DNA of 64,000 nt from Thalassobius vesicularis (GTDB lineage Bacteria > Pseudomonadota > Alphaproteobacteria > Rhodobacterales > Rhodobacteraceae). A model generated the notes under the pieces. The model searched no databases. It was not told the origin of the DNA and was given only the letters and a program-made list of their open reading frames with translations. The DNA lies in assembly GCF_004799325.1 (NCBI RefSeq), contig NZ_SSMD01000006.1, positions 124,001 through 188,000 on the forward strand, written 5' to 3'. The translations under genes and the position numbers were made by a program. Positions 1 through 64,000 of the stretch are shown here, piece by piece (the first letter of the stretch is position 1; the number at the start of each line of letters is the position of its first letter).

Positions 1-272
1 CGCTGAAACTGGGCCAGGCGCGGGCGATTGCCCTTTTGGTGCCGGCGCAGGCGGGGGTTCCCATCGGGGAATACGCCCCCAACAAGGTGAAAAAGACCGT
101 TGTCGGCGTGGGTCACGCGGCCAAGGTTCAGGTGGATCACATGGTGAAGATGCAATTGCCCGGCGTGGTCATCAACGGCCCCGACGCGGCGGACGCGCTG
201 GCGATCGCGATTTGCCACGCACATTACTCGCGCGGGTCAGCGGCGGCGTTGCGCATCAAGGGGGCAGCATGA
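1..272 (+). CDS. ruvC: Holliday junction endonuclease RuvC, C-terminal part (5' end outside window)
   Basis: RuvC resolves Holliday junctions by paired nicking, working with the RuvAB branch-migration complex. Only the last 90 or so codons are present (frame beginning at base 3). They include the family's conserved C-terminal stretch with [20 protein letters not shown] and the final [14 protein letters not shown], which carries the late catalytic aspartate and histidine region of RuvC. The stop codon overlaps the ruvA start by 4 bp (ATGA), so the genes are translationally coupled. Assignment rests on these motifs and on ruvA and ruvB following directly. Confidence 0.95.
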
Positions 273-952
273 TCGGCAAGCTGACCGGGCGGGTGGATTA
301 CCGCGGCGAGGATCACGTGCTGATTGACGTGCGCGGGGTGGGCTATATCGTCTATTGCTCGGACCGGGTGCTGGCCTCGCTGCCGCGCAACGGGGAATCG
401 GTGTCGCTATACACCGACCTGTTGGTGCGCGAGGACCTGATGCAGCTGTTCGGCTTCCCGACCCTGCTGGAGAAGGAATGGCACCGCCTGCTGATGAGCG
501 TGCAGGGGATCGGCGCGAAGGCGTCCTTGGCGATTCTGGGCACGCTGGGCCCCGAAGGCGTGGGGCGGGCGATCACGCTGGGCGATGTGAATGCGATCAA
601 GGCGGCCAAGGGCATCGGCCCCAAGACCGCGCAGCGCGTGGTGATCGAGTTGAAGGACAAGGCCCCCGGCGTGATGGCGCTTGGCGGGACGCTGGCACAG
701 GCAAGCGGGACGGTCGTGGCCGAGGTCGAGGACGTAATCGACGACACCCCCGCACCGAAAGCCAAGCCCGCGCCGAAACCGGTTCAGACCAGCGCGGCCG
801 CGCAATCGGATGCGCTGTCGGCGCTGTCCAATCTGGGCTATGCCCCGTCCGAGGCGGCCTCTGCCATAGCGCAGGCCGCACAAGACGCGCCCGAGGCAGA
901 CACGGCGGCGCTGATCCGGGCGGCGCTGAAGCTGCTGGCTCCGAAAGGCTAA
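269..952 (+). CDS. ruvA: Holliday junction branch migration protein RuvA
   Basis: RuvA is the tetrameric protein that holds a four-way junction and loads RuvB. The 227-residue product begins [13 protein letters not shown], the standard RuvA N-terminus. It has two helix-hairpin-helix segments around residues 70-130 ([13 protein letters not shown] and [20 protein letters not shown]), then an Ala/Pro-rich linker and a C-terminal UBA-like domain ([13 protein letters not shown]) that contacts RuvB. The ATG at 269 overlaps the ruvC stop. An in-frame upstream start at 212 lies inside ruvC and would add a non-conserved extension, so it was not chosen. Confidence 0.97.
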
Positions 953-955
953 GGC

Positions 956-1981
956 ATGGCACATCCCGATCCCACTTTGCGCCCCGATCCGCTGCCCGAG
1001 GATAACGACCGCGCCCTGCGTCCACAGGCGCTGGACGAATTCATCGGTCAGGCCGAGGCGCGCGCGAACCTGAAGGTGTTCATCCAATCCGCCCGCCAGC
1101 GTGGCGAGGCTATGGATCACACGTTGTTCCACGGCCCTCCGGGCCTGGGGAAAACCACGCTGGCACAGATCATGGCGCGGGAATTGGGGGTGAACTTCCG
1201 CATGACCTCTGGCCCCGTGCTGGCCAAGGCGGGCGATCTGGCGGCGATCCTGACCAACCTCGAAGCGCGCGACGTGCTGTTCATCGACGAAATCCACCGG
1301 CTTAACCCGGCGGTCGAAGAAGTTCTGTATCCGGCGCTGGAAGATTACGAGCTGGACCTGGTGATCGGAGAAGGCCCCGCCGCGCGGACGGTTCGGATCG
1401 AGTTGCAGCCGTTCACTCTGGTCGGTGCGACGACCCGTCTGGGCCTGCTGACGACGCCCCTGCGCGACCGGTTCGGCATCCCGACGCGGCTGCAATTCTA
1501 CAACGTGGACGAACTGAACGAGATCGTCACCCGCAACGCCCGCCTGCTGGGCGCACCTGCTGACCCCGAAGGTGCGCGCGAGATTGCCAAACGATCCCGC
1601 GGGACGCCGCGGATTGCGGGGCGCTTGCTGCGGCGCGTGGTGGATTTCGCGGTGGTCGAGGGCAACGGGCGCGTTACGCAAGCGATTGCCGATCACGCAC
1701 TGACCCGGCTGGGGGTGGATCACCTGGGGCTGGACGGGGCCGACCGGCGCTATCTGCGCTTGATCGCAGAAAACTACGGCGGTGGGCCGGTGGGGATTGA
1801 AACCATCAGCGCCGCCCTGTCCGAAAGCCGCGACGCGCTGGAGGAAGTGATCGAGCCGTTCCTGCTGCAACAGGGCCTGATCCAGCGCACCCCGCGCGGT
1901 CGGATGCTGGCGCAAAAGGGGTGGACCCATCTGGGGCTGGATGCGCCCAAGGCGCCGGGTCAGACGGATCTGTTTGGCTGA
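956..1981 (+). CDS. ruvB: Holliday junction DNA helicase RuvB
   Basis: RuvB is the AAA+ hexameric motor of branch migration. The 341-residue product has the typical family length. It shows the N-terminal [11 protein letters not shown] signature, Walker [11 protein letters not shown] near residue 60, Walker [10 protein letters not shown] near residue 105, the sensor-1 type [18 protein letters not shown] stretch, and a C-terminal winged helix ending in [10 protein letters not shown]. It starts 3 bp after the ruvA stop, as expected for a ruvCAB operon. Confidence 0.98.
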
Positions 1982-2062
1982 GCGCTGGCAGTCGCTGCCG
2001 GATTTGAGTATGCGGGGCGAGATGAAAGCGAGGGGGAAGGCCCCCCTCAGTCAGGAGTGCCT

Positions 2063-2683
2063 ATGACCCCCGATCAGATCGAAGCCCTGTTCACCCGCGC
2101 CGATGGAACCTATGCCTTTGCCCGCTGGGGCCGGCCGATTTGCCCCATCGTGTTCGGGGTGCAGGATCAGACGCTGGAAGTGGTCAAGGGCGCGCTGGAG
2201 GCGGTGGTCGGCATGGCTGGGCACCACATGGCCGAGACAGACCCCGAGATGGGCGTCAACCTGATGTTCTTTTTCTTCCGCGATTGGGACGAACTGCTGG
2301 ACGTACCTGATCTGGGCGCTCTGATCCCCGACCTGTGGGCGCTGGTCGGGCGCCTGAAAGAGGCAGGGGCGACGCAGTATCGCGGCTTCCGTTTCGACAA
2401 GGCGGGGGCGATCAAGGCGGCCTTCGTGTTCCTGCGGATGGACGGCGCGCTGGCGAAGATGCCAGCGGACGAGCTGGCCCTGTCGCAGGTCGCGCAGGTG
2501 ATGCTGCTGTGGGGGGATCGGGCCTTTGCCGAGACCTCTCCGTTGGCGGTGGCGGGCGAAACCACGGTTCTGCGCCCCGAGATCGCGGCACTGATCCGCG
2601 CGGGCTATGACCGGCTGATGCCTGCGGCGACCAACGATTCCAGCCATGCCTTGCGGCTGTTCGCGCGGGTGCAGGGGGGCTGA
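2063..2683 (+). CDS. Conserved hypothetical protein between ruvB and thpR
   Basis: I do not recognise this 206-residue protein. It is soluble-looking with no signal peptide or membrane segment. It has a His pair (AGHHMAETD, about residue 52), an aromatic run (MFFFFRDWDEL, about residue 72) and an acidic overall composition. Codon usage matches its neighbours, so it is a real gene. A GTG at 2057 is possible, but the AGGAG at 2053-2057 is spaced correctly for the ATG at 2063. Its stop overlaps the next start (TGATG), indicating coupling to thpR. From memory, similar proteins occur at this spot in other Rhodobacteraceae; no function is inferred. Confidence 0.8.
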   Translation: MTPDQIEALFTRADGTYAFARWGRPICPIVFGVQDQTLEVVKGALEAVVGMAGHHMAETDPEMGVNLMFFFFRDWDELLDVPDLGALIPDLWALVGRLKEAGATQYRGFRFDKAGAIKAAFVFLRMDGALAKMPADELALSQVAQVMLLWGDRAFAETSPLAVAGETTVLRPEIAALIRAGYDRLMPAATNDSSHALRLFARVQGG

Positions 2684-3225
2684 TGCGGCTTTTCGTAGCG
2701 CTGGACCTGCCCGACGGGCTACGGGAGGCGCTGTTCGAGGTGCAGGACGATCTGGGGTTCGCCCGCGAGGTGCCCGAGGAAAACCTGCACCTGACGTTGG
2801 CCTTTCTGGACGACCAGCCGCCGCAAGTTGCACAGGCGCTGCACGAGGGGCTGAGCGAGATCCGCGCGCCCCGGATGGACTTGGCAGTCCGTGGGGCCGA
2901 GGTGTTCGGCGGTGCGCGCCCGACACTGCTGGCGGCGCTGGTGGAACGAACGCCCGAACTGGCCGCGCTGCATGACAAGGTGGGGCAGGTGGCCCGGATG
3001 GCGGGCGTTGATCTGCCACGCAAGCGGTTCAAGCCGCATGTCACGCTGCTGCGGTTCCCCCGACGCCTGCCCGATGGCGCGCAGCACCGGATCGGCGCTT
3101 GGCTGGCCGATAATGGCACCCTGTCCGCGCAAGGGCAGGCCGAGACGTTCAGCCTGATCCGCTCGACCCTGCACGAGGACGGCCCGCGCTACGAGGCGCT
3201 GGCCACCTATCCGCTGTTGCCCTGA
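2683..3225 (+). CDS. thpR: RNA 2',3'-cyclic phosphodiesterase ThpR (LigT family)
   Basis: ThpR belongs to the 2H phosphoesterase family and opens 2',3'-cyclic phosphates on RNA ends. The 180-residue product carries both diagnostic HxTx motifs, HLTLAF near residue 36 and HVTLLR near residue 120, with MRLFVALDLP at the N-terminus and a SLIRSTLHEDGPRYEAL C-terminal motif typical of the family. It overlaps the preceding hypothetical gene by 1 bp. The physiological substrate is not evident. Confidence 0.93.
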   Translation: MRLFVALDLPDGLREALFEVQDDLGFAREVPEENLHLTLAFLDDQPPQVAQALHEGLSEIRAPRMDLAVRGAEVFGGARPTLLAALVERTPELAALHDKVGQVARMAGVDLPRKRFKPHVTLLRFPRRLPDGAQHRIGAWLADNGTLSAQGQAETFSLIRSTLHEDGPRYEALATYPLLP

Positions 3226-3285
3226 CGGGTTGCACGCCCCCGTCCGCCCGCCTAGGGTGCCGCCACAAGCGCAGGGAGAGCGGCG

Positions 3286-3675
3286 ATGAACATGCACAAG
3301 ATGAACATCCGGGTCTATTACGAGGACACGGATATGGCCGGGATCGTCTATTACGCCAACTACCTGCGGTACATCGAACGCGCCCGCAGCGAATGGGTGC
3401 GCGAGCTGGGAATCGACCAGCGCGAGATGAAGGAAAACGGCCTGGTCTTCGTCGTGCGCCGGGTCGAAGCGGACTACCTTGCCCCCGCCCGTCTGGACGA
3501 TCTGCTGACCGTGGAAACCGAGACGACGCAGCTGACCGGCGTGCGCTGGATTCTGGAACAGCGCGTCAAACGCGGGGATACAGACCTGTTCCACGCGGTC
3601 GTGACGGTGGTGATGATGACAGATACCGGCCATCCGGCCCGAATGCCGGCAAATATCCGCCAGCTTATTCACTAA
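3286..3675 (+). CDS. ybgC: Tol-Pal-associated acyl-CoA thioesterase YbgC
   Basis: This is a hotdog-fold thioesterase of the YbgC/4-hydroxybenzoyl-CoA type, 129 residues. The catalytic motif YYEDTDMAGIVYYANYLRY near residue 11 contains the family's Asp-Met/Ala-Gly-Val/Ile-Tyr core. It is the classical first gene of tol-pal clusters and is thought to act on acyl chains at the inner membrane. A GGGAG ribosome binding site lies upstream. A 117-bp gap with a possible promoter separates it from tolQ. Confidence 0.93.
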   Translation: MNMHKMNIRVYYEDTDMAGIVYYANYLRYIERARSEWVRELGIDQREMKENGLVFVVRRVEADYLAPARLDDLLTVETETTQLTGVRWILEQRVKRGDTDLFHAVVTVVMMTDTGHPARMPANIRQLIH

Positions 3676-3709
3676 TTCGTGGCCAACCCCTGCCGATGAC
3701 GCAGATGTG

Positions 3710-3739
3710 TTGGCTTTCCCCCTGAGCTTCGGCTAGAAT
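3710..3739 (+). promoter_or_regulatory. Possible sigma-70-type promoter for tolQ
   Basis: TTGGCT (3710-3715) and TAGAAT (3734-3739) are separated by 18 bp in the 117-bp gap before tolQ. This would give a transcript starting about 45 bp before the tolQ ATG. It is pattern-based only, and the -35 match is moderate. Confidence 0.35.
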
Positions 3740-3792
3740 CGCCTGTAATCAAAGGTCCACGACAGAACCGGGCCAAAACAAAGAGCAGGCTA

Positions 3793-4488
3793 ATGGAAAC
3801 AGAGACCCTCGCACTGGCGCAGGAGATTGATTTCTCCATGTTTGCGCTTTTCGCGCGTGCGACCCTGACCGTGAAACTGGTGATGATCATGCTGATCGTC
3901 GCCTCGTTCTGGTCCTGGTCCATCATCATTCAGAAAACCATCAACTACCGCGCGGCCCGGCGCGAGGCGGATCGGTTCGACCGCGCCTTCTGGTCGGGTG
4001 AGCCGCTGGACGAGCTGTTCGACCAGATCGGGCCAGAACCGGCAGGCAGTTCGCAGCGGATTTTCGCGGCGGGGATGATCGAATGGCGACGCTCGCACCG
4101 CAATGATGGCGGGATGATCGCTGGGGCTCATGCACGGATCGACCGCTCGATGGATGTGGCAATCGCGAAAGAGGCCGACGCGCTGTCGCGGGGACTGCCG
4201 GTGCTGGCGACCGTGGGTTCGACCGCGCCCTTCGTGGGCCTGTTCGGGACGGTCTGGGGCATCATGCACGCCTTCATCAACATCGCCGAGCAGCAGAACA
4301 CCAACCTGGCCGTCGTCGCCCCCGGTATCGCCGAGGCGCTGCTGGCCACGGGTCTGGGCCTGCTGGCGGCCATTCCGGCGGTGGTTTTCTACAACAAGCT
4401 GAGCGCGGATAGCGACCGGATCATCGCGGGCTACGAGGCCTTCGCGGACGAGTTCGCCACCATCCTCAGCCGCCAGCTGGACAGCTGA
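3793..4488 (+). CDS. tolQ: Tol-Pal system proton-channel subunit TolQ
   Basis: TolQ is the inner-membrane MotA/ExbB-family subunit that, with TolR, uses proton motive force to energise TolA during outer-membrane constriction. The 231-residue product has three membrane segments: about 15-40 (VMIMLIVASFWSWSIIIQK), 135-160 (VGSTAPFVGLFGTVWGIMHAF) and 170-195 (AEALLATGLGLLAAIPAVVFY). The conserved TAPFVGLFGTVWGI and TGLGLLAAIPA signatures are intact. tolR follows after 3 bp. Confidence 0.96.
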   Translation: METETLALAQEIDFSMFALFARATLTVKLVMIMLIVASFWSWSIIIQKTINYRAARREADRFDRAFWSGEPLDELFDQIGPEPAGSSQRIFAAGMIEWRRSHRNDGGMIAGAHARIDRSMDVAIAKEADALSRGLPVLATVGSTAPFVGLFGTVWGIMHAFINIAEQQNTNLAVVAPGIAEALLATGLGLLAAIPAVVFYNKLSADSDRIIAGYEAFADEFATILSRQLDS

Positions 4489-4491
4489 GCC

Positions 4492-4983
4492 ATGGGCGCG
4501 GGTGTCATGCAAAAGGGCGGGGGCGGCGGACGCCGCCGTCGCCATCGTCGCGGAGGGGCGCGCCCCATGTCCGAGATCAACATCACGCCCTTCGTGGACG
4601 TGATGCTGGTGCTTCTGATCATCTTCATGGTAGCCGCACCGCTGATGACGGTCGGCGTGCCGGTTGAACTGCCGAAAACCGCCGCCAACGCGCTGCCCAC
4701 CGAACAGGAAGAACCCCTGAGCGTCACCATCACCGCCGAGGGCGTCGTGATGATCCAGAAGACCGAGGTGCCGCTGGACGATCTGGTCAACCGCCTGCGT
4801 GCCATCGCCGCCGAGCGTGAAGGCGACCGCGTCTTCCTGCGGGCCGATGGGGCTGTGCCTTATGAACAGGTCGTGCAGGTGATGGGCGCGCTGAACCGGG
4901 GCGGGTTCTCGAATATCGGGCTGGTCACGGATACGGGCGGCCCGAAACTGGACGGTGCTGAACCTACGGGGCAGGGAAACTGA
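4492..4983 (+). CDS. tolR: Tol-Pal system subunit TolR
   Basis: TolR is an ExbD-family protein with a single N-terminal membrane helix. The 163-residue product shows a basic, Gly/Arg-rich cytoplasmic tail, then MSEINITPFVDVMLVLLIIF with the functional Asp in the membrane segment near residue 36, and a periplasmic domain. The family's PFVDVMLVLLIIFMV signature is intact. It lies between tolQ and tolA. The start at 4492 gives a 20-residue basic leader; an internal ATG at 4567 is less likely. Confidence 0.95.
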   Translation: MGAGVMQKGGGGGRRRRHRRGGARPMSEINITPFVDVMLVLLIIFMVAAPLMTVGVPVELPKTAANALPTEQEEPLSVTITAEGVVMIQKTEVPLDDLVNRLRAIAAEREGDRVFLRADGAVPYEQVVQVMGALNRGGFSNIGLVTDTGGPKLDGAEPTGQGN

Positions 4984-4990
4984 GCCGCAG

Positions 4991-6157
4991 ATGAATACGG
5001 GGCAGTATATCTCGGGGATCGGCCATGTGGGGCTGATCGCGTGGCTGTTGCTGGGCAATGTGTTTGACCCGGCGCCGGAACCTTTCGAGGTGACCGAGGT
5101 GGCCGTGATTTCCCCAGAGGAATACGAGCGTATCGTCGGCGCGCAGCAGCCTCCGTCGCCCGTCACCGAGGCGCCGCAACCGCCGCAGCCCGAGGCCGAG
5201 CCAGAGCCGCAGCCCGAGCAGCCCAGACCGCCGACTCCGCCTGAACGCCCGCAGCCCGAACCCGCGCCGGAAACCCCGCCGCAGGATGACAGCCCGGACG
5301 TGTCCAAGGTACAACCGCCCGAACCCGCCGAGGTGACGGACGAGCCGCCGCAGATCGCGCCGCCTCCGCAGGAAGAGGTCGTGGATGCGCCGAAGGAAGC
5401 CGATCGCCCGCAGCCGCGCCCGTCGCAGCGCGTGGCCCCCGAACCTGTCGCGCCGCCTCCGCCCGAGACCAAGCCGGACGATGTGGTGCGCGAAGAGGTC
5501 CGCAAGGATGCTGCCGGTGACGTGAAGAAAGACGAATCCGAAGCGACCGCCCCCGAGGAGGCCGCCAAGGAAATCGTGACCGAAGCGCAAGAGCCGCCGG
5601 CGCGCGCGCCGGTGACCTCGCTTCGGCCCAAGACACGCCCGCCGGTCCCCGAAAAGGTGGCCGAGAAGCCCGCCGAGAAACCGGCGGCCAAGCCCGAAAC
5701 GAAACCGGCCGCCAAGCCGGAGGAGAAACCCGCAGCCCCCTCGGACGACATGCGCAGCGCCATCGAAAAGGCCGTTGCGGATGCGGCTGCCGGGGCGTCC
5801 TCGCCTGCCGATACGGCGGATGCGCCCGCAGGCCCGCCGCTGACCGCTGGCGAGAAGGACTCGTTGCGTGTGGCGGTTCAGAAATGCTGGAACACCGGCT
5901 CTCTGTCCTCGGACGCATTGCGCACCACCGTCGTGGTCGAGGTGCGGCTGAGCGAGGACGGCAAACCCGATGCAGGCTCGATCCGCATGACGTCCAGCTC
6001 GGGCGGCAGCGCGGATTCGGCGCGCCAGGCGTTCGAAGCTGCCCGCCGCGCGATCATTCGCTGCGGCGCAAGTGGCTTTAAGCTGCCGAAAGACAAGTAC
6101 GCGCAGTGGCGCGATATTGAAATGACATTCAATCCGGAGAAAATGAGGATCAAATGA
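4991..6157 (+). CDS. tolA: TolA-like energy-transducing protein
   Basis: This 388-residue protein has an N-terminal membrane anchor (about residues 7-25) and a long periplasmic stretch of about 250 residues rich in Pro, Glu and Lys, including [10 protein letters not shown]-type repeats. Its C-terminal globular domain (about 275-388) resembles TolA/TonB C-termini and includes a CWNTGSL segment and a second Cys near the end. The anchor, the low-complexity spacer and the position between tolR and tolB identify it as TolA. The ATG at 4991 was chosen because the anchor follows directly; an upstream ATG at 4955 lies inside tolR. The stop overlaps the tolB start. Confidence 0.9.
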
Positions 6158-7476
6158 TGAAACAAGTCCTGACCCTCCTGTCCGCAATCCTGTTCCTGGT
6201 CAGTCCCGGATTGATCCAAGCCGCCCCGCTGCGGATCGAGATCACCGAAGGCGTGATCGAGCCGCTGCCCTACGCGGTGCCCGATTTCGTCCCCGAGAAC
6301 GCAGCGGCCGCGCAGGTTGCGCGCGACATAGCCCGCGTGGTGGCCGAGGATCTGACCGGCACGGGGCTGTTCCGTGAAATCCCCGCCAGCGCCCATATCA
6401 GCAAGGTGACCAGCTTCAGCTCTCCGGTGCAGTTCGCGGACTGGAAGGCCATCAATGCGCAGGCCCTGATCACCGGGGCCGTCAGCCTGCAATCGGGGGG
6501 GCGTCTGGTGGTGAAATTCCGCGTCTATGACGTGTTCGCCGGTCAAGAGCTGGGCAATGGTCTGCAATTCGCAGGCACGCAGGATGGTTGGCGTCGGATG
6601 GCGCATAAGGTGGCCGACGCCGTCTACAGCCGTATCACCGGCGAGGGCGGGTATTTCGACAGCCGCGTGGTGTATGTGGCCGAGGCCGGAGCCAAGGATG
6701 ACCGCAAAAAGCGGATCGCCATCATGGATTACGACGGGGCCAATGTGCAGTACCTGACCGACAGCACCTCGATCGTGCTGGCACCGCGCTTTTCGCCGAC
6801 CGGAGATCGCATCCTGTACACCAGCTATGAAACCGGCTTCCCCCGCATCTACGTGCTGGACGTGGCCAGCGTTGGCCGCCGCATGTTGCAGGACCAGCCC
6901 GGCACGATGAGCTTTGCGCCGCGGTTCTCTCCGGATGGGCGGACGGTGGTCTATTCGCTGACGCAGGACGGCAATACCGACCTGTACACGATGGACGTGG
7001 CCTCGGGTCGGTCGCAGCGGCTGACCAGCGCGCCGTCGATCGAGACCGCGCCCTCCTACAGCCCGGATGGCAGCCGGATCGTGTTCGAAAGCGACCGCAG
7101 CGGCACCCAGCAGCTGTATATCATGAGCGCCAGCGGCGGCGAGCCGACCCGCATCAGCTTTGGTCAGGGTCGCTATGGCACGCCTGTCTGGTCGCCGCGC
7201 GGCGATCTGGTGGCGTTCACCAAACAACACAAGGGCCGGTTCCACATCGGCGTGATGCGCACTGATGGCTCGGAAGAGCGCCTGCTGACCGCGTCCTTCC
7301 TGGACGAAGGCCCCAGCTGGGCCCCCAACGGCCGTGTCATCATGTTCACCCGCGAAACACAGGGCGCAGCTGGCACGGCCAGCCTGTACACGGTGGACAT
7401 CACCGGGCGGAACCTGAAACGTGTGAAAACGATGGGCGGCGCGTCGGACCCGGCCTGGTCACCTTTGCAAGACTGA
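6154..7476 (+). CDS. tolB: Tol-Pal periplasmic beta-propeller protein TolB
   Basis: TolB is a periplasmic protein that contacts Pal. The 440-residue product has a cleavable signal peptide (residues 1-23, ending IQAAPLRIE) and an N-terminal domain. A six-bladed propeller follows from about residue 200, with repeated [33 protein letters not shown] and [11 protein letters not shown] units. It overlaps the tolA stop by 4 bp (ATGA). Confidence 0.97.
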
Positions 7477-7554
7477 GATTGCGCATCCGTTTCCACGACG
7501 GGAACAATGTGCTAAAACAACAAAAAACAACCAAACATCGAGTAGGACAAAACC

Positions 7555-8055
7555 ATGAAAATCCTGACGCGGGCCATTCTGCTGACCTCGGCGCTTGCCT
7601 TGGCGGCGTGCTCCAGCCCCGACCGCTTTCGCGGCGACGAAGTGAACCTGGGCGGTGCCGGCGGGTCCGGATCGGCCAGCGATCCGACCTCGCCGCTGTA
7701 TTTCCAGGAAACCGTTGGCGACCGCGTGCTGTTCGCCGTGGACCAGTCGAACCTGAGCTACGAGGCGCAATCGACGCTGGACGGTCAGGCACAGTGGCTG
7801 ATGGCCAACGCCGACTACAACGCCATCATCGAAGGCCATGCCGACGAACAAGGCACCCGTGAATACAACCTGGCCCTGGGCGCACGCCGCGCCAACGCGG
7901 TGCAGGAATACCTGGTACAGCAGGGCGTCGCCGCGTCGCGCCTGAAGGTCGTCAGCTACGGCAAGGAACGCCCGATCGAGATCTGCTCGCAAGAGGCGTG
8001 CTATGCCAAGAACCGTCGCGCCGTGACGGTGATTTCGGCCGACTACAACAGCTGA
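7555..8055 (+). CDS. pal: Peptidoglycan-associated lipoprotein Pal
   Basis: Pal is an outer-membrane lipoprotein anchoring the Tol complex to peptidoglycan. The 166-residue product begins with a lipoprotein signal and the lipobox LAAC (Cys at about residue 19). Its OmpA-type C-terminal domain contains NYNAIIEGHADEQGTREYN-like residues with the diaminopimelate-binding Asp and Arg (GARRANAVQEYL). It follows tolB after 78 bp, which suggests either a long spacer or a separate minor promoter. Confidence 0.97.
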   Translation: MKILTRAILLTSALALAACSSPDRFRGDEVNLGGAGGSGSASDPTSPLYFQETVGDRVLFAVDQSNLSYEAQSTLDGQAQWLMANADYNAIIEGHADEQGTREYNLALGARRANAVQEYLVQQGVAASRLKVVSYGKERPIEICSQEACYAKNRRAVTVISADYNS

Positions 8056-8065
8056 GGACGTTTCG

Positions 8066-8896
8066 ATGCGCTGGATTTCCGTCGTCGCCCTGACCGTATT
8101 GCTGCTGCCTGTCCTGCCGGGACGCGGCATTGCGCAGGATCGGACGCAGACCCTGGCCGATATTCGCCAGGAATTGTCTGTTCTGTACGTCGACATCCAG
8201 CGCCTGAAACGAGAGTTGAGCACCACGGGCGCCCCTGCGGGGACGGCCGGCGGCTCGGTTCTGAACCGGGTTGATGCCATCGAGGCGCAGCTGCAGATGC
8301 TGACCTCGAAGACCGAACAACTGGAATTCCGGGTCAACAAGATCGTGCAGGACGGCACCAACCGCATCGGCGATCTGGAGTTCCGTCTGGTCGAGCTGGA
8401 AGGCGGCGACGTCTCGAAGCTGGGCAAGACCACGACACTGGGCGGCGACGATCAGGGCGCCGTCTCGGTGCCCGCGACTCCGCCCGTCAGCGGTGGGGCG
8501 GACGCGGAACTGGCCATCGGCGAAAAGGCGGATTTCGACGCGGCGCAGGCGGCGCTGGACGGTGGAAACCATGCCGATGCTGCCGCGAAATTCGCGGCCT
8601 TCCTTGATGACTATCCGGGCAGTCCGCTGACCGCCCGCGCGCATTTGCAGCGTGGCCGGGCGCTGGCGCAGACCGGTGACACGGCCGCCGCGGCCCGCTC
8701 TTATCTGAACGCGTTCAGCGGCGACCCCGAAGGCGAAGTCGCCCCCGAGGCGTTGTTCCTGCTGGGGCAGTCGCTGGGCGAACTGGGCCAGACGAACGAG
8801 GCCTGCGTGACACTGGCCGAAGTCGGCGTCCGCTTCCCGACCTCGTCCTCGGTCGAGCCCGCGCGCGGGGCGATGCAACGCCTGGGGTGCCAGTGA
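8066..8896 (+). CDS. cpoB: Cell division coordinator CpoB (YbgF)
   Basis: CpoB is the periplasmic partner of TolA that coordinates peptidoglycan synthesis with outer-membrane constriction. The 276-residue product has a signal peptide (1-24, ending GIAQD), a coiled-coil segment at about 30-110 with heptad-like Leu spacing, and C-terminal tetratricopeptide repeats (about 150-270: FDAAQAALDGGNHADAAAKF and following units). This is the standard last gene of a tol-pal operon. Confidence 0.95.
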   Translation: MRWISVVALTVLLLPVLPGRGIAQDRTQTLADIRQELSVLYVDIQRLKRELSTTGAPAGTAGGSVLNRVDAIEAQLQMLTSKTEQLEFRVNKIVQDGTNRIGDLEFRLVELEGGDVSKLGKTTTLGGDDQGAVSVPATPPVSGGADAELAIGEKADFDAAQAALDGGNHADAAAKFAAFLDDYPGSPLTARAHLQRGRALAQTGDTAAAARSYLNAFSGDPEGEVAPEALFLLGQSLGELGQTNEACVTLAEVGVRFPTSSSVEPARGAMQRLGCQ

Positions 8897-10113
8897 CGCC
8901 CGAAGCGGCAATCGCGGATTTCCTGAACGGATTCAGCCATCCGAAATTAGGACTGGCGGTATCGGGCGGTGGGGATTCCATCGCTATGCTGCATCTTGCG
9001 GCACAGGGAAGTGTTCCCTTGCTGGCCGTCACGGTCGATCACGGCCTGCGCCCCGAAGCTGCTGACGAGGCGCGCTTTGTCGCCTCGGTCTGTGTGGATT
9101 TGGGTGTGCCCCACTGGACCCTGCGTTGGCGGGGCTGGGACGGCCACGGCAACCTGCAGGATCAAGCGCGGCGGGCGCGGTATCAGCTGATCGCCGAATG
9201 GGCGCGTGCGCAAGGTGTTGGGCATGTGGCGCTGGCGCATACGCTGGACGATCAGGCCGAGACATTCTTGATGCGGCTGGCGCGATCCTCGGGCGTGGAT
9301 GGGCTGTCGGAGATGACAGCGCGTCAGGTGGATGATGTGACCTTTGTGCGCCCATTGCTGGGGGTATCGCGCGCCGATCTGCGACAGATGCTAAAGCAGC
9401 GTGGGGCGGACTGGGTCGAGGACCCTTCGAACCACGATCCCCATTATGATCGGGTCAAGGTCCGGCAGCATTTGGTTGGGCTGACTGATTTGGGGATCAC
9501 CGCCAAAGGTATCGCCGATACCTCGGCGGCGCTGGCGCAGGCGCGCGAGGCGTTGAACTGGGCTGCCCACGGGTTTGCGGCGCAGCACATGCATATGGTC
9601 GGGCCGGACGTGACCATCGACATCGGGGCGTTCGCCGATCTGCCCGCGGAATTGCAACGGCGGCTGCTGGTCCACGTCCTGCGCTGGTTGTCAGGGGCCG
9701 AGTACAGCCCGCGTCGTCAGGCCGTTGCAGACCTCATTCAGACCGCATTGGACGGAGGCAAGGCAACGCTGCACGGATGCGCCATGTCCGTTCGGAAGGG
9801 GCGGATCTGGCTGTTTCGGGAATATGCGGCGGTTCAGTCGACCTCGGCGTCGGTGGGGCATGTCTGGGATAATCGCTTTGTCATCTCTGGCCCCGCAACG
9901 AACGCCCGCATTGCCGCTTTGGGGGCCGAAGGGCTGCAACAGCTGCCAAACTGGCGCGCGTCGGGGCGCCCCGCAGCAGCTGTCATGGCGGACCCTGCCG
10001 TCTGGCTGGATGACCGCGTGATCGCCGCCCCGCTGATCGCTGAGACGCAGGGTTGGCGCGCAGAACCGGCGCCTGGGCGCACAGATTGCCATTCAGCCCT
10101 TTTAACGCATTGA
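8893..10113 (+). CDS. tilS: tRNA(Ile)-lysidine synthetase TilS
   Basis: TilS converts the CAU-anticodon tRNA-Ile wobble C34 to lysidine so that it reads AUA, an essential reaction. The 406-residue product has the N-type ATP pyrophosphatase PP-loop SGGGDSIAML near residue 25, then HGLRPEA, LAHTLDDQAETFLMRLARSS and the GLSEM segment typical of TilS. The GTG at 8893 overlaps the cpoB stop as GTGA; a GTG at 8887 would add two residues and cannot be excluded. Confidence 0.95.
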   Translation: MTPEAAIADFLNGFSHPKLGLAVSGGGDSIAMLHLAAQGSVPLLAVTVDHGLRPEAADEARFVASVCVDLGVPHWTLRWRGWDGHGNLQDQARRARYQLIAEWARAQGVGHVALAHTLDDQAETFLMRLARSSGVDGLSEMTARQVDDVTFVRPLLGVSRADLRQMLKQRGADWVEDPSNHDPHYDRVKVRQHLVGLTDLGITAKGIADTSAALAQAREALNWAAHGFAAQHMHMVGPDVTIDIGAFADLPAELQRRLLVHVLRWLSGAEYSPRRQAVADLIQTALDGGKATLHGCAMSVRKGRIWLFREYAAVQSTSASVGHVWDNRFVISGPATNARIAALGAEGLQQLPNWRASGRPAAAVMADPAVWLDDRVIAAPLIAETQGWRAEPAPGRTDCHSALLTH

Positions 10114-10137
10114 AGAAGGTTGCATGATCTCTATTTA
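10110..10137 (+). promoter_or_regulatory. Possible promoter for ftsH
   Basis: TTGAAG (10110-10115) and TATTTA (10132-10137) with a 16-bp spacer lie in the 80-bp gap between tilS and ftsH. The placement fits an ftsH-specific promoter, but the match is only moderate. A heat-shock type sequence is not clear. Confidence 0.3.
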
Positions 10138-10193
10138 AGAACGGTGGCCGCTGTGATAGGCGCAGGGCCAACCGAATTATTGGGAGAGTTTCC

Positions 10194-12107
10194 TTGGGCA
10201 ACGCGAAAAACATCGCCTTCTGGGTCATCCTTTTTCTGCTGATCCTGGCGCTGTTCAACCTGTTCAGCGGGTCGGGCTCGACCCTGCAAAGCCAGTCGAT
10301 CAGCTACTCGGATTTCGTCCAGGCCGTGGATCAGGAAAAGGTCAGCAAGGTCACATTGGACGGCGAGAAGGTGCGCTATCGGGGTACGGACGGGCGCGAC
10401 TACGTGACGATCAGACCGGATGACGCCAAGATCACCGATATGCTGATCGAAAAAGGCATCCCGGTCGCCGCCGAAAGCCAAGAGCAATCCGGCTTCCAAG
10501 CCTTCATCCTCAGCCTGTTGCCCTTCCTGCTGCTGATCGGTGTGTGGATTTATTTCATGAACCGGATGCAGGGCGGCGGCAAAGGCGGCGCCATGGGTTT
10601 TGGTAAATCCAAGGCCAAGCTGCTGACCGAAAAGCAGGGTCGCGTGACCTTTGACGACGTGGCGGGCATCGACGAGGCCAAGGAAGAACTGGAAGAGATC
10701 GTCGAATTCCTGCGCAACCCGCAGAAATTCAGCCGTCTGGGCGGCAAGATCCCCAAAGGCGCGCTGCTGGTGGGCCCTCCGGGTACCGGTAAGACGCTGC
10801 TGGCGCGCGCAATCGCGGGCGAGGCAGGCGTGCCGTTCTTCACCATCTCGGGCTCGGATTTCGTGGAAATGTTCGTGGGTGTGGGCGCGTCCCGCGTCCG
10901 CGACATGTTCGAACAGGCCAAGAAAAACGCGCCTTGTATCGTGTTCATCGACGAGATCGACGCCGTGGGCCGTGCGCGTGGCGCAGGCTATGGCGGCGGT
11001 AATGACGAGCGCGAGCAGACCCTGAACCAGCTGCTGGTCGAAATGGACGGGTTCGAGGCGAACGAGGGTGTGATCATCCTGGCCGCCACCAACCGCCGCG
11101 ACGTGCTGGACCCCGCGCTGCTGCGCCCGGGCCGTTTTGACCGTCAGGTCACTGTGCCGAACCCGGATATCAAGGGCCGCGAAAAGATCCTGGGCGTCCA
11201 TGCCCGCAAGACCCCGCTAGGCCCGGATGTCGACCTGCGCATCATCGCGCGCGGCACTCCCGGTTTCTCGGGTGCGGACCTGATGAACCTGGTGAACGAG
11301 GCCGCCCTGATGGCTGCCCGCGTTGGCCGTCGCTTTGTCACCATGGAGGACTTCGAGAACGCGAAGGACAAGGTGATGATGGGGGCCGAGCGTCGCTCGA
11401 TGGTGCTGACGCAGGACCAGAAGGAAAAGACCGCCTATCACGAAGCCGGTCACGCCGTCGTCGGCCTGGCGCTGCCGAAATGCGATCCGGTCTACAAGGC
11501 AACGATCATCCCGCGCGGTGGTGCGCTGGGGATGGTGGTCAGCCTGCCGGAAATCGACCGCCTGAACTGGCACAAGTCCGAGTGTGAGCAGAAGCTGGCC
11601 ATGACCATGGCAGGCAAAGCAGCTGAAATCCTGAAATACGGCGAGGAGAACGTCTCGAACGGCCCCGCCGGGGATATTCAGCAGGCATCGAGCCTGGCAC
11701 GCGCGATGGTGCTGCGCTGGGGCATGTCGGACAAGGTCGGCAACATCGACTATTCCGAGGCGCACGAGGGCTACTCGGGCCAGACCCCCGGTTTCTCGGT
11801 CTCGGCGCATACCAAAGAGCTGATCGAGGAAGAAGTGAAACGCTTCATCCAGGACGGCTATGCCGAGGCGTTCCGCATCCTGACCGAGCGTAAGGACGAG
11901 TGGGAACGTCTGGCGCAGGGCCTGCTGGAATACGAGACCCTGACCGGCGAAGAGATCGAGCGCGTGATGCGCGGCGAGCCGCCCCAGCCGGGGCCGGATC
12001 ACCACGACACGCCCGATCAGGGTTCCTCGGTCACGGCGATCCCCAAGACCAAGCCCAAGGCGAAACCCACCGGTGACGGCGGGATGGAGCCGGAGCCGAT
12101 GGCATAA
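10194..12107 (+). CDS. ftsH: ATP-dependent zinc metalloprotease FtsH
   Basis: FtsH is a membrane-bound AAA protease. The 637-residue product has two membrane helices (about 5-24 and 100-120) flanking a periplasmic domain. Its AAA module has Walker A GPPGTGKT, Walker [14 protein letters not shown] and the second region of homology ([20 protein letters not shown]). The peptidase domain carries the zinc motif HEAGH in [14 protein letters not shown]. Translation most likely begins at a TTG (10194), supported by GGGAGAG at 10182-10188 and by the conserved family start [11 protein letters not shown] strong terminator follows. Confidence 0.97.
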
Positions 12108-12114
12108 GAGACAA

Positions 12115-12143
12115 GGCCGGGGGAAACCCCGGCCTTTCTTCTT
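12115..12143 (+). terminator. Rho-independent terminator after ftsH
   Basis: An 8-bp GC stem GGCCGGGG (12115-12122) and CCCCGGCC (12127-12134) with a GAAA tetraloop is followed by TTTCTTCTT. It lies 8 bp after the ftsH stop and before the ribosome binding site of the next gene. Confidence 0.88.
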
Positions 12144-12193
12144 GCTGGCGGTAATTGTGCGGTATACCTTTGTATGCAAAGCAGGAGGCCGCC

Positions 12194-12967
12194 TTGGACT
12201 GGAACCCCGACACCTACGCCCGTTTCTCGGATCACCGGTTGCGTCCGGCGCTGGACTTGCTGGCCTCGGTCGGGCCGCTGCCGGACGGCCCGGTCGTCGA
12301 TCTGGGCTGCGGGGCGGGGGCCGTGGGGCCGGATTTGCAGGCGCGCTACGGCGAGCGGGTGCTGACGGGCGTCGACAACTCGCCCGCGATGTTGGCCAAG
12401 GCGCAGGCCAAGGGCGCTTATGACGCGCTGCGCGAGGCGGACATCGCCCAATGGCAGGGCGGCCCCTTCGCGCTGATCTACTCGAACGCGACGCTGCATT
12501 GGCTGGGCGATCACGACGCGCTGCTGCCGCGTCTGGCCGGGATGCTGGAGCCCGGCGGTACGCTGGCCGTGCAGGTGCCGCACCAGAACGATGCGCCGTC
12601 GCACGCGACTTGGGTTCGGTTGATGGATGGCATGTTTCCGGGCCGACGCGCGCCCGATGGCCCCGGCATCCTGACCGCGCCCGAGTATTTCGAAATCCTC
12701 GCCCCCCTCGGCGCCGCGCAGGTCTGGGAGACGGAGTATCTGCAACGCCTGGAACCCGTCGCGCAGGGCCACCCTGTGCGCCATTTCACCGAATCCACCT
12801 TTGCCCGGCCGATCCTGAACGCGCTGAGCGCGCCTGAGCAGTCCGACCTGATCGCCGCCTATGAGGCCGAGATGGCGCAGGCGTATCCCCTGCGTCCGGA
12901 CGGATCGGCCCTGTTCCCGTTCCGGCGACTGTTCTTCACGCTGACCATTCCGGGAGGTGAGATCTGA
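12194..12967 (+). CDS. tam: Trans-aconitate 2-methyltransferase-like SAM methyltransferase
   Basis: A class I SAM-dependent methyltransferase of 257 residues. Motif I is VVDLGCGAGAVGPDL near residue 37, followed by TGVDNSPAMLAKA. The segments LDWNPDTYARFSDHRLRPA at the start, SNATLHWLGDHDALLP, and QAYPLRPDGSALFPFRRLFF at the end match Tam along its length. Tam esterifies trans-aconitate to relieve aconitase inhibition. A TTG at 12194 is the likely start because AGGAGG sits at 12183-12188; a GTG at 12155 would add 13 unconserved residues. Substrate specificity is inferred from similarity only. Confidence 0.8.
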   Translation: MDWNPDTYARFSDHRLRPALDLLASVGPLPDGPVVDLGCGAGAVGPDLQARYGERVLTGVDNSPAMLAKAQAKGAYDALREADIAQWQGGPFALIYSNATLHWLGDHDALLPRLAGMLEPGGTLAVQVPHQNDAPSHATWVRLMDGMFPGRRAPDGPGILTAPEYFEILAPLGAAQVWETEYLQRLEPVAQGHPVRHFTESTFARPILNALSAPEQSDLIAAYEAEMAQAYPLRPDGSALFPFRRLFFTLTIPGGEI

Positions 12968-13033
12968 AATCACAAAGCGTAGGTTGCCCTGACGCGCGAC
13001 GCAGGCCACAACTCTGACAAACAGGAGACAGAC

Positions 13034-13630
13034 ATGCCCGCGCTCAAACCGACCTCATTCACCGCCACCGTCACCTATCTGGGCCGCGTGCCGGACCGCG
13101 ATGCCTCGCTCCGCTCCGAACCGCTGGATCAGGCGATGCTGACCTGGGCCGGGATCGAGGGCGAGGCGCATGGTGGGGTCACGCGTCCCTCGTGCAGCCG
13201 GGTGATGTCGCAGCATCCGCGCGACACGGAAATCCGCAACGTGCGGCAGCTGTCGATCCTGTCCGAGGAGGAACTGGCGGATGTCGCAGCAAAAATCGGG
13301 GTCGAGGCGTTCGATCCGGCTTGGGTCGGGGCGTCGCTGATCCTGCGTGGGATCCCCGATTTCACCCATGTACCGCCGTCCTCGCGCCTGCAGGCGCCGT
13401 CGGGCGCGACGCTGGTCATCGACATGGAGAACCGCCCCTGCACGCTGCCCGCCCCGGTGATCGAGGCTGATGCCCCCGGCGCGGGCAAACGCTTCAAACC
13501 CGCCGCCGCTGGCAAGCGCGGCGTGACCGCATGGGTCGAACGCCCCGGCCTGATCCGCGTAGGCGATACCCTGACCCTGCACATCCCCGATCAGCCCGTC
13601 TGGGCACATCTGGACGCCGCGCGGGCCTGA
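13034..13630 (+). CDS. MOSC domain-containing protein
   Basis: A 198-residue stand-alone MOSC-domain protein. It has an N-terminal beta-rich part (TYLGRVPDRDASLRSEPL), RNVRQLSILSEEELA, and ENRPC near residue 137 with the single conserved Cys thought to bind sulfur or molybdenum cofactor in MOSC proteins. The GKRGVTAWVERPGLIRVGD C-terminal motif is also typical of the family. MOSC proteins act in molybdenum-cofactor sulfuration or in handling N-hydroxylated compounds; which applies here cannot be told. An ACAGGAG ribosome binding site precedes the ATG. Confidence 0.85.
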   Translation: MPALKPTSFTATVTYLGRVPDRDASLRSEPLDQAMLTWAGIEGEAHGGVTRPSCSRVMSQHPRDTEIRNVRQLSILSEEELADVAAKIGVEAFDPAWVGASLILRGIPDFTHVPPSSRLQAPSGATLVIDMENRPCTLPAPVIEADAPGAGKRFKPAAAGKRGVTAWVERPGLIRVGDTLTLHIPDQPVWAHLDAARA

Positions 13631-13696
13631 CGCGGCGATTTGTGACGCGAATAGGTCGGATTTGCGGGGCGCATGTCATTTCTGCTTAAGGTATAG

Positions 13697-13719
13697 GCAG
13701 TTATGACAGCGATAACTGC
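13697..13719. promoter_or_regulatory. 8-7-8 bp palindrome just upstream of fhs
   Basis: GCAGTTAT (13697-13704) and ATAACTGC (13712-13719) form a perfect inverted repeat around a 7-bp spacer. It ends 14 bp before the fhs ATG, directly before the GTGAGGGG ribosome binding site. It could be a repressor operator or an mRNA hairpin controlling fhs translation. The regulator is unknown. Confidence 0.55.
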
Positions 13720-13733
13720 AAAGGTGAGGGGAC

Positions 13734-15410
13734 ATGACCGTCAAATCCGATATCGAGATCGCACGCGAAGCCAAGAAACGCCCGATTCAAGAGATTGGCG
13801 CAGGGTTGGGCATCCCCTCGGAGCATCTGCTGCCCTACGGGCATGACAAGGCGAAAATCGGTCAGGACTTCATCAATTCGGTCCAGGATCGCCCGAACGG
13901 CAAGCTGATCCTGGTCACCGCGATCAACCCGACCCCGGCGGGCGAGGGCAAGACCACGACCACCGTCGGCTTGGTGGACGGGCTGAACAAGATCGGCAAG
14001 AAGGCCGCTGTGTGCATCCGCGAGGCGTCCTTGGGTCCGTGCTTCGGCATGAAGGGCGGGGCCGCGGGTGGCGGCTATGCGCAGGTGGTGCCGATGGAGG
14101 AGATGAACCTTCATTTCACCGGCGATTTCCACGCGATCACGGCCGCGCACAACCTGCTGTCGGCGATGATCGATAACCATATCCACTGGGGCAACGAGCT
14201 GGAAATCGACGAGCGCCGGGTCACCTGGCGGCGTGTGATGGACATGAACGACCGGGCGCTGCGGGACATCGTGACCTCGCTGGGCGGGGTGGCCAACGGG
14301 TTCCCGCGCCAGACCGGGTTCGATATCACGGTGGCATCCGAAGTCATGGCGATCCTGTGTTTGTCGCGCGATCTCAATGACTTGCAAAAACGTTTGGGTG
14401 ACATCATCGTGGCCTACCGGCGCGACCGCAGCCCGATCTACTGTCGCGATATTCAGGCAGATGGGGCGATGACGGTGCTGCTGAAGGACGCGATGCAGCC
14501 CAACCTGGTGCAGACGCTGGAGAACAACCCCGCCTTCGTCCACGGTGGCCCGTTTGCCAATATCGCGCATGGCTGCAACTCGGTCATCGCGACGACGACC
14601 GCGCTGAAACTGGCCGATTACGTGGTGACCGAGGCTGGCTTTGGCGCCGATCTGGGCGCGGAAAAATTCATGAATATCAAGTGCCGCAAGGCCGGGATCG
14701 CACCGGATGCGGTGGTGATCGTGGCCACGGTGCGCGCGATGAAGATGAACGGCGGCGTGGCCAAGGCCGATCTCGGCTCGGAAAATGTCGAGGCCGTGCA
14801 GAAGGGCTGCCCGAACCTGGGCCGCCACATCGCCAACGTGAAATCCTTTGGTGTGCCTGTCGTCGTGGCGATCAACCACTTCATCACCGACACTGACGCC
14901 GAGGTGCAGGCGGTGAAGGATTATGTGGCCAAACAGGGCAGTCAGGCCATCGTTTCGCGCCACTGGGAACTGGGCGGCGAGGGCGCGGTTGATCTGGCCA
15001 AGCGGGTGGTTGAACTGGCCGAAAGCGGCTGGTCGCACTTCGCGCCGCTCTATCCCGACGACATGCCGCTGTTCCAGAAGATCGAGACCATCGCCAAGCG
15101 AATTTACCATGCCGACGAGGTGCTGGCGGACAAGAAAATCCGCACGCAGCTGCGCGACTGGGAAGAAGCTGGATACGGTAACCTACCGATTTGTATGGCA
15201 AAAACGCAATACAGCTTCTCGACTGATCCCAACCTGCGCGGTGCGCCGACGGGGCATTCCGTGCCGATCCGCGAGGTTCGGCTGAGCGCGGGCGCGGGCT
15301 TTGTCGTGGTGATCTGCGGGGAAATCATGACGATGCCGGGCCTGCCGCGGCACCCAGCGGCCGAGCAAATTCACCTGAATGATCTGGGTCAGATCGAGGG
15401 GCTGTTCTGA
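13734..15410 (+). CDS. fhs: Formate--tetrahydrofolate ligase
   Basis: Fhs makes 10-formyl-tetrahydrofolate from formate, ATP and THF. The 558-residue product has the usual family length. It shows the P-loop-like [20 protein letters not shown] near residue 62, [20 protein letters not shown] near residue 100, NRQ-type folate-site residues and a terminal [15 protein letters not shown] motif. folD follows on the same strand after 86 bp. The two enzymes interconvert formate with 5,10-methylene-THF and often work together in Rhodobacteraceae one-carbon oxidation. Confidence 0.98.
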
Positions 15411-15496
15411 CCTGCGCGGCCTTCGCACTGGCAGAAACTGGCCATTTGTCGTAAGGGGCGGTCAACGAAATGAATCGGCACCACGAAGGAGCGGAT

Positions 15497-16399
15497 ATGA
15501 GCGCGACGATCATCGACGGCAAGGCCTTTGCGGCCAAGGTGCGGGGCCAAGTGGCAGAGCATGTGGCGCGGCTGAAGGGCGATCACGGGATCACTCCGGG
15601 GCTGGCCGTGGTGCTGGTGGGCGAGGATCCGGCGAGCCAGGTTTACGTCCGCTCGAAGGGCAAGATGACCGTCGAAGTGGGCATGAACTCGTACGAGCAC
15701 AAGCTGTCCGCCGACACATCCGAAGATGATTTGCTGAGCCTTATCAACCAGTTGAACAATGATCCGGGAGTGCATGGCATTCTGGTTCAGCTGCCGCTGC
15801 CGAAACATCTGAACGAGGATCTGGTGATCAACTCGATCGATCCGGCGAAGGATGTGGACGGGTTCCATATCTCGAACGTGGGTCTGCTGGGCACCGGGCA
15901 GAAGGCGATGGTACCCTGCACGCCGCTGGGTTGCCTGATGATGCTGCGCGACCATCACGGCAGCCTGTCGGGGATGAACGCGGTGGTGATCGGGCGCTCG
16001 AACATCGTGGGCAAGCCGATGGCGCAATTGCTGCTGGGCGACAGCTGCACCGTGACCATCGCGCATAGCCGCACCAAGGATCTGCCTGCGGTCGTGCGTG
16101 GGGCAGATATTGTGGTTGCAGCCGTGGGTCGCCCCCAGATGGTGCCGGGCGACTGGATCAAACCGGGTGCCACTGTGATCGACGTGGGCATCAACCGGAT
16201 TGACGCGCCGGAAAAGGGCGAGGGCAAAACCCGTCTGGTGGGCGACGTCGATTTCGACAGCGCGGTGCAGGTTGCGGGGGCGATTACCCCGGTTCCGGGC
16301 GGCGTGGGGCCGATGACGATTGCCTGCCTGCTGGCCAATACCGTGACCGCCTGCTGCCGGGCAAATGGTCTGGCCGAGCCTGAGGGGCTGACCGCCTGA
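15497..16399 (+). CDS. folD: Bifunctional methylene-THF dehydrogenase / methenyl-THF cyclohydrolase
   Basis: FolD interconverts 5,10-methylene-, methenyl- and 10-formyl-THF. The 300-residue product has the catalytic Lys region [15 protein letters not shown] (about residues 40-55), VQLPLPKHL, the Rossmann segment [17 protein letters not shown] (about 165-182) and [11 protein letters not shown] near residue 272. The ATG at 15497 has GAAGGAGC 5 bp upstream; an in-frame ATG at 15470 lacks a ribosome binding site. Confidence 0.97.
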
Positions 16400-16441
16400 A
16401 CGGCGCGCTCACATCCGGTTAACCGGCGAAATTGTATGAAA

Positions 16442-16478
16442 ACGGGGGCGGATCGTACGATTCGTCCCCGTCTCTTTT
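16442..16478. terminator. Terminator between convergent folD and membrane-protein gene
   Basis: A long near-perfect inverted repeat (16442-16471; arms beginning ACGGGG, centre ATCGTACGAT) is followed on the + strand by CTCTTTT and on the - strand by TTTTC. It sits between the folD stop and the stop of the convergent gene, so it may act in both directions. Confidence 0.75.
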
Positions 16479-16939
16479 CAGGCCCTGAAACTGCGGATGG
16501 CGCGGCCCAGAAAGGTGCCGGCGCAGAGGCCCAGCACCAACGCAAAGCCGGTCTGAAACGGCGCGCCGGACAGGGCGTCGGCGGCGAGGACCCGCATCAC
16601 GCCGCCCGCGAAGTTGGACCAGAAGATCAGCATGGCGGTGGCGAGGGTCAGCCATTCGCCGCGCAGTTGGAGCCATGGGCCGTCGCGCGAGATCAGCCAG
16701 CGGGTTTGCAGGCGGTGGCCGAGGGCCGTGCCCAGCAGGATGGCGATCGCCCAGATGGGCCAGACGATCATCGGGTCGGGCAGGGTGGACAGGCTGCGCA
16801 GGCTGAGTACGCCCAGCAGCGGCAGGGCGAGGACCAGCGCCAGCGGCGCGCGGCGGGGGCGGGTAGCGCGCAGGCCGACGATCAGCAGCAGCACGAACAG
16901 TGGCCAGACCCAGAGGGGGACGTTTGCGAGGACGGTCAT
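16478..16939 (-). CDS. Small integral membrane protein, function unknown
   Basis: A 153-residue hydrophobic protein with four to five predicted membrane helices (about 7-24, 38-50, 58-73, 97-115 and 130-148). I do not recognise a named family with certainty; it resembles uncharacterised small multi-pass proteins of Proteobacteria. Its start codon lies 2 bp after the stop of the upstream DUF2306-like gene, so the two are almost certainly co-transcribed. The pair is divergent from a membrane LytTR regulator 95 bp away, which may control it. Confidence 0.75.
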   Translation of the reverse strand: MTVLANVPLWVWPLFVLLLIVGLRATRPRRAPLALVLALPLLGVLSLRSLSTLPDPMIVWPIWAIAILLGTALGHRLQTRWLISRDGPWLQLRGEWLTLATAMLIFWSNFAGGVMRVLAADALSGAPFQTGFALVLGLCAGTFLGRAIRSFRA

Positions 16940-16941
16940 GC

Positions 16942-17340
16942 TCAGCCCCCCAGAACGACGGCGTGCATGATGCGGCCGGGCAGCAGGGTGAAGGCTCCGG
17001 CACCGATCAGCGCGCCCCAGACCAGCGAGAGCATGGCCAGACGGTGACGGCGCGCGTTGCGGCGGCGGATTTGCCAGATCGCATAGGCCAGCGAACAGAG
17101 CGAGAGCACGGACAGCAGGTGGACCGGGCTGAACGGTCCGACCAGCTTGATCCCGTTGATCCAGAAGCTGGAGATCGCCACGGCGGCCATGCCGGTGACC
17201 CAGGCCCAGCCCAAGCGTTTGTGCATCGGGCTGCCTCGGCGAAGGGTGAACAGGGCGACGGTCAGCGGGATCAGCGCAAGGGCGGCGATGGCATGGATCT
17301 GGATGATCGGGGGCGCTTGCAACAGCGGGGTCAGGGTCAT
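16942..17340 (-). CDS. DUF2306-like membrane protein
   Basis: A 132-residue protein with four membrane segments. It has the features of DUF2306: HAIAALALIPLTVALFTLRRG followed by HKRLGWAWVTGMAAVAISSFWI, then SPVHLLSVLSLCSLAYAI and RRHRLAMLSLVWGALIGAGAF, with conserved His in helices 1, 2 and 3. DUF2306 proteins are uncharacterised; the histidine pattern is reminiscent of small haem-binding membrane proteins, but that is speculation. The ATG at 17340 has AAGGA 8 bp upstream and is preferred over 17349. First gene of a two-gene operon. Confidence 0.8.
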   Translation of the reverse strand: MTLTPLLQAPPIIQIHAIAALALIPLTVALFTLRRGSPMHKRLGWAWVTGMAAVAISSFWINGIKLVGPFSPVHLLSVLSLCSLAYAIWQIRRRNARRHRLAMLSLVWGALIGAGAFTLLPGRIMHAVVLGG

Positions 17341-17434
17341 TCTTTGCATCCTTGGTTTCGTGGTCTAAAAACGGATGCGGGTTGGCCGGGGGCCGGTCCA
17401 GCGGGTGTGCGTGACGGGCTGAAGGGATACGTGA

Positions 17435-18193
17435 ATGACCGGGAAGGCGGGGCAATTGCCGTTGACGCTTCGTGAGTGGCGGGGGGTTTGGGTGCCTGTC
17501 GTGGTCTGGATCGTGGCCACGGGCGTGGCGGCACTGACCGGCCCGTTTGAAACGTACGAGAGGCTGGGCGCACTGGCGCGGACGGGATACTGGGCGCTGG
17601 TGGTCGGGGTCTCGGTGCTGTGCGACGCGGGGTTCCGCTGGCTGATGCGGGGACGGTCGACGGCGGTGCGGTTGTTGGCGCGGCTGGGCTTTGCGGCGGT
17701 GCTGGGCGGGGCGGTGCACCTGATCAACGGCGTCGTGTTTTCCGGTTGGGGCGGCTGGGGGCGTTGGCTGTGGCTGCTGGGAGTGATCTGGGCCGTGGCG
17801 ATGGCGGTCGAGGCGCTGGTCGCGCTGAGCCGACACGCCCACGGGGCGGCGCCAGAGGCGGAGCCGCAAGAGGCGCCCGACGCGGCCTTTCAACGTCGTT
17901 TGCCGCATGACCGGCGCGGAGCGCTGATCCGGCTGGAGGCGCAGGACCATTACCTGAAGGCGGTGACGGCAAAGGGCGAGGCGCTGATCCTGATGCGTCT
18001 GGCCGATGCCGAGGCCGAGCTGGCGGGCTGCGACGGGCTGCGCGTGCATCGCAGCCACTGGGTGGCGCGCGGGCAGGTGGCACGCGTGCTGCGGCGCGAG
18101 GGGCGGCTGGTGTTGTGCACCACGGACGGGGCCGAGGTGCCGGTCAGCCGCAGCTATCGCGCAGAGGTCGAGGCAGCGGGGCTGACGCCCTAA
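17435..18193 (+). CDS. Membrane-anchored LytTR-type transcriptional regulator (paralogue 1)
   Basis: A 252-residue protein with about four membrane helices at residues 15-130, including WVPVVVWIVATGVAALTGPF, then a short linker and a LytTR DNA-binding domain at about 150-250. The domain carries RLEAQDHYLKAVTAKG, VHRSHWVARGQVA and EVPVSRSYR, the hallmark LytTR sequences. Membrane-LytTR proteins without a receiver domain are known one-component regulators that sense membrane signals. It starts 95 bp from a divergent pair of small membrane-protein genes. Its stop overlaps the convergent thioesterase stop. It is paralogous to the gene at 18747. Confidence 0.88.
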   Translation: MTGKAGQLPLTLREWRGVWVPVVVWIVATGVAALTGPFETYERLGALARTGYWALVVGVSVLCDAGFRWLMRGRSTAVRLLARLGFAAVLGGAVHLINGVVFSGWGGWGRWLWLLGVIWAVAMAVEALVALSRHAHGAAPEAEPQEAPDAAFQRRLPHDRRGALIRLEAQDHYLKAVTAKGEALILMRLADAEAELAGCDGLRVHRSHWVARGQVARVLRREGRLVLCTTDGAEVPVSRSYRAEVEAAGLTP

Positions 18194-18609
18194 AGCGGGA
18201 CGGGCACCATCGTGCCCTGCAGGATCGCCACCAGCTTTTCCTGATCGCCGGTGCGGGCGACGACCTCGGACGTGACGATGACCAGCTTGCGGCCGGGCTT
18301 GATGACGCGGCCCGTGGCGATCAGCAGATCGCCGCGCGCGGGCGCCAGAAGGTTGATCTTGATCTCGGCGGTGACGACCTCGTGGTCGTCGGGGATCATG
18401 GTCAGGGCAGAATAACCCGCAGCCGAATCCCCGATCGCAAAGGTCAGTGCAGCATGGCCGTGGCCCTGTTGCTGGGTCGAGCCGGGCAGGATCGGCGCGG
18501 TGATCTGTACCGTGCCGGGTGCCACCGAATGCAGGCGCGCGCCCAGCGTGGTCATCATCGCCTGCCGGTCAAAACTGGCGGAAATCCGGGCCGTTAGGGT
18601 GTCTGTCAT
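18190..18609 (-). CDS. PaaI-family hotdog thioesterase
   Basis: A 139-residue single-hotdog thioesterase. The segment STQQQGHGHAALTFAIGDSA (about residues 44-63) holds the family's catalytic His/Gly and Asp positions. INLLAPARGDLLIATGRVIK is the second conserved strand pair. The ATG at 18609 has AGGAGGATC upstream; an earlier in-frame start at 18660 lacks a ribosome binding site. It sits between, and convergent or divergent to, two LytTR regulators, overlapping the first tail-to-tail. The substrate acyl group is unknown. Confidence 0.85.
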   Translation of the reverse strand: MTDTLTARISASFDRQAMMTTLGARLHSVAPGTVQITAPILPGSTQQQGHGHAALTFAIGDSAAGYSALTMIPDDHEVVTAEIKINLLAPARGDLLIATGRVIKPGRKLVIVTSEVVARTGDQEKLVAILQGTMVPVPL

Positions 18610-18746
18610 CTGATCCTCCTGCCGTGACGGTAACGAAGCTGTGACCGTGGCGCAATCCACGCGCGCTGTTGCAACCCAGCGATGTTTGATTATAACAGGC
18701 TGATATCAATTATTTTTATTGTGCTTTGGGTGGTGGGAACACGATT

Positions 18747-19550
18747 ATGTTGTCTGGGCTGAGGAATACGCTGCGTCACGTGTTGCGCCCGGCGACACTG
18801 CTGCCCTGGTTCATGTTCTCGCTGGCGGCCACCGTGACGGGGCCGTTCAACACCCTGGCCCTGCTGGATGACCTGCCGCGCGCGGTGTACTGGGCGGGTA
18901 TCGTGGGCGGTGCGATGGTGCTGTCGCATCTGCTGTCCCAGGCGATCTTTCTCTGGATACCCGACCGCAGCAGCCGGATGTTCGATCTGGCGCGCGTGTG
19001 TGCGATGGTGGTGGTGTTCTCGCCGCTGGCCTATGGCTGGACGCGGATCATGATCCCGGCCCGCGTGGCGCATTCGCCCAGCATGGCCAAGATCGGCCTG
19101 TTCGTGGCGCTGATCGGGACGGTGGTGCATATCAGCAAGCGGATTTTGCGCGGGCAGGACCCGTTCGTGCGGCAGACGGACGGCGCGCTGACCCTTGGGT
19201 TCCCCGAGCCGGAAACGCCCGAGGTCGAGGCCACGCCCGAGCCGCGCCTGATGCGTCGACTGCCCGAGGGGGCGACGGGGCCGGTGCTGCGGCTGTCGGC
19301 CAGCGATCACTTTGTCGAGGTGGTGCTGGCAGAGGGAGCGCACAGTCTGCGGATGCGCTTTACCGACGCGATCGACGAGATGGACGGGATCGAGGGCTAT
19401 TGCAGTCACCGCAGCCACTGGGTGACGCGCGCAGCAATTGCCGGGGTCGAGCGGGACGGCGCGAAAATCGCGCTTCGGCTGGTCAATGGCGACGAGATTC
19501 CGGTCAGCCGGACCTATAAGCCACAGCTGGAAGAGGCCGGTATCCTTTAG
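18747..19550 (+). CDS. Membrane-anchored LytTR-type transcriptional regulator (paralogue 2)
   Basis: A 267-residue protein with about four membrane helices (residues 10-130) and a C-terminal LytTR domain (about 165-265: LRLSASDHFVEVVLAEG, SHRSHWVTRAAIAGV, EIPVSRTYKP). It shares with the 17435 gene the VTGPF motif of the first helix, the R-A-x-YW second-helix start, RRLP before the LytTR domain and the HRSHWV and PVSR motifs, so the two are clear paralogues. The ATG at 18747 lies in frame after an unlikely TTG at 18726. Its stop overlaps that of convergent pdeM by 2 bp. Confidence 0.88.
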   Translation: MLSGLRNTLRHVLRPATLLPWFMFSLAATVTGPFNTLALLDDLPRAVYWAGIVGGAMVLSHLLSQAIFLWIPDRSSRMFDLARVCAMVVVFSPLAYGWTRIMIPARVAHSPSMAKIGLFVALIGTVVHISKRILRGQDPFVRQTDGALTLGFPEPETPEVEATPEPRLMRRLPEGATGPVLRLSASDHFVEVVLAEGAHSLRMRFTDAIDEMDGIEGYCSHRSHWVTRAAIAGVERDGAKIALRLVNGDEIPVSRTYKPQLEEAGIL

Positions 19551-20209
19551 CGCGGCATCGGGATCGGGCGGGGGATCGCGCCGGTCAGGATGGCCAACGC
19601 CTCGGGGCGCATGAGGTCCGAGAGCGCGGTGTTGTCGCTGCGCAGCCCGCCAGTGAAGGTGCCGTAAGCGGGCAGGATCAGGCGGTCGGAATCCAGCAGG
19701 AAACAGGGGCGCGACAGGGATTGGCCGCGCGTGCGCAGGCGGGCCTTGGGGTGGTAATGGCCCGAGACCTCTCCGGATGCGCCGGGGCGGGCGATGTGGC
19801 GGAAGGCCAGCGGCGGCAGCGGCAGTTCGGCCAAATGGGTGCCGCCCAGCTGGATCGGGCCGGCATCGTGGTTGCCCTCGATCCAGACCCAGCGGCGTCC
19901 GGCCTGAAGACGGGCGATCCACAGGGCCTCAGCCTCGGTCAGTTCGTGCAGCGCGGTCATGTCGTCGAACGTATCGCCCAGGCAGACGACGGTGGCGGCG
20001 CCGGTGGCGGCCAGGTCCGCTTCGAGCCGGGTCAGCGTGTCGTGGGTTTCGTAGGGCGGCAGTTGCGCGCCGCCGTGACGCGCCGCGCGTTCAGCCTTGC
20101 CAAAGTGCAGGTCCGAGACGCAGAGCAGCCGCTGGTCCGGCCAGTACAGCGCGCCGGACCCCAGCGCCTGCAATTTCGCGCCAGCCAGAGTGAAATCGAA
20201 TACGTTCAT
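19547..20209 (-). CDS. pdeM: Ligase-associated DNA damage response endonuclease PdeM
   Basis: A binuclear-metal phosphoesterase of 220 residues with the complete metal-binding set: VSDLHFGKAERAARHG (about 31-46), CLGDTFDD, IEGNHD and SGHYHPKARL. In the bacterial Lhr-Pde-Lig-Exo repair cassette this protein processes 2',3'-cyclic or 3'-phosphate ends. It lies 50 bp downstream of the Lhr-type helicase gene on the same strand, as expected. The ligase and exonuclease partners are not in this window. Confidence 0.9.
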   Translation of the reverse strand: MNVFDFTLAGAKLQALGSGALYWPDQRLLCVSDLHFGKAERAARHGGAQLPPYETHDTLTRLEADLAATGAATVVCLGDTFDDMTALHELTEAEALWIARLQAGRRWVWIEGNHDAGPIQLGGTHLAELPLPPLAFRHIARPGASGEVSGHYHPKARLRTRGQSLSRPCFLLDSDRLILPAYGTFTGGLRSDNTALSDLMRPEALAILTGAIPRPIPMPR

Positions 20210-20259
20210 GATATGTTCATGCCTTGCCGCGTACACCATTGCAAGAGTGCAGCGCGGGG

Positions 20260-22659
20260 TCAGGCCAGCCCGGCGGCCTGCATTAGGCGGTCTGCCTCGT
20301 CGGCCAGCAACCGGTCCTGCGCGGTGCCCTGAATCGGCACCTTGCCCACCTCCAGCAGCAGGGGGGCGGCCAGGGGCGTGACGCGAGGCAGGATGTTGTG
20401 GGTGATGCGGCCCTGAATGCGGGTCAGCATCTCTTCGATGCGGCCGAAATCAACAAGGCCGCGCATCGCCTCGTCGCGGGTGATGCGTAGCAACAGGTGG
20501 TCAGGGTCATACTTGGCCAGCGTGTCATACAGAATGTCGGAGGAGAACGTCGCCTGCCGCCCCGATTTGCGCTGGCCCTGATGGCTGCGCTGGATCAGCC
20601 CGGCGATGGTGGCCGAGGCGCGGAAGGTGCGTTTCATCACCGCGTTGCCGCGCAGCCACCCTTCGAGCCCGTCGGCCAGGGCCTGGGGGTCAAACAGCGG
20701 GGCGGGGTCGGTGACGGGGTCCAGCCCCCAGACCAGCGTGGCGTAGTCGGTTGCGACAAAGCCGAGCGGGGCGAGGTTCAGCGCCTCCATCCGTTTGGTC
20801 AGCAGCAGGCCCAGCGTTTGCTGCGCGTTGCGACCGGCAAAACCGTAGGCGCACAGGTGCTGGCGCCCGTCATGGGGAAAGGTTTCGACCAGCAGCGCCC
20901 CCGGTTCGGGCAAAGATGACACATCGGCCTGAAGCCGCAGCCAGTCGGTGGTGTGGTCGGGCAGGGCGCTGAAATCGCCATCCTGAAACAGGCGCAGGAT
21001 GCGGTGCGACAGCTGCGTCGAGGTCGAGAACTTGGTGCCCGAGAAGGTCGCCACCTTGGGTTTGCGGCCCTTGTCGCGGCTGACCTCGACGGTCATTTCG
21101 CGCAGGCCCTCGTAGCGCACGATCTGGCCACCGATCAGGAAGGTGTCGCCGGGGGTCAGGCTGGCGGCAAAGCTTTCCTCGACCTCGCCCAGGGCGGGGC
21201 CGCGGCCGCGCATCCGCACCTTCAGCAGGTCGCTGTCCTGAATGGTGCCGATGTTCTGGCGGATCAGCACGGCGCTGCGCGGGTCGCGCAACTGCCAGAG
21301 GCCGTCTGGGCGCTGTTGCAGGCGCTGCCAGCGGTCATAGGCGCGCAGGGCATATCCGCCGGTGGCCACGAAATCGAGGCAGTCGTCGAACTGCGCGCGG
21401 GTCAGGGTGGCGTAGGGGCCAGCGCTGCGGAACTCGGCCAGAAGGGCGTTGGCGTCGAAGGGACCGGCGCAGGCGGCGATCAGGATGTGCTGGCACAGCA
21501 CATCCAGCGGGCCGGGGCCGCGCGGGTCGCCGTCCAGATCATGCGCCTTGACGGCTTCGAGGGCGGCAAGGCATTCGACGACCTCGAACCGGTTGGCGGG
21601 GACCAAAAGCGCCTTGGAGGGGGCGTTGTAGCGGTGGTTGGCGCGGCCGATGCGCTGGACCAGACGTTTGACGTTCTTGGGGGCGCCGACCTGGATCACC
21701 AGATCGACATCGCCCCAGTCCAGCCCCAGATCGAGCGAGCCGGTGCAGACGATGGCGCGCAACTGGCCGGCGACCATCGCGGCCTCGACCCGTTCCCGCT
21801 GGGCGCGGTCAAGGCTGCCGTGGTGAATGCCGATGGGCAGGGCGTCGTCATTGGCCAGCCACAGGTTGTGAAAGAAGATCTCGGCCTGGGCGCGGGTGTT
21901 GTGAAAGATCAGCGTGGTGCGGTGCTGGCGGACCTGATCCAGCACGGCCGGAATGGCATAGGCCGCCCCGCCGCCGGACCAGGGCGGGGGCTGGTCGGTG
22001 ACCAGCATGCGGATGTCGGGGTCGGGGCCGGGATCGGCCTGCAGGATGGCGCAATCGTCGGGGTGACGGGCCAGAAAGCGGGCAATCGCGGCGGGGTCAT
22101 CGACGGTAGCGGACAGGCCGACACGGCGCAGGCCGGGGGCGAGGGTTTGCAGGCGGGCCAGCGCCAGCATCAGCTGATCGCCCCGCTTGCTTTCGGACAG
22201 GGCGTGGATTTCATCGACGACGACGCGTTGCAGCCCGGCAAAGATGCGCGGCGCGTCCGGGTAGCTGACCAGCAGGGCCAGCGACTCGGGCGTGGTCAGC
22301 AGGATATGGGGCGGGTCGGCGCGCTGGCGGCGTTTCTGGGTGTAGGTGGTGTCGCCGGTGCGGTCCTCGATCCGGATGGGCAGGGCCATCTGTTCGACCG
22401 GGCCGGTCAGGTTACGGCGGATGTCTGCGGCCAGCGCCTTGAGCGGCGAGACATAGAGCGTGTGCATCCCCTGATGGGTGCCGTCGGCCAGTTCCAGCAG
22501 GGTGGGCAGGAACCCGGCCAGCGTCTTGCCGCCGCCGGTGGGGGCGATCAGCAGCAGGGCGGGATCGGCGCGGCGGGCCAGCATCTGGGACTGGTGCGGA
22601 TGCAGCGACCAGCCTTTGGCGGCAAACCAGTCAGAGAAGGGCGCGGGAAGCGGCGTCAT
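20260..22659 (-). CDS. lhr: Ligase-associated DEXH-box helicase (Lhr-core type)
   Basis: A 799-residue superfamily 2 helicase. Motif I is APTGGGKTLAGFLPTLLE near residue 40, motif II VVDEIHALSESKRGD, motif III GLSATVDDP, and motif VI LVQRIGRANHRYN. A long C-terminal winged-helix/Lhr-core region follows. The length matches the short ligase-associated Lhr form, not the 1500-residue E. coli type. It is a 3'-5' translocase presumed to act in DNA end repair with PdeM, the next gene. No ligD-like ligase or Lexo gene is adjacent. Confidence 0.92.
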   Translation of the reverse strand: MTPLPAPFSDWFAAKGWSLHPHQSQMLARRADPALLLIAPTGGGKTLAGFLPTLLELADGTHQGMHTLYVSPLKALAADIRRNLTGPVEQMALPIRIEDRTGDTTYTQKRRQRADPPHILLTTPESLALLVSYPDAPRIFAGLQRVVVDEIHALSESKRGDQLMLALARLQTLAPGLRRVGLSATVDDPAAIARFLARHPDDCAILQADPGPDPDIRMLVTDQPPPWSGGGAAYAIPAVLDQVRQHRTTLIFHNTRAQAEIFFHNLWLANDDALPIGIHHGSLDRAQRERVEAAMVAGQLRAIVCTGSLDLGLDWGDVDLVIQVGAPKNVKRLVQRIGRANHRYNAPSKALLVPANRFEVVECLAALEAVKAHDLDGDPRGPGPLDVLCQHILIAACAGPFDANALLAEFRSAGPYATLTRAQFDDCLDFVATGGYALRAYDRWQRLQQRPDGLWQLRDPRSAVLIRQNIGTIQDSDLLKVRMRGRGPALGEVEESFAASLTPGDTFLIGGQIVRYEGLREMTVEVSRDKGRKPKVATFSGTKFSTSTQLSHRILRLFQDGDFSALPDHTTDWLRLQADVSSLPEPGALLVETFPHDGRQHLCAYGFAGRNAQQTLGLLLTKRMEALNLAPLGFVATDYATLVWGLDPVTDPAPLFDPQALADGLEGWLRGNAVMKRTFRASATIAGLIQRSHQGQRKSGRQATFSSDILYDTLAKYDPDHLLLRITRDEAMRGLVDFGRIEEMLTRIQGRITHNILPRVTPLAAPLLLEVGKVPIQGTAQDRLLADEADRLMQAAGLA

Positions 22660-22837
22660 GCCCCAGAGCTAGTGCAAAGCCCCGCACCGCGCCAGACCGA
22701 TCGGCATAGACAGCGCCGATCCAAGGTCATGCGGAGGCTTCATTGGCCCTGTCGGCAAAGCTGCGGGATAGTCGGGGCGTTCATCCGGGGCTTGGCGGCG
22801 TGATCTTCCCGTGAACATGTCGCTGCGGATGGATGCG

Positions 22838-22864
22838 AAAGGGGGCCGTGCAGGGCCCCCTTTT
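22838..22864 (-). terminator. Terminator after the acyl-CoA catabolic operon
   Basis: GGGGGCC (22841-22847) and GGCCCCC (22854-22860) form a 7-bp stem with a 6-base loop, flanked by A and T runs on both sides. It lies 17 bp beyond the thiolase stop on the minus strand. The rest of the 221-bp gap to the helicase start shows nothing else recognisable. Confidence 0.75.
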
Positions 22865-22880
22865 GATTTTTGTGGATGGG

Positions 22881-24068
22881 TCAGGCGGGGAAAATCTCGA
22901 ACAGGCCCGCAGCGCCCATGCCGCCCGCGATGCACATCGAGACCACGCCGTATTTGGCGCCGCGACGGCGGCCTTCGATCAGCAGATGGCCCGCAAGGCG
23001 CGCGCCGGTCATGCCGAACGGGTGGCCGACCGAGATCGAGCCGCCGTTGACGTTCAGCTTGGCCGGGTCGATGCCCAGCGTGTCAGCACAGTAGAGCGCC
23101 TGCGAAGCGAAAGCCTCGTTCAACTCCCACAGGTCGATGTCGTCCATCGTCAGGCCGGTCTGTTTCAGCAGCTTGGGGATGGCGTAGACGGGGCCGATGC
23201 CCATCTCGTCGGGTTCACAGCCCGCGACGGCGAACCCGCGCAGGGCACCCAGCGGGGTGGCACCGGATTGGGCGGCCAGAGACGCCTCCATCACCACGCA
23301 GGCCGACGCGCCGTCGGACAGTTGCGAGGCGTTGCCTGCGGTGACGAACTTCTCCGGGCCCATCACCGGGTCCAGCCCGGCGAGGCTGTCGAGCGTGGTC
23401 GAGGGGCGGTTGCATTCGTCGCGGGTGACGGTGACGGGCTGCATGGAAACCTTGCCGGTCTCGCGGTCCTTCACGGCCATCAGCGTGTCCATCGGGACGA
23501 TCTCATCGTCAAACGCCCCGGCGGCCTGCGCGGCGGCGGTGCGCTGCTGGCTGGTGAGCGAGAACGCATCCTGCGCGGCGCGGCTGATCCCGTAGCGGGC
23601 GGCGACGATGTCAGCGGTGTCGATCATCTGCATGTAAACGGCGGGTTTGTGCTCTTTCAGCCAGGCCTCTTCCAGCTGGTTCTTGTTCAGGACTGGCTGG
23701 ACCAGCGAGATCGACTCGACGCCCCCCGCGACCACGGCCTGGGTCTGGCCCAAGGTGACCGCGTTCGAGGCCATCGCGATCGCTTGCAGGCCCGAAGCGC
23801 AGAAGCGATTGACGGTTTGGGCCGCGCTGCCGACGGGCAGGCCCGCGCGGATCGCGGATTGGCGGGCGATGTTCATGCCGGTTGCCGCCTCGGGGAAGCC
23901 GCAGCCAAGGATCACGTCGTCGATCAGGGCGGGGTCCAGTTTGGCGCGGTCCACGGCATGGCGGACGACATGCGCGCCCATCGTGGCGCCGTGGGTGGCG
24001 TTCAGCGATCCGCGAAAGCTTTTGGCCAGGCCGGTGCGGGCGGTCGAGACGATGACGGCGTCTTTCAT
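22881..24068 (-). CDS. Acetyl-CoA C-acyltransferase (thiolase)
   Basis: A degradative thiolase of 395 residues that cleaves 3-oxoacyl-CoA with CoA. The acyl-accepting Cys is at about residue 90 in NRFCASGLQAIA. The C-terminal catalytic His is in GGSISVGHPFGMTGAR and the second Cys in CIAGGMGAAG. It is the last gene of the six-gene acyl-CoA operon and is followed by a terminator. The AMP-dependent ligase gene overlaps it: in transcription order the ligase (25735 to 24065) ends inside the thiolase start (24068) as ATGA, so translation is coupled. Confidence 0.93.
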   Translation of the reverse strand: MKDAVIVSTARTGLAKSFRGSLNATHGATMGAHVVRHAVDRAKLDPALIDDVILGCGFPEAATGMNIARQSAIRAGLPVGSAAQTVNRFCASGLQAIAMASNAVTLGQTQAVVAGGVESISLVQPVLNKNQLEEAWLKEHKPAVYMQMIDTADIVAARYGISRAAQDAFSLTSQQRTAAAQAAGAFDDEIVPMDTLMAVKDRETGKVSMQPVTVTRDECNRPSTTLDSLAGLDPVMGPEKFVTAGNASQLSDGASACVVMEASLAAQSGATPLGALRGFAVAGCEPDEMGIGPVYAIPKLLKQTGLTMDDIDLWELNEAFASQALYCADTLGIDPAKLNVNGGSISVGHPFGMTGARLAGHLLIEGRRRGAKYGVVSMCIAGGMGAAGLFEIFPA

Positions 24069-25735
24069 TGGGTGGTATCCTTGGATTTGGCGTTTTCACG
24101 TTCTTGCAGCTCGCGCCACAGCACCTTGCCCGAGCCGGATTTCGGCAGGGCGGTCACGATTTCCAGCAGGCGCGGCACCTTGTAGGCGGCCATGTGGTCA
24201 TGCGCCCAGGTGGACAGTTCCTTGGCGGTCAGGGTCGCGCCGGGTTTCAGCACCGCCACGGCCTTGACGGTTTCGCCGCGATAGGGGTCGGTGGAGGCGA
24301 TGATGCAGGCCTCTTCGATGGCGGGGTGGTGGTAAAGCTTGGCCTCGACCTCGGTCGGCCAGACCTTGTAGCCCGAGGCGTTGATCATGCGTTTCAGGCG
24401 GTCGACGATGAAGATGTAGCCGTTCTCATCCAGATACCCCAGATCGCCGGAACGCAGGAACCGCTGGTTTTCGAGGGTGACGAAGGATTCGGCGTTGGCC
24501 TCGTCATTGTTCCAGTAGGCCAGCATGACCTGCGGGCCGGAAATCAGGATTTCGCCGGTTTCGCCTTGGGGCATGGGGGTCAGCGTGTCGGGGTCCACGA
24601 TGGCGACATCGGTGTTGAACACCGGGATGCCCGCGCATTGCGGTTTGGGCAGGTGCGGCGGGTTGGCGCTGGTGGGGGCGATGGTTTCGGTCATGCCGTA
24701 GCCTTCGAGGAAGGTCAGGCCGGTGAGGCGGCGCAGCTTCTCGGCCACGGCCTCGGGCATCGCAATCCCGCCGCCCCAAAGGACGCGCAGGGTGGCCAGA
24801 TCGTCGTCGCGCAGGGTGGGGCGGTTGAGGAAGTCGATGATCATCGTCGGCACGCAGGGCCAGGCGGTGACGCCGAATTCGCGGATCAGGTGGGCGGCGA
24901 TTTCGCGGTCCCAGCGGGGCAGGATCACGGATGTGCCACCAGCCTGAATGGCCGAGTTCAGGCCAGCCTGAAGGCCGACGACGTGGAACATGGGCGCGAC
25001 GCAGAAGAACACGTCCTCCCCGCCCAGACCGAACCAATCCACCATCGAGTTGATGGCGTGGATCGCGGTCTGATGGCTATGCATGCAGCCCTTGCCGCGG
25101 CCGGTGGAGCCCGAGGTGTAGGGCATCACGGCCAGATCCTGTGGCGTGCGGGTGAACGGCGCGGGGGTTTCGTTGGCGGCGATCATCTCGGCCCATGCTG
25201 TGCAATGGCCGGGCAGGGTGGCGCGGGGGGCGGCGATCTCGGGCGGCAGGTTCTCGTGCGGGTCGGCGGGCAGCTCGTCGGAATAGGTGGCGACGATCAC
25301 GTGGTCGAGGATGTTCTGGGCCAGAAGCGGCTCCAGCTCGCGCTCGCGGTCCTGCGCGGTGAAAAGGGTGCGGATGCCGGCGTCCTCGACGATATAGTCC
25401 GTCTCATCCGTCAGGTTCATCGGGTTGATCGGCACGGCCACGGCCCCGGCGCGGATGATGCCGTAGAAGGCAGCCACCCATTGCGGCGAGTTTTGCAGCT
25501 GGATGCCCACGCGGTCGCCGGGCTGTACGCCGCAGCGGTTTTGCAGCCAACCGGCAATGCGGGTGGCCTGATCGCCCAGCTGGGCATAGGTCGTCACGCG
25601 GCCATAGAACACCAGCGCCGCCTTGTCGGGGGTGGCGGCGGCATGGCGGAACAGGTTGTCGTTCAGCGTATGCGCGGGCGCGGGAATATCGTGGGGCCGG
25701 CCCAGCGGCCAGACCTTGTGGTGCAGTCGTTCCAA
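24065..25735 (-). CDS. AMP-dependent acyl-CoA synthetase (fatty acid/carboxylate-CoA ligase)
   Basis: An ANL-superfamily ligase of 556 residues that activates a carboxylic acid to its CoA thioester via an acyl-adenylate. The P-loop MPYTSGSTGRGKGCMHSH is near residue 205, the A5 motif EGYGMTETIAPTS near 345, the A7/A8 region FLRSGDLGYLDENGYIFIVDRLKRMI near 425, and the A10 lysine in PKSGSGKVLWRELQ at the end. The substrate cannot be read from sequence. It most likely performs the entry step of the pathway encoded by this operon. Confidence 0.93.
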   Translation of the reverse strand: MERLHHKVWPLGRPHDIPAPAHTLNDNLFRHAAATPDKAALVFYGRVTTYAQLGDQATRIAGWLQNRCGVQPGDRVGIQLQNSPQWVAAFYGIIRAGAVAVPINPMNLTDETDYIVEDAGIRTLFTAQDRERELEPLLAQNILDHVIVATYSDELPADPHENLPPEIAAPRATLPGHCTAWAEMIAANETPAPFTRTPQDLAVMPYTSGSTGRGKGCMHSHQTAIHAINSMVDWFGLGGEDVFFCVAPMFHVVGLQAGLNSAIQAGGTSVILPRWDREIAAHLIREFGVTAWPCVPTMIIDFLNRPTLRDDDLATLRVLWGGGIAMPEAVAEKLRRLTGLTFLEGYGMTETIAPTSANPPHLPKPQCAGIPVFNTDVAIVDPDTLTPMPQGETGEILISGPQVMLAYWNNDEANAESFVTLENQRFLRSGDLGYLDENGYIFIVDRLKRMINASGYKVWPTEVEAKLYHHPAIEEACIIASTDPYRGETVKAVAVLKPGATLTAKELSTWAHDHMAAYKVPRLLEIVTALPKSGSGKVLWRELQERENAKSKDTTQ

Positions 25736-25756
25736 ATCATCCTCCCATTTGGCCGG

Positions 25757-26524
25757 TCAGGCCGTTGCGCCGCCATCCACGGCCAGGCATTGCCCGGTAA
25801 CATGCCGGGCGGCCGGGCTGACCAGGAAAATGGCAGCACCTTTCAGGTCTTCATCCCCGCCGAAGCGGTGCAGCGGGATCGAGGGAAGCAGGGTCTGCTC
25901 CAACCGGTCGATCAGCTTTTCCGACATTTTGGAGGGGAAAAATCCGGGCGCAAGCGCGTTCACGTTGATGCCGTGACGGCCCCATTCGGTGGCCAGCGCA
26001 CGGGTGAAGTTGATCATCGCCGCCTTCGAGCTGTTATAGGCGATGGTGAACATGTCGCTGTCGGCGCGGTTGCCGGACAGGCCACCAATCGAGGCGACGT
26101 TCAGGATATTGCCGGTCTTGCGCGGCAGGAACGAGGCTTTCGCCACCGCCTGTGTCAGCACGAAGGGCGCGGTCAGGTTCAGGGTCATGACCTTGTTCCA
26201 GCCGTCCAGCGGGTGATCCTCGGTCGGCGAGGCCCAGCTGGTGCCCGCGTTGTTCACCAGAATGTCGATGGGGCCGAAAATCGCGTTGGCCTGATCGACG
26301 ACGCCGGGGATGCTGTCCAGATCGGACAGGTCACAGGCGATGGTAGCGACGCGGGGTGTGATCTTTTGCAGATGGGCCTGTGCGTCGTCCAGCTCGGCCT
26401 GTTTGCGGGCGGTCAGGATGACGGCGGCGCCAGCCTCGGCCAGCCCTTCGGCGATTTGCAGGCCCAGCCCGCGCGAGCCGCCGGTGATCAGGGCGACCTT
26501 GCCGGTCAGGTCAAACAGGCGCAT
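25757..26524 (-). CDS. Short-chain dehydrogenase/reductase (3-hydroxyacyl or 3-oxoacyl type)
   Basis: A classical SDR of 255 residues. The cofactor motif is ALITGGSRGLGLQIAEGLAE (about 11-30), NNAG follows near residue 90, and the catalytic Ser is in NVASIGG. Tyr and Lys are in AYNSSKAAMINFTRALATEW near residue 160. A Thr/Arg-rich TARKQ after beta-2 suggests NADP preference. It starts inside the end of the 3-hydroxyacyl-CoA dehydrogenase gene (14-bp overlap), confirming co-transcription. A second hydroxyacyl-oxidising enzyme in one operon suggests two distinct oxidation steps or stereoisomers. Confidence 0.9.
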   Translation of the reverse strand: MRLFDLTGKVALITGGSRGLGLQIAEGLAEAGAAVILTARKQAELDDAQAHLQKITPRVATIACDLSDLDSIPGVVDQANAIFGPIDILVNNAGTSWASPTEDHPLDGWNKVMTLNLTAPFVLTQAVAKASFLPRKTGNILNVASIGGLSGNRADSDMFTIAYNSSKAAMINFTRALATEWGRHGINVNALAPGFFPSKMSEKLIDRLEQTLLPSIPLHRFGGDEDLKGAAIFLVSPAARHVTGQCLAVDGGATA

Positions 26525-27833
26525 GGGTGGCCTCCTTTAGCGAAGCGGGGATTTGCCAGGCGGTGTCGGCGCGGCCGCTGAGTGCGCCGTAGTGGCGGGC
26601 CAGATCCAGCACGTTATCGACGCCCAGTTCCTGCGCCAGACGGATCGGCCCGGCCAGTGCGGCCGGAAAGCCGTAGCCGGTGGTGTAGACCACGTCGATA
26701 TCCGAGCCGCGGCGGGCGCGGTGTTCGGGGATCAGGGCCAATGCCTCGACCATCAGGGCGGTGATGACGCGACCCACGATTTCGGCGGCGGGGATGGCGC
26801 GGCGGGTCAGGCCGAGGTCCTGACTGGTGCGCGAAATCAGCGCCTGTATGTCCTCGTAATTGCGGCCCTTGGGGGTGGCGGCGTCGTACAGATACCAGCC
26901 GCGTCCGGTTTTCTGGCCGTGCAGGCCGGCCTCGCACAGGGCGTCGCCGATGCGGGGTTGATGCGGCGGGTTGGGGCGCTCGGCGCGTTGTTTGCGCACG
27001 CCCCAGGGGATGTCGTTGCCGACGAGATCCAGCGCGCGGAAGGGGCCGATGGCCATGCCCCAGCGTTCCAGCGCGTCGTCCACGTCTTGCGGCCAGGCGC
27101 CTTCCTCAAGCAGGTACATCGCCTCTTGGTGGAAGCGGTCAAACAGGCGGTTGCCGATGAAACCGTCGCCATTGGCGGCGATAACGGCGCGTTTGCGGAT
27201 GGTCTGGGCCAGCGCCAGAACGGTCGTCAGGGTGGCATCCGAAGTGGTCTGGGCGGGGATCAATTCCAGCAGGGGATTGACCTGCGCGGGCATGAAAAAA
27301 TGCGTAGCGACAAAGCGCGAAGGATCAGCCATAGCGCCCGCAATGGCGTCCACATCCAGCGTCGAGGTGTTGGAGGTGATCAGCGTGTCAGGGGCGACGG
27401 TGCGCTCGATTTCAGCCATGACCTGCTGTTTGAGGGACAGGATTTCGGGCACCGCCTCGACCACCAGATCGGCCTTGGCAAAGGCGGAAATCGCGTCGGA
27501 AAAGCTGAAGCGCGCCATCTGGGCGGCGGCCTGATCGGCGGTCAGCTTGCCCTTGGCGGCGCTGCGGTCGGTCAGGGATTGCAGATGGGTGCGGGCTGTG
27601 TCCAGCGCCTGTTCGGAGGGGGCCACCAGGATGACCTGATGGCCGGTCTGGGCGAAGGCCATGGCGATGCCACGGCCCATCGCACCGGCCCCCAATACGC
27701 CCACGACCCGGATTGTGGAGGGGTCGCGATGCGGCGTGTCAGGCACCTGGCCCGCGATCTGGGCGGCCTGCGTCAGGTAGGACGCAGCGCCGTCGATCGC
27801 GGTCAGCTGGAAAAGCCGGTCTTCGGTGCTCAT
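26511..27833 (-). CDS. 3-hydroxyacyl-CoA dehydrogenase (stand-alone, no hydratase domain)
   Basis: A 440-residue protein with an NAD-binding domain (VVGVLGAGAMGRGIAMAFAQTG, about residues 48-70). Its catalytic His region is FVATHFFMPAQVNPLLELIP near residue 185, followed by two C-terminal 3HCDH repeats (GFIGNRLFDRFHQEAM and a degenerate second copy). Unlike FadB it lacks an enoyl-CoA hydratase domain, and no hydratase gene is present in the operon. The ATG at 27833 overlaps the acyl-CoA dehydrogenase stop (ATGA). Confidence 0.92.
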   Translation of the reverse strand: MSTEDRLFQLTAIDGAASYLTQAAQIAGQVPDTPHRDPSTIRVVGVLGAGAMGRGIAMAFAQTGHQVILVAPSEQALDTARTHLQSLTDRSAAKGKLTADQAAAQMARFSFSDAISAFAKADLVVEAVPEILSLKQQVMAEIERTVAPDTLITSNTSTLDVDAIAGAMADPSRFVATHFFMPAQVNPLLELIPAQTTSDATLTTVLALAQTIRKRAVIAANGDGFIGNRLFDRFHQEAMYLLEEGAWPQDVDDALERWGMAIGPFRALDLVGNDIPWGVRKQRAERPNPPHQPRIGDALCEAGLHGQKTGRGWYLYDAATPKGRNYEDIQALISRTSQDLGLTRRAIPAAEIVGRVITALMVEALALIPEHRARRGSDIDVVYTTGYGFPAALAGPIRLAQELGVDNVLDLARHYGALSGRADTAWQIPASLKEATHAPV

Positions 27834-29149
27834 TCCGCGGCCTCGGCAGCCTTGCGGGCGGCGATTGCGGCGGCGATGCCGGGACGGATGTCGGTTTCCG
27901 ACGCGCGATCCGGCACGGTGTAGAAGCGGTGCGAGTTCATCGGACCGTTTTGCGCGGCCTTGACCAGCGAACGACCGAGCGAGCGCAGGTGCACCTCGTC
28001 GGGGCCATCGGCCAGACGCAGCGAACGCGCCATCGTCCACAGATCGGGCAGCGGCGTGTCGCCGGTCACACCCATGCCGCCGAAAATCTGGATCGCGCGA
28101 TCCACGACTTTCAGGTGCATTTCCGGGACCACGACCTTGATCATGGCGATCTCGTCCTTGGCGGCCTTGGCGCCGACGTTGTCGATCATCCACGCGGCTT
28201 TCAGCACCAGCAGGCGGGCCTGTTCGATCTCCATGCGGGAACGGGCGATCATCTCCATCACGACGCCCTGTTCGTGCAGGTATTTGCCGAAGGTTTTGCG
28301 CTCCAGCGCGCGCTCGGTCATCAGTTCCAGCGCCAGTTCGGCCTGCCCGATCGAGCGCATCATGTGGTGGATGCGGCCCGGTCCAAGGCGCGCCTGTGCC
28401 AGTGCAAAGCCCGAGCCTTCGGTGCCCAGCAGGTTCGAGACGGGGACGCGGACGTTCTTGTAGACGACCTCGCAGTGGCTTTCGTAGCTTTCGTGGTTCA
28501 TCACCGTCAGGTTGCGGGTGATGGTGATGCCGGGGGTGTCCATTGGCACCAGGATCATGGATTGCTGCGAATGGCGCGGCGCGTCGGGGTCGGTTTTGCC
28601 CATGACGATGCACAGCTTGCAGCGCGGCGAGGCGGCGCCGGTCGAGAACCACTTGCGGCCGTTGATGACGTATTCATCCCCGTCGCGGCGGATCAGGGTC
28701 TGCACGTTGGTGGCATCGGACGAGGCGACATCGGGTTCCGTCATGCCAAAGCAGGAACGAATCTCGCCGTTCATCAGGGGCTTGAGCCACTTTTCCTTCT
28801 GCTCGGGCGTGCCGAACATGTGCAGGATTTCCATGTTGCCGGTGTCGGGGGCCGAGCAGTTGAACACCTCGGACGCCCAGGGCAGGCGGCCCATGATCTC
28901 GGCCAGCGGGGCGTAGTCGAGGTTCGACATGCGGGTGCCGGGCTCGTCATCCTTCAACGAGGGCAGGAACATGTTCCACAGCCCTTCGGATTTCGCCAGC
29001 GCCTTCAGGTCGTCCATGAAGGACAGGGTGAAGGTGCCGTTGTGCTGCTCGGCCACGAAATCGCGGTGCCGGGGGATGACGTGATCCTCCATGAAGTTGC
29101 GCACGCGGGCCTGCATTTCGAGGCTTTTCTCAGAGAAGGTGAATTCCAT
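27830..29149 (-). CDS. Acyl-CoA dehydrogenase (ACAD10/11-like)
   Basis: A flavin acyl-CoA dehydrogenase of 439 residues. It has the FAD-binding FGMTEPDVASSDATNVQT (about 140-157), the GRKWFSTGAASPRCKLCIVMG strand, the C-terminal GRIHHMMRSIGQAELALELM and QIFGGMGVTGDTPL. The length and the position next to an APH-type phosphotransferase gene match the bacterial ACAD10/11 arrangement, where kinase and dehydrogenase domains are fused in animals. The ATG at 29149 has AGGAGA 6 bp upstream; a start at 29164 would add five residues. Confidence 0.92.
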   Translation of the reverse strand: MEFTFSEKSLEMQARVRNFMEDHVIPRHRDFVAEQHNGTFTLSFMDDLKALAKSEGLWNMFLPSLKDDEPGTRMSNLDYAPLAEIMGRLPWASEVFNCSAPDTGNMEILHMFGTPEQKEKWLKPLMNGEIRSCFGMTEPDVASSDATNVQTLIRRDGDEYVINGRKWFSTGAASPRCKLCIVMGKTDPDAPRHSQQSMILVPMDTPGITITRNLTVMNHESYESHCEVVYKNVRVPVSNLLGTEGSGFALAQARLGPGRIHHMMRSIGQAELALELMTERALERKTFGKYLHEQGVVMEMIARSRMEIEQARLLVLKAAWMIDNVGAKAAKDEIAMIKVVVPEMHLKVVDRAIQIFGGMGVTGDTPLPDLWTMARSLRLADGPDEVHLRSLGRSLVKAAQNGPMNSHRFYTVPDRASETDIRPGIAAAIAARKAAEAAE

Positions 29150-29150
29150 G

Positions 29151-30158
29151 TTATTCTCCTGCAAGGTCTAGTCCGTGCCGGGCCCAGACCCGGCTGAGAT
29201 GGTCGATGCCTTCGGCGCTGCCGATGCCCTTGGCCGCGCGGGCGACGATGCCCTCGAAGATCACGGCAAGGCGGAAATAGGCGAAGGCGGTGTAGAAGGG
29301 GCTGTCATCGACAGGCAGCCCCCGGGTCGCGAAATAGCGGGCGGTGTAGGCGGCGGCGTCGGGGATACCCAGCGCGGCCAGATCGCGGTCGCCCAGACCG
29401 TGGTATTCCTCGGCCAGGTTGGTCCAGGGCATCAGGTTATAGCCCAGGTCCGAGAGCGGATGGCCCAGCGTGGACAGCTCCCAATCCAGCACGCCCAGCA
29501 CTTCGGGCTTGGTGGGGTGGAAGATCAGGTTGCCAAGGCGGAAATCGCCATGCACCAGCGTGGTTTCATCGCTGGCGGGCTTGTGCGCGTCCAGCCATGC
29601 GGCGAGTTGCGGGATCTCGTCGATCTCGCGGGTTTTGCCGGCCTCGTATTGCTTGGTCCAGCGGCCAATCTGGCGGGTGTAGAAATCGCCGTGGCGGCCG
29701 AAATCCGACAGGCCCGCAGCGTCCAGATCGACGGAGTGCAGTTTCGCCAGCGTGTCGCACATCGACTGGAACATCGCGGTGCGGTCGGCGGGGGCGATGC
29801 CCGGCAGGCTGTTGTCGTGGAAAACGCGACCGTCCAGACGCTCCATCAGGTAGAACGGGGTTCCGATCACCTCGCGGTCGGCGCAGTAATGCGGCGCGGC
29901 GGGGACGGGGACATCAGTGGCGGCCAGCGCGTTGATGACGCGGAATTCGCGGTCGATGGCATGGGCCGAGGGCAGCAGTTCACCAGGCGGTTGCTTGCGC
30001 AGAACGTAGCGCGCGCCGCCGAAATCCATGAAATAGGTCGGGTTGGAATGGCCGCCGGCGATCTGTTCCAGCGCCACGGGGCCGGTGCCCGGCAGCACGC
30101 CGCTCAGGTAATCCGCCAGCCGGTTCGGATCGAACGGCAGGGTGGGTGTTTTGGTCAT
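29151..30158 (-). CDS. Phosphotransferase (APH/choline-kinase fold; ACAD10/11 kinase-domain-like)
   Basis: A 335-residue small-molecule kinase of the aminoglycoside phosphotransferase fold. The catalytic loop LVHGDFRLGNLIFHP (about residue 200) has the HGDxxxxN motif. The metal-binding VLGVLDWELSTLGHPLSDLGY follows. The N-terminal GGHSNPTYFMDFG and YVLRKQPPGELLPSAHAIDRE are typical of proteins annotated as acyl-CoA-linked phosphotransferases. The association with acyl-CoA genes argues against antibiotic resistance and for phosphorylation of a hydroxyacyl-CoA. It is the first gene of the operon; GGGAGG precedes the ATG at 30158. Confidence 0.9.
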   Translation of the reverse strand: MTKTPTLPFDPNRLADYLSGVLPGTGPVALEQIAGGHSNPTYFMDFGGARYVLRKQPPGELLPSAHAIDREFRVINALAATDVPVPAAPHYCADREVIGTPFYLMERLDGRVFHDNSLPGIAPADRTAMFQSMCDTLAKLHSVDLDAAGLSDFGRHGDFYTRQIGRWTKQYEAGKTREIDEIPQLAAWLDAHKPASDETTLVHGDFRLGNLIFHPTKPEVLGVLDWELSTLGHPLSDLGYNLMPWTNLAEEYHGLGDRDLAALGIPDAAAYTARYFATRGLPVDDSPFYTAFAYFRLAVIFEGIVARAAKGIGSAEGIDHLSRVWARHGLDLAGE

Positions 30159-30239
30159 TGGTCTTGCCTCCCTGTTGACAGATCGCACATTCAGAACTCA
30201 TAAGAAAATGAATTACCAAGATGTATTGGCATAGATGAG

Positions 30240-31172
30240 ATGAATATATCGCGCACCGACCTGAACCTGTTCGTGGTATTCGAGGCGATCTACTCGCAGG
30301 GGGGCGTTACCCGCGCCGCCGAGATGCTGCACCTGACGCAGCCAACGATTTCGCACGCCTTGGGGCGGTTGCGTGAACGGGTGGGCGATCCGCTGTTCGT
30401 GCGGCATGGGCAGCGGCTGGTGCCGACGCCGCTGGCACAAAAGATGATCGGCCCGACCCGCGAGGCGCTGAAACTGTTCGAAACCACGCTGGGCGAGCTG
30501 GACGGATTCGACCCGGCGACGGCGTCGATGCATTTCTCGATCGGGATGCGGTCGCTGATGGAGAACAGCTTTTTCCTGCCGCTGGTGATGCTGGTGAACT
30601 CGGTCGCGCCCAAGGTGACGCTGGCCTCGGCGCAGCTGGACCGGCGGCGGATCGAGGGGGATTTGTCCTCGGGCGAGTTGAACGCCGCGATTGACGTGTT
30701 CCTGCCGCTGGGCGCGGATATCCGGCGCGAGCATCTGATCTCCAGCCCGTCGGTGGTGGTGGCACGGCGCGGGCATCCGTTGGTGCAGGGCCAGATCACG
30801 CTGGACGATTATCTGGCGCTGGATCATGTCATCGTCACCTCGCGCCCGCGCGGCGCGGGCCCCGAGGACATCGCCCTGTCGCGCGAAGGAAAGACGCGCC
30901 AGATCGCGGCGCGCTGCCAGCAGATCAACACGGCGATGCGGGCGGTGGCGTCCTCGGACCTGGTGCTGACGATGGCCGAGACCTTCGCGCGGCGGGCCAA
31001 TGTGTGGTTCGACAACCAGATCGTGCCGGTCCCGTTCGAGGCACCGCGCATCGACGCCTACCTGTATTGGCACGCCAACACGGATGCGGACCCCGCCAAC
31101 CTGTGGCTGCGCAGCACGATCAAGAGCTGCGTCGCCGAGGCCGATTGGGCGGGGCCCGCTCAGACGCTCTAG
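30240..31172 (+). CDS. LysR-type transcriptional regulator
   Basis: A 310-residue LysR regulator. The N-terminal winged helix (residues 4-65) contains GGVTRAAEMLHLTQPTISHALGRLRERVGDPLFVRHGQ, here seen as a clear recognition helix followed by the wing. The C-terminal co-inducer domain includes HPLVQGQITLDDYLALDHV. It diverges from the kinase/dehydrogenase operon across 81 bp, the usual position for the regulator of that operon. Its stop overlaps that of the convergent TRAP large-permease gene. Confidence 0.92.
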   Translation: MNISRTDLNLFVVFEAIYSQGGVTRAAEMLHLTQPTISHALGRLRERVGDPLFVRHGQRLVPTPLAQKMIGPTREALKLFETTLGELDGFDPATASMHFSIGMRSLMENSFFLPLVMLVNSVAPKVTLASAQLDRRRIEGDLSSGELNAAIDVFLPLGADIRREHLISSPSVVVARRGHPLVQGQITLDDYLALDHVIVTSRPRGAGPEDIALSREGKTRQIAARCQQINTAMRAVASSDLVLTMAETFARRANVWFDNQIVPVPFEAPRIDAYLYWHANTDADPANLWLRSTIKSCVAEADWAGPAQTL

Positions 31173-32449
31173 AAGAACGCGTGGGTGGCCAGCATCCCAA
31201 CCACCAGCAGCAGGTCAGCCAACAGGAAGGGCAGGATGCCCGCAAAGATCTGTTCCAGCTTGACCAGATCCTTGGCGACCGAGTGGATGACGAACACGTT
31301 TAACCCAACGGGTGGCGTGATCATCCCGATCTCGAGCAGTTTCGCCAGCAGGATGCCGAACCAGATCACGTCGACCCCGTGCGCCTTGATCAGGGGCAGG
31401 AACAGCGGCAGGGTCAGCAGCATGGCCCCGATCGGTTCCAGGAACATCCCCAGCGCCAGGTAGATCAGGGTGATCAGGATCAGGATGCCCAGCACGCCCA
31501 GGCCCAGGCTTTCGATGCCGGTGCCGATCCAGCGCGACAGGCCGGACAGGGCGACCAGACGGGTGAACAGGTTCGCGCCGATGGCGATCATGAACAGCGA
31601 GCCCGAGGACAGCAGCGTATCGACGCAGCTTTCCATGAACAGCTTCCACGACAGGGTTCTGCGCGCCACGCCGATGAGGATCGAGATGACGGCGCCGACG
31701 GCCCCGGCCTCGGTCGCGGTGAACAGTCCGGAGAACAGCCCGCCAAAGACGATGGCGATCATCACCATGACCGGCCAGACCTCTTTGACGCCTGCGATAC
31801 GCTCGTCCCAGTTCGAGGCGGCGGCGCGGGGCAGGCGTTCGGGCGCCAGAACATAGCTGACCAGCACCGCGGCGATGTACAGGCCCAGCGAAATCAGGCC
31901 GACGACCAGACCGCCCATGAACAGCTTGGTGATGGACACCTCGGCCTGGATGCCGAACAGGATCAGCAGGATCGAGGGCGGGATCAGCGCGCCGATGGTG
32001 CCGCCCGCCGCGACCGAGCCGGTGGCGATGCGGATGTCATAGCCCATGCGGTGCATTTCCGGCACGGCGATACGGCCGATGGCGGCGGAACAGGCGATGG
32101 AGCTACCGGTGACGGCGGCAAAGCCACCCGCCCCCGCCAGCGAGGCAATCGCCAACCCGCCGGGCATCCAGCCCAGCCAGGCGCGTGCGCCTTCGAACAT
32201 GCCGCGGGTCAGGCCCGAGTGATAGGCGACATAGCCCATCAGCAGGAACATCGGCACCGAGGACAGGGTCCAGCTGGCGGCGAAGTTATAGGGCACGGTG
32301 GACAGCATCGACATGGCCGGGCGCTCGCCCACGATGGCCCAGATGCCGACGAAGGAAACGAAGATCAGCGCGACGGCAATCGGCACGCGCAGCATGATCA
32401 GGCCAAGCACACCGACGACGGCGAACAGACCAATGCTCATCGGGTCCAT
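31169..32449 (-). CDS. dctM: TRAP transporter large permease subunit DctM
   Basis: A 426-residue, 12-helix inner-membrane protein and the ion-coupled channel subunit of a TRAP carboxylate transporter. It has the family's LLMGYVAYHSGLTRGMFEGA, AAVTGSSIACSAAIG, GGTIGALIPPSILLILFG and FLEPIGAMLLTLPLFLP signatures. It is the third gene of the dctPQM operon; the dctQ stop precedes its start by 2 bp. Confidence 0.95.
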   Translation of the reverse strand: MDPMSIGLFAVVGVLGLIMLRVPIAVALIFVSFVGIWAIVGERPAMSMLSTVPYNFAASWTLSSVPMFLLMGYVAYHSGLTRGMFEGARAWLGWMPGGLAIASLAGAGGFAAVTGSSIACSAAIGRIAVPEMHRMGYDIRIATGSVAAGGTIGALIPPSILLILFGIQAEVSITKLFMGGLVVGLISLGLYIAAVLVSYVLAPERLPRAAASNWDERIAGVKEVWPVMVMIAIVFGGLFSGLFTATEAGAVGAVISILIGVARRTLSWKLFMESCVDTLLSSGSLFMIAIGANLFTRLVALSGLSRWIGTGIESLGLGVLGILILITLIYLALGMFLEPIGAMLLTLPLFLPLIKAHGVDVIWFGILLAKLLEIGMITPPVGLNVFVIHSVAKDLVKLEQIFAGILPFLLADLLLVVGMLATHAFF

Positions 32450-32451
32450 GT

Positions 32452-32988
32452 TCAGTCCTCTTTCTCGATGGGGTCAGTGATGATGGCCGGATCGGCGGGC
32501 GCATCCCGGAAGTGGCCCGAGGCCAGCTCGATGATGCGCAGGGCGATCACGATGAACATCAGCACAAAGCAGACGGGCAGAATCCACGCGCCGGGCCAGG
32601 TGTAGAAATCCATCGCGCCGGCCTCGACATAGGCGCCGCGCTTGGTTTGCACCCACGCCTCGGAGGCGGTGCCATAGGCCAGGATGCCGTAGACGATCAG
32701 CGACAGCACGAAGCCCAAGGCATAGATCGGCCCGTGGGTCCATTTCGGCATCATATCGGTGAAGATGGACGCCTCGACATGGCGACGCTGCACCTCGGCA
32801 TAGGCGATCGGCAGAAAGCTGACGGCCAGCATGTAGTACTTTGAGACGACCTCGGCGGTGGCCGGGAACCCGGCCCCCACGAGGTTTCGCATCGCCACGT
32901 CGATCACGATCTGAAGCGCCATCAGGATAAGGATGGCGCTTCCGACCCATTTCGTCGTGGACGCGATGAAGCGATCCGCGAAACCCAT
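32452..32988 (-). CDS. dctQ: TRAP transporter small permease subunit DctQ
   Basis: A 178-residue protein with four membrane helices (about 12-33, 48-66, 88-108 and 135-157). It has the DctQ-type VDVAMRNLVGAGFPATAEVV-like segment and YAEVQRRHVEASIFTDMMP, typical of small TRAP subunits. Located between dctP and dctM with only a few base pairs between genes. Confidence 0.93.
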   Translation of the reverse strand: MGFADRFIASTTKWVGSAILILMALQIVIDVAMRNLVGAGFPATAEVVSKYYMLAVSFLPIAYAEVQRRHVEASIFTDMMPKWTHGPIYALGFVLSLIVYGILAYGTASEAWVQTKRGAYVEAGAMDFYTWPGAWILPVCFVLMFIVIALRIIELASGHFRDAPADPAIITDPIEKED

Positions 32989-32994
32989 GTCTGT

Positions 32995-34104
32995 TTATTG
33001 ACCGTAGGTGTTGAAGTCGACCTTCGACCAGATCTCGGCAAAGCGCAGCTCGGCCAGTTCGTCCGAGGTGTGGACGTTCTGAACCAGGCCTTCCCACTTG
33101 GCCAGCAGGGCCTTGTAGCGCTCGATCTTGGCGGCGGCGTCTTTCACGCCACGGCTTTCGAGGGTGGCTGCGGCACCGGCCAGGTGTGCTTCGCGGAACT
33201 CGGCGGCCTTGGCTTTAAGACCCTCGTCGGGGGTGATGAACTCAACGCCTTTTTCTTCGCCGGTTTTGCGGGCCTCATCGGTGGTGTCGATCCAGCTTTG
33301 CACGCCGATGGTCTGCGCATATTGCGAGGCATGGGCCAGTGCGGCGCGGTCTTCGGCGGACATGCGGCCCCACAGCATCGACGAGGCGTTGGTCATCGCG
33401 GCGGCGTTGAACACGCCCTGGTCGATCATGGTGACGTATTTCACGACGTCATACAGTTGCGCGTTCTTCAGGTCGGCAACCGAGGAATAGGTCGCGTTGA
33501 TGACGCCCGAGGACAGGCCTTCGAACAGTTCCGACGAGGGCATCTGCACGGGTTCGGCACCCAGCGATTCCACGAAACGGGTGAAAACCGAGCCAGCGGT
33601 ACGGATGCGCACGCCCTTCATGTCGTCCAGGGTGCGGATCGGCTTGGAGGACAGGAACTCGTAGTTGGTGGTGGCGTCCGAGCCCAGGAAGACGTGGCCG
33701 GCGCGGGCGAATTCTGCCTGGCACTCGGCGCAGGTCGCGATGTATTCGGTCACCGCCGACGAGATCGCGCGGTTGTCGGTGCCCAGGATCGACAGCTCGC
33801 CCACGATGCCGGATTCGGGGTAATCGGCGGCGAAATAGGGCAGGATGATCGGGCCGAGATCGGAAATGCCGTCGCGCAGGCCGGTGTTCATCTCGTTCGG
33901 GGCCAGCAGGCCCGACGGGGTGTCGTAACCGGTCCAGCGACCAGCGGTGAATTCCTCGAGCTTTTTGAACAGCGCGGGGTAGCCAGCGGTGGCCAGCACG
34001 TGGCTGGGCCCGAAGGACGAGGTGGCGCGGATTTCATCGGCAGCGGCGGGCAGCGCGATGGCGGCGCTGATGGTGGCTGCGGTAAAGACGTGTTTCAGGT
34101 TCAT
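32995..34104 (-). CDS. dctP: TRAP transporter periplasmic substrate-binding protein DctP
   Basis: A 369-residue DctP-family binding protein with a signal peptide (1-21, ending LPAAADEI). The conserved binding-domain stretch includes SSKPIRTLDDMKGVRIRTAG, where the Arg in IRTAG is the residue that usually salt-bridges the substrate carboxylate. The ATG at 34104 has GGGAGG upstream; a longer frame to 34149 lacks a signal-peptide start. The substrate is unknown. The next-door catabolic operon suggests an organic acid. Confidence 0.93.
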   Translation of the reverse strand: MNLKHVFTAATISAAIALPAAADEIRATSSFGPSHVLATAGYPALFKKLEEFTAGRWTGYDTPSGLLAPNEMNTGLRDGISDLGPIILPYFAADYPESGIVGELSILGTDNRAISSAVTEYIATCAECQAEFARAGHVFLGSDATTNYEFLSSKPIRTLDDMKGVRIRTAGSVFTRFVESLGAEPVQMPSSELFEGLSSGVINATYSSVADLKNAQLYDVVKYVTMIDQGVFNAAAMTNASSMLWGRMSAEDRAALAHASQYAQTIGVQSWIDTTDEARKTGEEKGVEFITPDEGLKAKAAEFREAHLAGAAATLESRGVKDAAAKIERYKALLAKWEGLVQNVHTSDELAELRFAEIWSKVDFNTYGQ

Positions 34105-34301
34105 GGGGACCTCCCTTAGGCAACTGCGTTGAGGCCGTCCTTTGGGCATGGCTCCGCCAGGGCCGGGCCTGTGGGTCCGGTCTGATCTGGGGCTGTGCTG
34201 TCAAGGCGTGGGGCCTGTCATCCGGCTGGGCGAGGGGTGCCCGTGGTCAGTCTCCTCTGGTGCGACCGGACCGGATGGGGAGGATAATACATGACCCAGA
34301 T

Positions 34302-34348
34302 CAATTTTGAATTGGCCTTGGCATGAATTGTATTCATGACATGTCATG
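34302..34348. promoter_or_regulatory. Cluster of three palindromes upstream of the TRAP operon
   Basis: Three perfect inverted repeats lie together: CAATT-TTG-AATTG (34302-34314), CATGAAT-TGT-ATTCATG (34322-34338) and CATGACATGTCATG (34335-34348). The first two centres are 22 bp apart (two helical turns) and the last two about 11.5 bp. They sit some 200 bp upstream of dctP in a 273-bp gene-free gap and are AT-rich against a GC-rich background. The pattern suggests cooperative binding of a dimeric regulator. Confidence 0.5.
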
Positions 34349-34377
34349 GGGGGCGTCAATGATTTCGCGCCGCGCGT

Positions 34378-35211
34378 TCACCCTGTGACGCGTGGGGTCA
34401 TGACTCGCAGCAGGGCCTGGATCGCGCGGGGGGCCGAGATGTCGGCCCCCTCGGGCGCGGCATCCAGCGCGCTTTCGACGTCCTTGATCAGGATCGCGAT
34501 GGTGTTGTCGGGGGCCAGCCCGTCGCGCGAAAACTCGATCGCGTCGAAGTTCGAGGCGAACCAGTTCTGTCCTGAAGAGGTGTGCATCAGCGCCAGAAGG
34601 CGGGTTTCGTCCAGACCGGCGTCGTCGGCCCAGTCCAGCACCATCCGGGTCAGCGCGGTGTTGGCGGCGGCCAGTATGTTGTTCAGAACCTTGGCCTGCA
34701 TCCCGTTGCCATAAGGGCCCATGCGGTGGAAATGCTTGCCCATCGCGTCGAACAGCGGCTGGGCGGCGTCCAGATCGGCCTCGGCCCCGCCCAGCATGAA
34801 GGACAGGCGGCGTTCCTGCGCGGCGATGGCGGCGCCGGACATGGGCGCGTCGATCAGGGTGATATGCGCGGGGACACGATCCCGCAGCGCGCGGACGTAT
34901 TTAGGCGACAGGGTGGACGAGACGATGACCCGCCGCAGGCTGGGGCAGGCGGCAAAGCCTTGGGCGCCAAAGAGCACGTCATCCGTCTGGGCGATGTCGC
35001 GCACCACGGTGATCAGCGTGGTCAGCCCGTCGGCGAACCCCTCGGCATCGCGCATTAGCGAGCCAAGCTCGGGCACCGGGCGCACGTCGAACCCGCGCGC
35101 GTCGAACCCGGCGGCGTCGAGGGCGGCCAGCATGGGCGCGCCCATCCGGCCACAGCCGGCGACGCCGATTACTTCACGATCTTCTCGTCCTTCACGAACA
35201 TGTTGGCCCAT
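34378..35211 (-). CDS. NAD(P)-binding 6-phosphogluconate dehydrogenase-like oxidoreductase
   Basis: A 277-residue beta-hydroxyacid dehydrogenase-family protein. It has a Rossmann start VIGVAGCGRMGAPMLAALDA, the substrate-binding DAPMSGAAIAAQERRLSFMLGG (about residues 117-138) and the catalytic lysine in GNGMQAKVLNNILAAANTAL (about 168-187). The family oxidises 3-hydroxyisobutyrate, tartronate semialdehyde or similar beta-hydroxyacids. The ATG at 35211 overlaps the upstream ATPase gene by 43 bp and gives a 14-residue leader before the Rossmann fold; no later standard start is available before the glycine motif. Function relative to the tad or TRAP genes is unclear. Confidence 0.85.
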   Translation of the reverse strand: MGQHVREGREDREVIGVAGCGRMGAPMLAALDAAGFDARGFDVRPVPELGSLMRDAEGFADGLTTLITVVRDIAQTDDVLFGAQGFAACPSLRRVIVSSTLSPKYVRALRDRVPAHITLIDAPMSGAAIAAQERRLSFMLGGAEADLDAAQPLFDAMGKHFHRMGPYGNGMQAKVLNNILAAANTALTRMVLDWADDAGLDETRLLALMHTSSGQNWFASNFDAIEFSRDGLAPDNTIAILIKDVESALDAAPEGADISAPRAIQALLRVMTPRVTG

Positions 35212-36485
35212 GCGCGGTCTATCAGCTCCGGTGACATCTGGTAGGGAATGCCCTCAAACTCGCAGATGGCGATCATCTGATCAATCAGGAAGACCGGCTG
35301 ATAGTTGGCGTAGACGTTGTTGATCGTCGGGTACTTGTTCTGGAGCAGGTGGATCAGCGCGCTTTCGTCCAGCGGCATCTCTTTTTTCCGGGCGACCAGC
35401 GCAAAGATCTTCAGGAAGTTTTCCTGGCTCGGCCCGTCGATCTTGATCTTGAAGAAGATCCGGCGCAGCGCGGCCTGGTCGAAGATTTCATTCGGGTGGT
35501 AGTTGGTCGAGAAGATCACCAGCGTGTCGAACGGCACCTCGAACTTTTCGCCCGATTGCAGGGCCAGGATGTCCTTGCCCTCTTCCAGCGGAACGATCCA
35601 GCGGTTGACCAGCTTTTGCGGCGGCTCGGACTGGCGGCCAAGGTCGTCGACGATAAAGATGCCGCCCGAGGATTTGAACTGCAGCGGCGCCTGATAAGTG
35701 CGCGCGGTCGGGTTGTAGACCAGATCCAGCATGTCCAGCGTCAGCTCGCCGCCGGTAATCACGGTGGGGCGGTCGCAGCGCACGTAACGGGTGTCAAAGG
35801 TGCGGCGACGGCGCAGAGAGTTGGGATCGTCGATCTCGACCTCGGCCTTGGAATGCACGATCGGGTCGTAGACGGTGATCACCTGCCCGGAATATTCGAC
35901 GGCACGCGGGATGTAGATCTTGTCGCCCATCGCGTCGCGGATGCCGTTCGAGATCGAGGATTTCCCGTTGCCCGGCGGGCCATACATCAGTATCGAGCGG
36001 CCCGAGCTGACGGCGGGCCCCAGATTGGACAGCAGATCGGGCGGCAGCACCAGATGGCCCATCGCGTCGGTCAGTTGCTGACGGCTGATCATGATGTTGC
36101 GGATCGACTGGCGTTTGACCTGTTCGCGGTAGACGGCCAGCGGCACCGGCATCGCGCCGAAATATTCCGACTGCGACAGCGCATCCAGCGCGCGGGCCTT
36201 GCCGGCGTCGGTCAGCTGATAGCCCATCTCGTTGCCGTTGTTGGCGTTCAGGGTGCCGGTCGCCTCCAGCAGGCGCTGGTCGCGGGCCATGTCGATCAGC
36301 TCTTGCGTGACTTGGCGCGGCAGGCAGATCGCCTCGGATACCTCAGAGACCATCGAGACGTTCTTGCGGAACATCGTCTTCAACAGGATGTCGCGCATCA
36401 TCGGCAGCGGCAGTCGCATGTCTTCGATAGAGGAGGGCGGCGGAGGGGGCGTGACCCGGCTGGTGGCCTGAGGCTGCATGTTCAT
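35169..36485 (-). CDS. Tad-locus AAA ATPase
   Basis: A 438-residue P-loop ATPase with Walker A LMYGPPGNGKSSISNG near residue 168, Walker B GIFIVDDLGR near residue 278, and a sensor-type FSTNYHPNEIFDQAALRR. The N-terminal 120 residues are a separate domain with an alanine/leucine-rich helical character preceded by a Pro-rich start. Proteins of this type sit at the end of tad loci in roseobacters. The role is not established; it may remodel the pilus machine. ATG at 36485 or 36479. A 113-bp gap with a GGCGAAAA-type motif lies upstream. Confidence 0.82.
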   Translation of the reverse strand: MNMQPQATSRVTPPPPPSSIEDMRLPLPMMRDILLKTMFRKNVSMVSEVSEAICLPRQVTQELIDMARDQRLLEATGTLNANNGNEMGYQLTDAGKARALDALSQSEYFGAMPVPLAVYREQVKRQSIRNIMISRQQLTDAMGHLVLPPDLLSNLGPAVSSGRSILMYGPPGNGKSSISNGIRDAMGDKIYIPRAVEYSGQVITVYDPIVHSKAEVEIDDPNSLRRRRTFDTRYVRCDRPTVITGGELTLDMLDLVYNPTARTYQAPLQFKSSGGIFIVDDLGRQSEPPQKLVNRWIVPLEEGKDILALQSGEKFEVPFDTLVIFSTNYHPNEIFDQAALRRIFFKIKIDGPSQENFLKIFALVARKKEMPLDESALIHLLQNKYPTINNVYANYQPVFLIDQMIAICEFEGIPYQMSPELIDRAWANMFVKDEKIVK

Positions 36486-36550
36486 GGCGTCTGTCGTCCT
36501 GATTCACACGGGTTTGGCCCCGAACCGGGGCGCGTTTGCCCGACACTGCC

Positions 36551-36573
36551 GCAACAAGTTGGCGAAAAGATGG
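36551..36573 (-). promoter_or_regulatory. Tad-type upstream motif before the AAA ATPase gene
   Basis: The + strand reads AAGTTGGCGAAAAGA within this span, 66-88 bp upstream of the ATPase ATG. It is one of several occurrences of a GGCGRAA-type word in front of tad genes. Likely promoter-associated, by inference from position and recurrence. Confidence 0.35.
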
Positions 36574-36598
36574 TCAGCCCGTGGAAATTTCGCCGGGA

Positions 36599-37120
36599 TC
36601 AGGCGCCGTACAGCGCGCCCAGCAGCAGGTAGATCGACAGGGTCGAGGCCAGCGGCAGGCCCATCGGGAAATCGCGCTTGCGGGTCCAGCTTTCCCACTC
36701 GGGGGCCATGCGGCGCAGGGGCGTGAACTTGGCGATGCGGTGCGTGGCGTAACCGGCCAGCAGGCAAGCGGCGAACAGCGCGATCAGGAAGCGCAGGTCG
36801 CCAAAGGCGATGTAGGGCGCGGCGGCGGCGGCGAATTTCGCGTCGCCCGCACCGACCAAACCGGCGGCGTTCATCACGATCCCCAACAGCAGGATCACCA
36901 CCAGATGCAGCAGCTGCCAGCCCACGGTTTCCAGCGGCATCGTGAACGGAGCAACCAGCACGAACAGCAGGGCCAGAAGCGCAACCGACATGTTGGGAAT
37001 ACGCATGGCGCGCATGTCCGACCAGGCGACCCAGACGCAGATCGGCAGCGACAGCATGAACAACGGCAGCGCCGCCCCGTGCGGGATCGCCAGAGACAGT
37101 TGAGAAAACACGCTACCCAC
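36599..37120 (-). CDS. cpaA: Flp prepilin peptidase CpaA (TadV)
   Basis: An A24-family aspartic prepilin peptidase of 173 residues with five to six membrane helices. The two catalytic aspartates are in WVAWSDMRAMRIPN (about residue 34) and in GAGDAKF (GxGD motif, about residue 84). It cleaves and possibly methylates prepilins at the inner membrane. The GTG at 37120 lies 3 bp after the stop of the upstream TPR gene. Its substrates here carry an AVTxDW motif in place of the usual xxxxEY. Confidence 0.92.
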   Translation of the reverse strand: MGSVFSQLSLAIPHGAALPLFMLSLPICVWVAWSDMRAMRIPNMSVALLALLFVLVAPFTMPLETVGWQLLHLVVILLLGIVMNAAGLVGAGDAKFAAAAAPYIAFGDLRFLIALFAACLLAGYATHRIAKFTPLRRMAPEWESWTRKRDFPMGLPLASTLSIYLLLGALYGA

Positions 37121-37123
37121 GAC

Positions 37124-37984
37124 TTAGTTGGTGGCGTTGGCTTCGAGCGCGCGCAGGCTGCGGACGGCGGCCTCGAAATGCTGCGGATGGGTGTCGATTG
37201 CCTCGCGCAGCAGGCCCTTGCCGGTGGTGACGTCGCCCTGCTTGACCGCGCTCAGGCCCAGCGTGTGCAGCAGTTGCGCGCGTTCGACCTGGGTCATCGG
37301 AATGACCGGCAGGGTGTAGTTGCGCTGTGCGCCGCGCGCCAGGACCAAGTTGTTTTTCGCGGTGAACAGCTTGTCGTCGTTGCGGATCGAGTCACTGAAC
37401 AGGCGCTCGGCCTCGGCGAAATCGCCGCGCGTCAGTTTCGAGTAGCCCCAGTTGTTCAGCACGCCCGCGGGGCGCGTCGTCAGGCCCACGGCGACCTCGT
37501 AGAAGCTGTCGGCCTTTTTCCATTCCTGGTTCGAGTCCGCGACCATCGCCTCCAGCCGGTAGCGTTTGAACGTCTCGAAGGTGGGCGGGACCGAGTCCAG
37601 CACCTTGTCGGCCTCGGCCCAGGCGCCGGTGCGGATCAGGGCATCGGCCAGATCAACGCGGTCGTCATTGGTGGCTTCGGGGTGTTCGACGACCTTTTTC
37701 CAGACTGGGACCGCCTCGGTGGTGCGGTTGGCGCGGATCAGCGAGGTCGCCAGACCGCGTTGCAGGTCGATGCGGTCGGGGTTGTCCTTGACCGAGCGGG
37801 TGAAGTAGGTCACCGCCTCGTTCGGGTCGGCCACCGTCAGCATGATGTCCGAAAGATTGTTTTCATCCACCGCGTTGACGGCGCTGAGCGCGCGATCAAC
37901 CTCGTTCTGGCCACGCATCTTATCGCATGCGGACAACCCGACCGTCCCGGCCAGGCACAGGGTTAGGATGAGAGGGTGGCGCAT
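37124..37984 (-). CDS. TPR lipoprotein of the tad locus
   Basis: A 286-residue lipoprotein with lipobox VGLSAC (Cys at about residue 20), followed by tetratricopeptide-like repeats through most of its length (for example NEAVTYFTRSVKDNPDRIDL, TEAVPVWKKVVEHPEATNDD, NNWGYSKLTRGDFAEAERLF). It probably acts at the periplasmic face of the outer membrane as a scaffold for the secretin, like TadD. It is the second TPR lipoprotein in the locus and lies 30 bp from tadD. Confidence 0.85.
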   Translation of the reverse strand: MRHPLILTLCLAGTVGLSACDKMRGQNEVDRALSAVNAVDENNLSDIMLTVADPNEAVTYFTRSVKDNPDRIDLQRGLATSLIRANRTTEAVPVWKKVVEHPEATNDDRVDLADALIRTGAWAEADKVLDSVPPTFETFKRYRLEAMVADSNQEWKKADSFYEVAVGLTTRPAGVLNNWGYSKLTRGDFAEAERLFSDSIRNDDKLFTAKNNLVLARGAQRNYTLPVIPMTQVERAQLLHTLGLSAVKQGDVTTGKGLLREAIDTHPQHFEAAVRSLRALEANATN

Positions 37985-38014
37985 TGTTTGCGTCCTTTTA
38001 CTGCTCTTGCCCGA

Positions 38015-38578
38015 TCATGGTATCTGGCGGATCAGATAGTCGCTGCTACCGCGCCGTACCAATTTATAATCTTGTTCTTCCTCAGCATCATAAGCTGTAT
38101 TTTCAGATTTTGCGAGTGCCAAGCGCAAATTATCCCGAATTGAATCACTTTCGCCGTTGTCCAGCGCGTAGGCGGTGCGCAGGATTTGCACGGCTTCGGC
38201 GGTCTTGCCGCGTTCGATCAACACCACGCCCAGGTTGTTCCACACTTCGGGGATGGCCTGATCGGTCGCAACTGCCCGTCGCAAAAGGGTTTCTGCCTGC
38301 CCCAGACGGCCCAGGCCAAGGTTTGCGGTGCCCATTCCGGCCAGCACGTCCACGGTCAGGCCGTTGGCCAGAGCGGCGCGATTGTACGCTTTCAGCGCCA
38401 ATTCGTACTCTCCGGCATCCATCAGACGCTGGGCGACGACCAGCCCGTCCTCGGCGCGTTCGCCGGTGTCCAGACCGGGCGCGGTCATGCCGTCCCTGGA
38501 TGCGCCAAGGCCGCCTGCGGTACAGGCGGCCAGAGCGGTGGCTGTCAGCAGGGTCAGCCCTGCCTTGGCGATGGTCAT
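38015..38578 (-). CDS. tadD: TPR pilotin-like lipoprotein TadD
   Basis: A 187-residue lipoprotein (lipobox TALAAC, Cys at about residue 19) with TPR units, including RLMDAGEYELALKAYNRAAL, GRLGQAETLLRRAVATDQAI and EVWNNLGVVLIERGKTAEAV. TadD-type proteins are thought to help assemble the outer-membrane secretin. Located directly after tadC, as in other tad loci. Confidence 0.88.
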   Translation of the reverse strand: MTIAKAGLTLLTATALAACTAGGLGASRDGMTAPGLDTGERAEDGLVVAQRLMDAGEYELALKAYNRAALANGLTVDVLAGMGTANLGLGRLGQAETLLRRAVATDQAIPEVWNNLGVVLIERGKTAEAVQILRTAYALDNGESDSIRDNLRLALAKSENTAYDAEEEQDYKLVRRGSSDYLIRQIP

Positions 38579-38586
38579 TTATCTGC

Positions 38587-39555
38587 TCACTTGCCCAGTT
38601 CCAGAATGCCGATGGCCGAAGGCGCAACCAGAATGATCAGCAGCGGCGGCACGGTCAGGGCCATTGTGGCAAGGGTCATCTTCGTGGGCAACTTGTTTGC
38701 GGCCTCTTCGGCGCGCATCACGCGTTTGTCCCGCATCTCGCCGGCGTAGACGCGCAGGGCCTCGGCGATCGAGGTACCGAAAGTGGCCGATTGCACCAGC
38801 ACCGTCACGAAGGACGACACGTCGGCCACGCCGCAGCGTTCGCCCATGTCGGCCAGAACGGTGGGTTTGTCCTTACCGGCCTTGATCTGGTGGCTGACGA
38901 TCTCGAATTCATCGGCCAGCGCGGGGAAGGACGAGCGGATTTCCTTGCTGACGCGGATGATCGACTGGTCCAGCGACTGGCCGGCCTCGACGCAGACCAG
39001 CATCATGTCCAGCGCGTCAGGGAAGCCTTGGGTGATTTCCTCTTGCCGCTTTTGCTGGCGCTTGGTGACCCAGTATTTGGGCAGCATGTAGCCACCGCAG
39101 CCGGGGCCGAGGATCCACATCATGGTCTGCTGGGTCGTCGGTTCCTTGCCCGACAGCACCAGCATGAAATAGGCAACGCCGATGATCAGGCCGATCAGAC
39201 CCAGCGCGAATTGCGCGAAGTGGTAAAAGCGCACCGAGTCCTTGGAGCGATAGCCCGCCTGCAGCAGCTTTTGACGGACGGCCGAATATTCCTTCTCGTT
39301 CTGGGGTTCGAGGAAGGTCGAGTACTTCTCCAGCTTGTCGTTCGACTTGGCCGTGCGCAGGCCGCCGCCCTTGGCGACCTTCTTGGTCAGCTTTTCGGGG
39401 CTGGCCTCTTTGTTCAGCTTTTCAAGCGGGTCGGCCTTTTGGTTCAGGAAGATGAAGGCCGCGACGACGATCAGCGCCAGCGCCAGGAAACCGACCAGCA
39501 GCAGGGGCGCGATGGCGCCCAGTTCCGGGCCAAGGATCGAAGTGAAGATATCCAT
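38587..39555 (-). CDS. tadC: Tad inner-membrane platform protein TadC
   Basis: A type II secretion system F-domain protein of 322 residues with membrane helices near residues 16-38, 110-130, 140-155 and 295-315. The F domain contains FPDALDMMLVCVEAGQSLDQ-type residues (here GFPDALDMMLVCVEAGQSLD) and LADMGERCGVADVSSFVTVL. It partners TadB in the platform on which the CpaF ATPase acts. It follows tadB after 10 bp. Confidence 0.95.
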   Translation of the reverse strand: MDIFTSILGPELGAIAPLLLVGFLALALIVVAAFIFLNQKADPLEKLNKEASPEKLTKKVAKGGGLRTAKSNDKLEKYSTFLEPQNEKEYSAVRQKLLQAGYRSKDSVRFYHFAQFALGLIGLIIGVAYFMLVLSGKEPTTQQTMMWILGPGCGGYMLPKYWVTKRQQKRQEEITQGFPDALDMMLVCVEAGQSLDQSIIRVSKEIRSSFPALADEFEIVSHQIKAGKDKPTVLADMGERCGVADVSSFVTVLVQSATFGTSIAEALRVYAGEMRDKRVMRAEEAANKLPTKMTLATMALTVPPLLIILVAPSAIGILELGK

Positions 39556-39565
39556 TGCTGCCTCC

Positions 39566-40534
39566 TCAGACCTTGATGTTCACAAGCATGCGCATGATGA
39601 TCAGGTTCGCACCCAGGAACATGCCCACCGCGATACAGGCGGGCACGAACAGGTAGTGATCCAGGACGTTGTCGTAGTAATGCGGGTCCATCACGTTGAT
39701 GGCGATCAGCGCCAGCACCGGGAAGGCCGACAGGAAGTTGCCGGACCATTGGGCCTCGGCGGTGATGGCTTTCACGCGGCGGAACAGGCGGAAACGGGCG
39801 CGGATCACCTTGGCCAGACCGGCCAGGATCTCGGCCAGGTTGCCGCCCGATTGCTGCTGGATCGTCACGGCGACGGCCAGAAAGCGCATGTCCTGCATGT
39901 CCAGACGTTCGGCCATGTCTTTCAGCGCCTCGCCGACGTCGCGGCCATATTGCGCCTCGTCCGCGATCATGCCGAATTCGGTGGCCAGGGGGTCGGCGAC
40001 CTCTTTGGCGACGATCTGGATGGCCGAGCTGAACGGGTGACCGACGCGCAAGGAACGCACCATCAGTTCGACGGCGTCGGGCAGCTGTTCCTCGATCATG
40101 CCCATGCGTTTCTTGGCCTTCGAGTTCACCCAGAAATAGATGCCGCCGACGCCCATCGCGACCGATACAAAGCCACGCACGGCGGCCGAGGTGTCGGTGC
40201 CCACGGTCAGGCCGATGAAGGCGACGACGGTCAGCAGCGCCATCATCATCATCAGCTGGGTCGGCGAGAACGCGATCGCGGCCTTCTGCGCCCGGTCCGC
40301 CAGAATGGCGTAGATCGGGATCGAGCGCGACTTCATGTGCTGGGTCATCTCCTTGCGGAGGGTCTCCATCACTTCAGAGCGGTTGGAGCCTTTTTCCAGC
40401 ATCTCCAGCCGGCGATTGACGCGGCTGTTGAGGCTGATCGAGCGGCCGAACACGGTCAGGTAGACGCCTTCGACCAGCACCAGGACGCCGACGAAGATTA
40501 GACCGTAAATAAGGGGTTCCATGCTGATGGCCAT
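39566..40534 (-). CDS. tadB: Tad inner-membrane platform protein TadB
   Basis: A T2SSF-domain protein of 322 residues. It has an N-terminal helix (7-27), two central helices, the F-domain LPDAVELMVRSLRVGHPFSSAI (about 148-169), and IQQQSGGNLAEILAGLAKVIR, then a C-terminal helix. It forms the inner-membrane platform with TadC. GGAG lies 8 bp before the ATG; it follows cpaF after 5 bp. Confidence 0.95.
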   Translation of the reverse strand: MAISMEPLIYGLIFVGVLVLVEGVYLTVFGRSISLNSRVNRRLEMLEKGSNRSEVMETLRKEMTQHMKSRSIPIYAILADRAQKAAIAFSPTQLMMMMALLTVVAFIGLTVGTDTSAAVRGFVSVAMGVGGIYFWVNSKAKKRMGMIEEQLPDAVELMVRSLRVGHPFSSAIQIVAKEVADPLATEFGMIADEAQYGRDVGEALKDMAERLDMQDMRFLAVAVTIQQQSGGNLAEILAGLAKVIRARFRLFRRVKAITAEAQWSGNFLSAFPVLALIAINVMDPHYYDNVLDHYLFVPACIAVGMFLGANLIIMRMLVNIKV

Positions 40535-40539
40535 GGCGA

Positions 40540-41991
40540 TTACTCCGCAGCGTGGGGTTCGAAGATCGAGGCGGGCAGGTCATAGCCCCACAGACGGAAG
40601 CGTTCCGAGAAGTGAGAGCGCACGCCGGTGGCCGTGAAATGGCCGATGATCTTGTTTTCAGGGGTCAGGCCGACGCGCTGGAAGCGGAAGACCTCTTGCA
40701 TCGAGATCACGTCGCCCTCCATCCCGGTGATCTCGGTGATCGAGGTCATCCGGCGCGAACCATCCTGCAGACGGCTGGCCTGCACGATCAGGTTCACAGC
40801 CGAGGAGATCTGGCTGCGCACTGCCTTGATCGGCATTTCGATCCCGGCCATCGCGATCATGTTTTCCAGACGCGACACACCATCGCGCGCCGAGTTGGCG
40901 TGGATCGTGGTCATCGACCCGTCGTGGCCGGTATTCATGGCCTGCAGCATGTCGATCACTTCCTCGCCGCGGGTTTCGCCGACGATAATGCGGTCAGGAC
41001 GCATACGCAGGGCGTTGCGCAGACAGTCACGCTGGGTGACGGCGCCTTTGCCCTCGACGTTCGGGGGGCGGGATTCCATGCGGCCCACGTGGACCTGTTG
41101 CAGCTGAAGTTCCGCCGTATCCTCGATCGTCAGGATACGTTCGGAGTTGTCGATGAACGAGCTGAGCGCGTTCAGCGTGGTGGTTTTACCCGAACCCGTA
41201 CCGCCCGAGACGATCACGTTCAGGCGGGTGGCGACGGCGGCTTGCAGGTAGGCGGCCATTTCCTCGGAAAACGCGCCAAAGCGCACCAGGTCATCGACGC
41301 CCAGCTTTTCCTTTTTGAACTTACGGATCGACACCAGCGAGCCATCCACCGCGATGGGGGGCACCATCGCGTTGAAACGCGAACCATCGGCCAGACGGGC
41401 GTCAACATAGGGGTTGGATTCATCGACGCGGCGACCCACGGCCGACACGATCTTGTCGATGATCCGCAGCAGGTGCTTTTCGTCCTTGAAGGTGATGTCG
41501 GTCAGCTGCAGCTTGCCTGCGCGTTCCACAAAGATGCGCTGGGGGCCGTTGACCAGAATATCGTTGACCGAGTCGTCCTTGAGCAGCGTTTCCAGCGGGC
41601 CAAGGCCGGTGACTTCGTCATAGAGTTCCTGGTTCAGGGTGGTGCGATCCTCGCGGTTCAGCACGATGCCCTTTTCCTCGAGGATCTCGGTCGAGATCGA
41701 GCTGATTTCCGAACGCAGCTCGGCCTCGGTCGCGGTTTCCAGCGCGGCCAGGTTCAGGTTGTCCAGCAGCGCGCGGTGCAGTTCCAGCTTGATCTCGGAC
41801 AGGCGTTCCTTGCGCTTGCGTTCCTTGTCCACGGCAGGGGCCTGTGCGGCGACCTTGGGCATCGGCTTGCGGATGACCACGGGTTTGGGCGCGGTGTCGC
41901 CAACGGGGGCGGTTTTCGGCATCTCGGGGGCCGATTTGACCGAAGCCAGAGGGGCGGCCTTGCCTGCGGGTTTCTTGTAACGCGAAAACAT
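40540..41991 (-). CDS. cpaF: Tad secretion ATPase CpaF (TadA)
   Basis: A VirB11-like hexameric ATPase of 483 residues that drives Flp pilus assembly. Walker [17 protein letters not shown] is near residue 260, the Asp box [13 protein letters not shown] near 288, Walker [16 protein letters not shown] near 328 and the His box [19 protein letters not shown] near 357. The N-terminal 90 residues are a Pro/Lys-rich linker plus a helical domain. It is transcribed with cpaE, tadB and tadC. Confidence 0.96.
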
Positions 41992-42010
41992 CTGTATCTA
42001 CCCCTTTGTC

Positions 42011-43264
42011 TCAGCTGGCCTCGGCGACCTGCTGCCCCAGGTCATGAAGCGTGCCGGCGAGCTTGGCGATTTCCTTGCGAAGCGGGTTTTTCGGCGCGCT
42101 TTGCGCCAGCGGCAGGCCGTGATCGCCCGCCTGCGTGACCTGTTTGCCGCCGTCCGGCATCTGCAGTTCGATCGCGATGCCCAGGCTTTCGGCCAGCCGC
42201 TTGACGCGCGACTTGCCGTTCAGGTCGGTGAATTTCGGGCTGCGGTTCAGTACGAAGCGGATCTTGTCAAAGGGCAGGGCTTCGGCCTGAAGCGCGCGCT
42301 TCAGACGAAGCGCGTTCTGGGCCGAACGCATGTCCAGCTCGATCGTGGCCAGGTAGATATGCGCGTTGCTGAGGATCGCCTCGGTCCATTGCACGATGGT
42401 TTTGGGCATGTCGACGATGACGTAATCGAAATGCTTGCGGGCCATCTCGATCACGCGCATCACCTCTTCGCTGCCCAGCAGGTCCAACGGGATGATGTCG
42501 GCGGGGGCGGTCAGGACGTGCAGCTTGTCCTCGAAGCTCATGAGCGCCTGCATGAACACGTCGTCATCCATCGACTCGGTGTCCGAGAGCATCTCGAACA
42601 CGGCGTCGCGGCGCGGCAGGTCGAAATAGGTCGAGACCGAGCCGAACTGGAAATCCAGGTCGATCAGGCAGACGCGGGGCGGCGTTTCGCCCTTTTTCGC
42701 GGCTACGACCAGTTCCCAGCCCAGGTTGACGGCCAGCGTGGTGGCCCCGGTGCCGCCGGCCAGACCGTGCACGGCCATCAGCACGCCCTCGCGGTTATGC
42801 GTGGACTTGTTGGCGGCGCGGGGCGCGGGTTCGGGGTGGTACTGGATCTCGGGCTCGGGTGTGCGGATGCGTTCGACCGCGGCCATCAACTCGTTTTCCG
42901 GCAGAGGGTAGGGGACGAATTCGTCGGCACCCTGGCGCAGCAGTTGGTGCAGCGCGGCGGGGCTGACGTCATCGGCGATCAGGATCACCTTGATGCCACG
43001 CGCCTTGGCCTGGCTGATGATCTCGCCCAGCAGGATCAGGTTGTCTTCGTCCTCGGAATCGACGGCCATCGCCACGAATTCCAGGGATTCGGCGTCGGGT
43101 TGCTGGAAAAACGGCAGCGCGTCGGAAAAACCAAGATCGCCCCAGGCCTCGCCCAAGAGCGTCTCCATGTCTTCAATCAACAAGTCGAAATTCTGCACGT
43201 CCCGACTGATGGTACAAGCCAGCAAGGGGCTTGCCTCGGGTTGCAGATTGGCTTCACTCGTCAT
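42011..43264 (-). CDS. cpaE: Pilus assembly/localisation protein CpaE (TadZ)
   Basis: A 417-residue protein with an N-terminal receiver-like domain (about 40-140, FDLLIEDMETLLGEAW onward) and a MinD/ParA-like ATPase domain from about 150. The nucleotide loop reads HGLAGGTGATTLAVNLGWEL: the catalytic lysine of the Walker A motif is replaced by Ala, an atypical form known for some TadZ proteins. CpaE/TadZ positions the pilus machine at the cell pole. The ATG at 43264 is preceded by AGGAAGACGAGG; a longer frame to 43336 has no ribosome binding site. A 216-bp gap with a hairpin precedes it. Confidence 0.9.
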   Translation of the reverse strand: MTSEANLQPEASPLLACTISRDVQNFDLLIEDMETLLGEAWGDLGFSDALPFFQQPDAESLEFVAMAVDSEDEDNLILLGEIISQAKARGIKVILIADDVSPAALHQLLRQGADEFVPYPLPENELMAAVERIRTPEPEIQYHPEPAPRAANKSTHNREGVLMAVHGLAGGTGATTLAVNLGWELVVAAKKGETPPRVCLIDLDFQFGSVSTYFDLPRRDAVFEMLSDTESMDDDVFMQALMSFEDKLHVLTAPADIIPLDLLGSEEVMRVIEMARKHFDYVIVDMPKTIVQWTEAILSNAHIYLATIELDMRSAQNALRLKRALQAEALPFDKIRFVLNRSPKFTDLNGKSRVKRLAESLGIAIELQMPDGGKQVTQAGDHGLPLAQSAPKNPLRKEIAKLAGTLHDLGQQVAEAS

Positions 43265-43393
43265 TGCCTCGTCTTCCTTTTCAGGTTCGCAAGGCACAGC
43301 GGGCGGCCGGTATGTTTGTTTCCAAGACTGCCCCAACTGTGCTTGCTGTGCTCCGCCACGCGGAACGCACCAATCCCATTGCAGCCAAGATCG

Positions 43394-43413
43394 TCGTCAA
43401 CTTTGGCGGAAAT
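43394..43413 (-). promoter_or_regulatory. Tad-type upstream motif before cpaE
   Basis: The + strand reads CTTTGGCGGAAATAG within this span, 130-150 bp upstream of cpaE in an otherwise gene-free 216-bp gap. Same GGCGRAA-type word as in front of other tad genes. Confidence 0.3.
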
Positions 43414-43451
43414 AGGGCCAAAAGATCGTAATTGTTGGGATTCTTGTGACG

Positions 43452-43472
43452 ATCCCGGCGAAGCGCCGGGAT
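43452..43472 (-). terminator. Hairpin after the OmpA-like lipoprotein gene
   Basis: A perfect 9-bp stem ATCCCGGCG (43452-43460) and CGCCGGGAT (43464-43472) with a 3-base loop lies 9 bp beyond the gene's stop on the minus strand. There is no good U-run, so it may be a weak terminator or processing/attenuation structure before cpaE. Confidence 0.5.
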
Positions 43473-43480
43473 TGTTCAGG

Positions 43481-44155
43481 TTACTGCGTAGTCTGGAAAT
43501 CCGAGCCCGTGATGGTCGACAGGGTCGTCGCCGGGCGGGCGCTGGCCAGATATTCGCGGTACACGACCTCGGCGTATTTGCCGTCCATGATCGAGGGATG
43601 CTTCTGGATGAAGCCGCTGACTTCGGTCACGGTGCGGCGGTTCTGACGCTCGCGGCCTTCGGTCACGATCAGCGGCTGCGTTTCGCCGTAGGAAACGACC
43701 GCTTCCAGACGGGACCGGCTGATCCCCTGCGAGGACAGATAGGCGACGACGGCCTGCGCGCGGCGCATCCCCAGCGATTTGTTATACGCGTTCGAGCCGA
43801 CCGCATCGGTGTGGCCGTAGACGCGGAACCGCACCTCGGGGAACTGGCGAATCCAGTCGGCCTGTTTGCGCAGGGCAATGCGGGCGGTTTCGTCCAGCAG
43901 GGACGAATTGAATTCGAAATTCACGGTCGAGCCAACATCGGCGTCAAAACGACGTGCCAGATCAATGACATAGTTCTTTTCGCCACTCATGATCATGGTG
44001 TTGTTCATGGTCGAGTTGCCGAAATCGCCGCCCCCGATCAGGGCCCCGGCTTCGCGGGTGAACGAGGAGTAGGACTTGGTCCCGGCGCAGCCCGAAACGG
44101 CCAGCAGGCTACCAATCAGAAGAACAGAGAGAACCGGAGATTTCTGCATTTCCAT
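43481..44155 (-). CDS. OmpA-like lipoprotein of the tad locus (CpaD position)
   Basis: A 224-residue outer-membrane lipoprotein with lipobox LAVSGC (Cys at about residue 23) and a C-terminal OmpA domain (about 85-190: FRVYGHTDAVGSNAYNKSLG, MRRAQAVVAYLSSQG) with the peptidoglycan-binding Asp and Arg. It occupies the place between the secretin and cpaE where CpaD is normally found, and may anchor the secretin to peptidoglycan. The ATG at 44155 overlaps the cpaC stop; an ATG at 44149 is an alternative. Confidence 0.88.
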   Translation of the reverse strand: MEMQKSPVLSVLLIGSLLAVSGCAGTKSYSSFTREAGALIGGGDFGNSTMNNTMIMSGEKNYVIDLARRFDADVGSTVNFEFNSSLLDETARIALRKQADWIRQFPEVRFRVYGHTDAVGSNAYNKSLGMRRAQAVVAYLSSQGISRSRLEAVVSYGETQPLIVTEGRERQNRRTVTEVSGFIQKHPSIMDGKYAEVVYREYLASARPATTLSTITGSDFQTTQ

Positions 44156-45588
44156 CAATCCATCACGTAGCCATAAGAGCCGCTGAAATCCTGACGCGCC
44201 ACTTCGCCTGCAGCGCCCTTCAGCTTGCGGCTGTTGTCGCGGGCGACCTTGCCGTTCAGGAACAGGTCTTTTTCCGACGGCGGGGTGATGCGGTCGGTGG
44301 GCAGGGCCAAAGCCTCGCCGCGGGTGGGGGTGACCAGGTGCGCCGTGATGATGATGACCAGCTCGGACTGCGAGCGCTGGTATTGCGCGCTGCGGAACAG
44401 GGTGCCCAGGATCGGGATGTCGCCCAGCCACGGAACCTGCCCGTTGGTGTCAACAAAGTCGTCCTGCAACAGACCGGCGACGGCAAAGCTTTCGCCATCG
44501 CGCAGTTCTACGGTGGTCGAGGTTTCGCGGCGACGGAAGGCGTCCACGGTGAAGGCGTTCGAGGTGAAGCCGTTGGTGGGGTCGATCGACGACACGGCGG
44601 CCTCAAGCTCCAGGTTGATCAGATCGCCATCGACGACGCGCGGGATGAAGTTCAGCTCAACCCCGAACGGCTTGTATTCCACGGTGATCGAGCCGTTATC
44701 CTGGCTGACCGGCACGGGGTATTCGCCACCGGCGAGGAACTTCGCCTCTTGTCCCGACAGGGCGGTCAGGTTCGGCTCGGCCAGGCTGCGCACGACGCCT
44801 TTGGATTCAAGGGCTTCCAGCAGCAGGCCGACCTCGACCGAACCAGCCGAGAAGCCGAACAGCATCGCGCCGTTCGCCGTCGAGGTGGCGGGGATCGTGC
44901 CGGACAACGAATTGCCCTGCGAGCCCGAGTTGTTGTTGGTGTTGGTGCCGCCCGAAACGGTGGCGTTGCCGCCCAGAATGCCGCCGTCCAGCGCCAGCGA
45001 GGTGCTGAGCGACTTGGAGACGTTGCGCTCCATCTCGGCGAAGCGGACTTTCAGCATGACTTGCTGCACGCCGCCGACGCTCATCAGGTTGGAGACGCGC
45101 TGCGGGGCGTAGCGTTCGGCCAGATCCAGTGCGCGTTGCAGGCGCGAGGCCGACGACACGGTGCCGGACAGCACGATGCCGTCATTGGCGGTGCGGACTT
45201 CGATCTTTTCGCCGGGCAGGATCTGGCGCAGGCGTTCCTTGAATTCGGTGATGTCGGCGGCGACGACCACATCGACGTTGGTCATCAGCTTGCCAGCGGC
45301 GTCCAGAATGGTCAGGGTGGTGATCCCCGGCGATTTGCCCAGAACATAGATCGTGCGGTCGGACAAAGAGGAGATGTCGGCAATCGCGGGGTTCGCGATC
45401 GAAAGCTCGGCAAAGGGGGCATCACTTTCGACGACAATGGCCCGGTTCATGGGAACCTGCAGCGAGGTCGAGGTGCCGCGTTTGACGACGCGCAGGCTCT
45501 CGGCCTGGGCGGGTGTGCTCAGGGAGGTTGCGGCAAAAGCCATGGACAGCCCGATTGCGGCTGCTTGGAAAACGCTTACGATTTTCAT
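44155..45588 (-). CDS. cpaC: Tad outer-membrane secretin CpaC (RcpA)
   Basis: A 477-residue secretin with a signal peptide (1-28, ending TPAQAES). An N-terminal pilus-assembly domain (RAIVVESDAPFAELSIANPA and TIYVLGKSPGITTLTI) is followed by a BON-like segment (KIEVRTANDGIVLSGTVSSA). The secretin domain ends with VPWLGDIPILGTLFRS and LVIIITAHLVTP. A Ser/Asn/Gly-rich low-complexity loop lies near residue 230. The ATG at 45588 is the first start before the signal peptide; GGCAGG precedes it. Confidence 0.95.
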   Translation of the reverse strand: MKIVSVFQAAAIGLSMAFAATSLSTPAQAESLRVVKRGTSTSLQVPMNRAIVVESDAPFAELSIANPAIADISSLSDRTIYVLGKSPGITTLTILDAAGKLMTNVDVVVAADITEFKERLRQILPGEKIEVRTANDGIVLSGTVSSASRLQRALDLAERYAPQRVSNLMSVGGVQQVMLKVRFAEMERNVSKSLSTSLALDGGILGGNATVSGGTNTNNNSGSQGNSLSGTIPATSTANGAMLFGFSAGSVEVGLLLEALESKGVVRSLAEPNLTALSGQEAKFLAGGEYPVPVSQDNGSITVEYKPFGVELNFIPRVVDGDLINLELEAAVSSIDPTNGFTSNAFTVDAFRRRETSTTVELRDGESFAVAGLLQDDFVDTNGQVPWLGDIPILGTLFRSAQYQRSQSELVIIITAHLVTPTRGEALALPTDRITPPSEKDLFLNGKVARDNSRKLKGAAGEVARQDFSGSYGYVMD

Positions 45589-45648
45589 GTGACCTGCCTC
45601 TTCGATCACGCCTCGGTTACGGGTCTTTGTGCCCGCTCGTTTGTGCCA

Positions 45649-45674
45649 CCATGAGCGAAAAAGCGAAACTTTGC
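45649..45674 (-). promoter_or_regulatory. Tad-type upstream motif before cpaC
   Basis: The + strand reads GAGCGAAAAAGCGAAACTT in this span, 61-86 bp upstream of cpaC. It is a loose, doubled form of the GGCGRAA-type word found before other tad genes. cpaC needs its own promoter because a terminator separates it from cpaB. Confidence 0.3.
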
Positions 45675-45748
45675 AAGAATCAATAGGTTCTGGACTGAAC
45701 CTGAGGTCGAATCGCCCCATGTGGCCCCCGGTCTGCTGCGAAAATACA

Positions 45749-45778
45749 ACGGGGCGACCGATCGTTCGGCCGCCCCGT
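45749..45778 (-). terminator. Rho-independent terminator after cpaB
   Basis: ACGGGGCG (45749-45756) and CGCCCCGT (45771-45778), with an inner CCGA/TCGG stem, form a long hairpin. On the minus strand it is followed by TGTATTTTC. It lies 29 bp beyond the cpaB stop and isolates cpaB from cpaC. Confidence 0.75.
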
Positions 45779-45807
45779 CGGGATAAAGGCTTGCGTGCCA
45801 AGGCAGA

Positions 45808-46680
45808 TCAGTTGGTGCAGGGGATCGGGATCTGCACCACGTCCGAGCCGCGGCGGGTGCGGATCGTGCAGACCTGTTTCTGCTCTGCGACCTGCTCTTC
45901 GATGATCGGGGCCTTGTCTTCGATGCCCAGCAGGCTGCGCATGTCGACTTCGACGGCTTGCGCGACGCTGTCATCCTCGGCGCCGACAAGGGCCAGCGAC
46001 AGACGACCGGTGGAGCTGGCCTGAGCCAGCGCAGCGACCTGTTGCGAATTGGCGGTGACGGTCACGGTGCGGGCAATCGAGGCCTCGGCGGTGTCGCCGT
46101 TTGCCGTCTGGTCGACCGCGATCAGCTGGATGTTCGGCTGGATCAGCTTGGTCACTTCGCGGCGCGAGTTCACGGTGGCGCCGGGGATTTCACCGGTCCA
46201 GTAGACATCGACCACATCACCCGGACGCAGGAAGCCCGACACGCCGGTGGCCACGTCGACCTTGATCGTGAAGGCGCGCATGCCGCGCTTCAGCCGCGAG
46301 GTCAGGCCGGCATCTTCGCCCGGCTCGGTGACCTTGATGGCCAGGACGGGCTCGTTCGGTTCCATTGCACGCAGCACAACGCGGCGCAGGTCGGGGTTCT
46401 TGGGGTCCGGAAACAGCGAGTCGGCGGTCTGGAACACGCCCTCGGGCAGGAATTTCTCGGGCCATTTGATCATGCGAACGTCTTCGGGTTTCAGCACTTC
46501 ACCGTATTTCAGTGCTTTCTTGGCGACGATCACATCCACGGTCTGGACGATCTGTTCCTTGGCGGCGTTGGCCCGGGCCAGCTCGGTCTGGTAGCCCGAA
46601 ATGTAATTTTTGGCCATGTAGACGGCAAAGCCCGCAAGGGCCAGGCCGGCGATCAGCACAAGTCCGAAAACTGCACGCAT
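45808..46680 (-). CDS. cpaB: Tad pilus assembly protein CpaB (RcpC)
   Basis: A 290-residue periplasmic protein with an N-terminal membrane anchor (FGLVLIAGLALAGFAVYMA), a SAF domain (VDVIVAKKALKYGEVLKPED, about 38-57) and a C-terminal RcpC domain (SGFLRPGDVVDVYWTGEIPG). CpaB works with the secretin. The ATG at 46680 has AAAGGAAA upstream; a longer frame to 46707 would place residues before the anchor without a ribosome binding site. It is the first non-pilin gene after the pilin array. Confidence 0.94.
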   Translation of the reverse strand: MRAVFGLVLIAGLALAGFAVYMAKNYISGYQTELARANAAKEQIVQTVDVIVAKKALKYGEVLKPEDVRMIKWPEKFLPEGVFQTADSLFPDPKNPDLRRVVLRAMEPNEPVLAIKVTEPGEDAGLTSRLKRGMRAFTIKVDVATGVSGFLRPGDVVDVYWTGEIPGATVNSRREVTKLIQPNIQLIAVDQTANGDTAEASIARTVTVTANSQQVAALAQASSTGRLSLALVGAEDDSVAQAVEVDMRSLLGIEDKAPIIEEQVAEQKQVCTIRTRRGSDVVQIPIPCTN

Positions 46681-46732
46681 GTCGTTTCCTTTCGTATCTG
46701 CCCGCAAGTCACAATGCCTGCTTGCTCAGTCT

Positions 46733-46770
46733 GAAGTGCTAACAGTTGAATGTGGCGGAAAAATGCCCCG
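46733..46770 (-). promoter_or_regulatory. Tad-type upstream motif before cpaB
   Basis: The + strand contains AGTTGAATGTGGCGGAAAAA here, 53-90 bp upstream of cpaB. It shares TGTGGCGRAA with the sites before the pilin gene at 47441 and at 49075. The gap to the upstream pilin also holds that pilin's terminator. Confidence 0.4.
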
Positions 46771-46796
46771 GCAGGGGCGGTTTGGCGACGTTCTGG

Positions 46797-46832
46797 AAAC
46801 AAAAGAGCCGCGGCAGGATGCGCGCGGCTCTT
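46797..46832 (-). terminator. Terminator after Flp pilin 1
   Basis: AAGAGCCGC (46803-46811) and GCGGCTCTT (46824-46832) form a 9-bp stem followed on the minus strand by TTGTTT. A second hairpin, GGCCGC (46850-46855) with GCGGCC (46860-46865), lies between it and the pilin stop. The same pair follows pilins 3 and 5. Confidence 0.8.
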
Positions 46833-46881
46833 CGTATGTCCTGGTCCGAGGCCGCTAGGGCGGCCCCGGCGCCTGGCTGGA

Positions 46882-47076
46882 TTACGAACCGATCGTGGTC
46901 GATGCGTCAGCCGAGTTCAGGGCGGTGGTCATCTCGGTGGTCAGGCCCGAGGTCGAGGTTTCCACTGCGGTGAAGGCTGCAACGCCCAGGCCAACGACGG
47001 CTGCGGTCAGAACGACCCAGTCAACAGTCACGGCGCCGTTTTCGTCTTTGCGGAAGTTTTTGATGAACTTGATCAT
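46882..47076 (-). CDS. Flp-type (type IVb) pilin 1
   Basis: A 64-residue prepilin-like protein: a short basic leader (MIKFIKNFRKDENG), then AVTVDWVVLTAAVVGLGVAA, a hydrophobic N-helix, then a Ser/Thr-rich tail ending TIGS. The predicted CpaA cleavage is after Gly14. Position +5 is Asp and +6 is Trp, where classical Flp pilins have Glu and Tyr/Phe. The product is identical to pilins 3 and 5 except Lys6. It is the closest pilin gene to cpaB and has its own upstream box and terminator. Confidence 0.9.
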   Translation of the reverse strand: MIKFIKNFRKDENGAVTVDWVVLTAAVVGLGVAAFTAVETSTSGLTTEMTTALNSADASTTIGS

Positions 47077-47150
47077 GGTGTAGGTCCCTTCGTTTGAATG
47101 TTGAACCGCCTCGCCGTTGCGGGCCTCTCTCACTTGCCCTGTCGCTGCGG

Positions 47151-47193
47151 TATGAGTGTAATTTGCCGGTGAATTCTGGCTGGAGTTGGGCAG
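47151..47193 (-). promoter_or_regulatory. Conserved upstream box of pilin 1
   Basis: Lies 75-117 bp upstream of the pilin 1 ATG. It aligns with the box of pilin 4 over ATTTGCCGGTGAATTC-like bases and with that of pilin 3 at TATGA, GCC, ATT and GAGTTGGGC. Likely promoter or activator site, inferred from conservation in otherwise divergent spacers. Confidence 0.45.
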
Positions 47194-47246
47194 GATCAGA
47201 ACCATTTCGAGGAAATTCAGGTTCTTTTCCGTGCCGCTTTCGCCAA

Positions 47247-47441
47247 TCAGCTGCCCAGCGTCGTGGTGGCGTCTGCCGAATCCAGTGCGGTCTGGGTGCG
47301 GCCGGTCACGGTGCCGACGGGGGCCTCGACCAGGGGAATGATCGCAATCACCAGCCCGATGATGCCAGCGGTGATGACGACCCAATCAATGGTGACGGCG
47401 CCTTCTTCGTCCTTGCGGAAGCTCTGTTTCAGTTTTTTCAT
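47247..47441 (-). CDS. Flp-type (type IVb) pilin 2 (divergent paralogue)
   Basis: A 64-residue prepilin with leader MKKLKQSFRKDEEG and mature start AVTIDWVVITAGIIGLVIAI, then a tail ending TTLGS. It has the same length and the same AVTxDW motif as its neighbours, but the helix and tail differ at many positions (for example IIPLVEAPVGTVTGRTQ), so it is an older paralogue. No strong hairpin follows the gene, so its transcript may read into pilin 1. Confidence 0.88.
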   Translation of the reverse strand: MKKLKQSFRKDEEGAVTIDWVVITAGIIGLVIAIIPLVEAPVGTVTGRTQTALDSADATTTLGS

Positions 47442-47530
47442 CTCGGTGCCTTTCGCTGAAGCAAACTCGGTACTGGTCATCGGGGTCTGCGGTGCATGAC
47501 CGGCAGGCAAAATATCCCTGCTCCGTGTCG

Positions 47531-47560
47531 AAAGGCGGACCCAATTGTGGCGAAACTTCA
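47531..47560 (-). promoter_or_regulatory. Conserved upstream box of pilin 2
   Basis: The + strand reads ACCCAATTGTGGCGAAAC inside this span, 90-119 bp upstream of the pilin 2 ATG. It matches the pilin 5 box (GGC, ACCC, ATTG, GGCGA) and contains the TGTGGCGRAA word seen before cpaB. Confidence 0.45.
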
Positions 47561-47597
47561 TCCGTTAAAGACAATCCGACGGAGTTCTCGCACTTGC

Positions 47598-47630
47598 AAA
47601 AAGAGCCGCGGCGGGATGCGCGCGGCTCTT
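47598..47630 (-). terminator. Terminator after Flp pilin 3
   Basis: AAGAGCCGC (47601-47609) and GCGGCTCTT (47622-47630), followed on the minus strand by a run of T. Same structure as after pilins 1 and 5, with one loop-base change. Confidence 0.82.
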
Positions 47631-47680
47631 TTGTATGTCCTGGTCCGAGGCCGCTAGGGCGGCCCCGGCGCCTGGCTGGA

Positions 47681-47875
47681 TTACGAACCGATCGTGGTCG
47701 ATGCGTCAGCCGAGTTCAGGGCGGTGGTCATCTCGGTGGTCAGGCCCGAGGTCGAGGTTTCCACTGCGGTGAAGGCTGCAACGCCCAGGCCAACGACGGC
47801 TGCGGTCAGCACGACCCAGTCAACAGTCACGGCACCGTTTTCGTCTTTGCGGAAGTTGTTGATGAACTTGATCAT
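47681..47875 (-). CDS. Flp-type (type IVb) pilin 3
   Basis: A 64-residue prepilin identical in protein and coding DNA to pilin 5 (48641-48835), with leader MIKFINNFRKDENG and mature AVTVDWVVLTAAVVG. Perfect synonymous-site identity points to very recent duplication or gene conversion. It has its own conserved upstream box (47971-48013) and terminator, so it looks like a full expression unit. Confidence 0.9.
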   Translation of the reverse strand: MIKFINNFRKDENGAVTVDWVVLTAAVVGLGVAAFTAVETSTSGLTTEMTTALNSADASTTIGS

Positions 47876-47970
47876 GGTTTTAGTCCCTTCAGAAGATTTG
47901 AGTTTCAGTCTTTTTCCAACCTCGGCGGCGGTTTGCGTTGCCATCTCTCCTTGGCCCGCCGCCGTCTTGG

Positions 47971-48013
47971 TATGACCTTAATAAGCCACCGGATTCGGGC
48001 GAGAGTTGGGCGC
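47971..48013 (-). promoter_or_regulatory. Conserved upstream box of pilin 3
   Basis: Nearly identical to the pilin 5 box over about 45 bp (shared AATAAGCCACC, GATT, GGGCGAGAGTT and GGCGCG), while the leader between box and gene differs. This lies 96-138 bp upstream of the ATG. The most conserved non-coding element in the array. Confidence 0.55.
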
Positions 48014-48041
48014 GAATGGTACATTTCTGAAGAATTTCTTA

Positions 48042-48073
48042 ATCTTATTTGCGGCTTGGATCTTATTTGTGGC
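48042..48073. repeat. Tandem 14-bp direct repeat upstream of pilin 3
   Basis: ATCTTATTTGCGGC (48042-48055) and ATCTTATTTGTGGC (48060-48073) repeat with an 18-bp period in the pilin 4 - pilin 3 spacer, just upstream of the pilin 3 box. Possible paired regulator half-sites. Confidence 0.6.
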
Positions 48074-48099
48074 CCAGGCCCGAAAACGGCCGCGCAAAA

Positions 48100-48128
48100 G
48101 AAAAAAGGCCGCTCGGTATCGAGCGGCC
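48100..48128 (-). terminator. Rho-independent terminator after Flp pilin 4
   Basis: GGCCGCTCG (48107-48115) and CGAGCGGCC (48120-48128) with a GTAT loop are followed on the minus strand by TTTTTTCTTTT. A strong canonical terminator, unrelated in sequence to those of pilins 1, 3 and 5. Confidence 0.92.
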
Positions 48129-48153
48129 CCAGGAAAGCGTGTGCAAGGATGGC

Positions 48154-48348
48154 TTAGCTGTTGATCGTCGAGGTGGCGTCAACAGAATCCAGCGCGCTGG
48201 CGGTTTCCGTGGTCAGGCCCGAGGTCGAGGTCTCGATGGCTGCGGCACCGGCAACGCTGATGCCCACCACGGTTGCGGTCAGCACGACCCAATCGATGGT
48301 GACAGCGCCGTTTTCGTCTTTGCGGAATTTATTGATGAATTTCATCAT
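48154..48348 (-). CDS. Flp-type (type IVb) pilin 4 (divergent paralogue)
   Basis: A 64-residue prepilin: leader MMKFINKFRKDENG, mature AVTIDWVVLTATVVGISVAG, tail ending TSTINS. It shares the STSGLTTE segment with pilins 1, 3 and 5 but differs in the helix and the last 15 residues. Either ATG of the MM pair could be used; the motif and length are unaffected. Confidence 0.88.
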   Translation of the reverse strand: MMKFINKFRKDENGAVTIDWVVLTATVVGISVAGAAAIETSTSGLTTETASALDSVDATSTINS

Positions 48349-48428
48349 GGTTCGGTCCTCGTTAAAGTTACAATCGTTACACTCACCGCTGGCGCAGCTT
48401 TCTTTGCGCCTCGAACTTGCGGTTCCAT

Positions 48429-48465
48429 CACAATCTGCGGGTGAATCGGGGCGCAAATGTGGTCG
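48429..48465 (-). promoter_or_regulatory. Conserved upstream box of pilin 4
   Basis: Lies 81-117 bp upstream of the pilin 4 ATG. The + strand includes CAATCTGCGGGTGAATCGGG, matching the pilin 1 box at AAT, TGC, GGTGAAT and further bases. Confidence 0.45.
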
Positions 48466-48556
48466 GCTTGGTGCGTTTTTCAGAGAAAACGAAGAAACTT
48501 TTTGACGTGGTCAGAGCAGGGCCCAATGCGGGGTCAGCTGCTGCGAAATGCCAAAA

Positions 48557-48591
48557 AACAAAAGAGCCGCGGCAGGATGCGCGCGGCTCTT
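48557..48591 (-). terminator. Terminator after Flp pilin 5
   Basis: AAGAGCCGC (48562-48570) and GCGGCTCTT (48583-48591), then TTGTTTTTT on the minus strand. The best U-run of the three repeat-borne copies. Confidence 0.85.
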
Positions 48592-48640
48592 CGTATGTCC
48601 TGGTCCGAGGCCGCTAGGACGGCCCCGGCGCCTGGCTGGA

Positions 48641-48835
48641 TTACGAACCGATCGTGGTCGATGCGTCAGCCGAGTTCAGGGCGGTGGTCATCTCGGTGGT
48701 CAGGCCCGAGGTCGAGGTTTCCACTGCGGTGAAGGCTGCAACGCCCAGGCCAACGACGGCTGCGGTCAGCACGACCCAGTCAACAGTCACGGCACCGTTT
48801 TCGTCTTTGCGGAAGTTGTTGATGAACTTGATCAT
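48641..48835 (-). CDS. Flp-type (type IVb) pilin 5 (first of the array)
   Basis: A 64-residue prepilin identical to pilin 3. It is the promoter-proximal end of the tad locus. The 341-bp gap upstream to the divergent lytic transglycosylase contains the conserved pilin box (48919-48965), an AT-rich stretch (48970-49050) and a TGTGGCGAAAAC word (49077-49088), and no other gene. Confidence 0.9.
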   Translation of the reverse strand: MIKFINNFRKDENGAVTVDWVVLTAAVVGLGVAAFTAVETSTSGLTTEMTTALNSADASTTIGS

Positions 48836-48918
48836 GGTTTCATTCCTTTGAATGTAGGTTGCTCTGTGTCCCACCCCGGCGACTTCGGGCTGTCTCTCTC
48901 TGACCCGTTCCGTCGTGG

Positions 48919-48965
48919 CATGGTCATAATAAGCCACCCGATTGGGGCGAGAGTTTGGCGCGATT
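48919..48965 (-). promoter_or_regulatory. Conserved upstream box of pilin 5
   Basis: Near-identical to the pilin 3 box over about 45 bp, 84-130 bp upstream of the pilin 5 ATG (shared AATAAGCCACC, GATT, GGGCGAGAGTT, GGCGCG on the + strand). Together with the other four boxes it defines a common pilin promoter element. Confidence 0.55.
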
Positions 48966-49061
48966 CCAGCAAAAAAATAGAAATTGAGGGAAAGTGAAAA
49001 ATTCCAACTAAGCCAATGAAAATAAAAGATATAAAAGTGATATAGCCCTGCCGCCGTTGGG

Positions 49062-49090
49062 TGTTGGGGGGCGAATGTGGCGAAAACAAC
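49062..49090. promoter_or_regulatory. GGCGAAA-type motif in the pilin 5 / transglycosylase divergent gap
   Basis: Contains GAATGTGGCGAAAACAA, 87-115 bp upstream of the transglycosylase GTG and 227-255 bp upstream of pilin 5. It matches the cpaB and pilin 2 motifs and could serve either divergent transcript. Confidence 0.35.
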
Positions 49091-49176
49091 CTGATTTCGT
49101 ACGTTCGTCATAGTTGTGCTGGCCGTAAGCCCTGTTTTTTGAGACACTAGAAAAAACAAACAGAGCAGGCATCTTC

Positions 49177-50004
49177 GTGAAATCCGGGCGATTGGGCGCA
49201 TTTCTGGTGGTATTTCTGGCCGGGGCGGCTGTGGCCGAGTCCCCGCCGCCGTTCACGGATTTCACGTTCAAGCGGATCAAACCGCCCTCGAGCGGCGCCA
49301 AGAAGATCACCGTGCAGATCTCGCCCCAGGATTTCGCCGCGCAACGACCGGCCGCTGTGGTCGAGCCTGCGCCCAAGGTTACCCCGACGGCGGCCAGCGT
49401 CGCGCCTGTGCCGATGGCCTATGACTGGTTCTGGGAACAGGTCTCGCCCGAGTTGGCGGCCAGCGGGCCCGGGCGTCTGGAACCGGCGCTGGTGCGGCTG
49501 GCCAATCCGCCGGGCGGGGCCGGGATCGACGCGCCACGGTTGCAGACGCTGCTGGCCATCGCGAAAGACCGCAATGCCGATCTGTTGCTGAATACGGTGG
49601 GAACGGGCGTGTCCCCGGCGCTGGTGCTGGCGGTGATCGCGGTCGAGTCGGGCGGGCGCAAGGATGCCGTCAGCTCGGCCGGGGCGCAGGGCCTGATGCA
49701 GTTGATCCCGGCCACGGCTGAACGGTTCGGCGTCACCGATGCGCTTGACGCCGGGCAGAACATCAAGGGCGGTGTGGCCTATCTGGATTGGCTGCTGAAA
49801 GAGTTTGGGGGCGATCCGATTCTGGCCCTGGCGGCCTATAACGCGGGCGAAAACGCGGTGAAATCGCACGGCGGGGTGCCGCCCTTTGCCGAAACGCGGG
49901 CCTATGTGCCCAAGGTGCTGGCCGCCTTCGCCGCGGCGCGGGGGCTGTGCCGGACGCCGCCGCAGCTGGTCTCGGACGGGTGCGTGTTCAACCTTGGCAG
50001 CTGA
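49177..50004 (+). CDS. Lytic transglycosylase (SLT family) next to tad locus
   Basis: A 275-residue periplasmic muramidase-like enzyme with a signal peptide (1-20, ending AAVAES), a Pro/Ala-rich linker and an SLT domain from about 140. The catalytic Glu is in VIAVESGGRKDAVSSAGAQG, followed by LMQLIPATAERFG, GGVAYLDWLL and LALAAYNAGENAV. It probably opens the peptidoglycan for pilus or secretin passage. It is divergent from the pilin array. Start is GTG at 49177 with AGCAGG upstream. Two cysteines at the C-terminus (LCRTPPQLVSDGC) may form a disulfide. Confidence 0.9.
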   Translation: MKSGRLGAFLVVFLAGAAVAESPPPFTDFTFKRIKPPSSGAKKITVQISPQDFAAQRPAAVVEPAPKVTPTAASVAPVPMAYDWFWEQVSPELAASGPGRLEPALVRLANPPGGAGIDAPRLQTLLAIAKDRNADLLLNTVGTGVSPALVLAVIAVESGGRKDAVSSAGAQGLMQLIPATAERFGVTDALDAGQNIKGGVAYLDWLLKEFGGDPILALAAYNAGENAVKSHGGVPPFAETRAYVPKVLAAFAAARGLCRTPPQLVSDGCVFNLGS

Positions 50005-50008
50005 CATG

Positions 50009-50042
50009 AAAAAAGCCCGACCAAAATTGGCCGGGCTTTTAC
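50009..50042. terminator. Bidirectional terminator between transglycosylase and CoA-transferase B
   Basis: AAAAGCCCG (50011-50019) and CGGGCTTTT (50032-50040) with an inner CC/GG pair form a stem with A-run and T-run on both sides, between two convergent stops. Confidence 0.9.
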
Positions 50043-50062
50043 ATCGTCGCTAAGGGTGGGCC

Positions 50063-50692
50063 TTAGCCGACGATGGTTGCTTCGGTAGCGGCGCGCAGCT
50101 CGGCCTCGGTCACGCCATCGGCGCATTCCACGATCTTCAGGCCACCCTCGACGACGTCCAGCACGCCCAGGTTGGTGATGATGCGGTCAACGACCGAGCG
50201 ACCGGTCAGCGGCAGGGTGCATTCCTTCAGAACCTTGGAATCGCCGTGCTTGGAGGTGTGATCCATCACGACGACGACGCGGCCAACGCCGGCCACCAGG
50301 TCCATCGCGCCGCCCATGCCCTTGACCAGCTTGCCGGGAACCATCCAGTTCGCCAGATCGCCGGTTTCCGACACTTCCATGCCGCCCAGGATCGCCATGG
50401 CGATCTTGCCGCCGCGGATCATCGCGAACGAGGTGGCGCTGTCGAAATACGCGGTCTGGGGCAGTTCGGTGATGGTCTGCTTGCCAGCGTTGATCAGGTC
50501 GGCATCCTCTTCGCCCTCATAGGGGAAGGGGCCCATGCCCAGCATGCCGTTTTCCGACTGCAGGGTCACGTTGACGCCCTTGGGGATGTAGTTGGACACC
50601 AGCGTCGGAATCCCGATGCCGAGGTTCACATACCAGCCGTCTTGCAGTTCCTGTGCCGCGCGGGCGGCCATTTGGTTGCGGTCCCAAGCCAT
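50063..50692 (-). CDS. scoB: 3-oxoacid CoA-transferase subunit B
   Basis: The beta subunit, 209 residues, of a succinyl-CoA:3-ketoacid (or acetate/acetoacetate) CoA-transferase. The catalytic Glu lies in LQSENGMLGMGPFP near residue 47. LGIGIPTLVSNYIP and GGAMDLVAG are conserved. It starts 3 bp after the A subunit stop. Substrate choice (acetoacetate versus beta-ketoadipate) is not settled by sequence; ketone-body use is the more common role. Confidence 0.92.
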   Translation of the reverse strand: MAWDRNQMAARAAQELQDGWYVNLGIGIPTLVSNYIPKGVNVTLQSENGMLGMGPFPYEGEEDADLINAGKQTITELPQTAYFDSATSFAMIRGGKIAMAILGGMEVSETGDLANWMVPGKLVKGMGGAMDLVAGVGRVVVVMDHTSKHGDSKVLKECTLPLTGRSVVDRIITNLGVLDVVEGGLKIVECADGVTEAELRAATEATIVG

Positions 50693-50695
50693 GGA

Positions 50696-51400
50696 TCAAG
50701 CCTCCTCACGCTTGCGGGTGGTGCGCTGTTCGATGCGCTTTTCGTGCTGGCCCTGAATGATGCGGTGCACGTAGATGCCGGGCAGGTGGATCGAATCCGG
50801 GTCCAGCGAGCCGGTCGGCACGATTTCCTCGACCTCGACCACACAGATCTTGCCGCAGGTGGCGGCGGGGTGGTTGAAGTTGCGCGCGGTCTTGCGGAAG
50901 ATCAGGTTGCCGGTTTCATCGGCTTTCCAGGCTTTCACGATCGACAGGTCGGCAAAGATGCCTTCCTCGAGGATGTAGTCCTGACCGTTCCAGTTTTTGA
51001 CTTCCTTGCCCTCGGCGATCACGGTGCCCACACCGGTCTTGGTGTAGAAACCGGGGATGCCGGCACCGCCGGCGCGCATACGCTCGGCCAGGGTGCCTTG
51101 GGGGTTGAATTCCAGCTCCAGCTCGCCCGAGAGGTACTGGCGCATGAATTCCGCGTTCTCACCCACGTAGGAGGAGATCATTTTCTTCACCTGACGGGTC
51201 TGCAGCAGGATGCCGATGCCGAAATCGTCCACGCCCGCGTTGTTCGAGGCAAAGGTCAGGTCCTTCACGCCCGACTGCTTGATCGCTTCAAGCAGCAGTT
51301 CCGGAATACCGCACAGGCCAAAGCCCCCCGCGGCGATCAACATGCCGTCCTTCAGGACCCCGTCCAGGGCCTCGGCGGCGTTTGCGTAGACTTTCTTCAT
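50696..51400 (-). CDS. scoA: 3-oxoacid CoA-transferase subunit A
   Basis: The alpha subunit, 234 residues. It has the glycine-rich CoA-binding [20 protein letters not shown] near residue 22, [23 protein letters not shown] (SNN segment), the ELVPQG-like [20 protein letters not shown], and [10 protein letters not shown]. The ATG at 51400 has GGGAGA upstream; a start at 51415 would add five residues. Confidence 0.92.
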
Positions 51401-51532
51401 GGATGTCTCCCTCAAACCCAGTCTGATGGGCGCGGCGACTCGGGCACGCTTGCCCGAACGTCATCGACGCCAGCATGAGCAGGGGTTCTACGCGGTTAGA
51501 CTACGTAGGCCAATACGTAGAAATACGAGAAA

Positions 51533-51550
51533 GCGCGGGAATCCCCGCGC
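51533..51550 (-). terminator. Terminator after topA
   Basis: GCGCGGG (51533-51539) and CCCGCGC (51544-51550) with an AATC loop are followed on the minus strand by TTTCTCGTATTTCT. It is 4 bp beyond the topA stop. The rest of the 154-bp gap to scoA holds a TACGTAG direct repeat (51502-51508 and 51514-51520) and nothing else clear. Confidence 0.75.
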
Positions 51551-51554
51551 CCGC

Positions 51555-54077
51555 TCATTTCTTCTTGGCCTTGCCCTTGGCGGGCTTCTTTTTCGCCGAT
51601 TTCTCGGCGATCAGGGCCAGAGCCTGTTCCAGCGTGGCGTCCTCGGGTTTGACGTCCTTGGGCAGGGTGGCGTTGACCTTTTCCCATTTCACATAGGGGC
51701 CATAGCGCCCCTCCATGATCGAGATTGCGCCGCCATCGGGATGCTCGCCCAGTTCCTTGAGCGGTTTGGCTGCCGCAGCCCCGCCGCGCCCGCGACCGGG
51801 GTTGGCGCGCTTCTCGGCCAGCAGTTCGACGGCGCGGTTCATGCCGATCTCGAACACGTCGTTCGGGTCCTTGAGGTTGGCATAGACCGGCTTTGCCTCG
51901 TCGGGCAGCTGGTGCATCAGGTAGGGGCCGAAGCGGCCGAAATTCGCGGTGATCTGGCCGCCGTCCGGGTGCGCACCGATTTCGCGCGGCAGGGACAGCA
52001 GGGTCAGGGCCTTTTCCAGGTCCATGTCGTCCTTGCTCCAGCCTTTGGGCAGGGAGGCGCGGGGCGGTTTCTTGTTCTCGGGCGTGGGTTCGCCGCGCTG
52101 GACATACGGGCCGAAGCGGCCGGATTTCAGCCAGATCTCGTCGCCGGCATCTTCGCCCAGCACACGCTCGTCACCATCGGCACCTTCACCGGCGATGGGG
52201 CGCGTGTAGGTGCATTCGGGGTAGTTGCCGCAGCCGACAAACCCCCCGGTCCGCGAGGTTTTCAGGTGCAGCTTACCAGTGCCGCATTTCGGGCAGACGC
52301 GCGGGTCCGAGCCATCCTCGCGCGGCGGGTAGAGCTGGGGGGCCAGCGCCTCGTCCAGCACGTCCAGCACTTCGGTGATGCGCAGATCGCTGGTTTCGCC
52401 GATCGCGGCCGAGAAATCGCGCCAGAATCGGGCCAGCACGTCCTTGTAATCGCGGTCACCGGCGGACACGTCGTCCAGCTGTTCTTCAAGATCGGCGGTG
52501 AAATCGTATTCCACGTAGCGTTTGAAGAAGTTCATCAGGAACACGGTCACGATCCGGCCCTTGTCCTCGGGGAAGAGGCGGTTCTTGTCCTTGCGGACAT
52601 ATTCGCGGTCCTGGATCGTGGTGATCACCGACGCATAGGTCGAGGGGCGACCGATGCCCAGCTCTTCCATCTTCTTGACCAGCGTCGCCTCGGTGTAACG
52701 GGGCGGGGGCTGGGTGAAGTGCTGTTCAGGGCTTATCTGGCGTTTGTCGGCCTTTTCGCCCTGCATGATCTGGGGCAGGCGCTTGTCGTCATCGTCCATG
52801 ACGCTGTCGTCGCGGCCTTCTTCGTAGACCGCAAGGAAGCCGTCGAACAGCACGACCTGGCCGGTGGCGCGCAGCTCGACCTGGCCATCGCGGCTGGCGA
52901 TGTCGACGGTGGTGCGCTCCAGCCGGGCGGCTTCCATCTGGCACGAGATGGTGCGTTTCCAGATCAGATCATAGAGGCGACGCTGATCGGCATCCGTCAG
53001 TTTCAGCGCGGCGGCGTCCTTGGTCATGTCCGTCGGGCGGATACATTCGTGGGCTTCCTGCGCGTTCTTGGCCTTGTTCTTGTACATGCGCGGGCTGTCG
53101 GGGACATATTGGGCGCCGAACCGGTCCTTGATCGCGTCACGGGCCGCCATCACGGCCTCGGGCGCCATGTCGATGCCGTCGGTCCGCATATAGGTGATGT
53201 GGCCAGCCTCATAAAGGCGCTGCGCCGCGTTCATGCACTGCCGTGCGCCCATGCCGAACTTGCGGCTGGCCTCTTGCTGCAGGGTCGAGGTCATGAAGGG
53301 TGCCGCAGGGTTGCGGCTGGCAGGCTTGGCCTCGACCGATTTGACGGTCAGCTCGCGGCTGGTGATCGCCTGTACCGCCATTTCGGCCTGCGTTTGGTTC
53401 TCGATGCTGTACTTGTCCAGCTTGTCGCCGGCCAGCACGGTCAGGCGCGCCTCGTATTCCTGGCCGCGCGGGGTGCCCAGCAGGGCGCTGACCGACCAGT
53501 ATTCGCGGGGGCGGAAGGCCTCGATCTCCATCTCGCGTTCGACGATCAGACGCAGGCAGACCGATTGCACCCGCCCGGCCGAGCGTGCGCCCGGCAGTTT
53601 GCGCCACAGCACGGGGCTGAGGTTGAAGCCCACCAGATAGTCCAGCGCGCGGCGCGCCAGATAGGCGTCGACCAGCGGCTGGTCGATGTCGCGCGGGTTT
53701 TTCATCGCCTCGGTGACGGCGGTTTTGGTGATCGCGTTGAACACCACGCGGCTGACGGCGGTGTCCTTCTTGATGGCGCGGCGCTTGCGCAGCGTCTCTT
53801 CGAGGTGCCAGCTGATCGCCTCTCCTTCGCGATCAGGGTCGGTGGCGAGGATCAGTGCGTTGTCGTCCTTCAGCGCGTCGGCGATGGCCTTGACGTGCTT
53901 GCGGCTGTCGACGCCGACCTCCCACTCCATCGCGAAATCATGCTCGGTATCGACCGAGCCGTCCTTGGCGGGCAGATCGCGGACGTGGCCGTAGGACGCC
54001 AGAACGGTGTAGTCGGACCCCAGATACTTGTTGATCGTCTTGGCTTTGGCCGGGGATTCGACAACGACTACTGGCAT
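51555..54077 (-). CDS. topA: DNA topoisomerase I
   Basis: A type IA topoisomerase of 840 residues. The Toprim domain starts VVVVESPAKAKTINKYLG and includes DPDREGEAISWHL near residue 108. The active-site Tyr is in ITYMRTDG near residue 295. A C-terminal zinc-ribbon (CPKCGTGKLHL ... CGNYPECTY, about 590-620) and further topo C-terminal repeats (GRFGPYVQRG, GRFGPYLMHQ, GRYGPYVKWE) follow, ending in a Lys-rich tail. AAGGAA precedes the ATG. Confidence 0.97.
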   Translation of the reverse strand: MPVVVVESPAKAKTINKYLGSDYTVLASYGHVRDLPAKDGSVDTEHDFAMEWEVGVDSRKHVKAIADALKDDNALILATDPDREGEAISWHLEETLRKRRAIKKDTAVSRVVFNAITKTAVTEAMKNPRDIDQPLVDAYLARRALDYLVGFNLSPVLWRKLPGARSAGRVQSVCLRLIVEREMEIEAFRPREYWSVSALLGTPRGQEYEARLTVLAGDKLDKYSIENQTQAEMAVQAITSRELTVKSVEAKPASRNPAAPFMTSTLQQEASRKFGMGARQCMNAAQRLYEAGHITYMRTDGIDMAPEAVMAARDAIKDRFGAQYVPDSPRMYKNKAKNAQEAHECIRPTDMTKDAAALKLTDADQRRLYDLIWKRTISCQMEAARLERTTVDIASRDGQVELRATGQVVLFDGFLAVYEEGRDDSVMDDDDKRLPQIMQGEKADKRQISPEQHFTQPPPRYTEATLVKKMEELGIGRPSTYASVITTIQDREYVRKDKNRLFPEDKGRIVTVFLMNFFKRYVEYDFTADLEEQLDDVSAGDRDYKDVLARFWRDFSAAIGETSDLRITEVLDVLDEALAPQLYPPREDGSDPRVCPKCGTGKLHLKTSRTGGFVGCGNYPECTYTRPIAGEGADGDERVLGEDAGDEIWLKSGRFGPYVQRGEPTPENKKPPRASLPKGWSKDDMDLEKALTLLSLPREIGAHPDGGQITANFGRFGPYLMHQLPDEAKPVYANLKDPNDVFEIGMNRAVELLAEKRANPGRGRGGAAAAKPLKELGEHPDGGAISIMEGRYGPYVKWEKVNATLPKDVKPEDATLEQALALIAEKSAKKKPAKGKAKKK

Positions 54078-54160
54078 GAAAATTCCTTTCGACTCGCACC
54101 TCTGCGTATGGCGGCGGAAAATGTCGGTCGGAAAGGGTGTTTGTCAATGCGCCGTTGCAG

Positions 54161-54201
54161 GGTGCCTTGGTCGCACCTTTGGTGCGTAATTTTAAGGCAC
54201 C
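54161..54201. repeat. Nested hairpin spanning the dprA stop codon
   Basis: An outer stem GGTGCCTT (54161-54168) / AAGGCACC (54194-54201) encloses an inner stem GCACC (54173-54177) / GGTGC (54181-54185). The dprA stop codon lies in the outer arm. No U-run follows, so it could be an RNA-stabilising or attenuation structure between dprA and topA. Confidence 0.55.
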
Positions 54202-55340
54202 AGCGCCAGCATACCACCAGGTTGGCGCTGGATGCGGCCATCCAGCTCCAGATCGGTCAGTACCGGAGAGACCGCAGCGGCCGGGCTGCCAAGGTCGCGG
54301 ATCAGCTGATCCTCGGCGATGGGCGAGGGGCCCAGGCGGCGCAAAATCTGGCTGTGCAGGTTCGCCGTTTCCCGCAGCGTCCGCTTCTGACGCGGTGCCG
54401 GGGCGTCGCTGAGGTCGAAGCTGTGCTGCGTGGGTTTCGCGGTTTCGACGGGGGGCAGCGCCTCAAGAATATCCTCGGCATTGCGGACCAGACGCGCGCC
54501 GTCGCGGATCAGCATGTTGCACCCCGCCGCGCGGGCGTCGAAGGGGTGTCCCGGTACTGCCAACACCTCGCGCCCCTGATCCAGCGCATTGCGGGCGGTG
54601 ATGAGGCTGCCCGATTTCGCCGCCGCCTCGACCACCACCAAGGCCTGCGCCAGGCCCGAGATAATGCGATTGCGGCGCGGGAAGTGGCGCGCTTGCGGGG
54701 GCATGCCGAAGGGTTGCTCGGACAGGCGGACACCCGTTTTGGTGATCGCTTCGGCAAGTTGTGCGTTTTCCGCAGGATACAGAACGTCGGCCCCACCGGC
54801 CATCACGGCAACGGTGCCGGTTTCCAGTGTGGCGGAATGGGCGGCGGCGTCGACGCCGCGCGCCAGCCCCGAAACGACGACATAGCCGTGGCTGGCCAGC
54901 TCTTGCGCCAACCCGCGCGCCATGCGGGTACCCAAGGACGACGCGTTGCGCGCGCCGGCGATCGCGATCATGGGGCGTTCCAGAATGGCGAGGTTACCGA
55001 TCGCCCACAGCACCGGCGGCGCGTCAGAGATTTCGGCCAGTTGCGCCGGATAGCGGGCGTCGCCGGCGCAAATCATCTGGGCCCCAGCCGCGCGGGCGGA
55101 CTTCATTTCGGCCCGTGCCAGGTTTTCGGGGCAGGGGGTGTAGTTGGTGACGCCCGCCGCGCGGGCAACTTCGGGCAGCGCCTCCAACGCGGCGGCGGCA
55201 GAACCGTGTTCGCCCATCAATCTGTAAAATGTCGCCGGACCAACCCGGTAAGAGCGCAAGAGGCGAAGCCACGACACCCGGTCATCTTCCGTGGTGGGTG
55301 GGAGTGGGGGGTGAGTGGAAGAATGATTTGTGTCGGTCAT
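54192..55340 (-). CDS. dprA: DNA-processing protein DprA
   Basis: DprA binds incoming single-stranded DNA and loads RecA during transformation. The 382-residue product has an N-terminal SAM-like domain (VSWLRLLRSYRVGPATFYRL) and the Rossmann core with IAIAGARNASSLGTRMARGL, VVSGLARGVDAAAHSATLE and FPRRNRIISGLAQALVVVEA. AVPGHPFDARAAGCNMLIRDGA and a winged C-terminal domain follow. The ATG at 55340 was chosen; 55379 would add 13 residues. Its presence together with a tad pilus is compatible with DNA uptake, but no other competence gene is in the window. Confidence 0.95.
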   Translation of the reverse strand: MTDTNHSSTHPPLPPTTEDDRVSWLRLLRSYRVGPATFYRLMGEHGSAAAALEALPEVARAAGVTNYTPCPENLARAEMKSARAAGAQMICAGDARYPAQLAEISDAPPVLWAIGNLAILERPMIAIAGARNASSLGTRMARGLAQELASHGYVVVSGLARGVDAAAHSATLETGTVAVMAGGADVLYPAENAQLAEAITKTGVRLSEQPFGMPPQARHFPRRNRIISGLAQALVVVEAAAKSGSLITARNALDQGREVLAVPGHPFDARAAGCNMLIRDGARLVRNAEDILEALPPVETAKPTQHSFDLSDAPAPRQKRTLRETANLHSQILRRLGPSPIAEDQLIRDLGSPAAAVSPVLTDLELDGRIQRQPGGMLALVP

Positions 55341-55384
55341 CGTCGCCTCGCCGTCTTGCAGAATCAGGTTTAGCTGCAAAGCGG

Positions 55385-55513
55385 TTAATGACGTGTAAAC
55401 CGAAACGCGAGTTCAGCCTTTTGTTGTGAAAGAGGCTGGAGAAAACCAGCGCAGGGATAACCACTGAGCGCGGCGAATGTCAGCCCAAGGGGCATTGTCA
55501 CCGTCCAGATCAT
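55385..55513 (-). other. Possible small membrane ORF or remnant in the tldD-dprA gap
   Basis: In the 271-bp gap between tldD and dprA one frame runs open from 55603 to a TAA at 55385. It encodes a hydrophobic stretch (HALGLLASALIHATFGMIWT followed by VTMPLGLTFAAL) with coding-like codon usage. The first ATG (55513) gives only 42 residues and lies inside the hydrophobic part. It may be a decayed membrane-protein gene or chance. Nothing else is seen in the gap. Confidence 0.2.
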
Positions 55514-55611
55514 GCCGAAGGTGGCGTGGATGAGCGCGCTAGCCAGCAGTCCCAGCGCATGCCCCCCAGTCCGGGGTTGCCGCTTGGGCGTTCGGATGTT
55601 GGGTCAATGGC

Positions 55612-57033
55612 TCATGCGGCGGCACCGCCGACGGTCAGGCCGCCGATCATCACGGTGGGTTGGCCGACGCCGACGGGCACCCATTGGCCGGCCTTGCCGC
55701 AATTACCCAGACCGGGATCCAGCGCCATGTCGTTGCCAAGGGCGCGGATCCGCTTCAGCGCGGTTGCGCCGTCGCCGATCAGGGTGGCTCCTTTGACGGG
55801 TGCGCCGATCTGGCCGTTTTTCACGCGGTACGCCTCGGTGCAGGAGAAGACGAACTTGCCGTTGGTCACATCCACCTGGCCGCCGCCAAAGCCCACCGCA
55901 TAGATGCCGTCCTTCAGATCGGCTACGATATCTGCGGGGTTGGCGTCGCCGCCCATCATATATGTGTTGGTCATGCGCGGCATCGGCACGTGGGCATAGG
56001 ATTCGCGGCGTCCGTTGCCGGTGGGTTGCACGCCCATCAGTCGGGCGTTCTGGCGGTCCTGCATGAAGCCGACAAGAATGCCGTCCTCGATCAGGACGTT
56101 CTTGCCCGAGGGCGTACCCTCGTCATCGAAACTGATCGAGCCGCGCCGGTCCGGAATCGTGCCGTCATCCAGCACGGTAACACCCTTGGAGGCGACCTGT
56201 TGGCCCATCAGTCCGGCGAAAACGGACGAGCCTTTGCGATTCGCGTCGCCCTCCAGCCCGTGGCCGATGGCCTCGTGCAGCAGGATGCCGGGCCATCCGG
56301 GGCCCAGGACCACGTCCATGACGCCAGCGGGGGCGGGCTCGGCATCCAAGTTGACCAGTGCGATGCGCAGCGCCTCGGATGCCTTGGCCTGCCAGTCCGC
56401 GGGGTCCAGAAGGCCGGCCAGGCCCACGCGCCCGCCGCCGCCCGCGGTGCCGGATTCGCGCCGACCGTTCTGTTCGACGATGACCGAGACGTTGACCCGT
56501 GTCATCGGGCGCACATCGCGCAGATGGGTACCTTCGGGGCGCAGGATCTCGACCTCTTGCAAAGAGGCCGTCACGGTCGCCGTCACCTGCACCACACGCG
56601 GGTCAAGCGCACGGGCGTAGGCGTCGATCTCGCGCAGGGTTTCGAGCTTCACCGAGAAAGAAGCGCCGCCGATCGGGTCTTCGTCGGTATAAAGGCGGCG
56701 GTTCGTGGCCTGCGGGGGCAGCGCCAATATGCCGCCGCCATCACCGACCGCCAGGCGGGCCGTAGCCACCGCGCGGCGCAGGGCAGATTCGGAAATTTCC
56801 GTGGAATGGGCGTATCCAGAGACTTCTCCGCTGACGGCGCGCAGGCCAAATCCCTCGGAGGCATCGTAACTGGCCGTTTTCACACGACCATCGTCGAACA
56901 CGATCGCCTCAGAGCGGCGACGCTCCAGAAAAAGTTCTCCGTCTTCGGCCCCAAAAGTGGCCTCCCTCAACAAATCAAGGGCCTTGTCCGGGTCCAGTGC
57001 CTGCTCGAACGGGCGGAAAGGCGTATCGCTCAT
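55612..57033 (-). CDS. tldD: Metalloprotease TldD
   Basis: TldD is the zinc-bearing subunit of the TldD/TldE protease that processes small peptides and antitoxins. The 473-residue product has the active-site LLHEAIGHGLEGD (HExxxH) near residue 255, GSISFDDEGTPSG, and a C-terminal VSLVKDG-like MTNTYMMGGDANPADIVADL segment. The ATG at 57033 has AGGAAAA upstream. An FNR-type site is centred 40 bp upstream. Confidence 0.95.
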   Translation of the reverse strand: MSDTPFRPFEQALDPDKALDLLREATFGAEDGELFLERRRSEAIVFDDGRVKTASYDASEGFGLRAVSGEVSGYAHSTEISESALRRAVATARLAVGDGGGILALPPQATNRRLYTDEDPIGGASFSVKLETLREIDAYARALDPRVVQVTATVTASLQEVEILRPEGTHLRDVRPMTRVNVSVIVEQNGRRESGTAGGGGRVGLAGLLDPADWQAKASEALRIALVNLDAEPAPAGVMDVVLGPGWPGILLHEAIGHGLEGDANRKGSSVFAGLMGQQVASKGVTVLDDGTIPDRRGSISFDDEGTPSGKNVLIEDGILVGFMQDRQNARLMGVQPTGNGRRESYAHVPMPRMTNTYMMGGDANPADIVADLKDGIYAVGFGGGQVDVTNGKFVFSCTEAYRVKNGQIGAPVKGATLIGDGATALKRIRALGNDMALDPGLGNCGKAGQWVPVGVGQPTVMIGGLTVGGAAA

Positions 57034-57066
57034 ATCTGTTTTTCCTGTCTTTTCAGCGGCTGGAAT

Positions 57067-57080
57067 TTGATCTAAATCAA
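57067..57080. promoter_or_regulatory. FNR/FnrL-type binding site between tldD and ctaC
   Basis: TTGAT-CTAA-ATCAA is a perfect match to the FNR consensus TTGAT-N4-ATCAA. It lies 33 bp upstream of the tldD start and about 150 bp upstream of the cytochrome oxidase subunit II gene, within a 196-bp divergent gap. FnrL is a known oxygen regulator of respiratory genes in Rhodobacteraceae. Which of the two genes it controls is not shown by sequence. Confidence 0.7.
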
Positions 57081-57229
57081 AAAAAGCGTCCGTTTGCCGC
57101 AAGCACCATTGTTGTTCTGTGAAGGAGAATATGGTTTCTAGCGGCGACAAAACAACGGGTTTTGCCCCTGTCCGGTCCTGTCCGGGCGTCCGAATGAAAA
57201 ACAAACACCTCAACCGATCAGGGTGACAT

Positions 57230-58132
57230 ATGAAACTGAACTCCAGCCTTCTGGCGGCAGCAGCAGCCTTTACCGCAGCCCCGGCTTTTGCTGCGGAAAC
57301 CATTGGCAAGCCGCAACCCGGCCTTCTGGGCTTTCAGCCCGCCGCAACCGAACTGGCCCGTGACCTGCAATCGCTGGATCACCTGATCCTGGTTATCATC
57401 ACCGCGATCACCCTGTTCGTGGTCGGCCTGATCGCCATCGTGATCGTGCGCTACAACCGCCGTGTGAACCCGAACCCGGCCAGCTTCACCCACAATTCCC
57501 CGCTGGAAGTGGCGTGGACGATCATCCCGATCGTGATTCTGGTGTTCATCGGTGCGTTCTCGCTGCCGGTTCTGTTCAAGCAGCAGGAAATCCCGGCTGG
57601 CGAAGTGCACATCAAGGTGACCGGCTACCAGTGGTACTGGGGCTACGAATACACCGACGAAGGTTTCGCCTTTGACAGCTACATGATCGGCCAACCCGCC
57701 ACCATGGACGACGAAGACGAGAAAGCCGGCGCACAGGCCTACGTGAACAGCGACGCAATGCGCGCCAAGCTGAAGCGCATGGGCTACAACGAGGACGAGT
57801 TCCTGCTGGCCACCGACACTCAGGTCGTGATCCCCGTCAACAAGGTCGTCGTCATGGACGTGACCGGCGCCGACGTGATCCACTCGTGGACCATCCCCGC
57901 CTTTGGCGTGAAGCAGGACGCCGTTCCCGGCCGTATCGCCCAGCTGTGGTTCAAGGCCGAGAAAGAAGGCATCTACTTCGGTCAGTGCTCGGAGCTGTGC
58001 GGTAAGGACCACGCCTACATGCCGATCACCGTCAAGGTCGTCTCGGAAGCCGAATACGCCAAGTGGCTGAATGAAGCCAAAGAGCAGTATGCCGGCACCC
58101 CCGCCGCGCTGACCGTGGCTTCGGCTGACTAA
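57230..58132 (+). CDS. ctaC: Cytochrome c oxidase subunit II (aa3 type)
   Basis: A 300-residue subunit II with a signal peptide (1-21, ending AFAAET), two membrane helices (about 50-75 and 95-115) and a periplasmic cupredoxin domain. The CuA ligands are at [18 protein letters not shown] and [27 protein letters not shown] is the aromatic electron-entry region. This is the electron acceptor from cytochrome c. Subunit I (ctaD) is not in the window. Confidence 0.97.
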
Positions 58133-58211
58133 ACGGATCGGGGCGCGCTGATCGGCGCGTCCCTCCCTTTCCACCGATGGGCCGCGCCAGGTGCGCGGCA
58201 AAAGGCAGAAG

Positions 58212-59150
58212 ATGAGCGACGCAAGCATCAACACTCAGGTCAATGGCGGCGAAGCGGGGTTCCGTGACTATTTCGCCCTGCTGAAACCGCGCGTGATGTC
58301 GTTGGTGGTGTTCACCGCGGCGGTCGGCCTGCTGGCCGCGCCCGGTGGCGTGCACCCCTTCGTGGCCTTCTGCGCCGTGCTGTTCATCGCCGTGGGCGGC
58401 GGTGCCTCGGGCGCGCTGAACATGTGGTGGGATGCCGATATCGACCAGGTGATGAAGCGCACCACCTCGCGCCCCATTCCCTCGGGCAAGGTGACCGGCC
58501 AAGAGGCGCTGGCCATCGGCCTGACCCTGTCGGTCTTCGCCTGCGTGATGCTGTGGCTGGCAACGAACATCGTTGCGGGCGCGCTGCTGGCCTTTACCAT
58601 CTTCTTCTACGCCGTCGTCTACACGATCTGGCTGAAGCGCTGGACCCCCCAGAACATCGTGATCGGCGGTGCTGCGGGCGCGTTCCCCCCGATGATCGGC
58701 TGGGCGGCCGTCACCGGCGGCGTCAGCGTCGAATCCGTCCTGATGTTCATGCTGATCTTCATGTGGACCCCGCCGCACTTCTGGGCGCTGGCGCTGTTCA
58801 TGAACTCGGACTACGAGAAAGCCGGCGTGCCGATGCTGACCGTGACCCACGGTCGCCGCGTCACCCGCAACCACATTCTGGTCTACACGATCCTGCTGGC
58901 CCCGCTGGCGATCGGCACTGCGTTCACCTCGATCGGTGGGCCGATCTACCTGACCGTGTCGGTCATCCTGAACGTCCTGTTCCTGCTGGGCGCGCTGAAG
59001 CTGTGGCGCCGTAACGAGGATCAGGCCCAGGTCGACAAGTACCGGCTGGAGAAGTCCTTCTTCGGGCTGTCGCTGATGTACCTGTTCCTGCATTTCGGCG
59101 CGATCCTGGCCGAAGCTGCCCTGAAACCCTATGGGCTGGGGGGCTGGTAA
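58212..59150 (+). CDS. ctaB: Protohaem IX farnesyltransferase (haem O synthase)
   Basis: CtaB farnesylates haem b to haem o, a precursor of the haem a of aa3 oxidase. The 312-residue UbiA-family membrane protein has about nine helices. The prenyl-diphosphate binding motif is [20 protein letters not shown] near residue 75, and a second Asp-rich/His loop is at [16 protein letters not shown] near residue 215. The ATG at 58212 has GGCAGAAG upstream; a GTG at 58191 is in frame but less likely. Confidence 0.96.
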
Positions 59151-59151
59151 G

Positions 59152-59322
59152 ATGGGAATGCATGTCGAGCATGAACTGCACAAGCGCCGCTCGGGCCGTA
59201 ATATCGGCCTAGGCCTGGTTCTGGCGGCCTTCGTCGCAATCGTCTTTGGGCTGTCGCTGGTCAAGGTCACCCAAGGCGGGCTTGGGCCCAAGCCGCAGGC
59301 GTCTCAGGGGGCAAGCAACTGA
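59152..59322 (+). CDS. Small single-helix protein of the cta operon (CoxF-like)
   Basis: A 56-residue protein with a charged N-terminus ([17 protein letters not shown]) and one membrane helix ([20 protein letters not shown]). Small proteins of this kind occupy the ctaB-ctaG interval in Rhodobacteraceae and Paracoccus and are thought to be assembly-related; the exact role is unproven. It starts 1 bp after ctaB and its stop overlaps the ctaG start. Confidence 0.82.
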
Positions 59323-59897
59323 TGGCAATGGACCCCAAGAAGAAGACACTGATGCAGCTGATCGCCGTCGTCCTGACGATGGGCGGTCTGGCCTGGGCAT
59401 CGGTGCCGTTCTACGACTGGTTCTGCCGCGTCACCGGCTTTGGCGGGGTGACCCAGACGGCGGATGCCGGCTCGGACGTCATTCTTGACCAGACCATCAC
59501 GATTCGCTTCGACGCCTCCAAGGAAAGCGGCATGCCGTGGGAGTTCACCCCGATGCAGCGCGAGATGAAGCTGCGGATCGGTGAGACCGGCCTTGCGTTC
59601 TACGAGGCGTACAATCCGACCGATCACCCGGTTGCGGGGCAGGCGGCCTATAACGTCGCCCCCTATGCGGCCGGCGGATTTTTCACCAAGATCGACTGCT
59701 TCTGCTTTACCGAGCAGGTGCTGCAACCCGGTGAGCGGGTCCAGATGCCCGTCACTTTCTATGTGGACCCGGAAATTGTTGAGGACCGCGAAGGCAAATT
59801 CGTCCACAACATCACCCTGTCCTACACTTTCTACCAGATCGACCTGCCCGAGCAGCAAGCTGCTCTGGACCAGGGCAAGACGAGAAACCTGAATTAA
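59322..59897 (+). CDS. ctaG: Cytochrome c oxidase assembly protein CtaG (Cox11)
   Basis: Cox11 delivers copper to the CuB site of subunit I. The 191-residue product has one N-terminal membrane helix (about 10-30) and a periplasmic domain with the copper-binding motif KIDCFCFTEQ near residue 125. YNVAPYAAGGFFTKI and PVTFYVDPEI are also conserved. It overlaps the preceding gene by 1 bp. Confidence 0.96.
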   Translation: MAMDPKKKTLMQLIAVVLTMGGLAWASVPFYDWFCRVTGFGGVTQTADAGSDVILDQTITIRFDASKESGMPWEFTPMQREMKLRIGETGLAFYEAYNPTDHPVAGQAAYNVAPYAAGGFFTKIDCFCFTEQVLQPGERVQMPVTFYVDPEIVEDREGKFVHNITLSYTFYQIDLPEQQAALDQGKTRNLN

Positions 59898-59924
59898 TAA
59901 AGGCCTTCCAACGAGGGAAACGCG

Positions 59925-60725
59925 ATGGCGCACGAAAAGAACCACGACTACCACATTCTGCCTCCCAGCCTTTGGCCCCTTCTGGGTGCTCTGGCGGGCT
60001 TCATCATGCTGTTCGGCGCGGTGATCTTCTTCCACACTGACTCGCCCTGGATGCTGCTGATCGGCTTCGTTGGCGTGCTGTACGTCATGTTCGGCTGGTG
60101 GTCGGAAGTCGTGCACGAAGGCGAAACTGGCGACCATACCCCGGTCGTCAAGATCGGCCTGCGCTATGGCTTCATCCTGTTCATCATGTCCGAAGTCATG
60201 TTCTTCTCGGCCTGGTTCTGGAGCTTCTTCAAGCACGCCATGTACCCGATGGGCGAGAACAGCCCCCGTGTTGATGGCATCTGGCCGCCCGCCGGCATCG
60301 AGACCTTCGACCCCTGGCACCTGCCGCTGATCAACACCCTGATCCTGCTGTGCTCGGGCGCCGCAGCGACTTGGGCGCACCACGCCATCGCACACGAGAA
60401 CAACCGCAAGGACATGATCAACGGTCTGCTGATCGCCGTCCTGCTGGGTGTCCTGTTCACCGTGTTCCAGGCGTATGAATACAGCCACGCGGCCTTTGGC
60501 TTCTCGGGCAACATCTACGGCGCGAACTTCTTCATGGCGACCGGCTTCCACGGTTTCCACGTCGTCGTCGGCACCATCTTCCTGTTCATCTGCATGCTGC
60601 GCGCGATGAAGGGGCACTTCACCCCCGAAAGCCACGTCGGCTTCGAAGCTGCAGCATGGTACTGGCACTTCGTTGACGTCGTGTGGCTGTTCCTGTTCGC
60701 CGCCGTCTACATCTGGGGCCAGTAA
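59925..60725 (+). CDS. ctaE: Cytochrome c oxidase subunit III
   Basis: A 266-residue, seven-helix subunit [23 protein letters not shown] at the start is typical of alphaproteobacterial aa3 oxidases. The lipid-binding helix [17 protein letters not shown] and the C-terminal [23 protein letters not shown] are diagnostic. It follows ctaG after 27 bp with GAGGGAA as ribosome binding site. Confidence 0.97.
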
Positions 60726-60770
60726 CAGCGTTTCCGGTTGAAAAACCGGGCGTAAAGCACCAAAAGCAAG

Positions 60771-60798
60771 GCGCACGGGGCACCCCCTCGTGCGCTTT
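60771..60798 (+). terminator. Possible terminator between ctaE and the SURF1 gene
   Basis: GCGCACG (60771-60777) and CGTGCGC (60789-60795) followed by TTT. A smaller CCGGTT/AACCGG hairpin (60733-60748) lies just before it. The short T-run suggests partial termination only. Confidence 0.45.
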
Positions 60799-60817
60799 GA
60801 CCGTGTAAGGAACCCTG

Positions 60818-61501
60818 ATGCGCCGCATCCTCCTGCCTTTGATCTTCGGCCTGATCGGCACAGCGATCCTGACGTCGCTGGGCCTGTGGCAGTTGCGCCG
60901 GCTGGAGTGGAAAGAGGCCGTCCTGACCCAGATCGAGGCGCGCATCCATGCGGCCCCCGTGGCCCTGCCTGCGCAGCCCGACCCTGAGGCGGACCGCTTT
61001 CTGCCCGTGCAGGTCAGCGGCACCATCGTGGCCCCCTCCATCCGTGTTCTGGTCAGCCAGAAATCGGTGGGCGCGGGCTATCGCCTGATCAACGCGATGG
61101 AGCTGGACGGACGCTCGATTCTGGTGGATCGCGGCTTTGTCCCGCTGGAGGCGGTGCCGCCCCAGCCGCCCTTTGAAAACGTCACCGTCACCGGCAACCT
61201 GCATTGGCCCGAGGAGCGTGACAGCTACACCCCCGAGAACGATCGCGCCAAGAACATCTGGTTCGCCCGCGAGGTGGACGTGCTGGCGCAGGCCCTCGGG
61301 ACCGAGCAAATTCTGGTGGTCGCGCGCGAAACCTCGTTCGACGACCGCCCCGTGACCCCGCTGCCCGTCGGCATCGAGGGCATCCCCAACGATCATTTCG
61401 GATACGCCGTGCAATGGTTCGGTCTGGCCGCCGTCTGGACGGCGATGCTGGGCCTGTTCCTTTGGCGCCAGCGCAAACCCGTGAAAGGGAAAGACCAGTG
61501 A
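60818..61501 (+). CDS. SURF1-family cytochrome oxidase assembly protein
   Basis: A 227-residue membrane protein with helices at both ends (about 5-23 and 190-212) and an intervening periplasmic domain, the standard SURF1 topology. Conserved features include LGLWQLRRLEWKEAVL, SILVDRGFVPLE and the C-terminal NDHFGYAVQWFGLAAVW. SURF1 assists haem a insertion into subunit I. Its stop overlaps the thrC start (GTGA). Confidence 0.93.
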   Translation: MRRILLPLIFGLIGTAILTSLGLWQLRRLEWKEAVLTQIEARIHAAPVALPAQPDPEADRFLPVQVSGTIVAPSIRVLVSQKSVGAGYRLINAMELDGRSILVDRGFVPLEAVPPQPPFENVTVTGNLHWPEERDSYTPENDRAKNIWFAREVDVLAQALGTEQILVVARETSFDDRPVTPLPVGIEGIPNDHFGYAVQWFGLAAVWTAMLGLFLWRQRKPVKGKDQ

Positions 61502-62886
61502 AATACATCTCGACCCGGGGCCAGGCCCCTGTTCTGTCCTTCGAAGAGGCCATGCTGACCGGCCTGGCGCGTGATGGCGGCCTGTATGTGCCCGAGACCA
61601 TCCCGACCCTGACGCAGGACGAGATCGCCGCACTGGCCGGGCTGAGCTACGAGGAAACCGCCTTTCGCATCATGCGGCCCTATATCGGCGACACCTTCAC
61701 CGACGCCGAGTTCAAAGAGATCATCGCCAAGGCCTACGAAGGCTTCGGCCATACCGCCCGCGCGCCGATGGTGCAGCTGGACGCGAACCACTTCCTGCTG
61801 GAGCTGTTCCACGGCCCGACGCTGGCCTTCAAGGACTTCGCCATGCAACTGATCGGCCAGCTGTTTCAGGCCGCTCTAAAACGGTCGGGTCAGCGGGTGA
61901 CGATCGTGGGCGCGACCTCGGGCGATACCGGGTCTGCGGCGATCGAGGCGTTCAAAGGTCTCGACGCGGTGGACGTGTTCATCCTGTTCCCCAACGGCCG
62001 CGTGTCCGAGGTGCAGCGCCGCCAGATGACCACCCCGGCGGAATCGAACGTCCACGCGCTGGCCGTCGAAGGGCATTTCGACGACTGTCAGGCCCGCGTG
62101 AAGGACATGTTCAACGATTTCGACTTCCGCGATGGCGTGCGTCTGGCGGGTGTGAACTCGATCAACTGGGCGCGGGTGCTGGCGCAGGTCGTCTATTACT
62201 TCTACTCTGCGGTTGCGCTGGGTGCCCCGGCGCGCAAGGTCAGCTTTACCGTGCCGACCGGGAATTTCGGTGACATCTTTGCCGGTTACATCGCCAAGCG
62301 CATGGGCTTGCCGATTGACCGTCTGGTGATCGCCACAAACCAGAACGACATCCTGCACCGCTGCCTGAGCACCGGCGAATATCGCCCCGATGGCGTGATC
62401 CCTTCGATCAGCCCGTCGATGGACATTCAGGTTTCGTCCAACTTTGAACGCGCGCTGTTCTACGCCTATGGCCAAGACGGCGCGGCTGTTTCCCAGCTGA
62501 TGGACGAGCTGAAGGCCGGCGGTTTCACCGTCAGCCAGGGCGCGCTGGAGGCGCTGCAAGAGCTGTTCGACAGCGGCAATTGCTCGGAAGATGAAACCAG
62601 CGCGACCATCACCGACATGTTCGCCACGACAGGCGAGTTGATGTGCCCGCACACCGCCGTGGCGGCGAAGGTCGCCAACGAGCACCGCAAAACGGACGTG
62701 CCGATGATCACCCTGTCCACCGCGCACCCGGCGAAATTCCCGGCAGCGGTCAAGGCCGCGACGGGCGTGCATCCGGGCTTGCCAGCGCGTATGGCCGACC
62801 TGTATGAGCGTTCGGAACGGGTGACCGAGATCGGCAACGATCTGGCCGCCCTCGAGTCCCTCATCCGCGAGCGTATCCAGAAGTGA
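61498..62886 (+). CDS. thrC: Threonine synthase
   Basis: A PLP enzyme of 462 residues converting O-phosphohomoserine to threonine. The PLP lysine is in HGPTLAFKDFAMQLIGQLF near residue 110. ATSGDTGSAAIEAF and VPTGNFGDIFAGYIAKRMG are the phosphate-binding and central signatures; N-terminal MKYISTRGQAPVLSFEEAML is typical. The GTG at 61498 overlaps the SURF1 stop and has AAGGGA upstream. A longer ATG frame lies wholly inside the SURF1 gene. Confidence 0.96.
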   Translation: MKYISTRGQAPVLSFEEAMLTGLARDGGLYVPETIPTLTQDEIAALAGLSYEETAFRIMRPYIGDTFTDAEFKEIIAKAYEGFGHTARAPMVQLDANHFLLELFHGPTLAFKDFAMQLIGQLFQAALKRSGQRVTIVGATSGDTGSAAIEAFKGLDAVDVFILFPNGRVSEVQRRQMTTPAESNVHALAVEGHFDDCQARVKDMFNDFDFRDGVRLAGVNSINWARVLAQVVYYFYSAVALGAPARKVSFTVPTGNFGDIFAGYIAKRMGLPIDRLVIATNQNDILHRCLSTGEYRPDGVIPSISPSMDIQVSSNFERALFYAYGQDGAAVSQLMDELKAGGFTVSQGALEALQELFDSGNCSEDETSATITDMFATTGELMCPHTAVAAKVANEHRKTDVPMITLSTAHPAKFPAAVKAATGVHPGLPARMADLYERSERVTEIGNDLAALESLIRERIQK

Positions 62887-64000
62887 CGGTTCAGCTGCAC
62901 ACCCTGTCGAACGGTTTCCGTATCGTGACCGAACACATGCCCGGCCTGCAATCTGCGGCCATCGGGCTGTGGGTTCTTGCGGGCGGCCGCCACGAGCGGG
63001 TGGAACAGAACGGTATCGCGCATTTCCTGGAACACATGGCCTTCAAGGGCACCAAGCGGCGCACCGCGTTGCAGATCGCCGAGGAAATCGAGGACGTGGG
63101 CGGCTACATGAACGCCTACACCTCGCGCGAGGTGACGGCCTATTACGCCCGCGTGCTGGAGGCCGACGTGCCGCTGGCGCTGGACGTGATCGCCGACATC
63201 GTGCTGAACCCGATCTTCGACGAGCGCGAGATCGAGGTCGAGCGCGGCGTGATCCTGCAGGAAATCGGGCAGGCCCTAGACACGCCCGACGATATCATTT
63301 TCGACTGGTTGCAGGAAAAAGCCTATCCGGATCAACCGCTTGGTCGCACCATTTTGGGGCCTGCCGAACGTGTCCGCGCCTTCACGCGCGAGGATCTGTC
63401 GGCCTTCATCGCGGAACAATATGGCCCCGGTCAGATGATCCTGGCCGCCGCTGGTGCGGTGGATCACGATACGCTCTGCCGCGAGGCTGAAAAGCTGTTT
63501 GGGCACCTGTCCGCGCTGGTCGTACCGACCCCGGCCGAGGCCCGGTTCCACGGCGGCGAGACCCGCACGGTGAAGGATCTGGAGCAGGCGCATTTCGCGC
63601 TGGCCTTCGAGGGGCCGAACTACGGCGACACCACGCTGCACACCGCGCAGATCTATGCCGGCGCGCTGGGGGGCGGCATGTCCAGCCGTCTGTTCCAGGA
63701 GATCCGCGAAAAACGCGGGCTGTGCTACACGATCTTCGCGCAGGCGGGGGCCTATGCCGACACTGGGATGATGACGATCTACGCCGGCACCTCGGCTGAT
63801 CAGCTGGCCGAGTTGGCTCTGGTCACATTGGACGAGCTGAAACGCGCCGCTGAGGACATGACCGAGGTCGAAGTCGCGCGCTCGCGTGCCCAGATGAAGG
63901 CCGGGTTGCTGATGGGGCTGGAAAGCCCATCCAGCCGCGCCGAACGTCTGGCGCGCATGGTTCAGATCTGGGGCCGCGTGCCGGAATTGCACGAGGTCGT
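62883..64000 (+). CDS. M16-family zinc peptidase, N-terminal part (3' end outside window)
   Basis: A processing-peptidase-like M16 metallopeptidase, at least 372 residues. The inverted zinc motif is HFLEHMAFKGTKRRTALQIA (HxxEH) near residue 47, with the distal Glu in the EVERGVILQEIGQA stretch near residue 122. The GGGMSSRLFQEIREKRGLCYTI R/Y motif is near residue 262. The GTG at 62883 overlaps the thrC stop as GTGA. Membership is certain; the native substrate is unknown. Confidence 0.93.
   Translation, partial: MTVQLHTLSNGFRIVTEHMPGLQSAAIGLWVLAGGRHERVEQNGIAHFLEHMAFKGTKRRTALQIAEEIEDVGGYMNAYTSREVTAYYARVLEADVPLALDVIADIVLNPIFDEREIEVERGVILQEIGQALDTPDDIIFDWLQEKAYPDQPLGRTILGPAERVRAFTREDLSAFIAEQYGPGQMILAAAGAVDHDTLCREAEKLFGHLSALVVPTPAEARFHGGETRTVKDLEQAHFALAFEGPNYGDTTLHTAQIYAGALGGGMSSRLFQEIREKRGLCYTIFAQAGAYADTGMMTIYAGTSADQLAELALVTLDELKRAAEDMTEVEVARSRAQMKAGLLMGLESPSSRAERLARMVQIWGRVPELHEV

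Follow-up and report, generated by a model that had tools for sequence, protein, structure and literature searches.

The question raised by this locus is which acids would be degraded by a compact bacterial operon in which an APH-fold phosphotransferase is paired with an acyl-CoA dehydrogenase (ACAD). The operon occupies positions 22881-30158 of the window, a 64,000-nucleotide stretch of the Thalassobius vesicularis genome, and consists of six minus-strand genes that encode, in order, the kinase, the ACAD, a 3-hydroxyacyl-CoA dehydrogenase (HAD) without an enoyl-CoA hydratase (ECH) domain, an SDR, an acyl-CoA ligase and a thiolase (Table 1). We read it as a catabolic operon under LysR control that serves the breakdown of 4-hydroxy (or 4-oxo) carboxylic acids, with a probability of about 0.78, the core of which is likely to be phosphorylation of a 4-hydroxyacyl-CoA followed by elimination of the phosphate.

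Gene organization and conservation

The gene coordinates and Pfam domains confirm the overlapping six-gene operon described in the initial annotation. There are three overlaps (4 nt between ACAD and HAD, 14 nt between HAD and SDR and 4 nt between ligase and thiolase) and two gaps (1 nt between kinase and ACAD and 21 nt between SDR and ligase). The gene order is kept in two other genomes and the layout is therefore not a matter of chance. The locus in the first of these (G005) contains all six operon genes together with the LysR gene and three TRAP transporter genes at 76-93% identity, and that in the second (G013) contains five of the six and the LysR gene at 62-78% identity, with no match to the thiolase or the TRAP genes in the 20 kb examined there.

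Table 1 Features of the locus
Feature	Coordinates	Strand	Size and remarks	Supporting match
Acetyl-CoA C-acyltransferase (thiolase), PRK07108 equivalog	22881..24068	-	395 aa	NF005494 621.5 bits, cut-off 615
AMP-forming acyl-CoA ligase, PRK08314 subfamily	24065..25735	-	556 aa, TTG start	NF006181 757.8 bits, cut-off 705; PF00501 1.9e-98
SDR, PRK08213 subfamily	25757..26524	-	255 aa	NF006070 365.8 bits, cut-off 279
3-Hydroxyacyl-CoA dehydrogenase, FadB/FadJ type without ECH domain	26511..27833	-	440 aa	3HCDH_N 1.7e-54, 3HCDH 1.6e-27
ACAD10/11-type acyl-CoA dehydrogenase, predicted 4-phosphoacyl-CoA phosphate eliminase	27830..29149	-	439 aa	ACAD11 8v3u 7.5e-124
APH-fold kinase, predicted 4-hydroxyacyl-CoA kinase	29151..30158	-	335 aa	PF01636 1.2e-53
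Intergenic spacer separating the divergent kinase and LysR genes, predicted operator/promoter	30159..30239	.	81 bp	
LysR-type regulator, predicted regulator of operon	30240..31172	+		PF00126, PF03466
TRAP large permease DctM	31169..32449	-		PF06808 2.2e-84
TRAP small permease DctQ	32452..32988	-		PF04290 6.8e-17
TRAP solute-binding protein DctP	32995..34149	-		PF03480 5.7e-30

The thiolase carries the motifs NRFCASG and CIAGGMG in Pfam thiolase N and C domains, and both its subfamily and that of the ligase are generic fatty-acid types. The SDR is possibly a 4-oxo/4-hydroxyacyl-CoA or a 3-hydroxyacyl-CoA oxidoreductase, judging from its family. The divergent LysR gene (30240-31172) and the TRAP transporter genes (34149-31169) had not been mentioned in the initial annotation. 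The transporter is a possible uptake route for the acid. Attempts to derive a substrate from it were abandoned, as the best solved DctP relatives (∼5e-20) are too distant and identity to DctP does not exceed 36% among the 30 plasmid relatives listed.

The kinase and the acyl-CoA dehydrogenase

The kinase contains the motif HGDFRLGN at residue 203 (catalytic Asp205 and Asn210) and DWE at residue 225. It matches ACAD11 (8v3v, 6.7e-71) and 3dxp (7.3e-93), 134 of 312 residues (∼43%) being identical in the kinase domain of mouse ACAD11. It thus combines the HxD....N and D-W-E motifs with a relationship to that domain. It is 48-51% identical to the kinases of phosphatase-kinase-SDR-ACAD clusters of Burkholderia, Caballeronia and Azoarcus; named relatives in genome contigs were found at two loci only, in a Rhodobacteraceae MAG (85%) and a betaproteobacterial MAG (50%). 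The kinase phylogeny was set aside as evidence of orthology, the tree having given the protein no settled place.

The ACAD, with three acyl-CoA dehydrogenase domains in Pfam, has 50% of its aligned residues identical to mouse ACAD11. Its pocket motif RLGPGRIHHMMR (residues 254-265) and the segment LADGPDEV with the catalytic Asp381 supply residues that align with Arg626, Arg631, His634, Arg637 and Asp753 of the mouse enzyme, in which Arg626, His634 and Arg637 have been linked to phosphate binding and Asp753 to catalysis (PMC12440821). This Arg/Arg/His/Arg plus Asp set marks ACAD10/11 and LvaC, and it is present in full in the window ACAD and in none of 15 other ACADs of the same genome that were examined. 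These ordinary enzymes lack the first Arg and the His throughout (0/15 each), and the last Arg occurs in one. Their catalytic column holds Glu in three, Asp in two and other residues in ten; Asp alone is therefore not diagnostic and the assignment rests on the whole residue set. The exact HCMR tetrapeptide is replaced by HMMR in the window ACAD and its G005 counterpart, with His and Arg retained, and the G013 ACAD has HCMR.

The window proteins thus share the pocket residues, the catalytic Asp and the kinase catalytic residues of mammalian ACAD10 and ACAD11. In the mammalian enzymes kinase and ACAD are fused, whereas here they are two separate proteins; they further differ in that HMMR stands for HCMR and that their genes are joined in one operon to those for ligase, SDR, HAD and thiolase. 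Among bacteria, the ACAD is 66-68% identical to those of the Burkholderia, Caballeronia and Azoarcus clusters, and the tree links it to the Burkholderia group with moderate support. These clusters contain a histidine phosphatase that the operon lacks, and the operon adds HAD, ligase and thiolase; the SDRs of the Azoarcus and Caballeronia clusters belong to PRK07035, unlike the window SDR. A Burkholderia kinase and a Burkholderia ACAD, related to LvaA/LvaC, are reported each to have substituted for the corresponding ACAD10 domain in vitro (PMC11342911). The proposal that the pairing follows ACAD10/11-LvaC logic is hence backed by residue-level tests and by the activity of related bacterial enzymes.

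The predicted regulator and the hydratase-less dehydrogenase

Ten of the 12 highest-scoring LysR relatives (by bits, among 30 plasmid relatives listed) lie beside an ACAD bearing the motif, and the other two have no ACAD in the stretch around them; none of six lower-scoring LysR controls is beside such an ACAD. The relatives that adjoin these genes come from Alpha-, Beta- and Gammaproteobacteria. A related LysR adjoins the Burkholderia and Caballeronia clusters, and the window LysR is the best match in its own genome to the Caballeronia cluster regulator. Alignment of the three loci shows one conserved block in the 81-bp intergenic region. The LysR is probably a dedicated regulator of 4-hydroxyacyl-CoA kinase/ACAD chemistry, as its genomic neighbourhoods suggest. 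The association of this LysR subfamily with such ACAD genes is new here; titles and abstract openings in the open-access library searched made no mention of the operon, nor of any LysR that regulates such clusters.

No ECH domain is found by Pfam in the window HAD or in that of G013, and the open frame of the G005 HAD is too short to hold one; in contrast, ECH_1 was detected by Pfam in all five plasmid HAD relatives examined. Presence of the domain was judged by Pfam and not by stop-to-stop frame length, which was discarded as evidence for it because the window frame spans 720 codons and the gene only 440 aa. The initial annotation had taken the lack of a hydratase as a sign of a distinct route. 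The operon indeed encodes none, but the argument is weak, given that 34 ECH_1 matches occur elsewhere in the genome and that ACAD10 and LvaC are reported to make some 3-hydroxyacyl-CoA themselves (PMC11342911). A speculative joint reading, rather doubtful as a whole, would be a hydratase-free turn of beta-oxidation: the ACAD would take 4-phosphoacyl-CoA to 3-hydroxyacyl-CoA, so that the hydratase domain of its FadB/FadJ-type partner would be dispensable and lost in the lineage, the LysR subfamily common to the three proteobacterial classes would respond to the 4-hydroxy acid, whether free, as CoA thioester or as lactone, and levulinate would not be the substrate.

Proposed pathway and alternatives

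We infer the reactions, the substrate and the roles of the SDR and the TRAP transporter from these features, as follows. The acid would enter the cell, perhaps via the TRAP transporter, and be converted to its CoA thioester by the ligase. The SDR would probably interconvert keto and hydroxy forms, taking 4-oxo to 4-hydroxy or acting on a 3-hydroxy epimer. The kinase would then phosphorylate the 4-hydroxyl with ATP and the ACAD would remove the phosphate in a sequence of oxidation, elimination and internal re-reduction that yields 2-enoyl-CoA and some 3-hydroxyacyl-CoA. Water would be added by a hydratase encoded elsewhere or by the ACAD itself, after which the HAD would form 3-oxoacyl-CoA and the thiolase would release acetyl-CoA and a shortened acyl-CoA.

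The same genes could be read as a levulinate (lva) operon proper, in which ligase, levulinyl-CoA-reducing SDR, kinase and ACAD would be followed by HAD and thiolase to give propionyl- and acetyl-CoA. The functions of LvaA, LvaC, LvaD and LvaE each have a counterpart here, a likeness by function to the ligase, SDR, kinase and ACAD logic of Pseudomonas putida KT2440, and HAD and thiolase would finish 3-hydroxyvaleryl-CoA. We nevertheless consider this unlikely. LysR and TRAP stand in place of LvaR (sigma54 type) and the LvaFG symporter, the ligase and thiolase are of long-chain or general subfamilies, and the SDR differs in subfamily from those of two phosphatase/kinase/SDR/ACAD clusters, which were compared in place of LvaD itself. 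No lvaB lies in the operon, which the six genes fill, and membership of the lva operon was rejected on regulator, transporter and LvaB. As an argument for a distinct route, the lack of LvaB, correctly observed in the initial annotation, is weak because the levulinate cluster of P. citronellolis LA18 likewise showed no lvaB in the region analysed (PMC6692424), which favours the levulinate reading. That cluster has kinase, ACAD, SDR and ligase as in the present operon; unlike the latter, it has a histidine phosphatase and an LvaR-like regulator, and no HAD or thiolase was seen among its tabulated genes (PMC6692424). No recognisable lva operon occurs in nine stretches from eight genomes with a close ACAD; what they did contain was a cluster of the Burkholderia type (L148) and a kinase-ACAD pair (L151).

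It is similarly improbable that the kinase/ACAD chemistry acts on a hydroxyacyl-CoA that is aromatic, cyclic or derived from a sterol instead of a plain 4-hydroxy fatty acid. A DctM relative (52%; DctP 33%) in Rhizobium sp. Q54 adjoins genes annotated as feruloyl-CoA synthase and 4-hydroxyphenyl-beta-ketoacyl-CoA hydrolase, but the DctP identity is too low for transfer of a substrate, the operon has no aromatic or sterol gene, and HAD and thiolase best match fatty-acid families. Membership of common families by ligase, HAD, SDR and thiolase would also suit an ordinary fatty-acid beta-oxidation operon with a kinase of unrelated role. This is very improbable given the phospho-acyl type of the ACAD pocket, the placement of kinase and ACAD side by side, or with a single gene between them, in the three operons and several other clusters, and the reported inactivity of ACAD10/11 on the C6-C22 acyl-CoAs tested (PMC12440821).

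Catabolism of 4-hydroxy (or 4-oxo) acids thus remains our preferred reading, the gamma-hydroxy acids or lactones suggested in the initial annotation being candidate substrates beside 4-oxo acids. The same functions are gathered in a Bosea plasmid cluster and in a Rhodobacterales cluster (CP031586, regulator annotated KstR). The latter shares with the window locus kinase, SDR, ligase, thiolase and TRAP genes and an ACAD that bears Arg/Arg/His/Arg and Asp; its DctM is 50% identical to that of the window. Clusters of the CP031586 type differ in an ACAD only 35-40% identical to the window ACAD (motif RLGPARLTHCMR), a separate ECH-family gene and another regulator, with no HAD in the stretch examined.

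The chemistry itself is already known: mammalian 4-hydroxy-acid enzymes were reported in 2024-2025 (PMC11342911, PMC12440821), and levulinate clusters described for two pseudomonads are examples of bacterial gene sets (PMC6692424). The operon would combine this chemistry with a ligase, a thiolase and a probable regulator of its own, and its natural substrate may be something other than biorefinery levulinate. Its ECH-less HAD allows a direct test of whether such ACADs carry out hydration themselves, and the LysR subfamily could serve as a marker for locating such pathways throughout Proteobacteria.

Layout of the operon and its surroundings

The window (C6:124001–188000 of the source genome) lies within a 3.79 Mb draft genome. 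The six-gene operon with overlapping genes described in the initial annotation is borne out: of the five junctions between its minus-strand genes, the second, third and fifth are overlaps (4, 14 and 4 nt) and the first and fourth are gaps (1 and 21 nt). Since the gaps are so small and the other junctions overlap, the six genes are likely to share a single transcript. A LysR gene on the opposite strand starts 81 bp from the operon, a three-gene TRAP transporter (DctM/DctQ/DctP) is convergent with the LysR gene from its far side and an unrelated helicase gene lies downstream of the operon. Neighbouring and related loci are collected in the table.

Features of the window (plain coordinates) and of other loci (C, contigs of the source genome; L, fetched stretches)
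Feature	Position	Strand	Basis or remark
Operon: kinase, acyl-CoA dehydrogenase (ACAD), 3-hydroxyacyl-CoA dehydrogenase (HAD), SDR, ligase, thiolase, in this order	30158–22881	−	Gene calls and Pfam
LysR–kinase intergenic region	30159–30239		Alignment of three genomes
Two adjacent LytTR DNA-binding genes	17435–19550		
Lhr-type helicase gene and small metallophosphoesterase gene	19547–22659		Adjacent to each other
6-Phosphogluconate/3-hydroxyisobutyrate dehydrogenase family gene	34378–35211		First upstream of the TRAP genes, on their strand
Tad/Flp pilus assembly genes	37124–46707		TPR protein, TadB/TadC-type, T2SSE ATPase, secretin, RcpC/CpaB, OmpA-like
Motif-bearing ACAD10/11-type gene	C6:206624–207796		55% identity; its fetched surroundings (19.5 kb) gave no kinase match
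Motif-bearing ACAD10/11-type gene	C2:45493–46695		51% identity; its fetched surroundings (19.5 kb) gave no kinase match
Second close kinase of the genome	C4:123409–124413 (L078 10401–14297)		46%; neighbours are a histidine phosphatase, a thiolase (57% identical to that of the window) and an SDR; the sole ACAD examined from the stretch lacks the motif
Rhodobacterales SDR, ACAD, ligase and kinase cluster	L167 6375–10984		Also in L092, L106, L110, L111, L117 and others
LysR gene facing a motif-bearing ACAD gene, Variovorax boronicumulans plasmid	L159 9998–12366		Closest plasmid LysR relative among those listed

A kinase copy at 73% identity or above was found in three of the 101 genomes searched, namely the source genome, G005 (same genus) and G013 (same family); the kinase of a Rhodobacteraceae MAG is 85% identical. 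Among 394 family genomes drawn, 28 gave a kinase match at 1e-95 or better, with only the source genome and G013 exceeding 55% identity. The exact operon is thus rare among the genomes searched. All ten genes are present in the same order in G005, while G013 retains the kinase, ACAD, HAD, SDR, ligase and LysR genes, with no match to the thiolase or TRAP genes in its fetched 20 kb. In the alignment of these three genomes, a largely common intergenic block near CATAAGAAAATGAAT...GGCATAGA represents a possible operator.

The window DctM is 50–53% identical to the DctM of three fetched kinase loci (L108, L110 and L115) and at most 43% identical to its own-genome paralogues; most kinase loci fetched contain no DctM of such closeness. 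On these small numbers, the closeness is a hint of a substrate in common. DctP is too remote from solved proteins for its ligand to be named. A further TRAP system with a DctM 52% identical to that of the window occurs in Rhizobium sp. Q54 (LR606150.1), flanked by genes annotated as coumarate/ferulate-type CoA metabolism and by a type I-C CRISPR locus.

The ACAD and its partner kinase

The closest solved relative of the window ACAD is mouse ACAD11 (8v3u; 7.5e-124), with identity at 196 of 391 query residues. PMC12440821 attributes binding of the 4-phosphate to Arg626, His634 and Arg637 and catalysis to Asp753, with the ACAD step most disrupted by non-conservative changes of the three binding residues (Arg637 to lysine only partly), and notes that the second Arg of the set (Arg631) is conserved throughout the ACAD family. 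The corresponding segments of the window ACAD are RLGPGRIHHMMR and LADGPDEV, so that the full R/R/H/R/D set is present; the HCMR string itself reads HMMR here and in G005. Among 18 distinct own-genome genes examined (out of 32 matches), the set is complete in three (window, C6:206624 and C2:45493). In the other 15, the first Arg and the His are missing throughout and the second Arg is always kept, with the last Arg present in one and an Asp in the catalytic column in two. Because single residues recur in this manner, the phospho-acyl type is marked by the whole set and by no single residue. In the ACAD tree, the window, G005 and G013 proteins form one group (support 100/99), placed with moderate support (85/74) next to Ruegeria, Azoarcus, Burkholderia and Caballeronia.

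The kinase carries the motifs HGDFRLGN and DWE and matches 3dxp (7.3e-93) and ACAD11 (6.7e-71; 134 of 312 query residues identical). Together with the ACAD residues, this supports the ACAD10/11- or lva-like pairing of kinase and ACAD proposed initially. In PMC11342911, the identity of LvaA to the ACAD10/11 kinase domains is given as 29%, and kinases from other bacteria reach higher values (up to 51% and 38%). The same paper reports that in vitro the kinase domain of ACAD10 could be replaced by a Burkholderia kinase and its ACAD domain by a Burkholderia ACAD.

Clusters of SDR, ACAD, ligase and kinase genes occur in many Rhodobacterales, some with added TRAP, thiolase and ECH-family genes and a regulator annotated KstR. 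Their ACADs are just 35–40% identical to that of the window, yet contain RLGPARLTHCMR and the Asp in DGADEV (24 rows); by sequence they form a second branch of phospho-acyl-like ACADs.

Proposed route

Most likely, the acid would be converted to an acyl-CoA and, with an SDR step possibly intervening, to a 4-phosphoacyl-CoA, which would yield 2-enoyl- and 3-hydroxyacyl-CoA, then 3-oxoacyl-CoA and finally acetyl-CoA together with an acyl-CoA of reduced length. For the kinase and the ACAD, the assignments draw on residues and published relatives; we infer the remaining steps. The operon thus shares its working logic with the lva pathway and ACAD10/11, but is not classed as an lva operon. The absence of LvaB had been taken as a sign of a distinct route; this argument falls, because a levulinate cluster likewise lacks lvaB in the region analysed in PMC6692424, and LvaB is unnamed (0 occurrences) in the main text of PMC11342911.

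The window HAD corresponds to the C-terminal two-thirds of a FadB/FadJ-type protein, and the Ser, His, Glu and Asn that are catalytic in HAD enzymes have counterparts at positions 157, 178, 190 and 228. An ECH_1 domain precedes HAD in all five plasmid relatives examined (30 listed of 1037 matching records). Neither the window protein nor its G013 counterpart has one, and the open frame in G005 leaves no room for it. The reported lack of a hydratase in the operon stands, but is a weak argument for a distinct route: 34 ECH_1 matches occur in the genome, all outside the window, so that supply in trans is easy. The missing ECH domain is no more than suggestive; the Bosea cluster retains ECH and a Rhodobacterales cluster has a separate gene annotated as of the ECH kind. 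PMC11342911 describes ACAD10 and, citing earlier work, LvaC as forming some 3-hydroxyacyl-CoA.

The SDR, ligase and thiolase pass PRK08213 (365.8 bits; cut-off 279), PRK08314 (757.8; 705) and PRK07108 (621.5; 615), respectively. SDRs of the Bosea and Rhodococcus clusters also pass PRK08213, whereas those of the Azoarcus and Caballeronia phosphatase–kinase–SDR–ACAD clusters pass PRK07035; because the subfamilies differ, the window SDR is probably not orthologous to the latter. It could act on a 4-oxo or a 3-oxo group.

Association of the LysR subfamily with the ACAD

The plasmid LysR search gave 1383 matching records, 30 of which were listed by coverage and identity. Among the 12 highest-bit rows of these 30 (H151–H160, H166 and H176; at least 182 bits), an ACAD gene adjoins LysR in ten, all ten ACADs bearing the motif; Ruegeria pomeroyi and a P. 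aeruginosa plasmid account for the other two rows. The ten cover six genera, as several are close kin: three come from Burkholderia, two from plasmids of one Caballeronia strain and two from Pseudoalteromonas. None of six lower-scoring control relatives (143–152 bits) has an annotated ACAD within 3 kb, and neither the window ACAD nor the kinase gave a tblastn match in the stretches of these controls or of the two rows that have no ACAD beside LysR. With the Caballeronia cluster LysR as query, the window LysR is the best of six own-genome matches (3e-55 versus 2e-30 for the next).

The partner kinases of Azospirillum, Ideonella and Pseudoalteromonas are just 32–35% identical to that of the window, and the fetched 21 kb of the Variovorax plasmid contains no kinase match beside its ACAD. 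The LysR subfamily is thus tied more tightly to the ACAD than to the kinase. In Ruegeria sp. THAF33, found via its ACAD, the LysR, kinase and ACAD genes are followed by a GMC oxidoreductase and a TRAP transporter (LysR 33% and DctM 30% identical to those of the window). The link between this LysR subfamily and the ACAD is the most useful new lead of the analysis.
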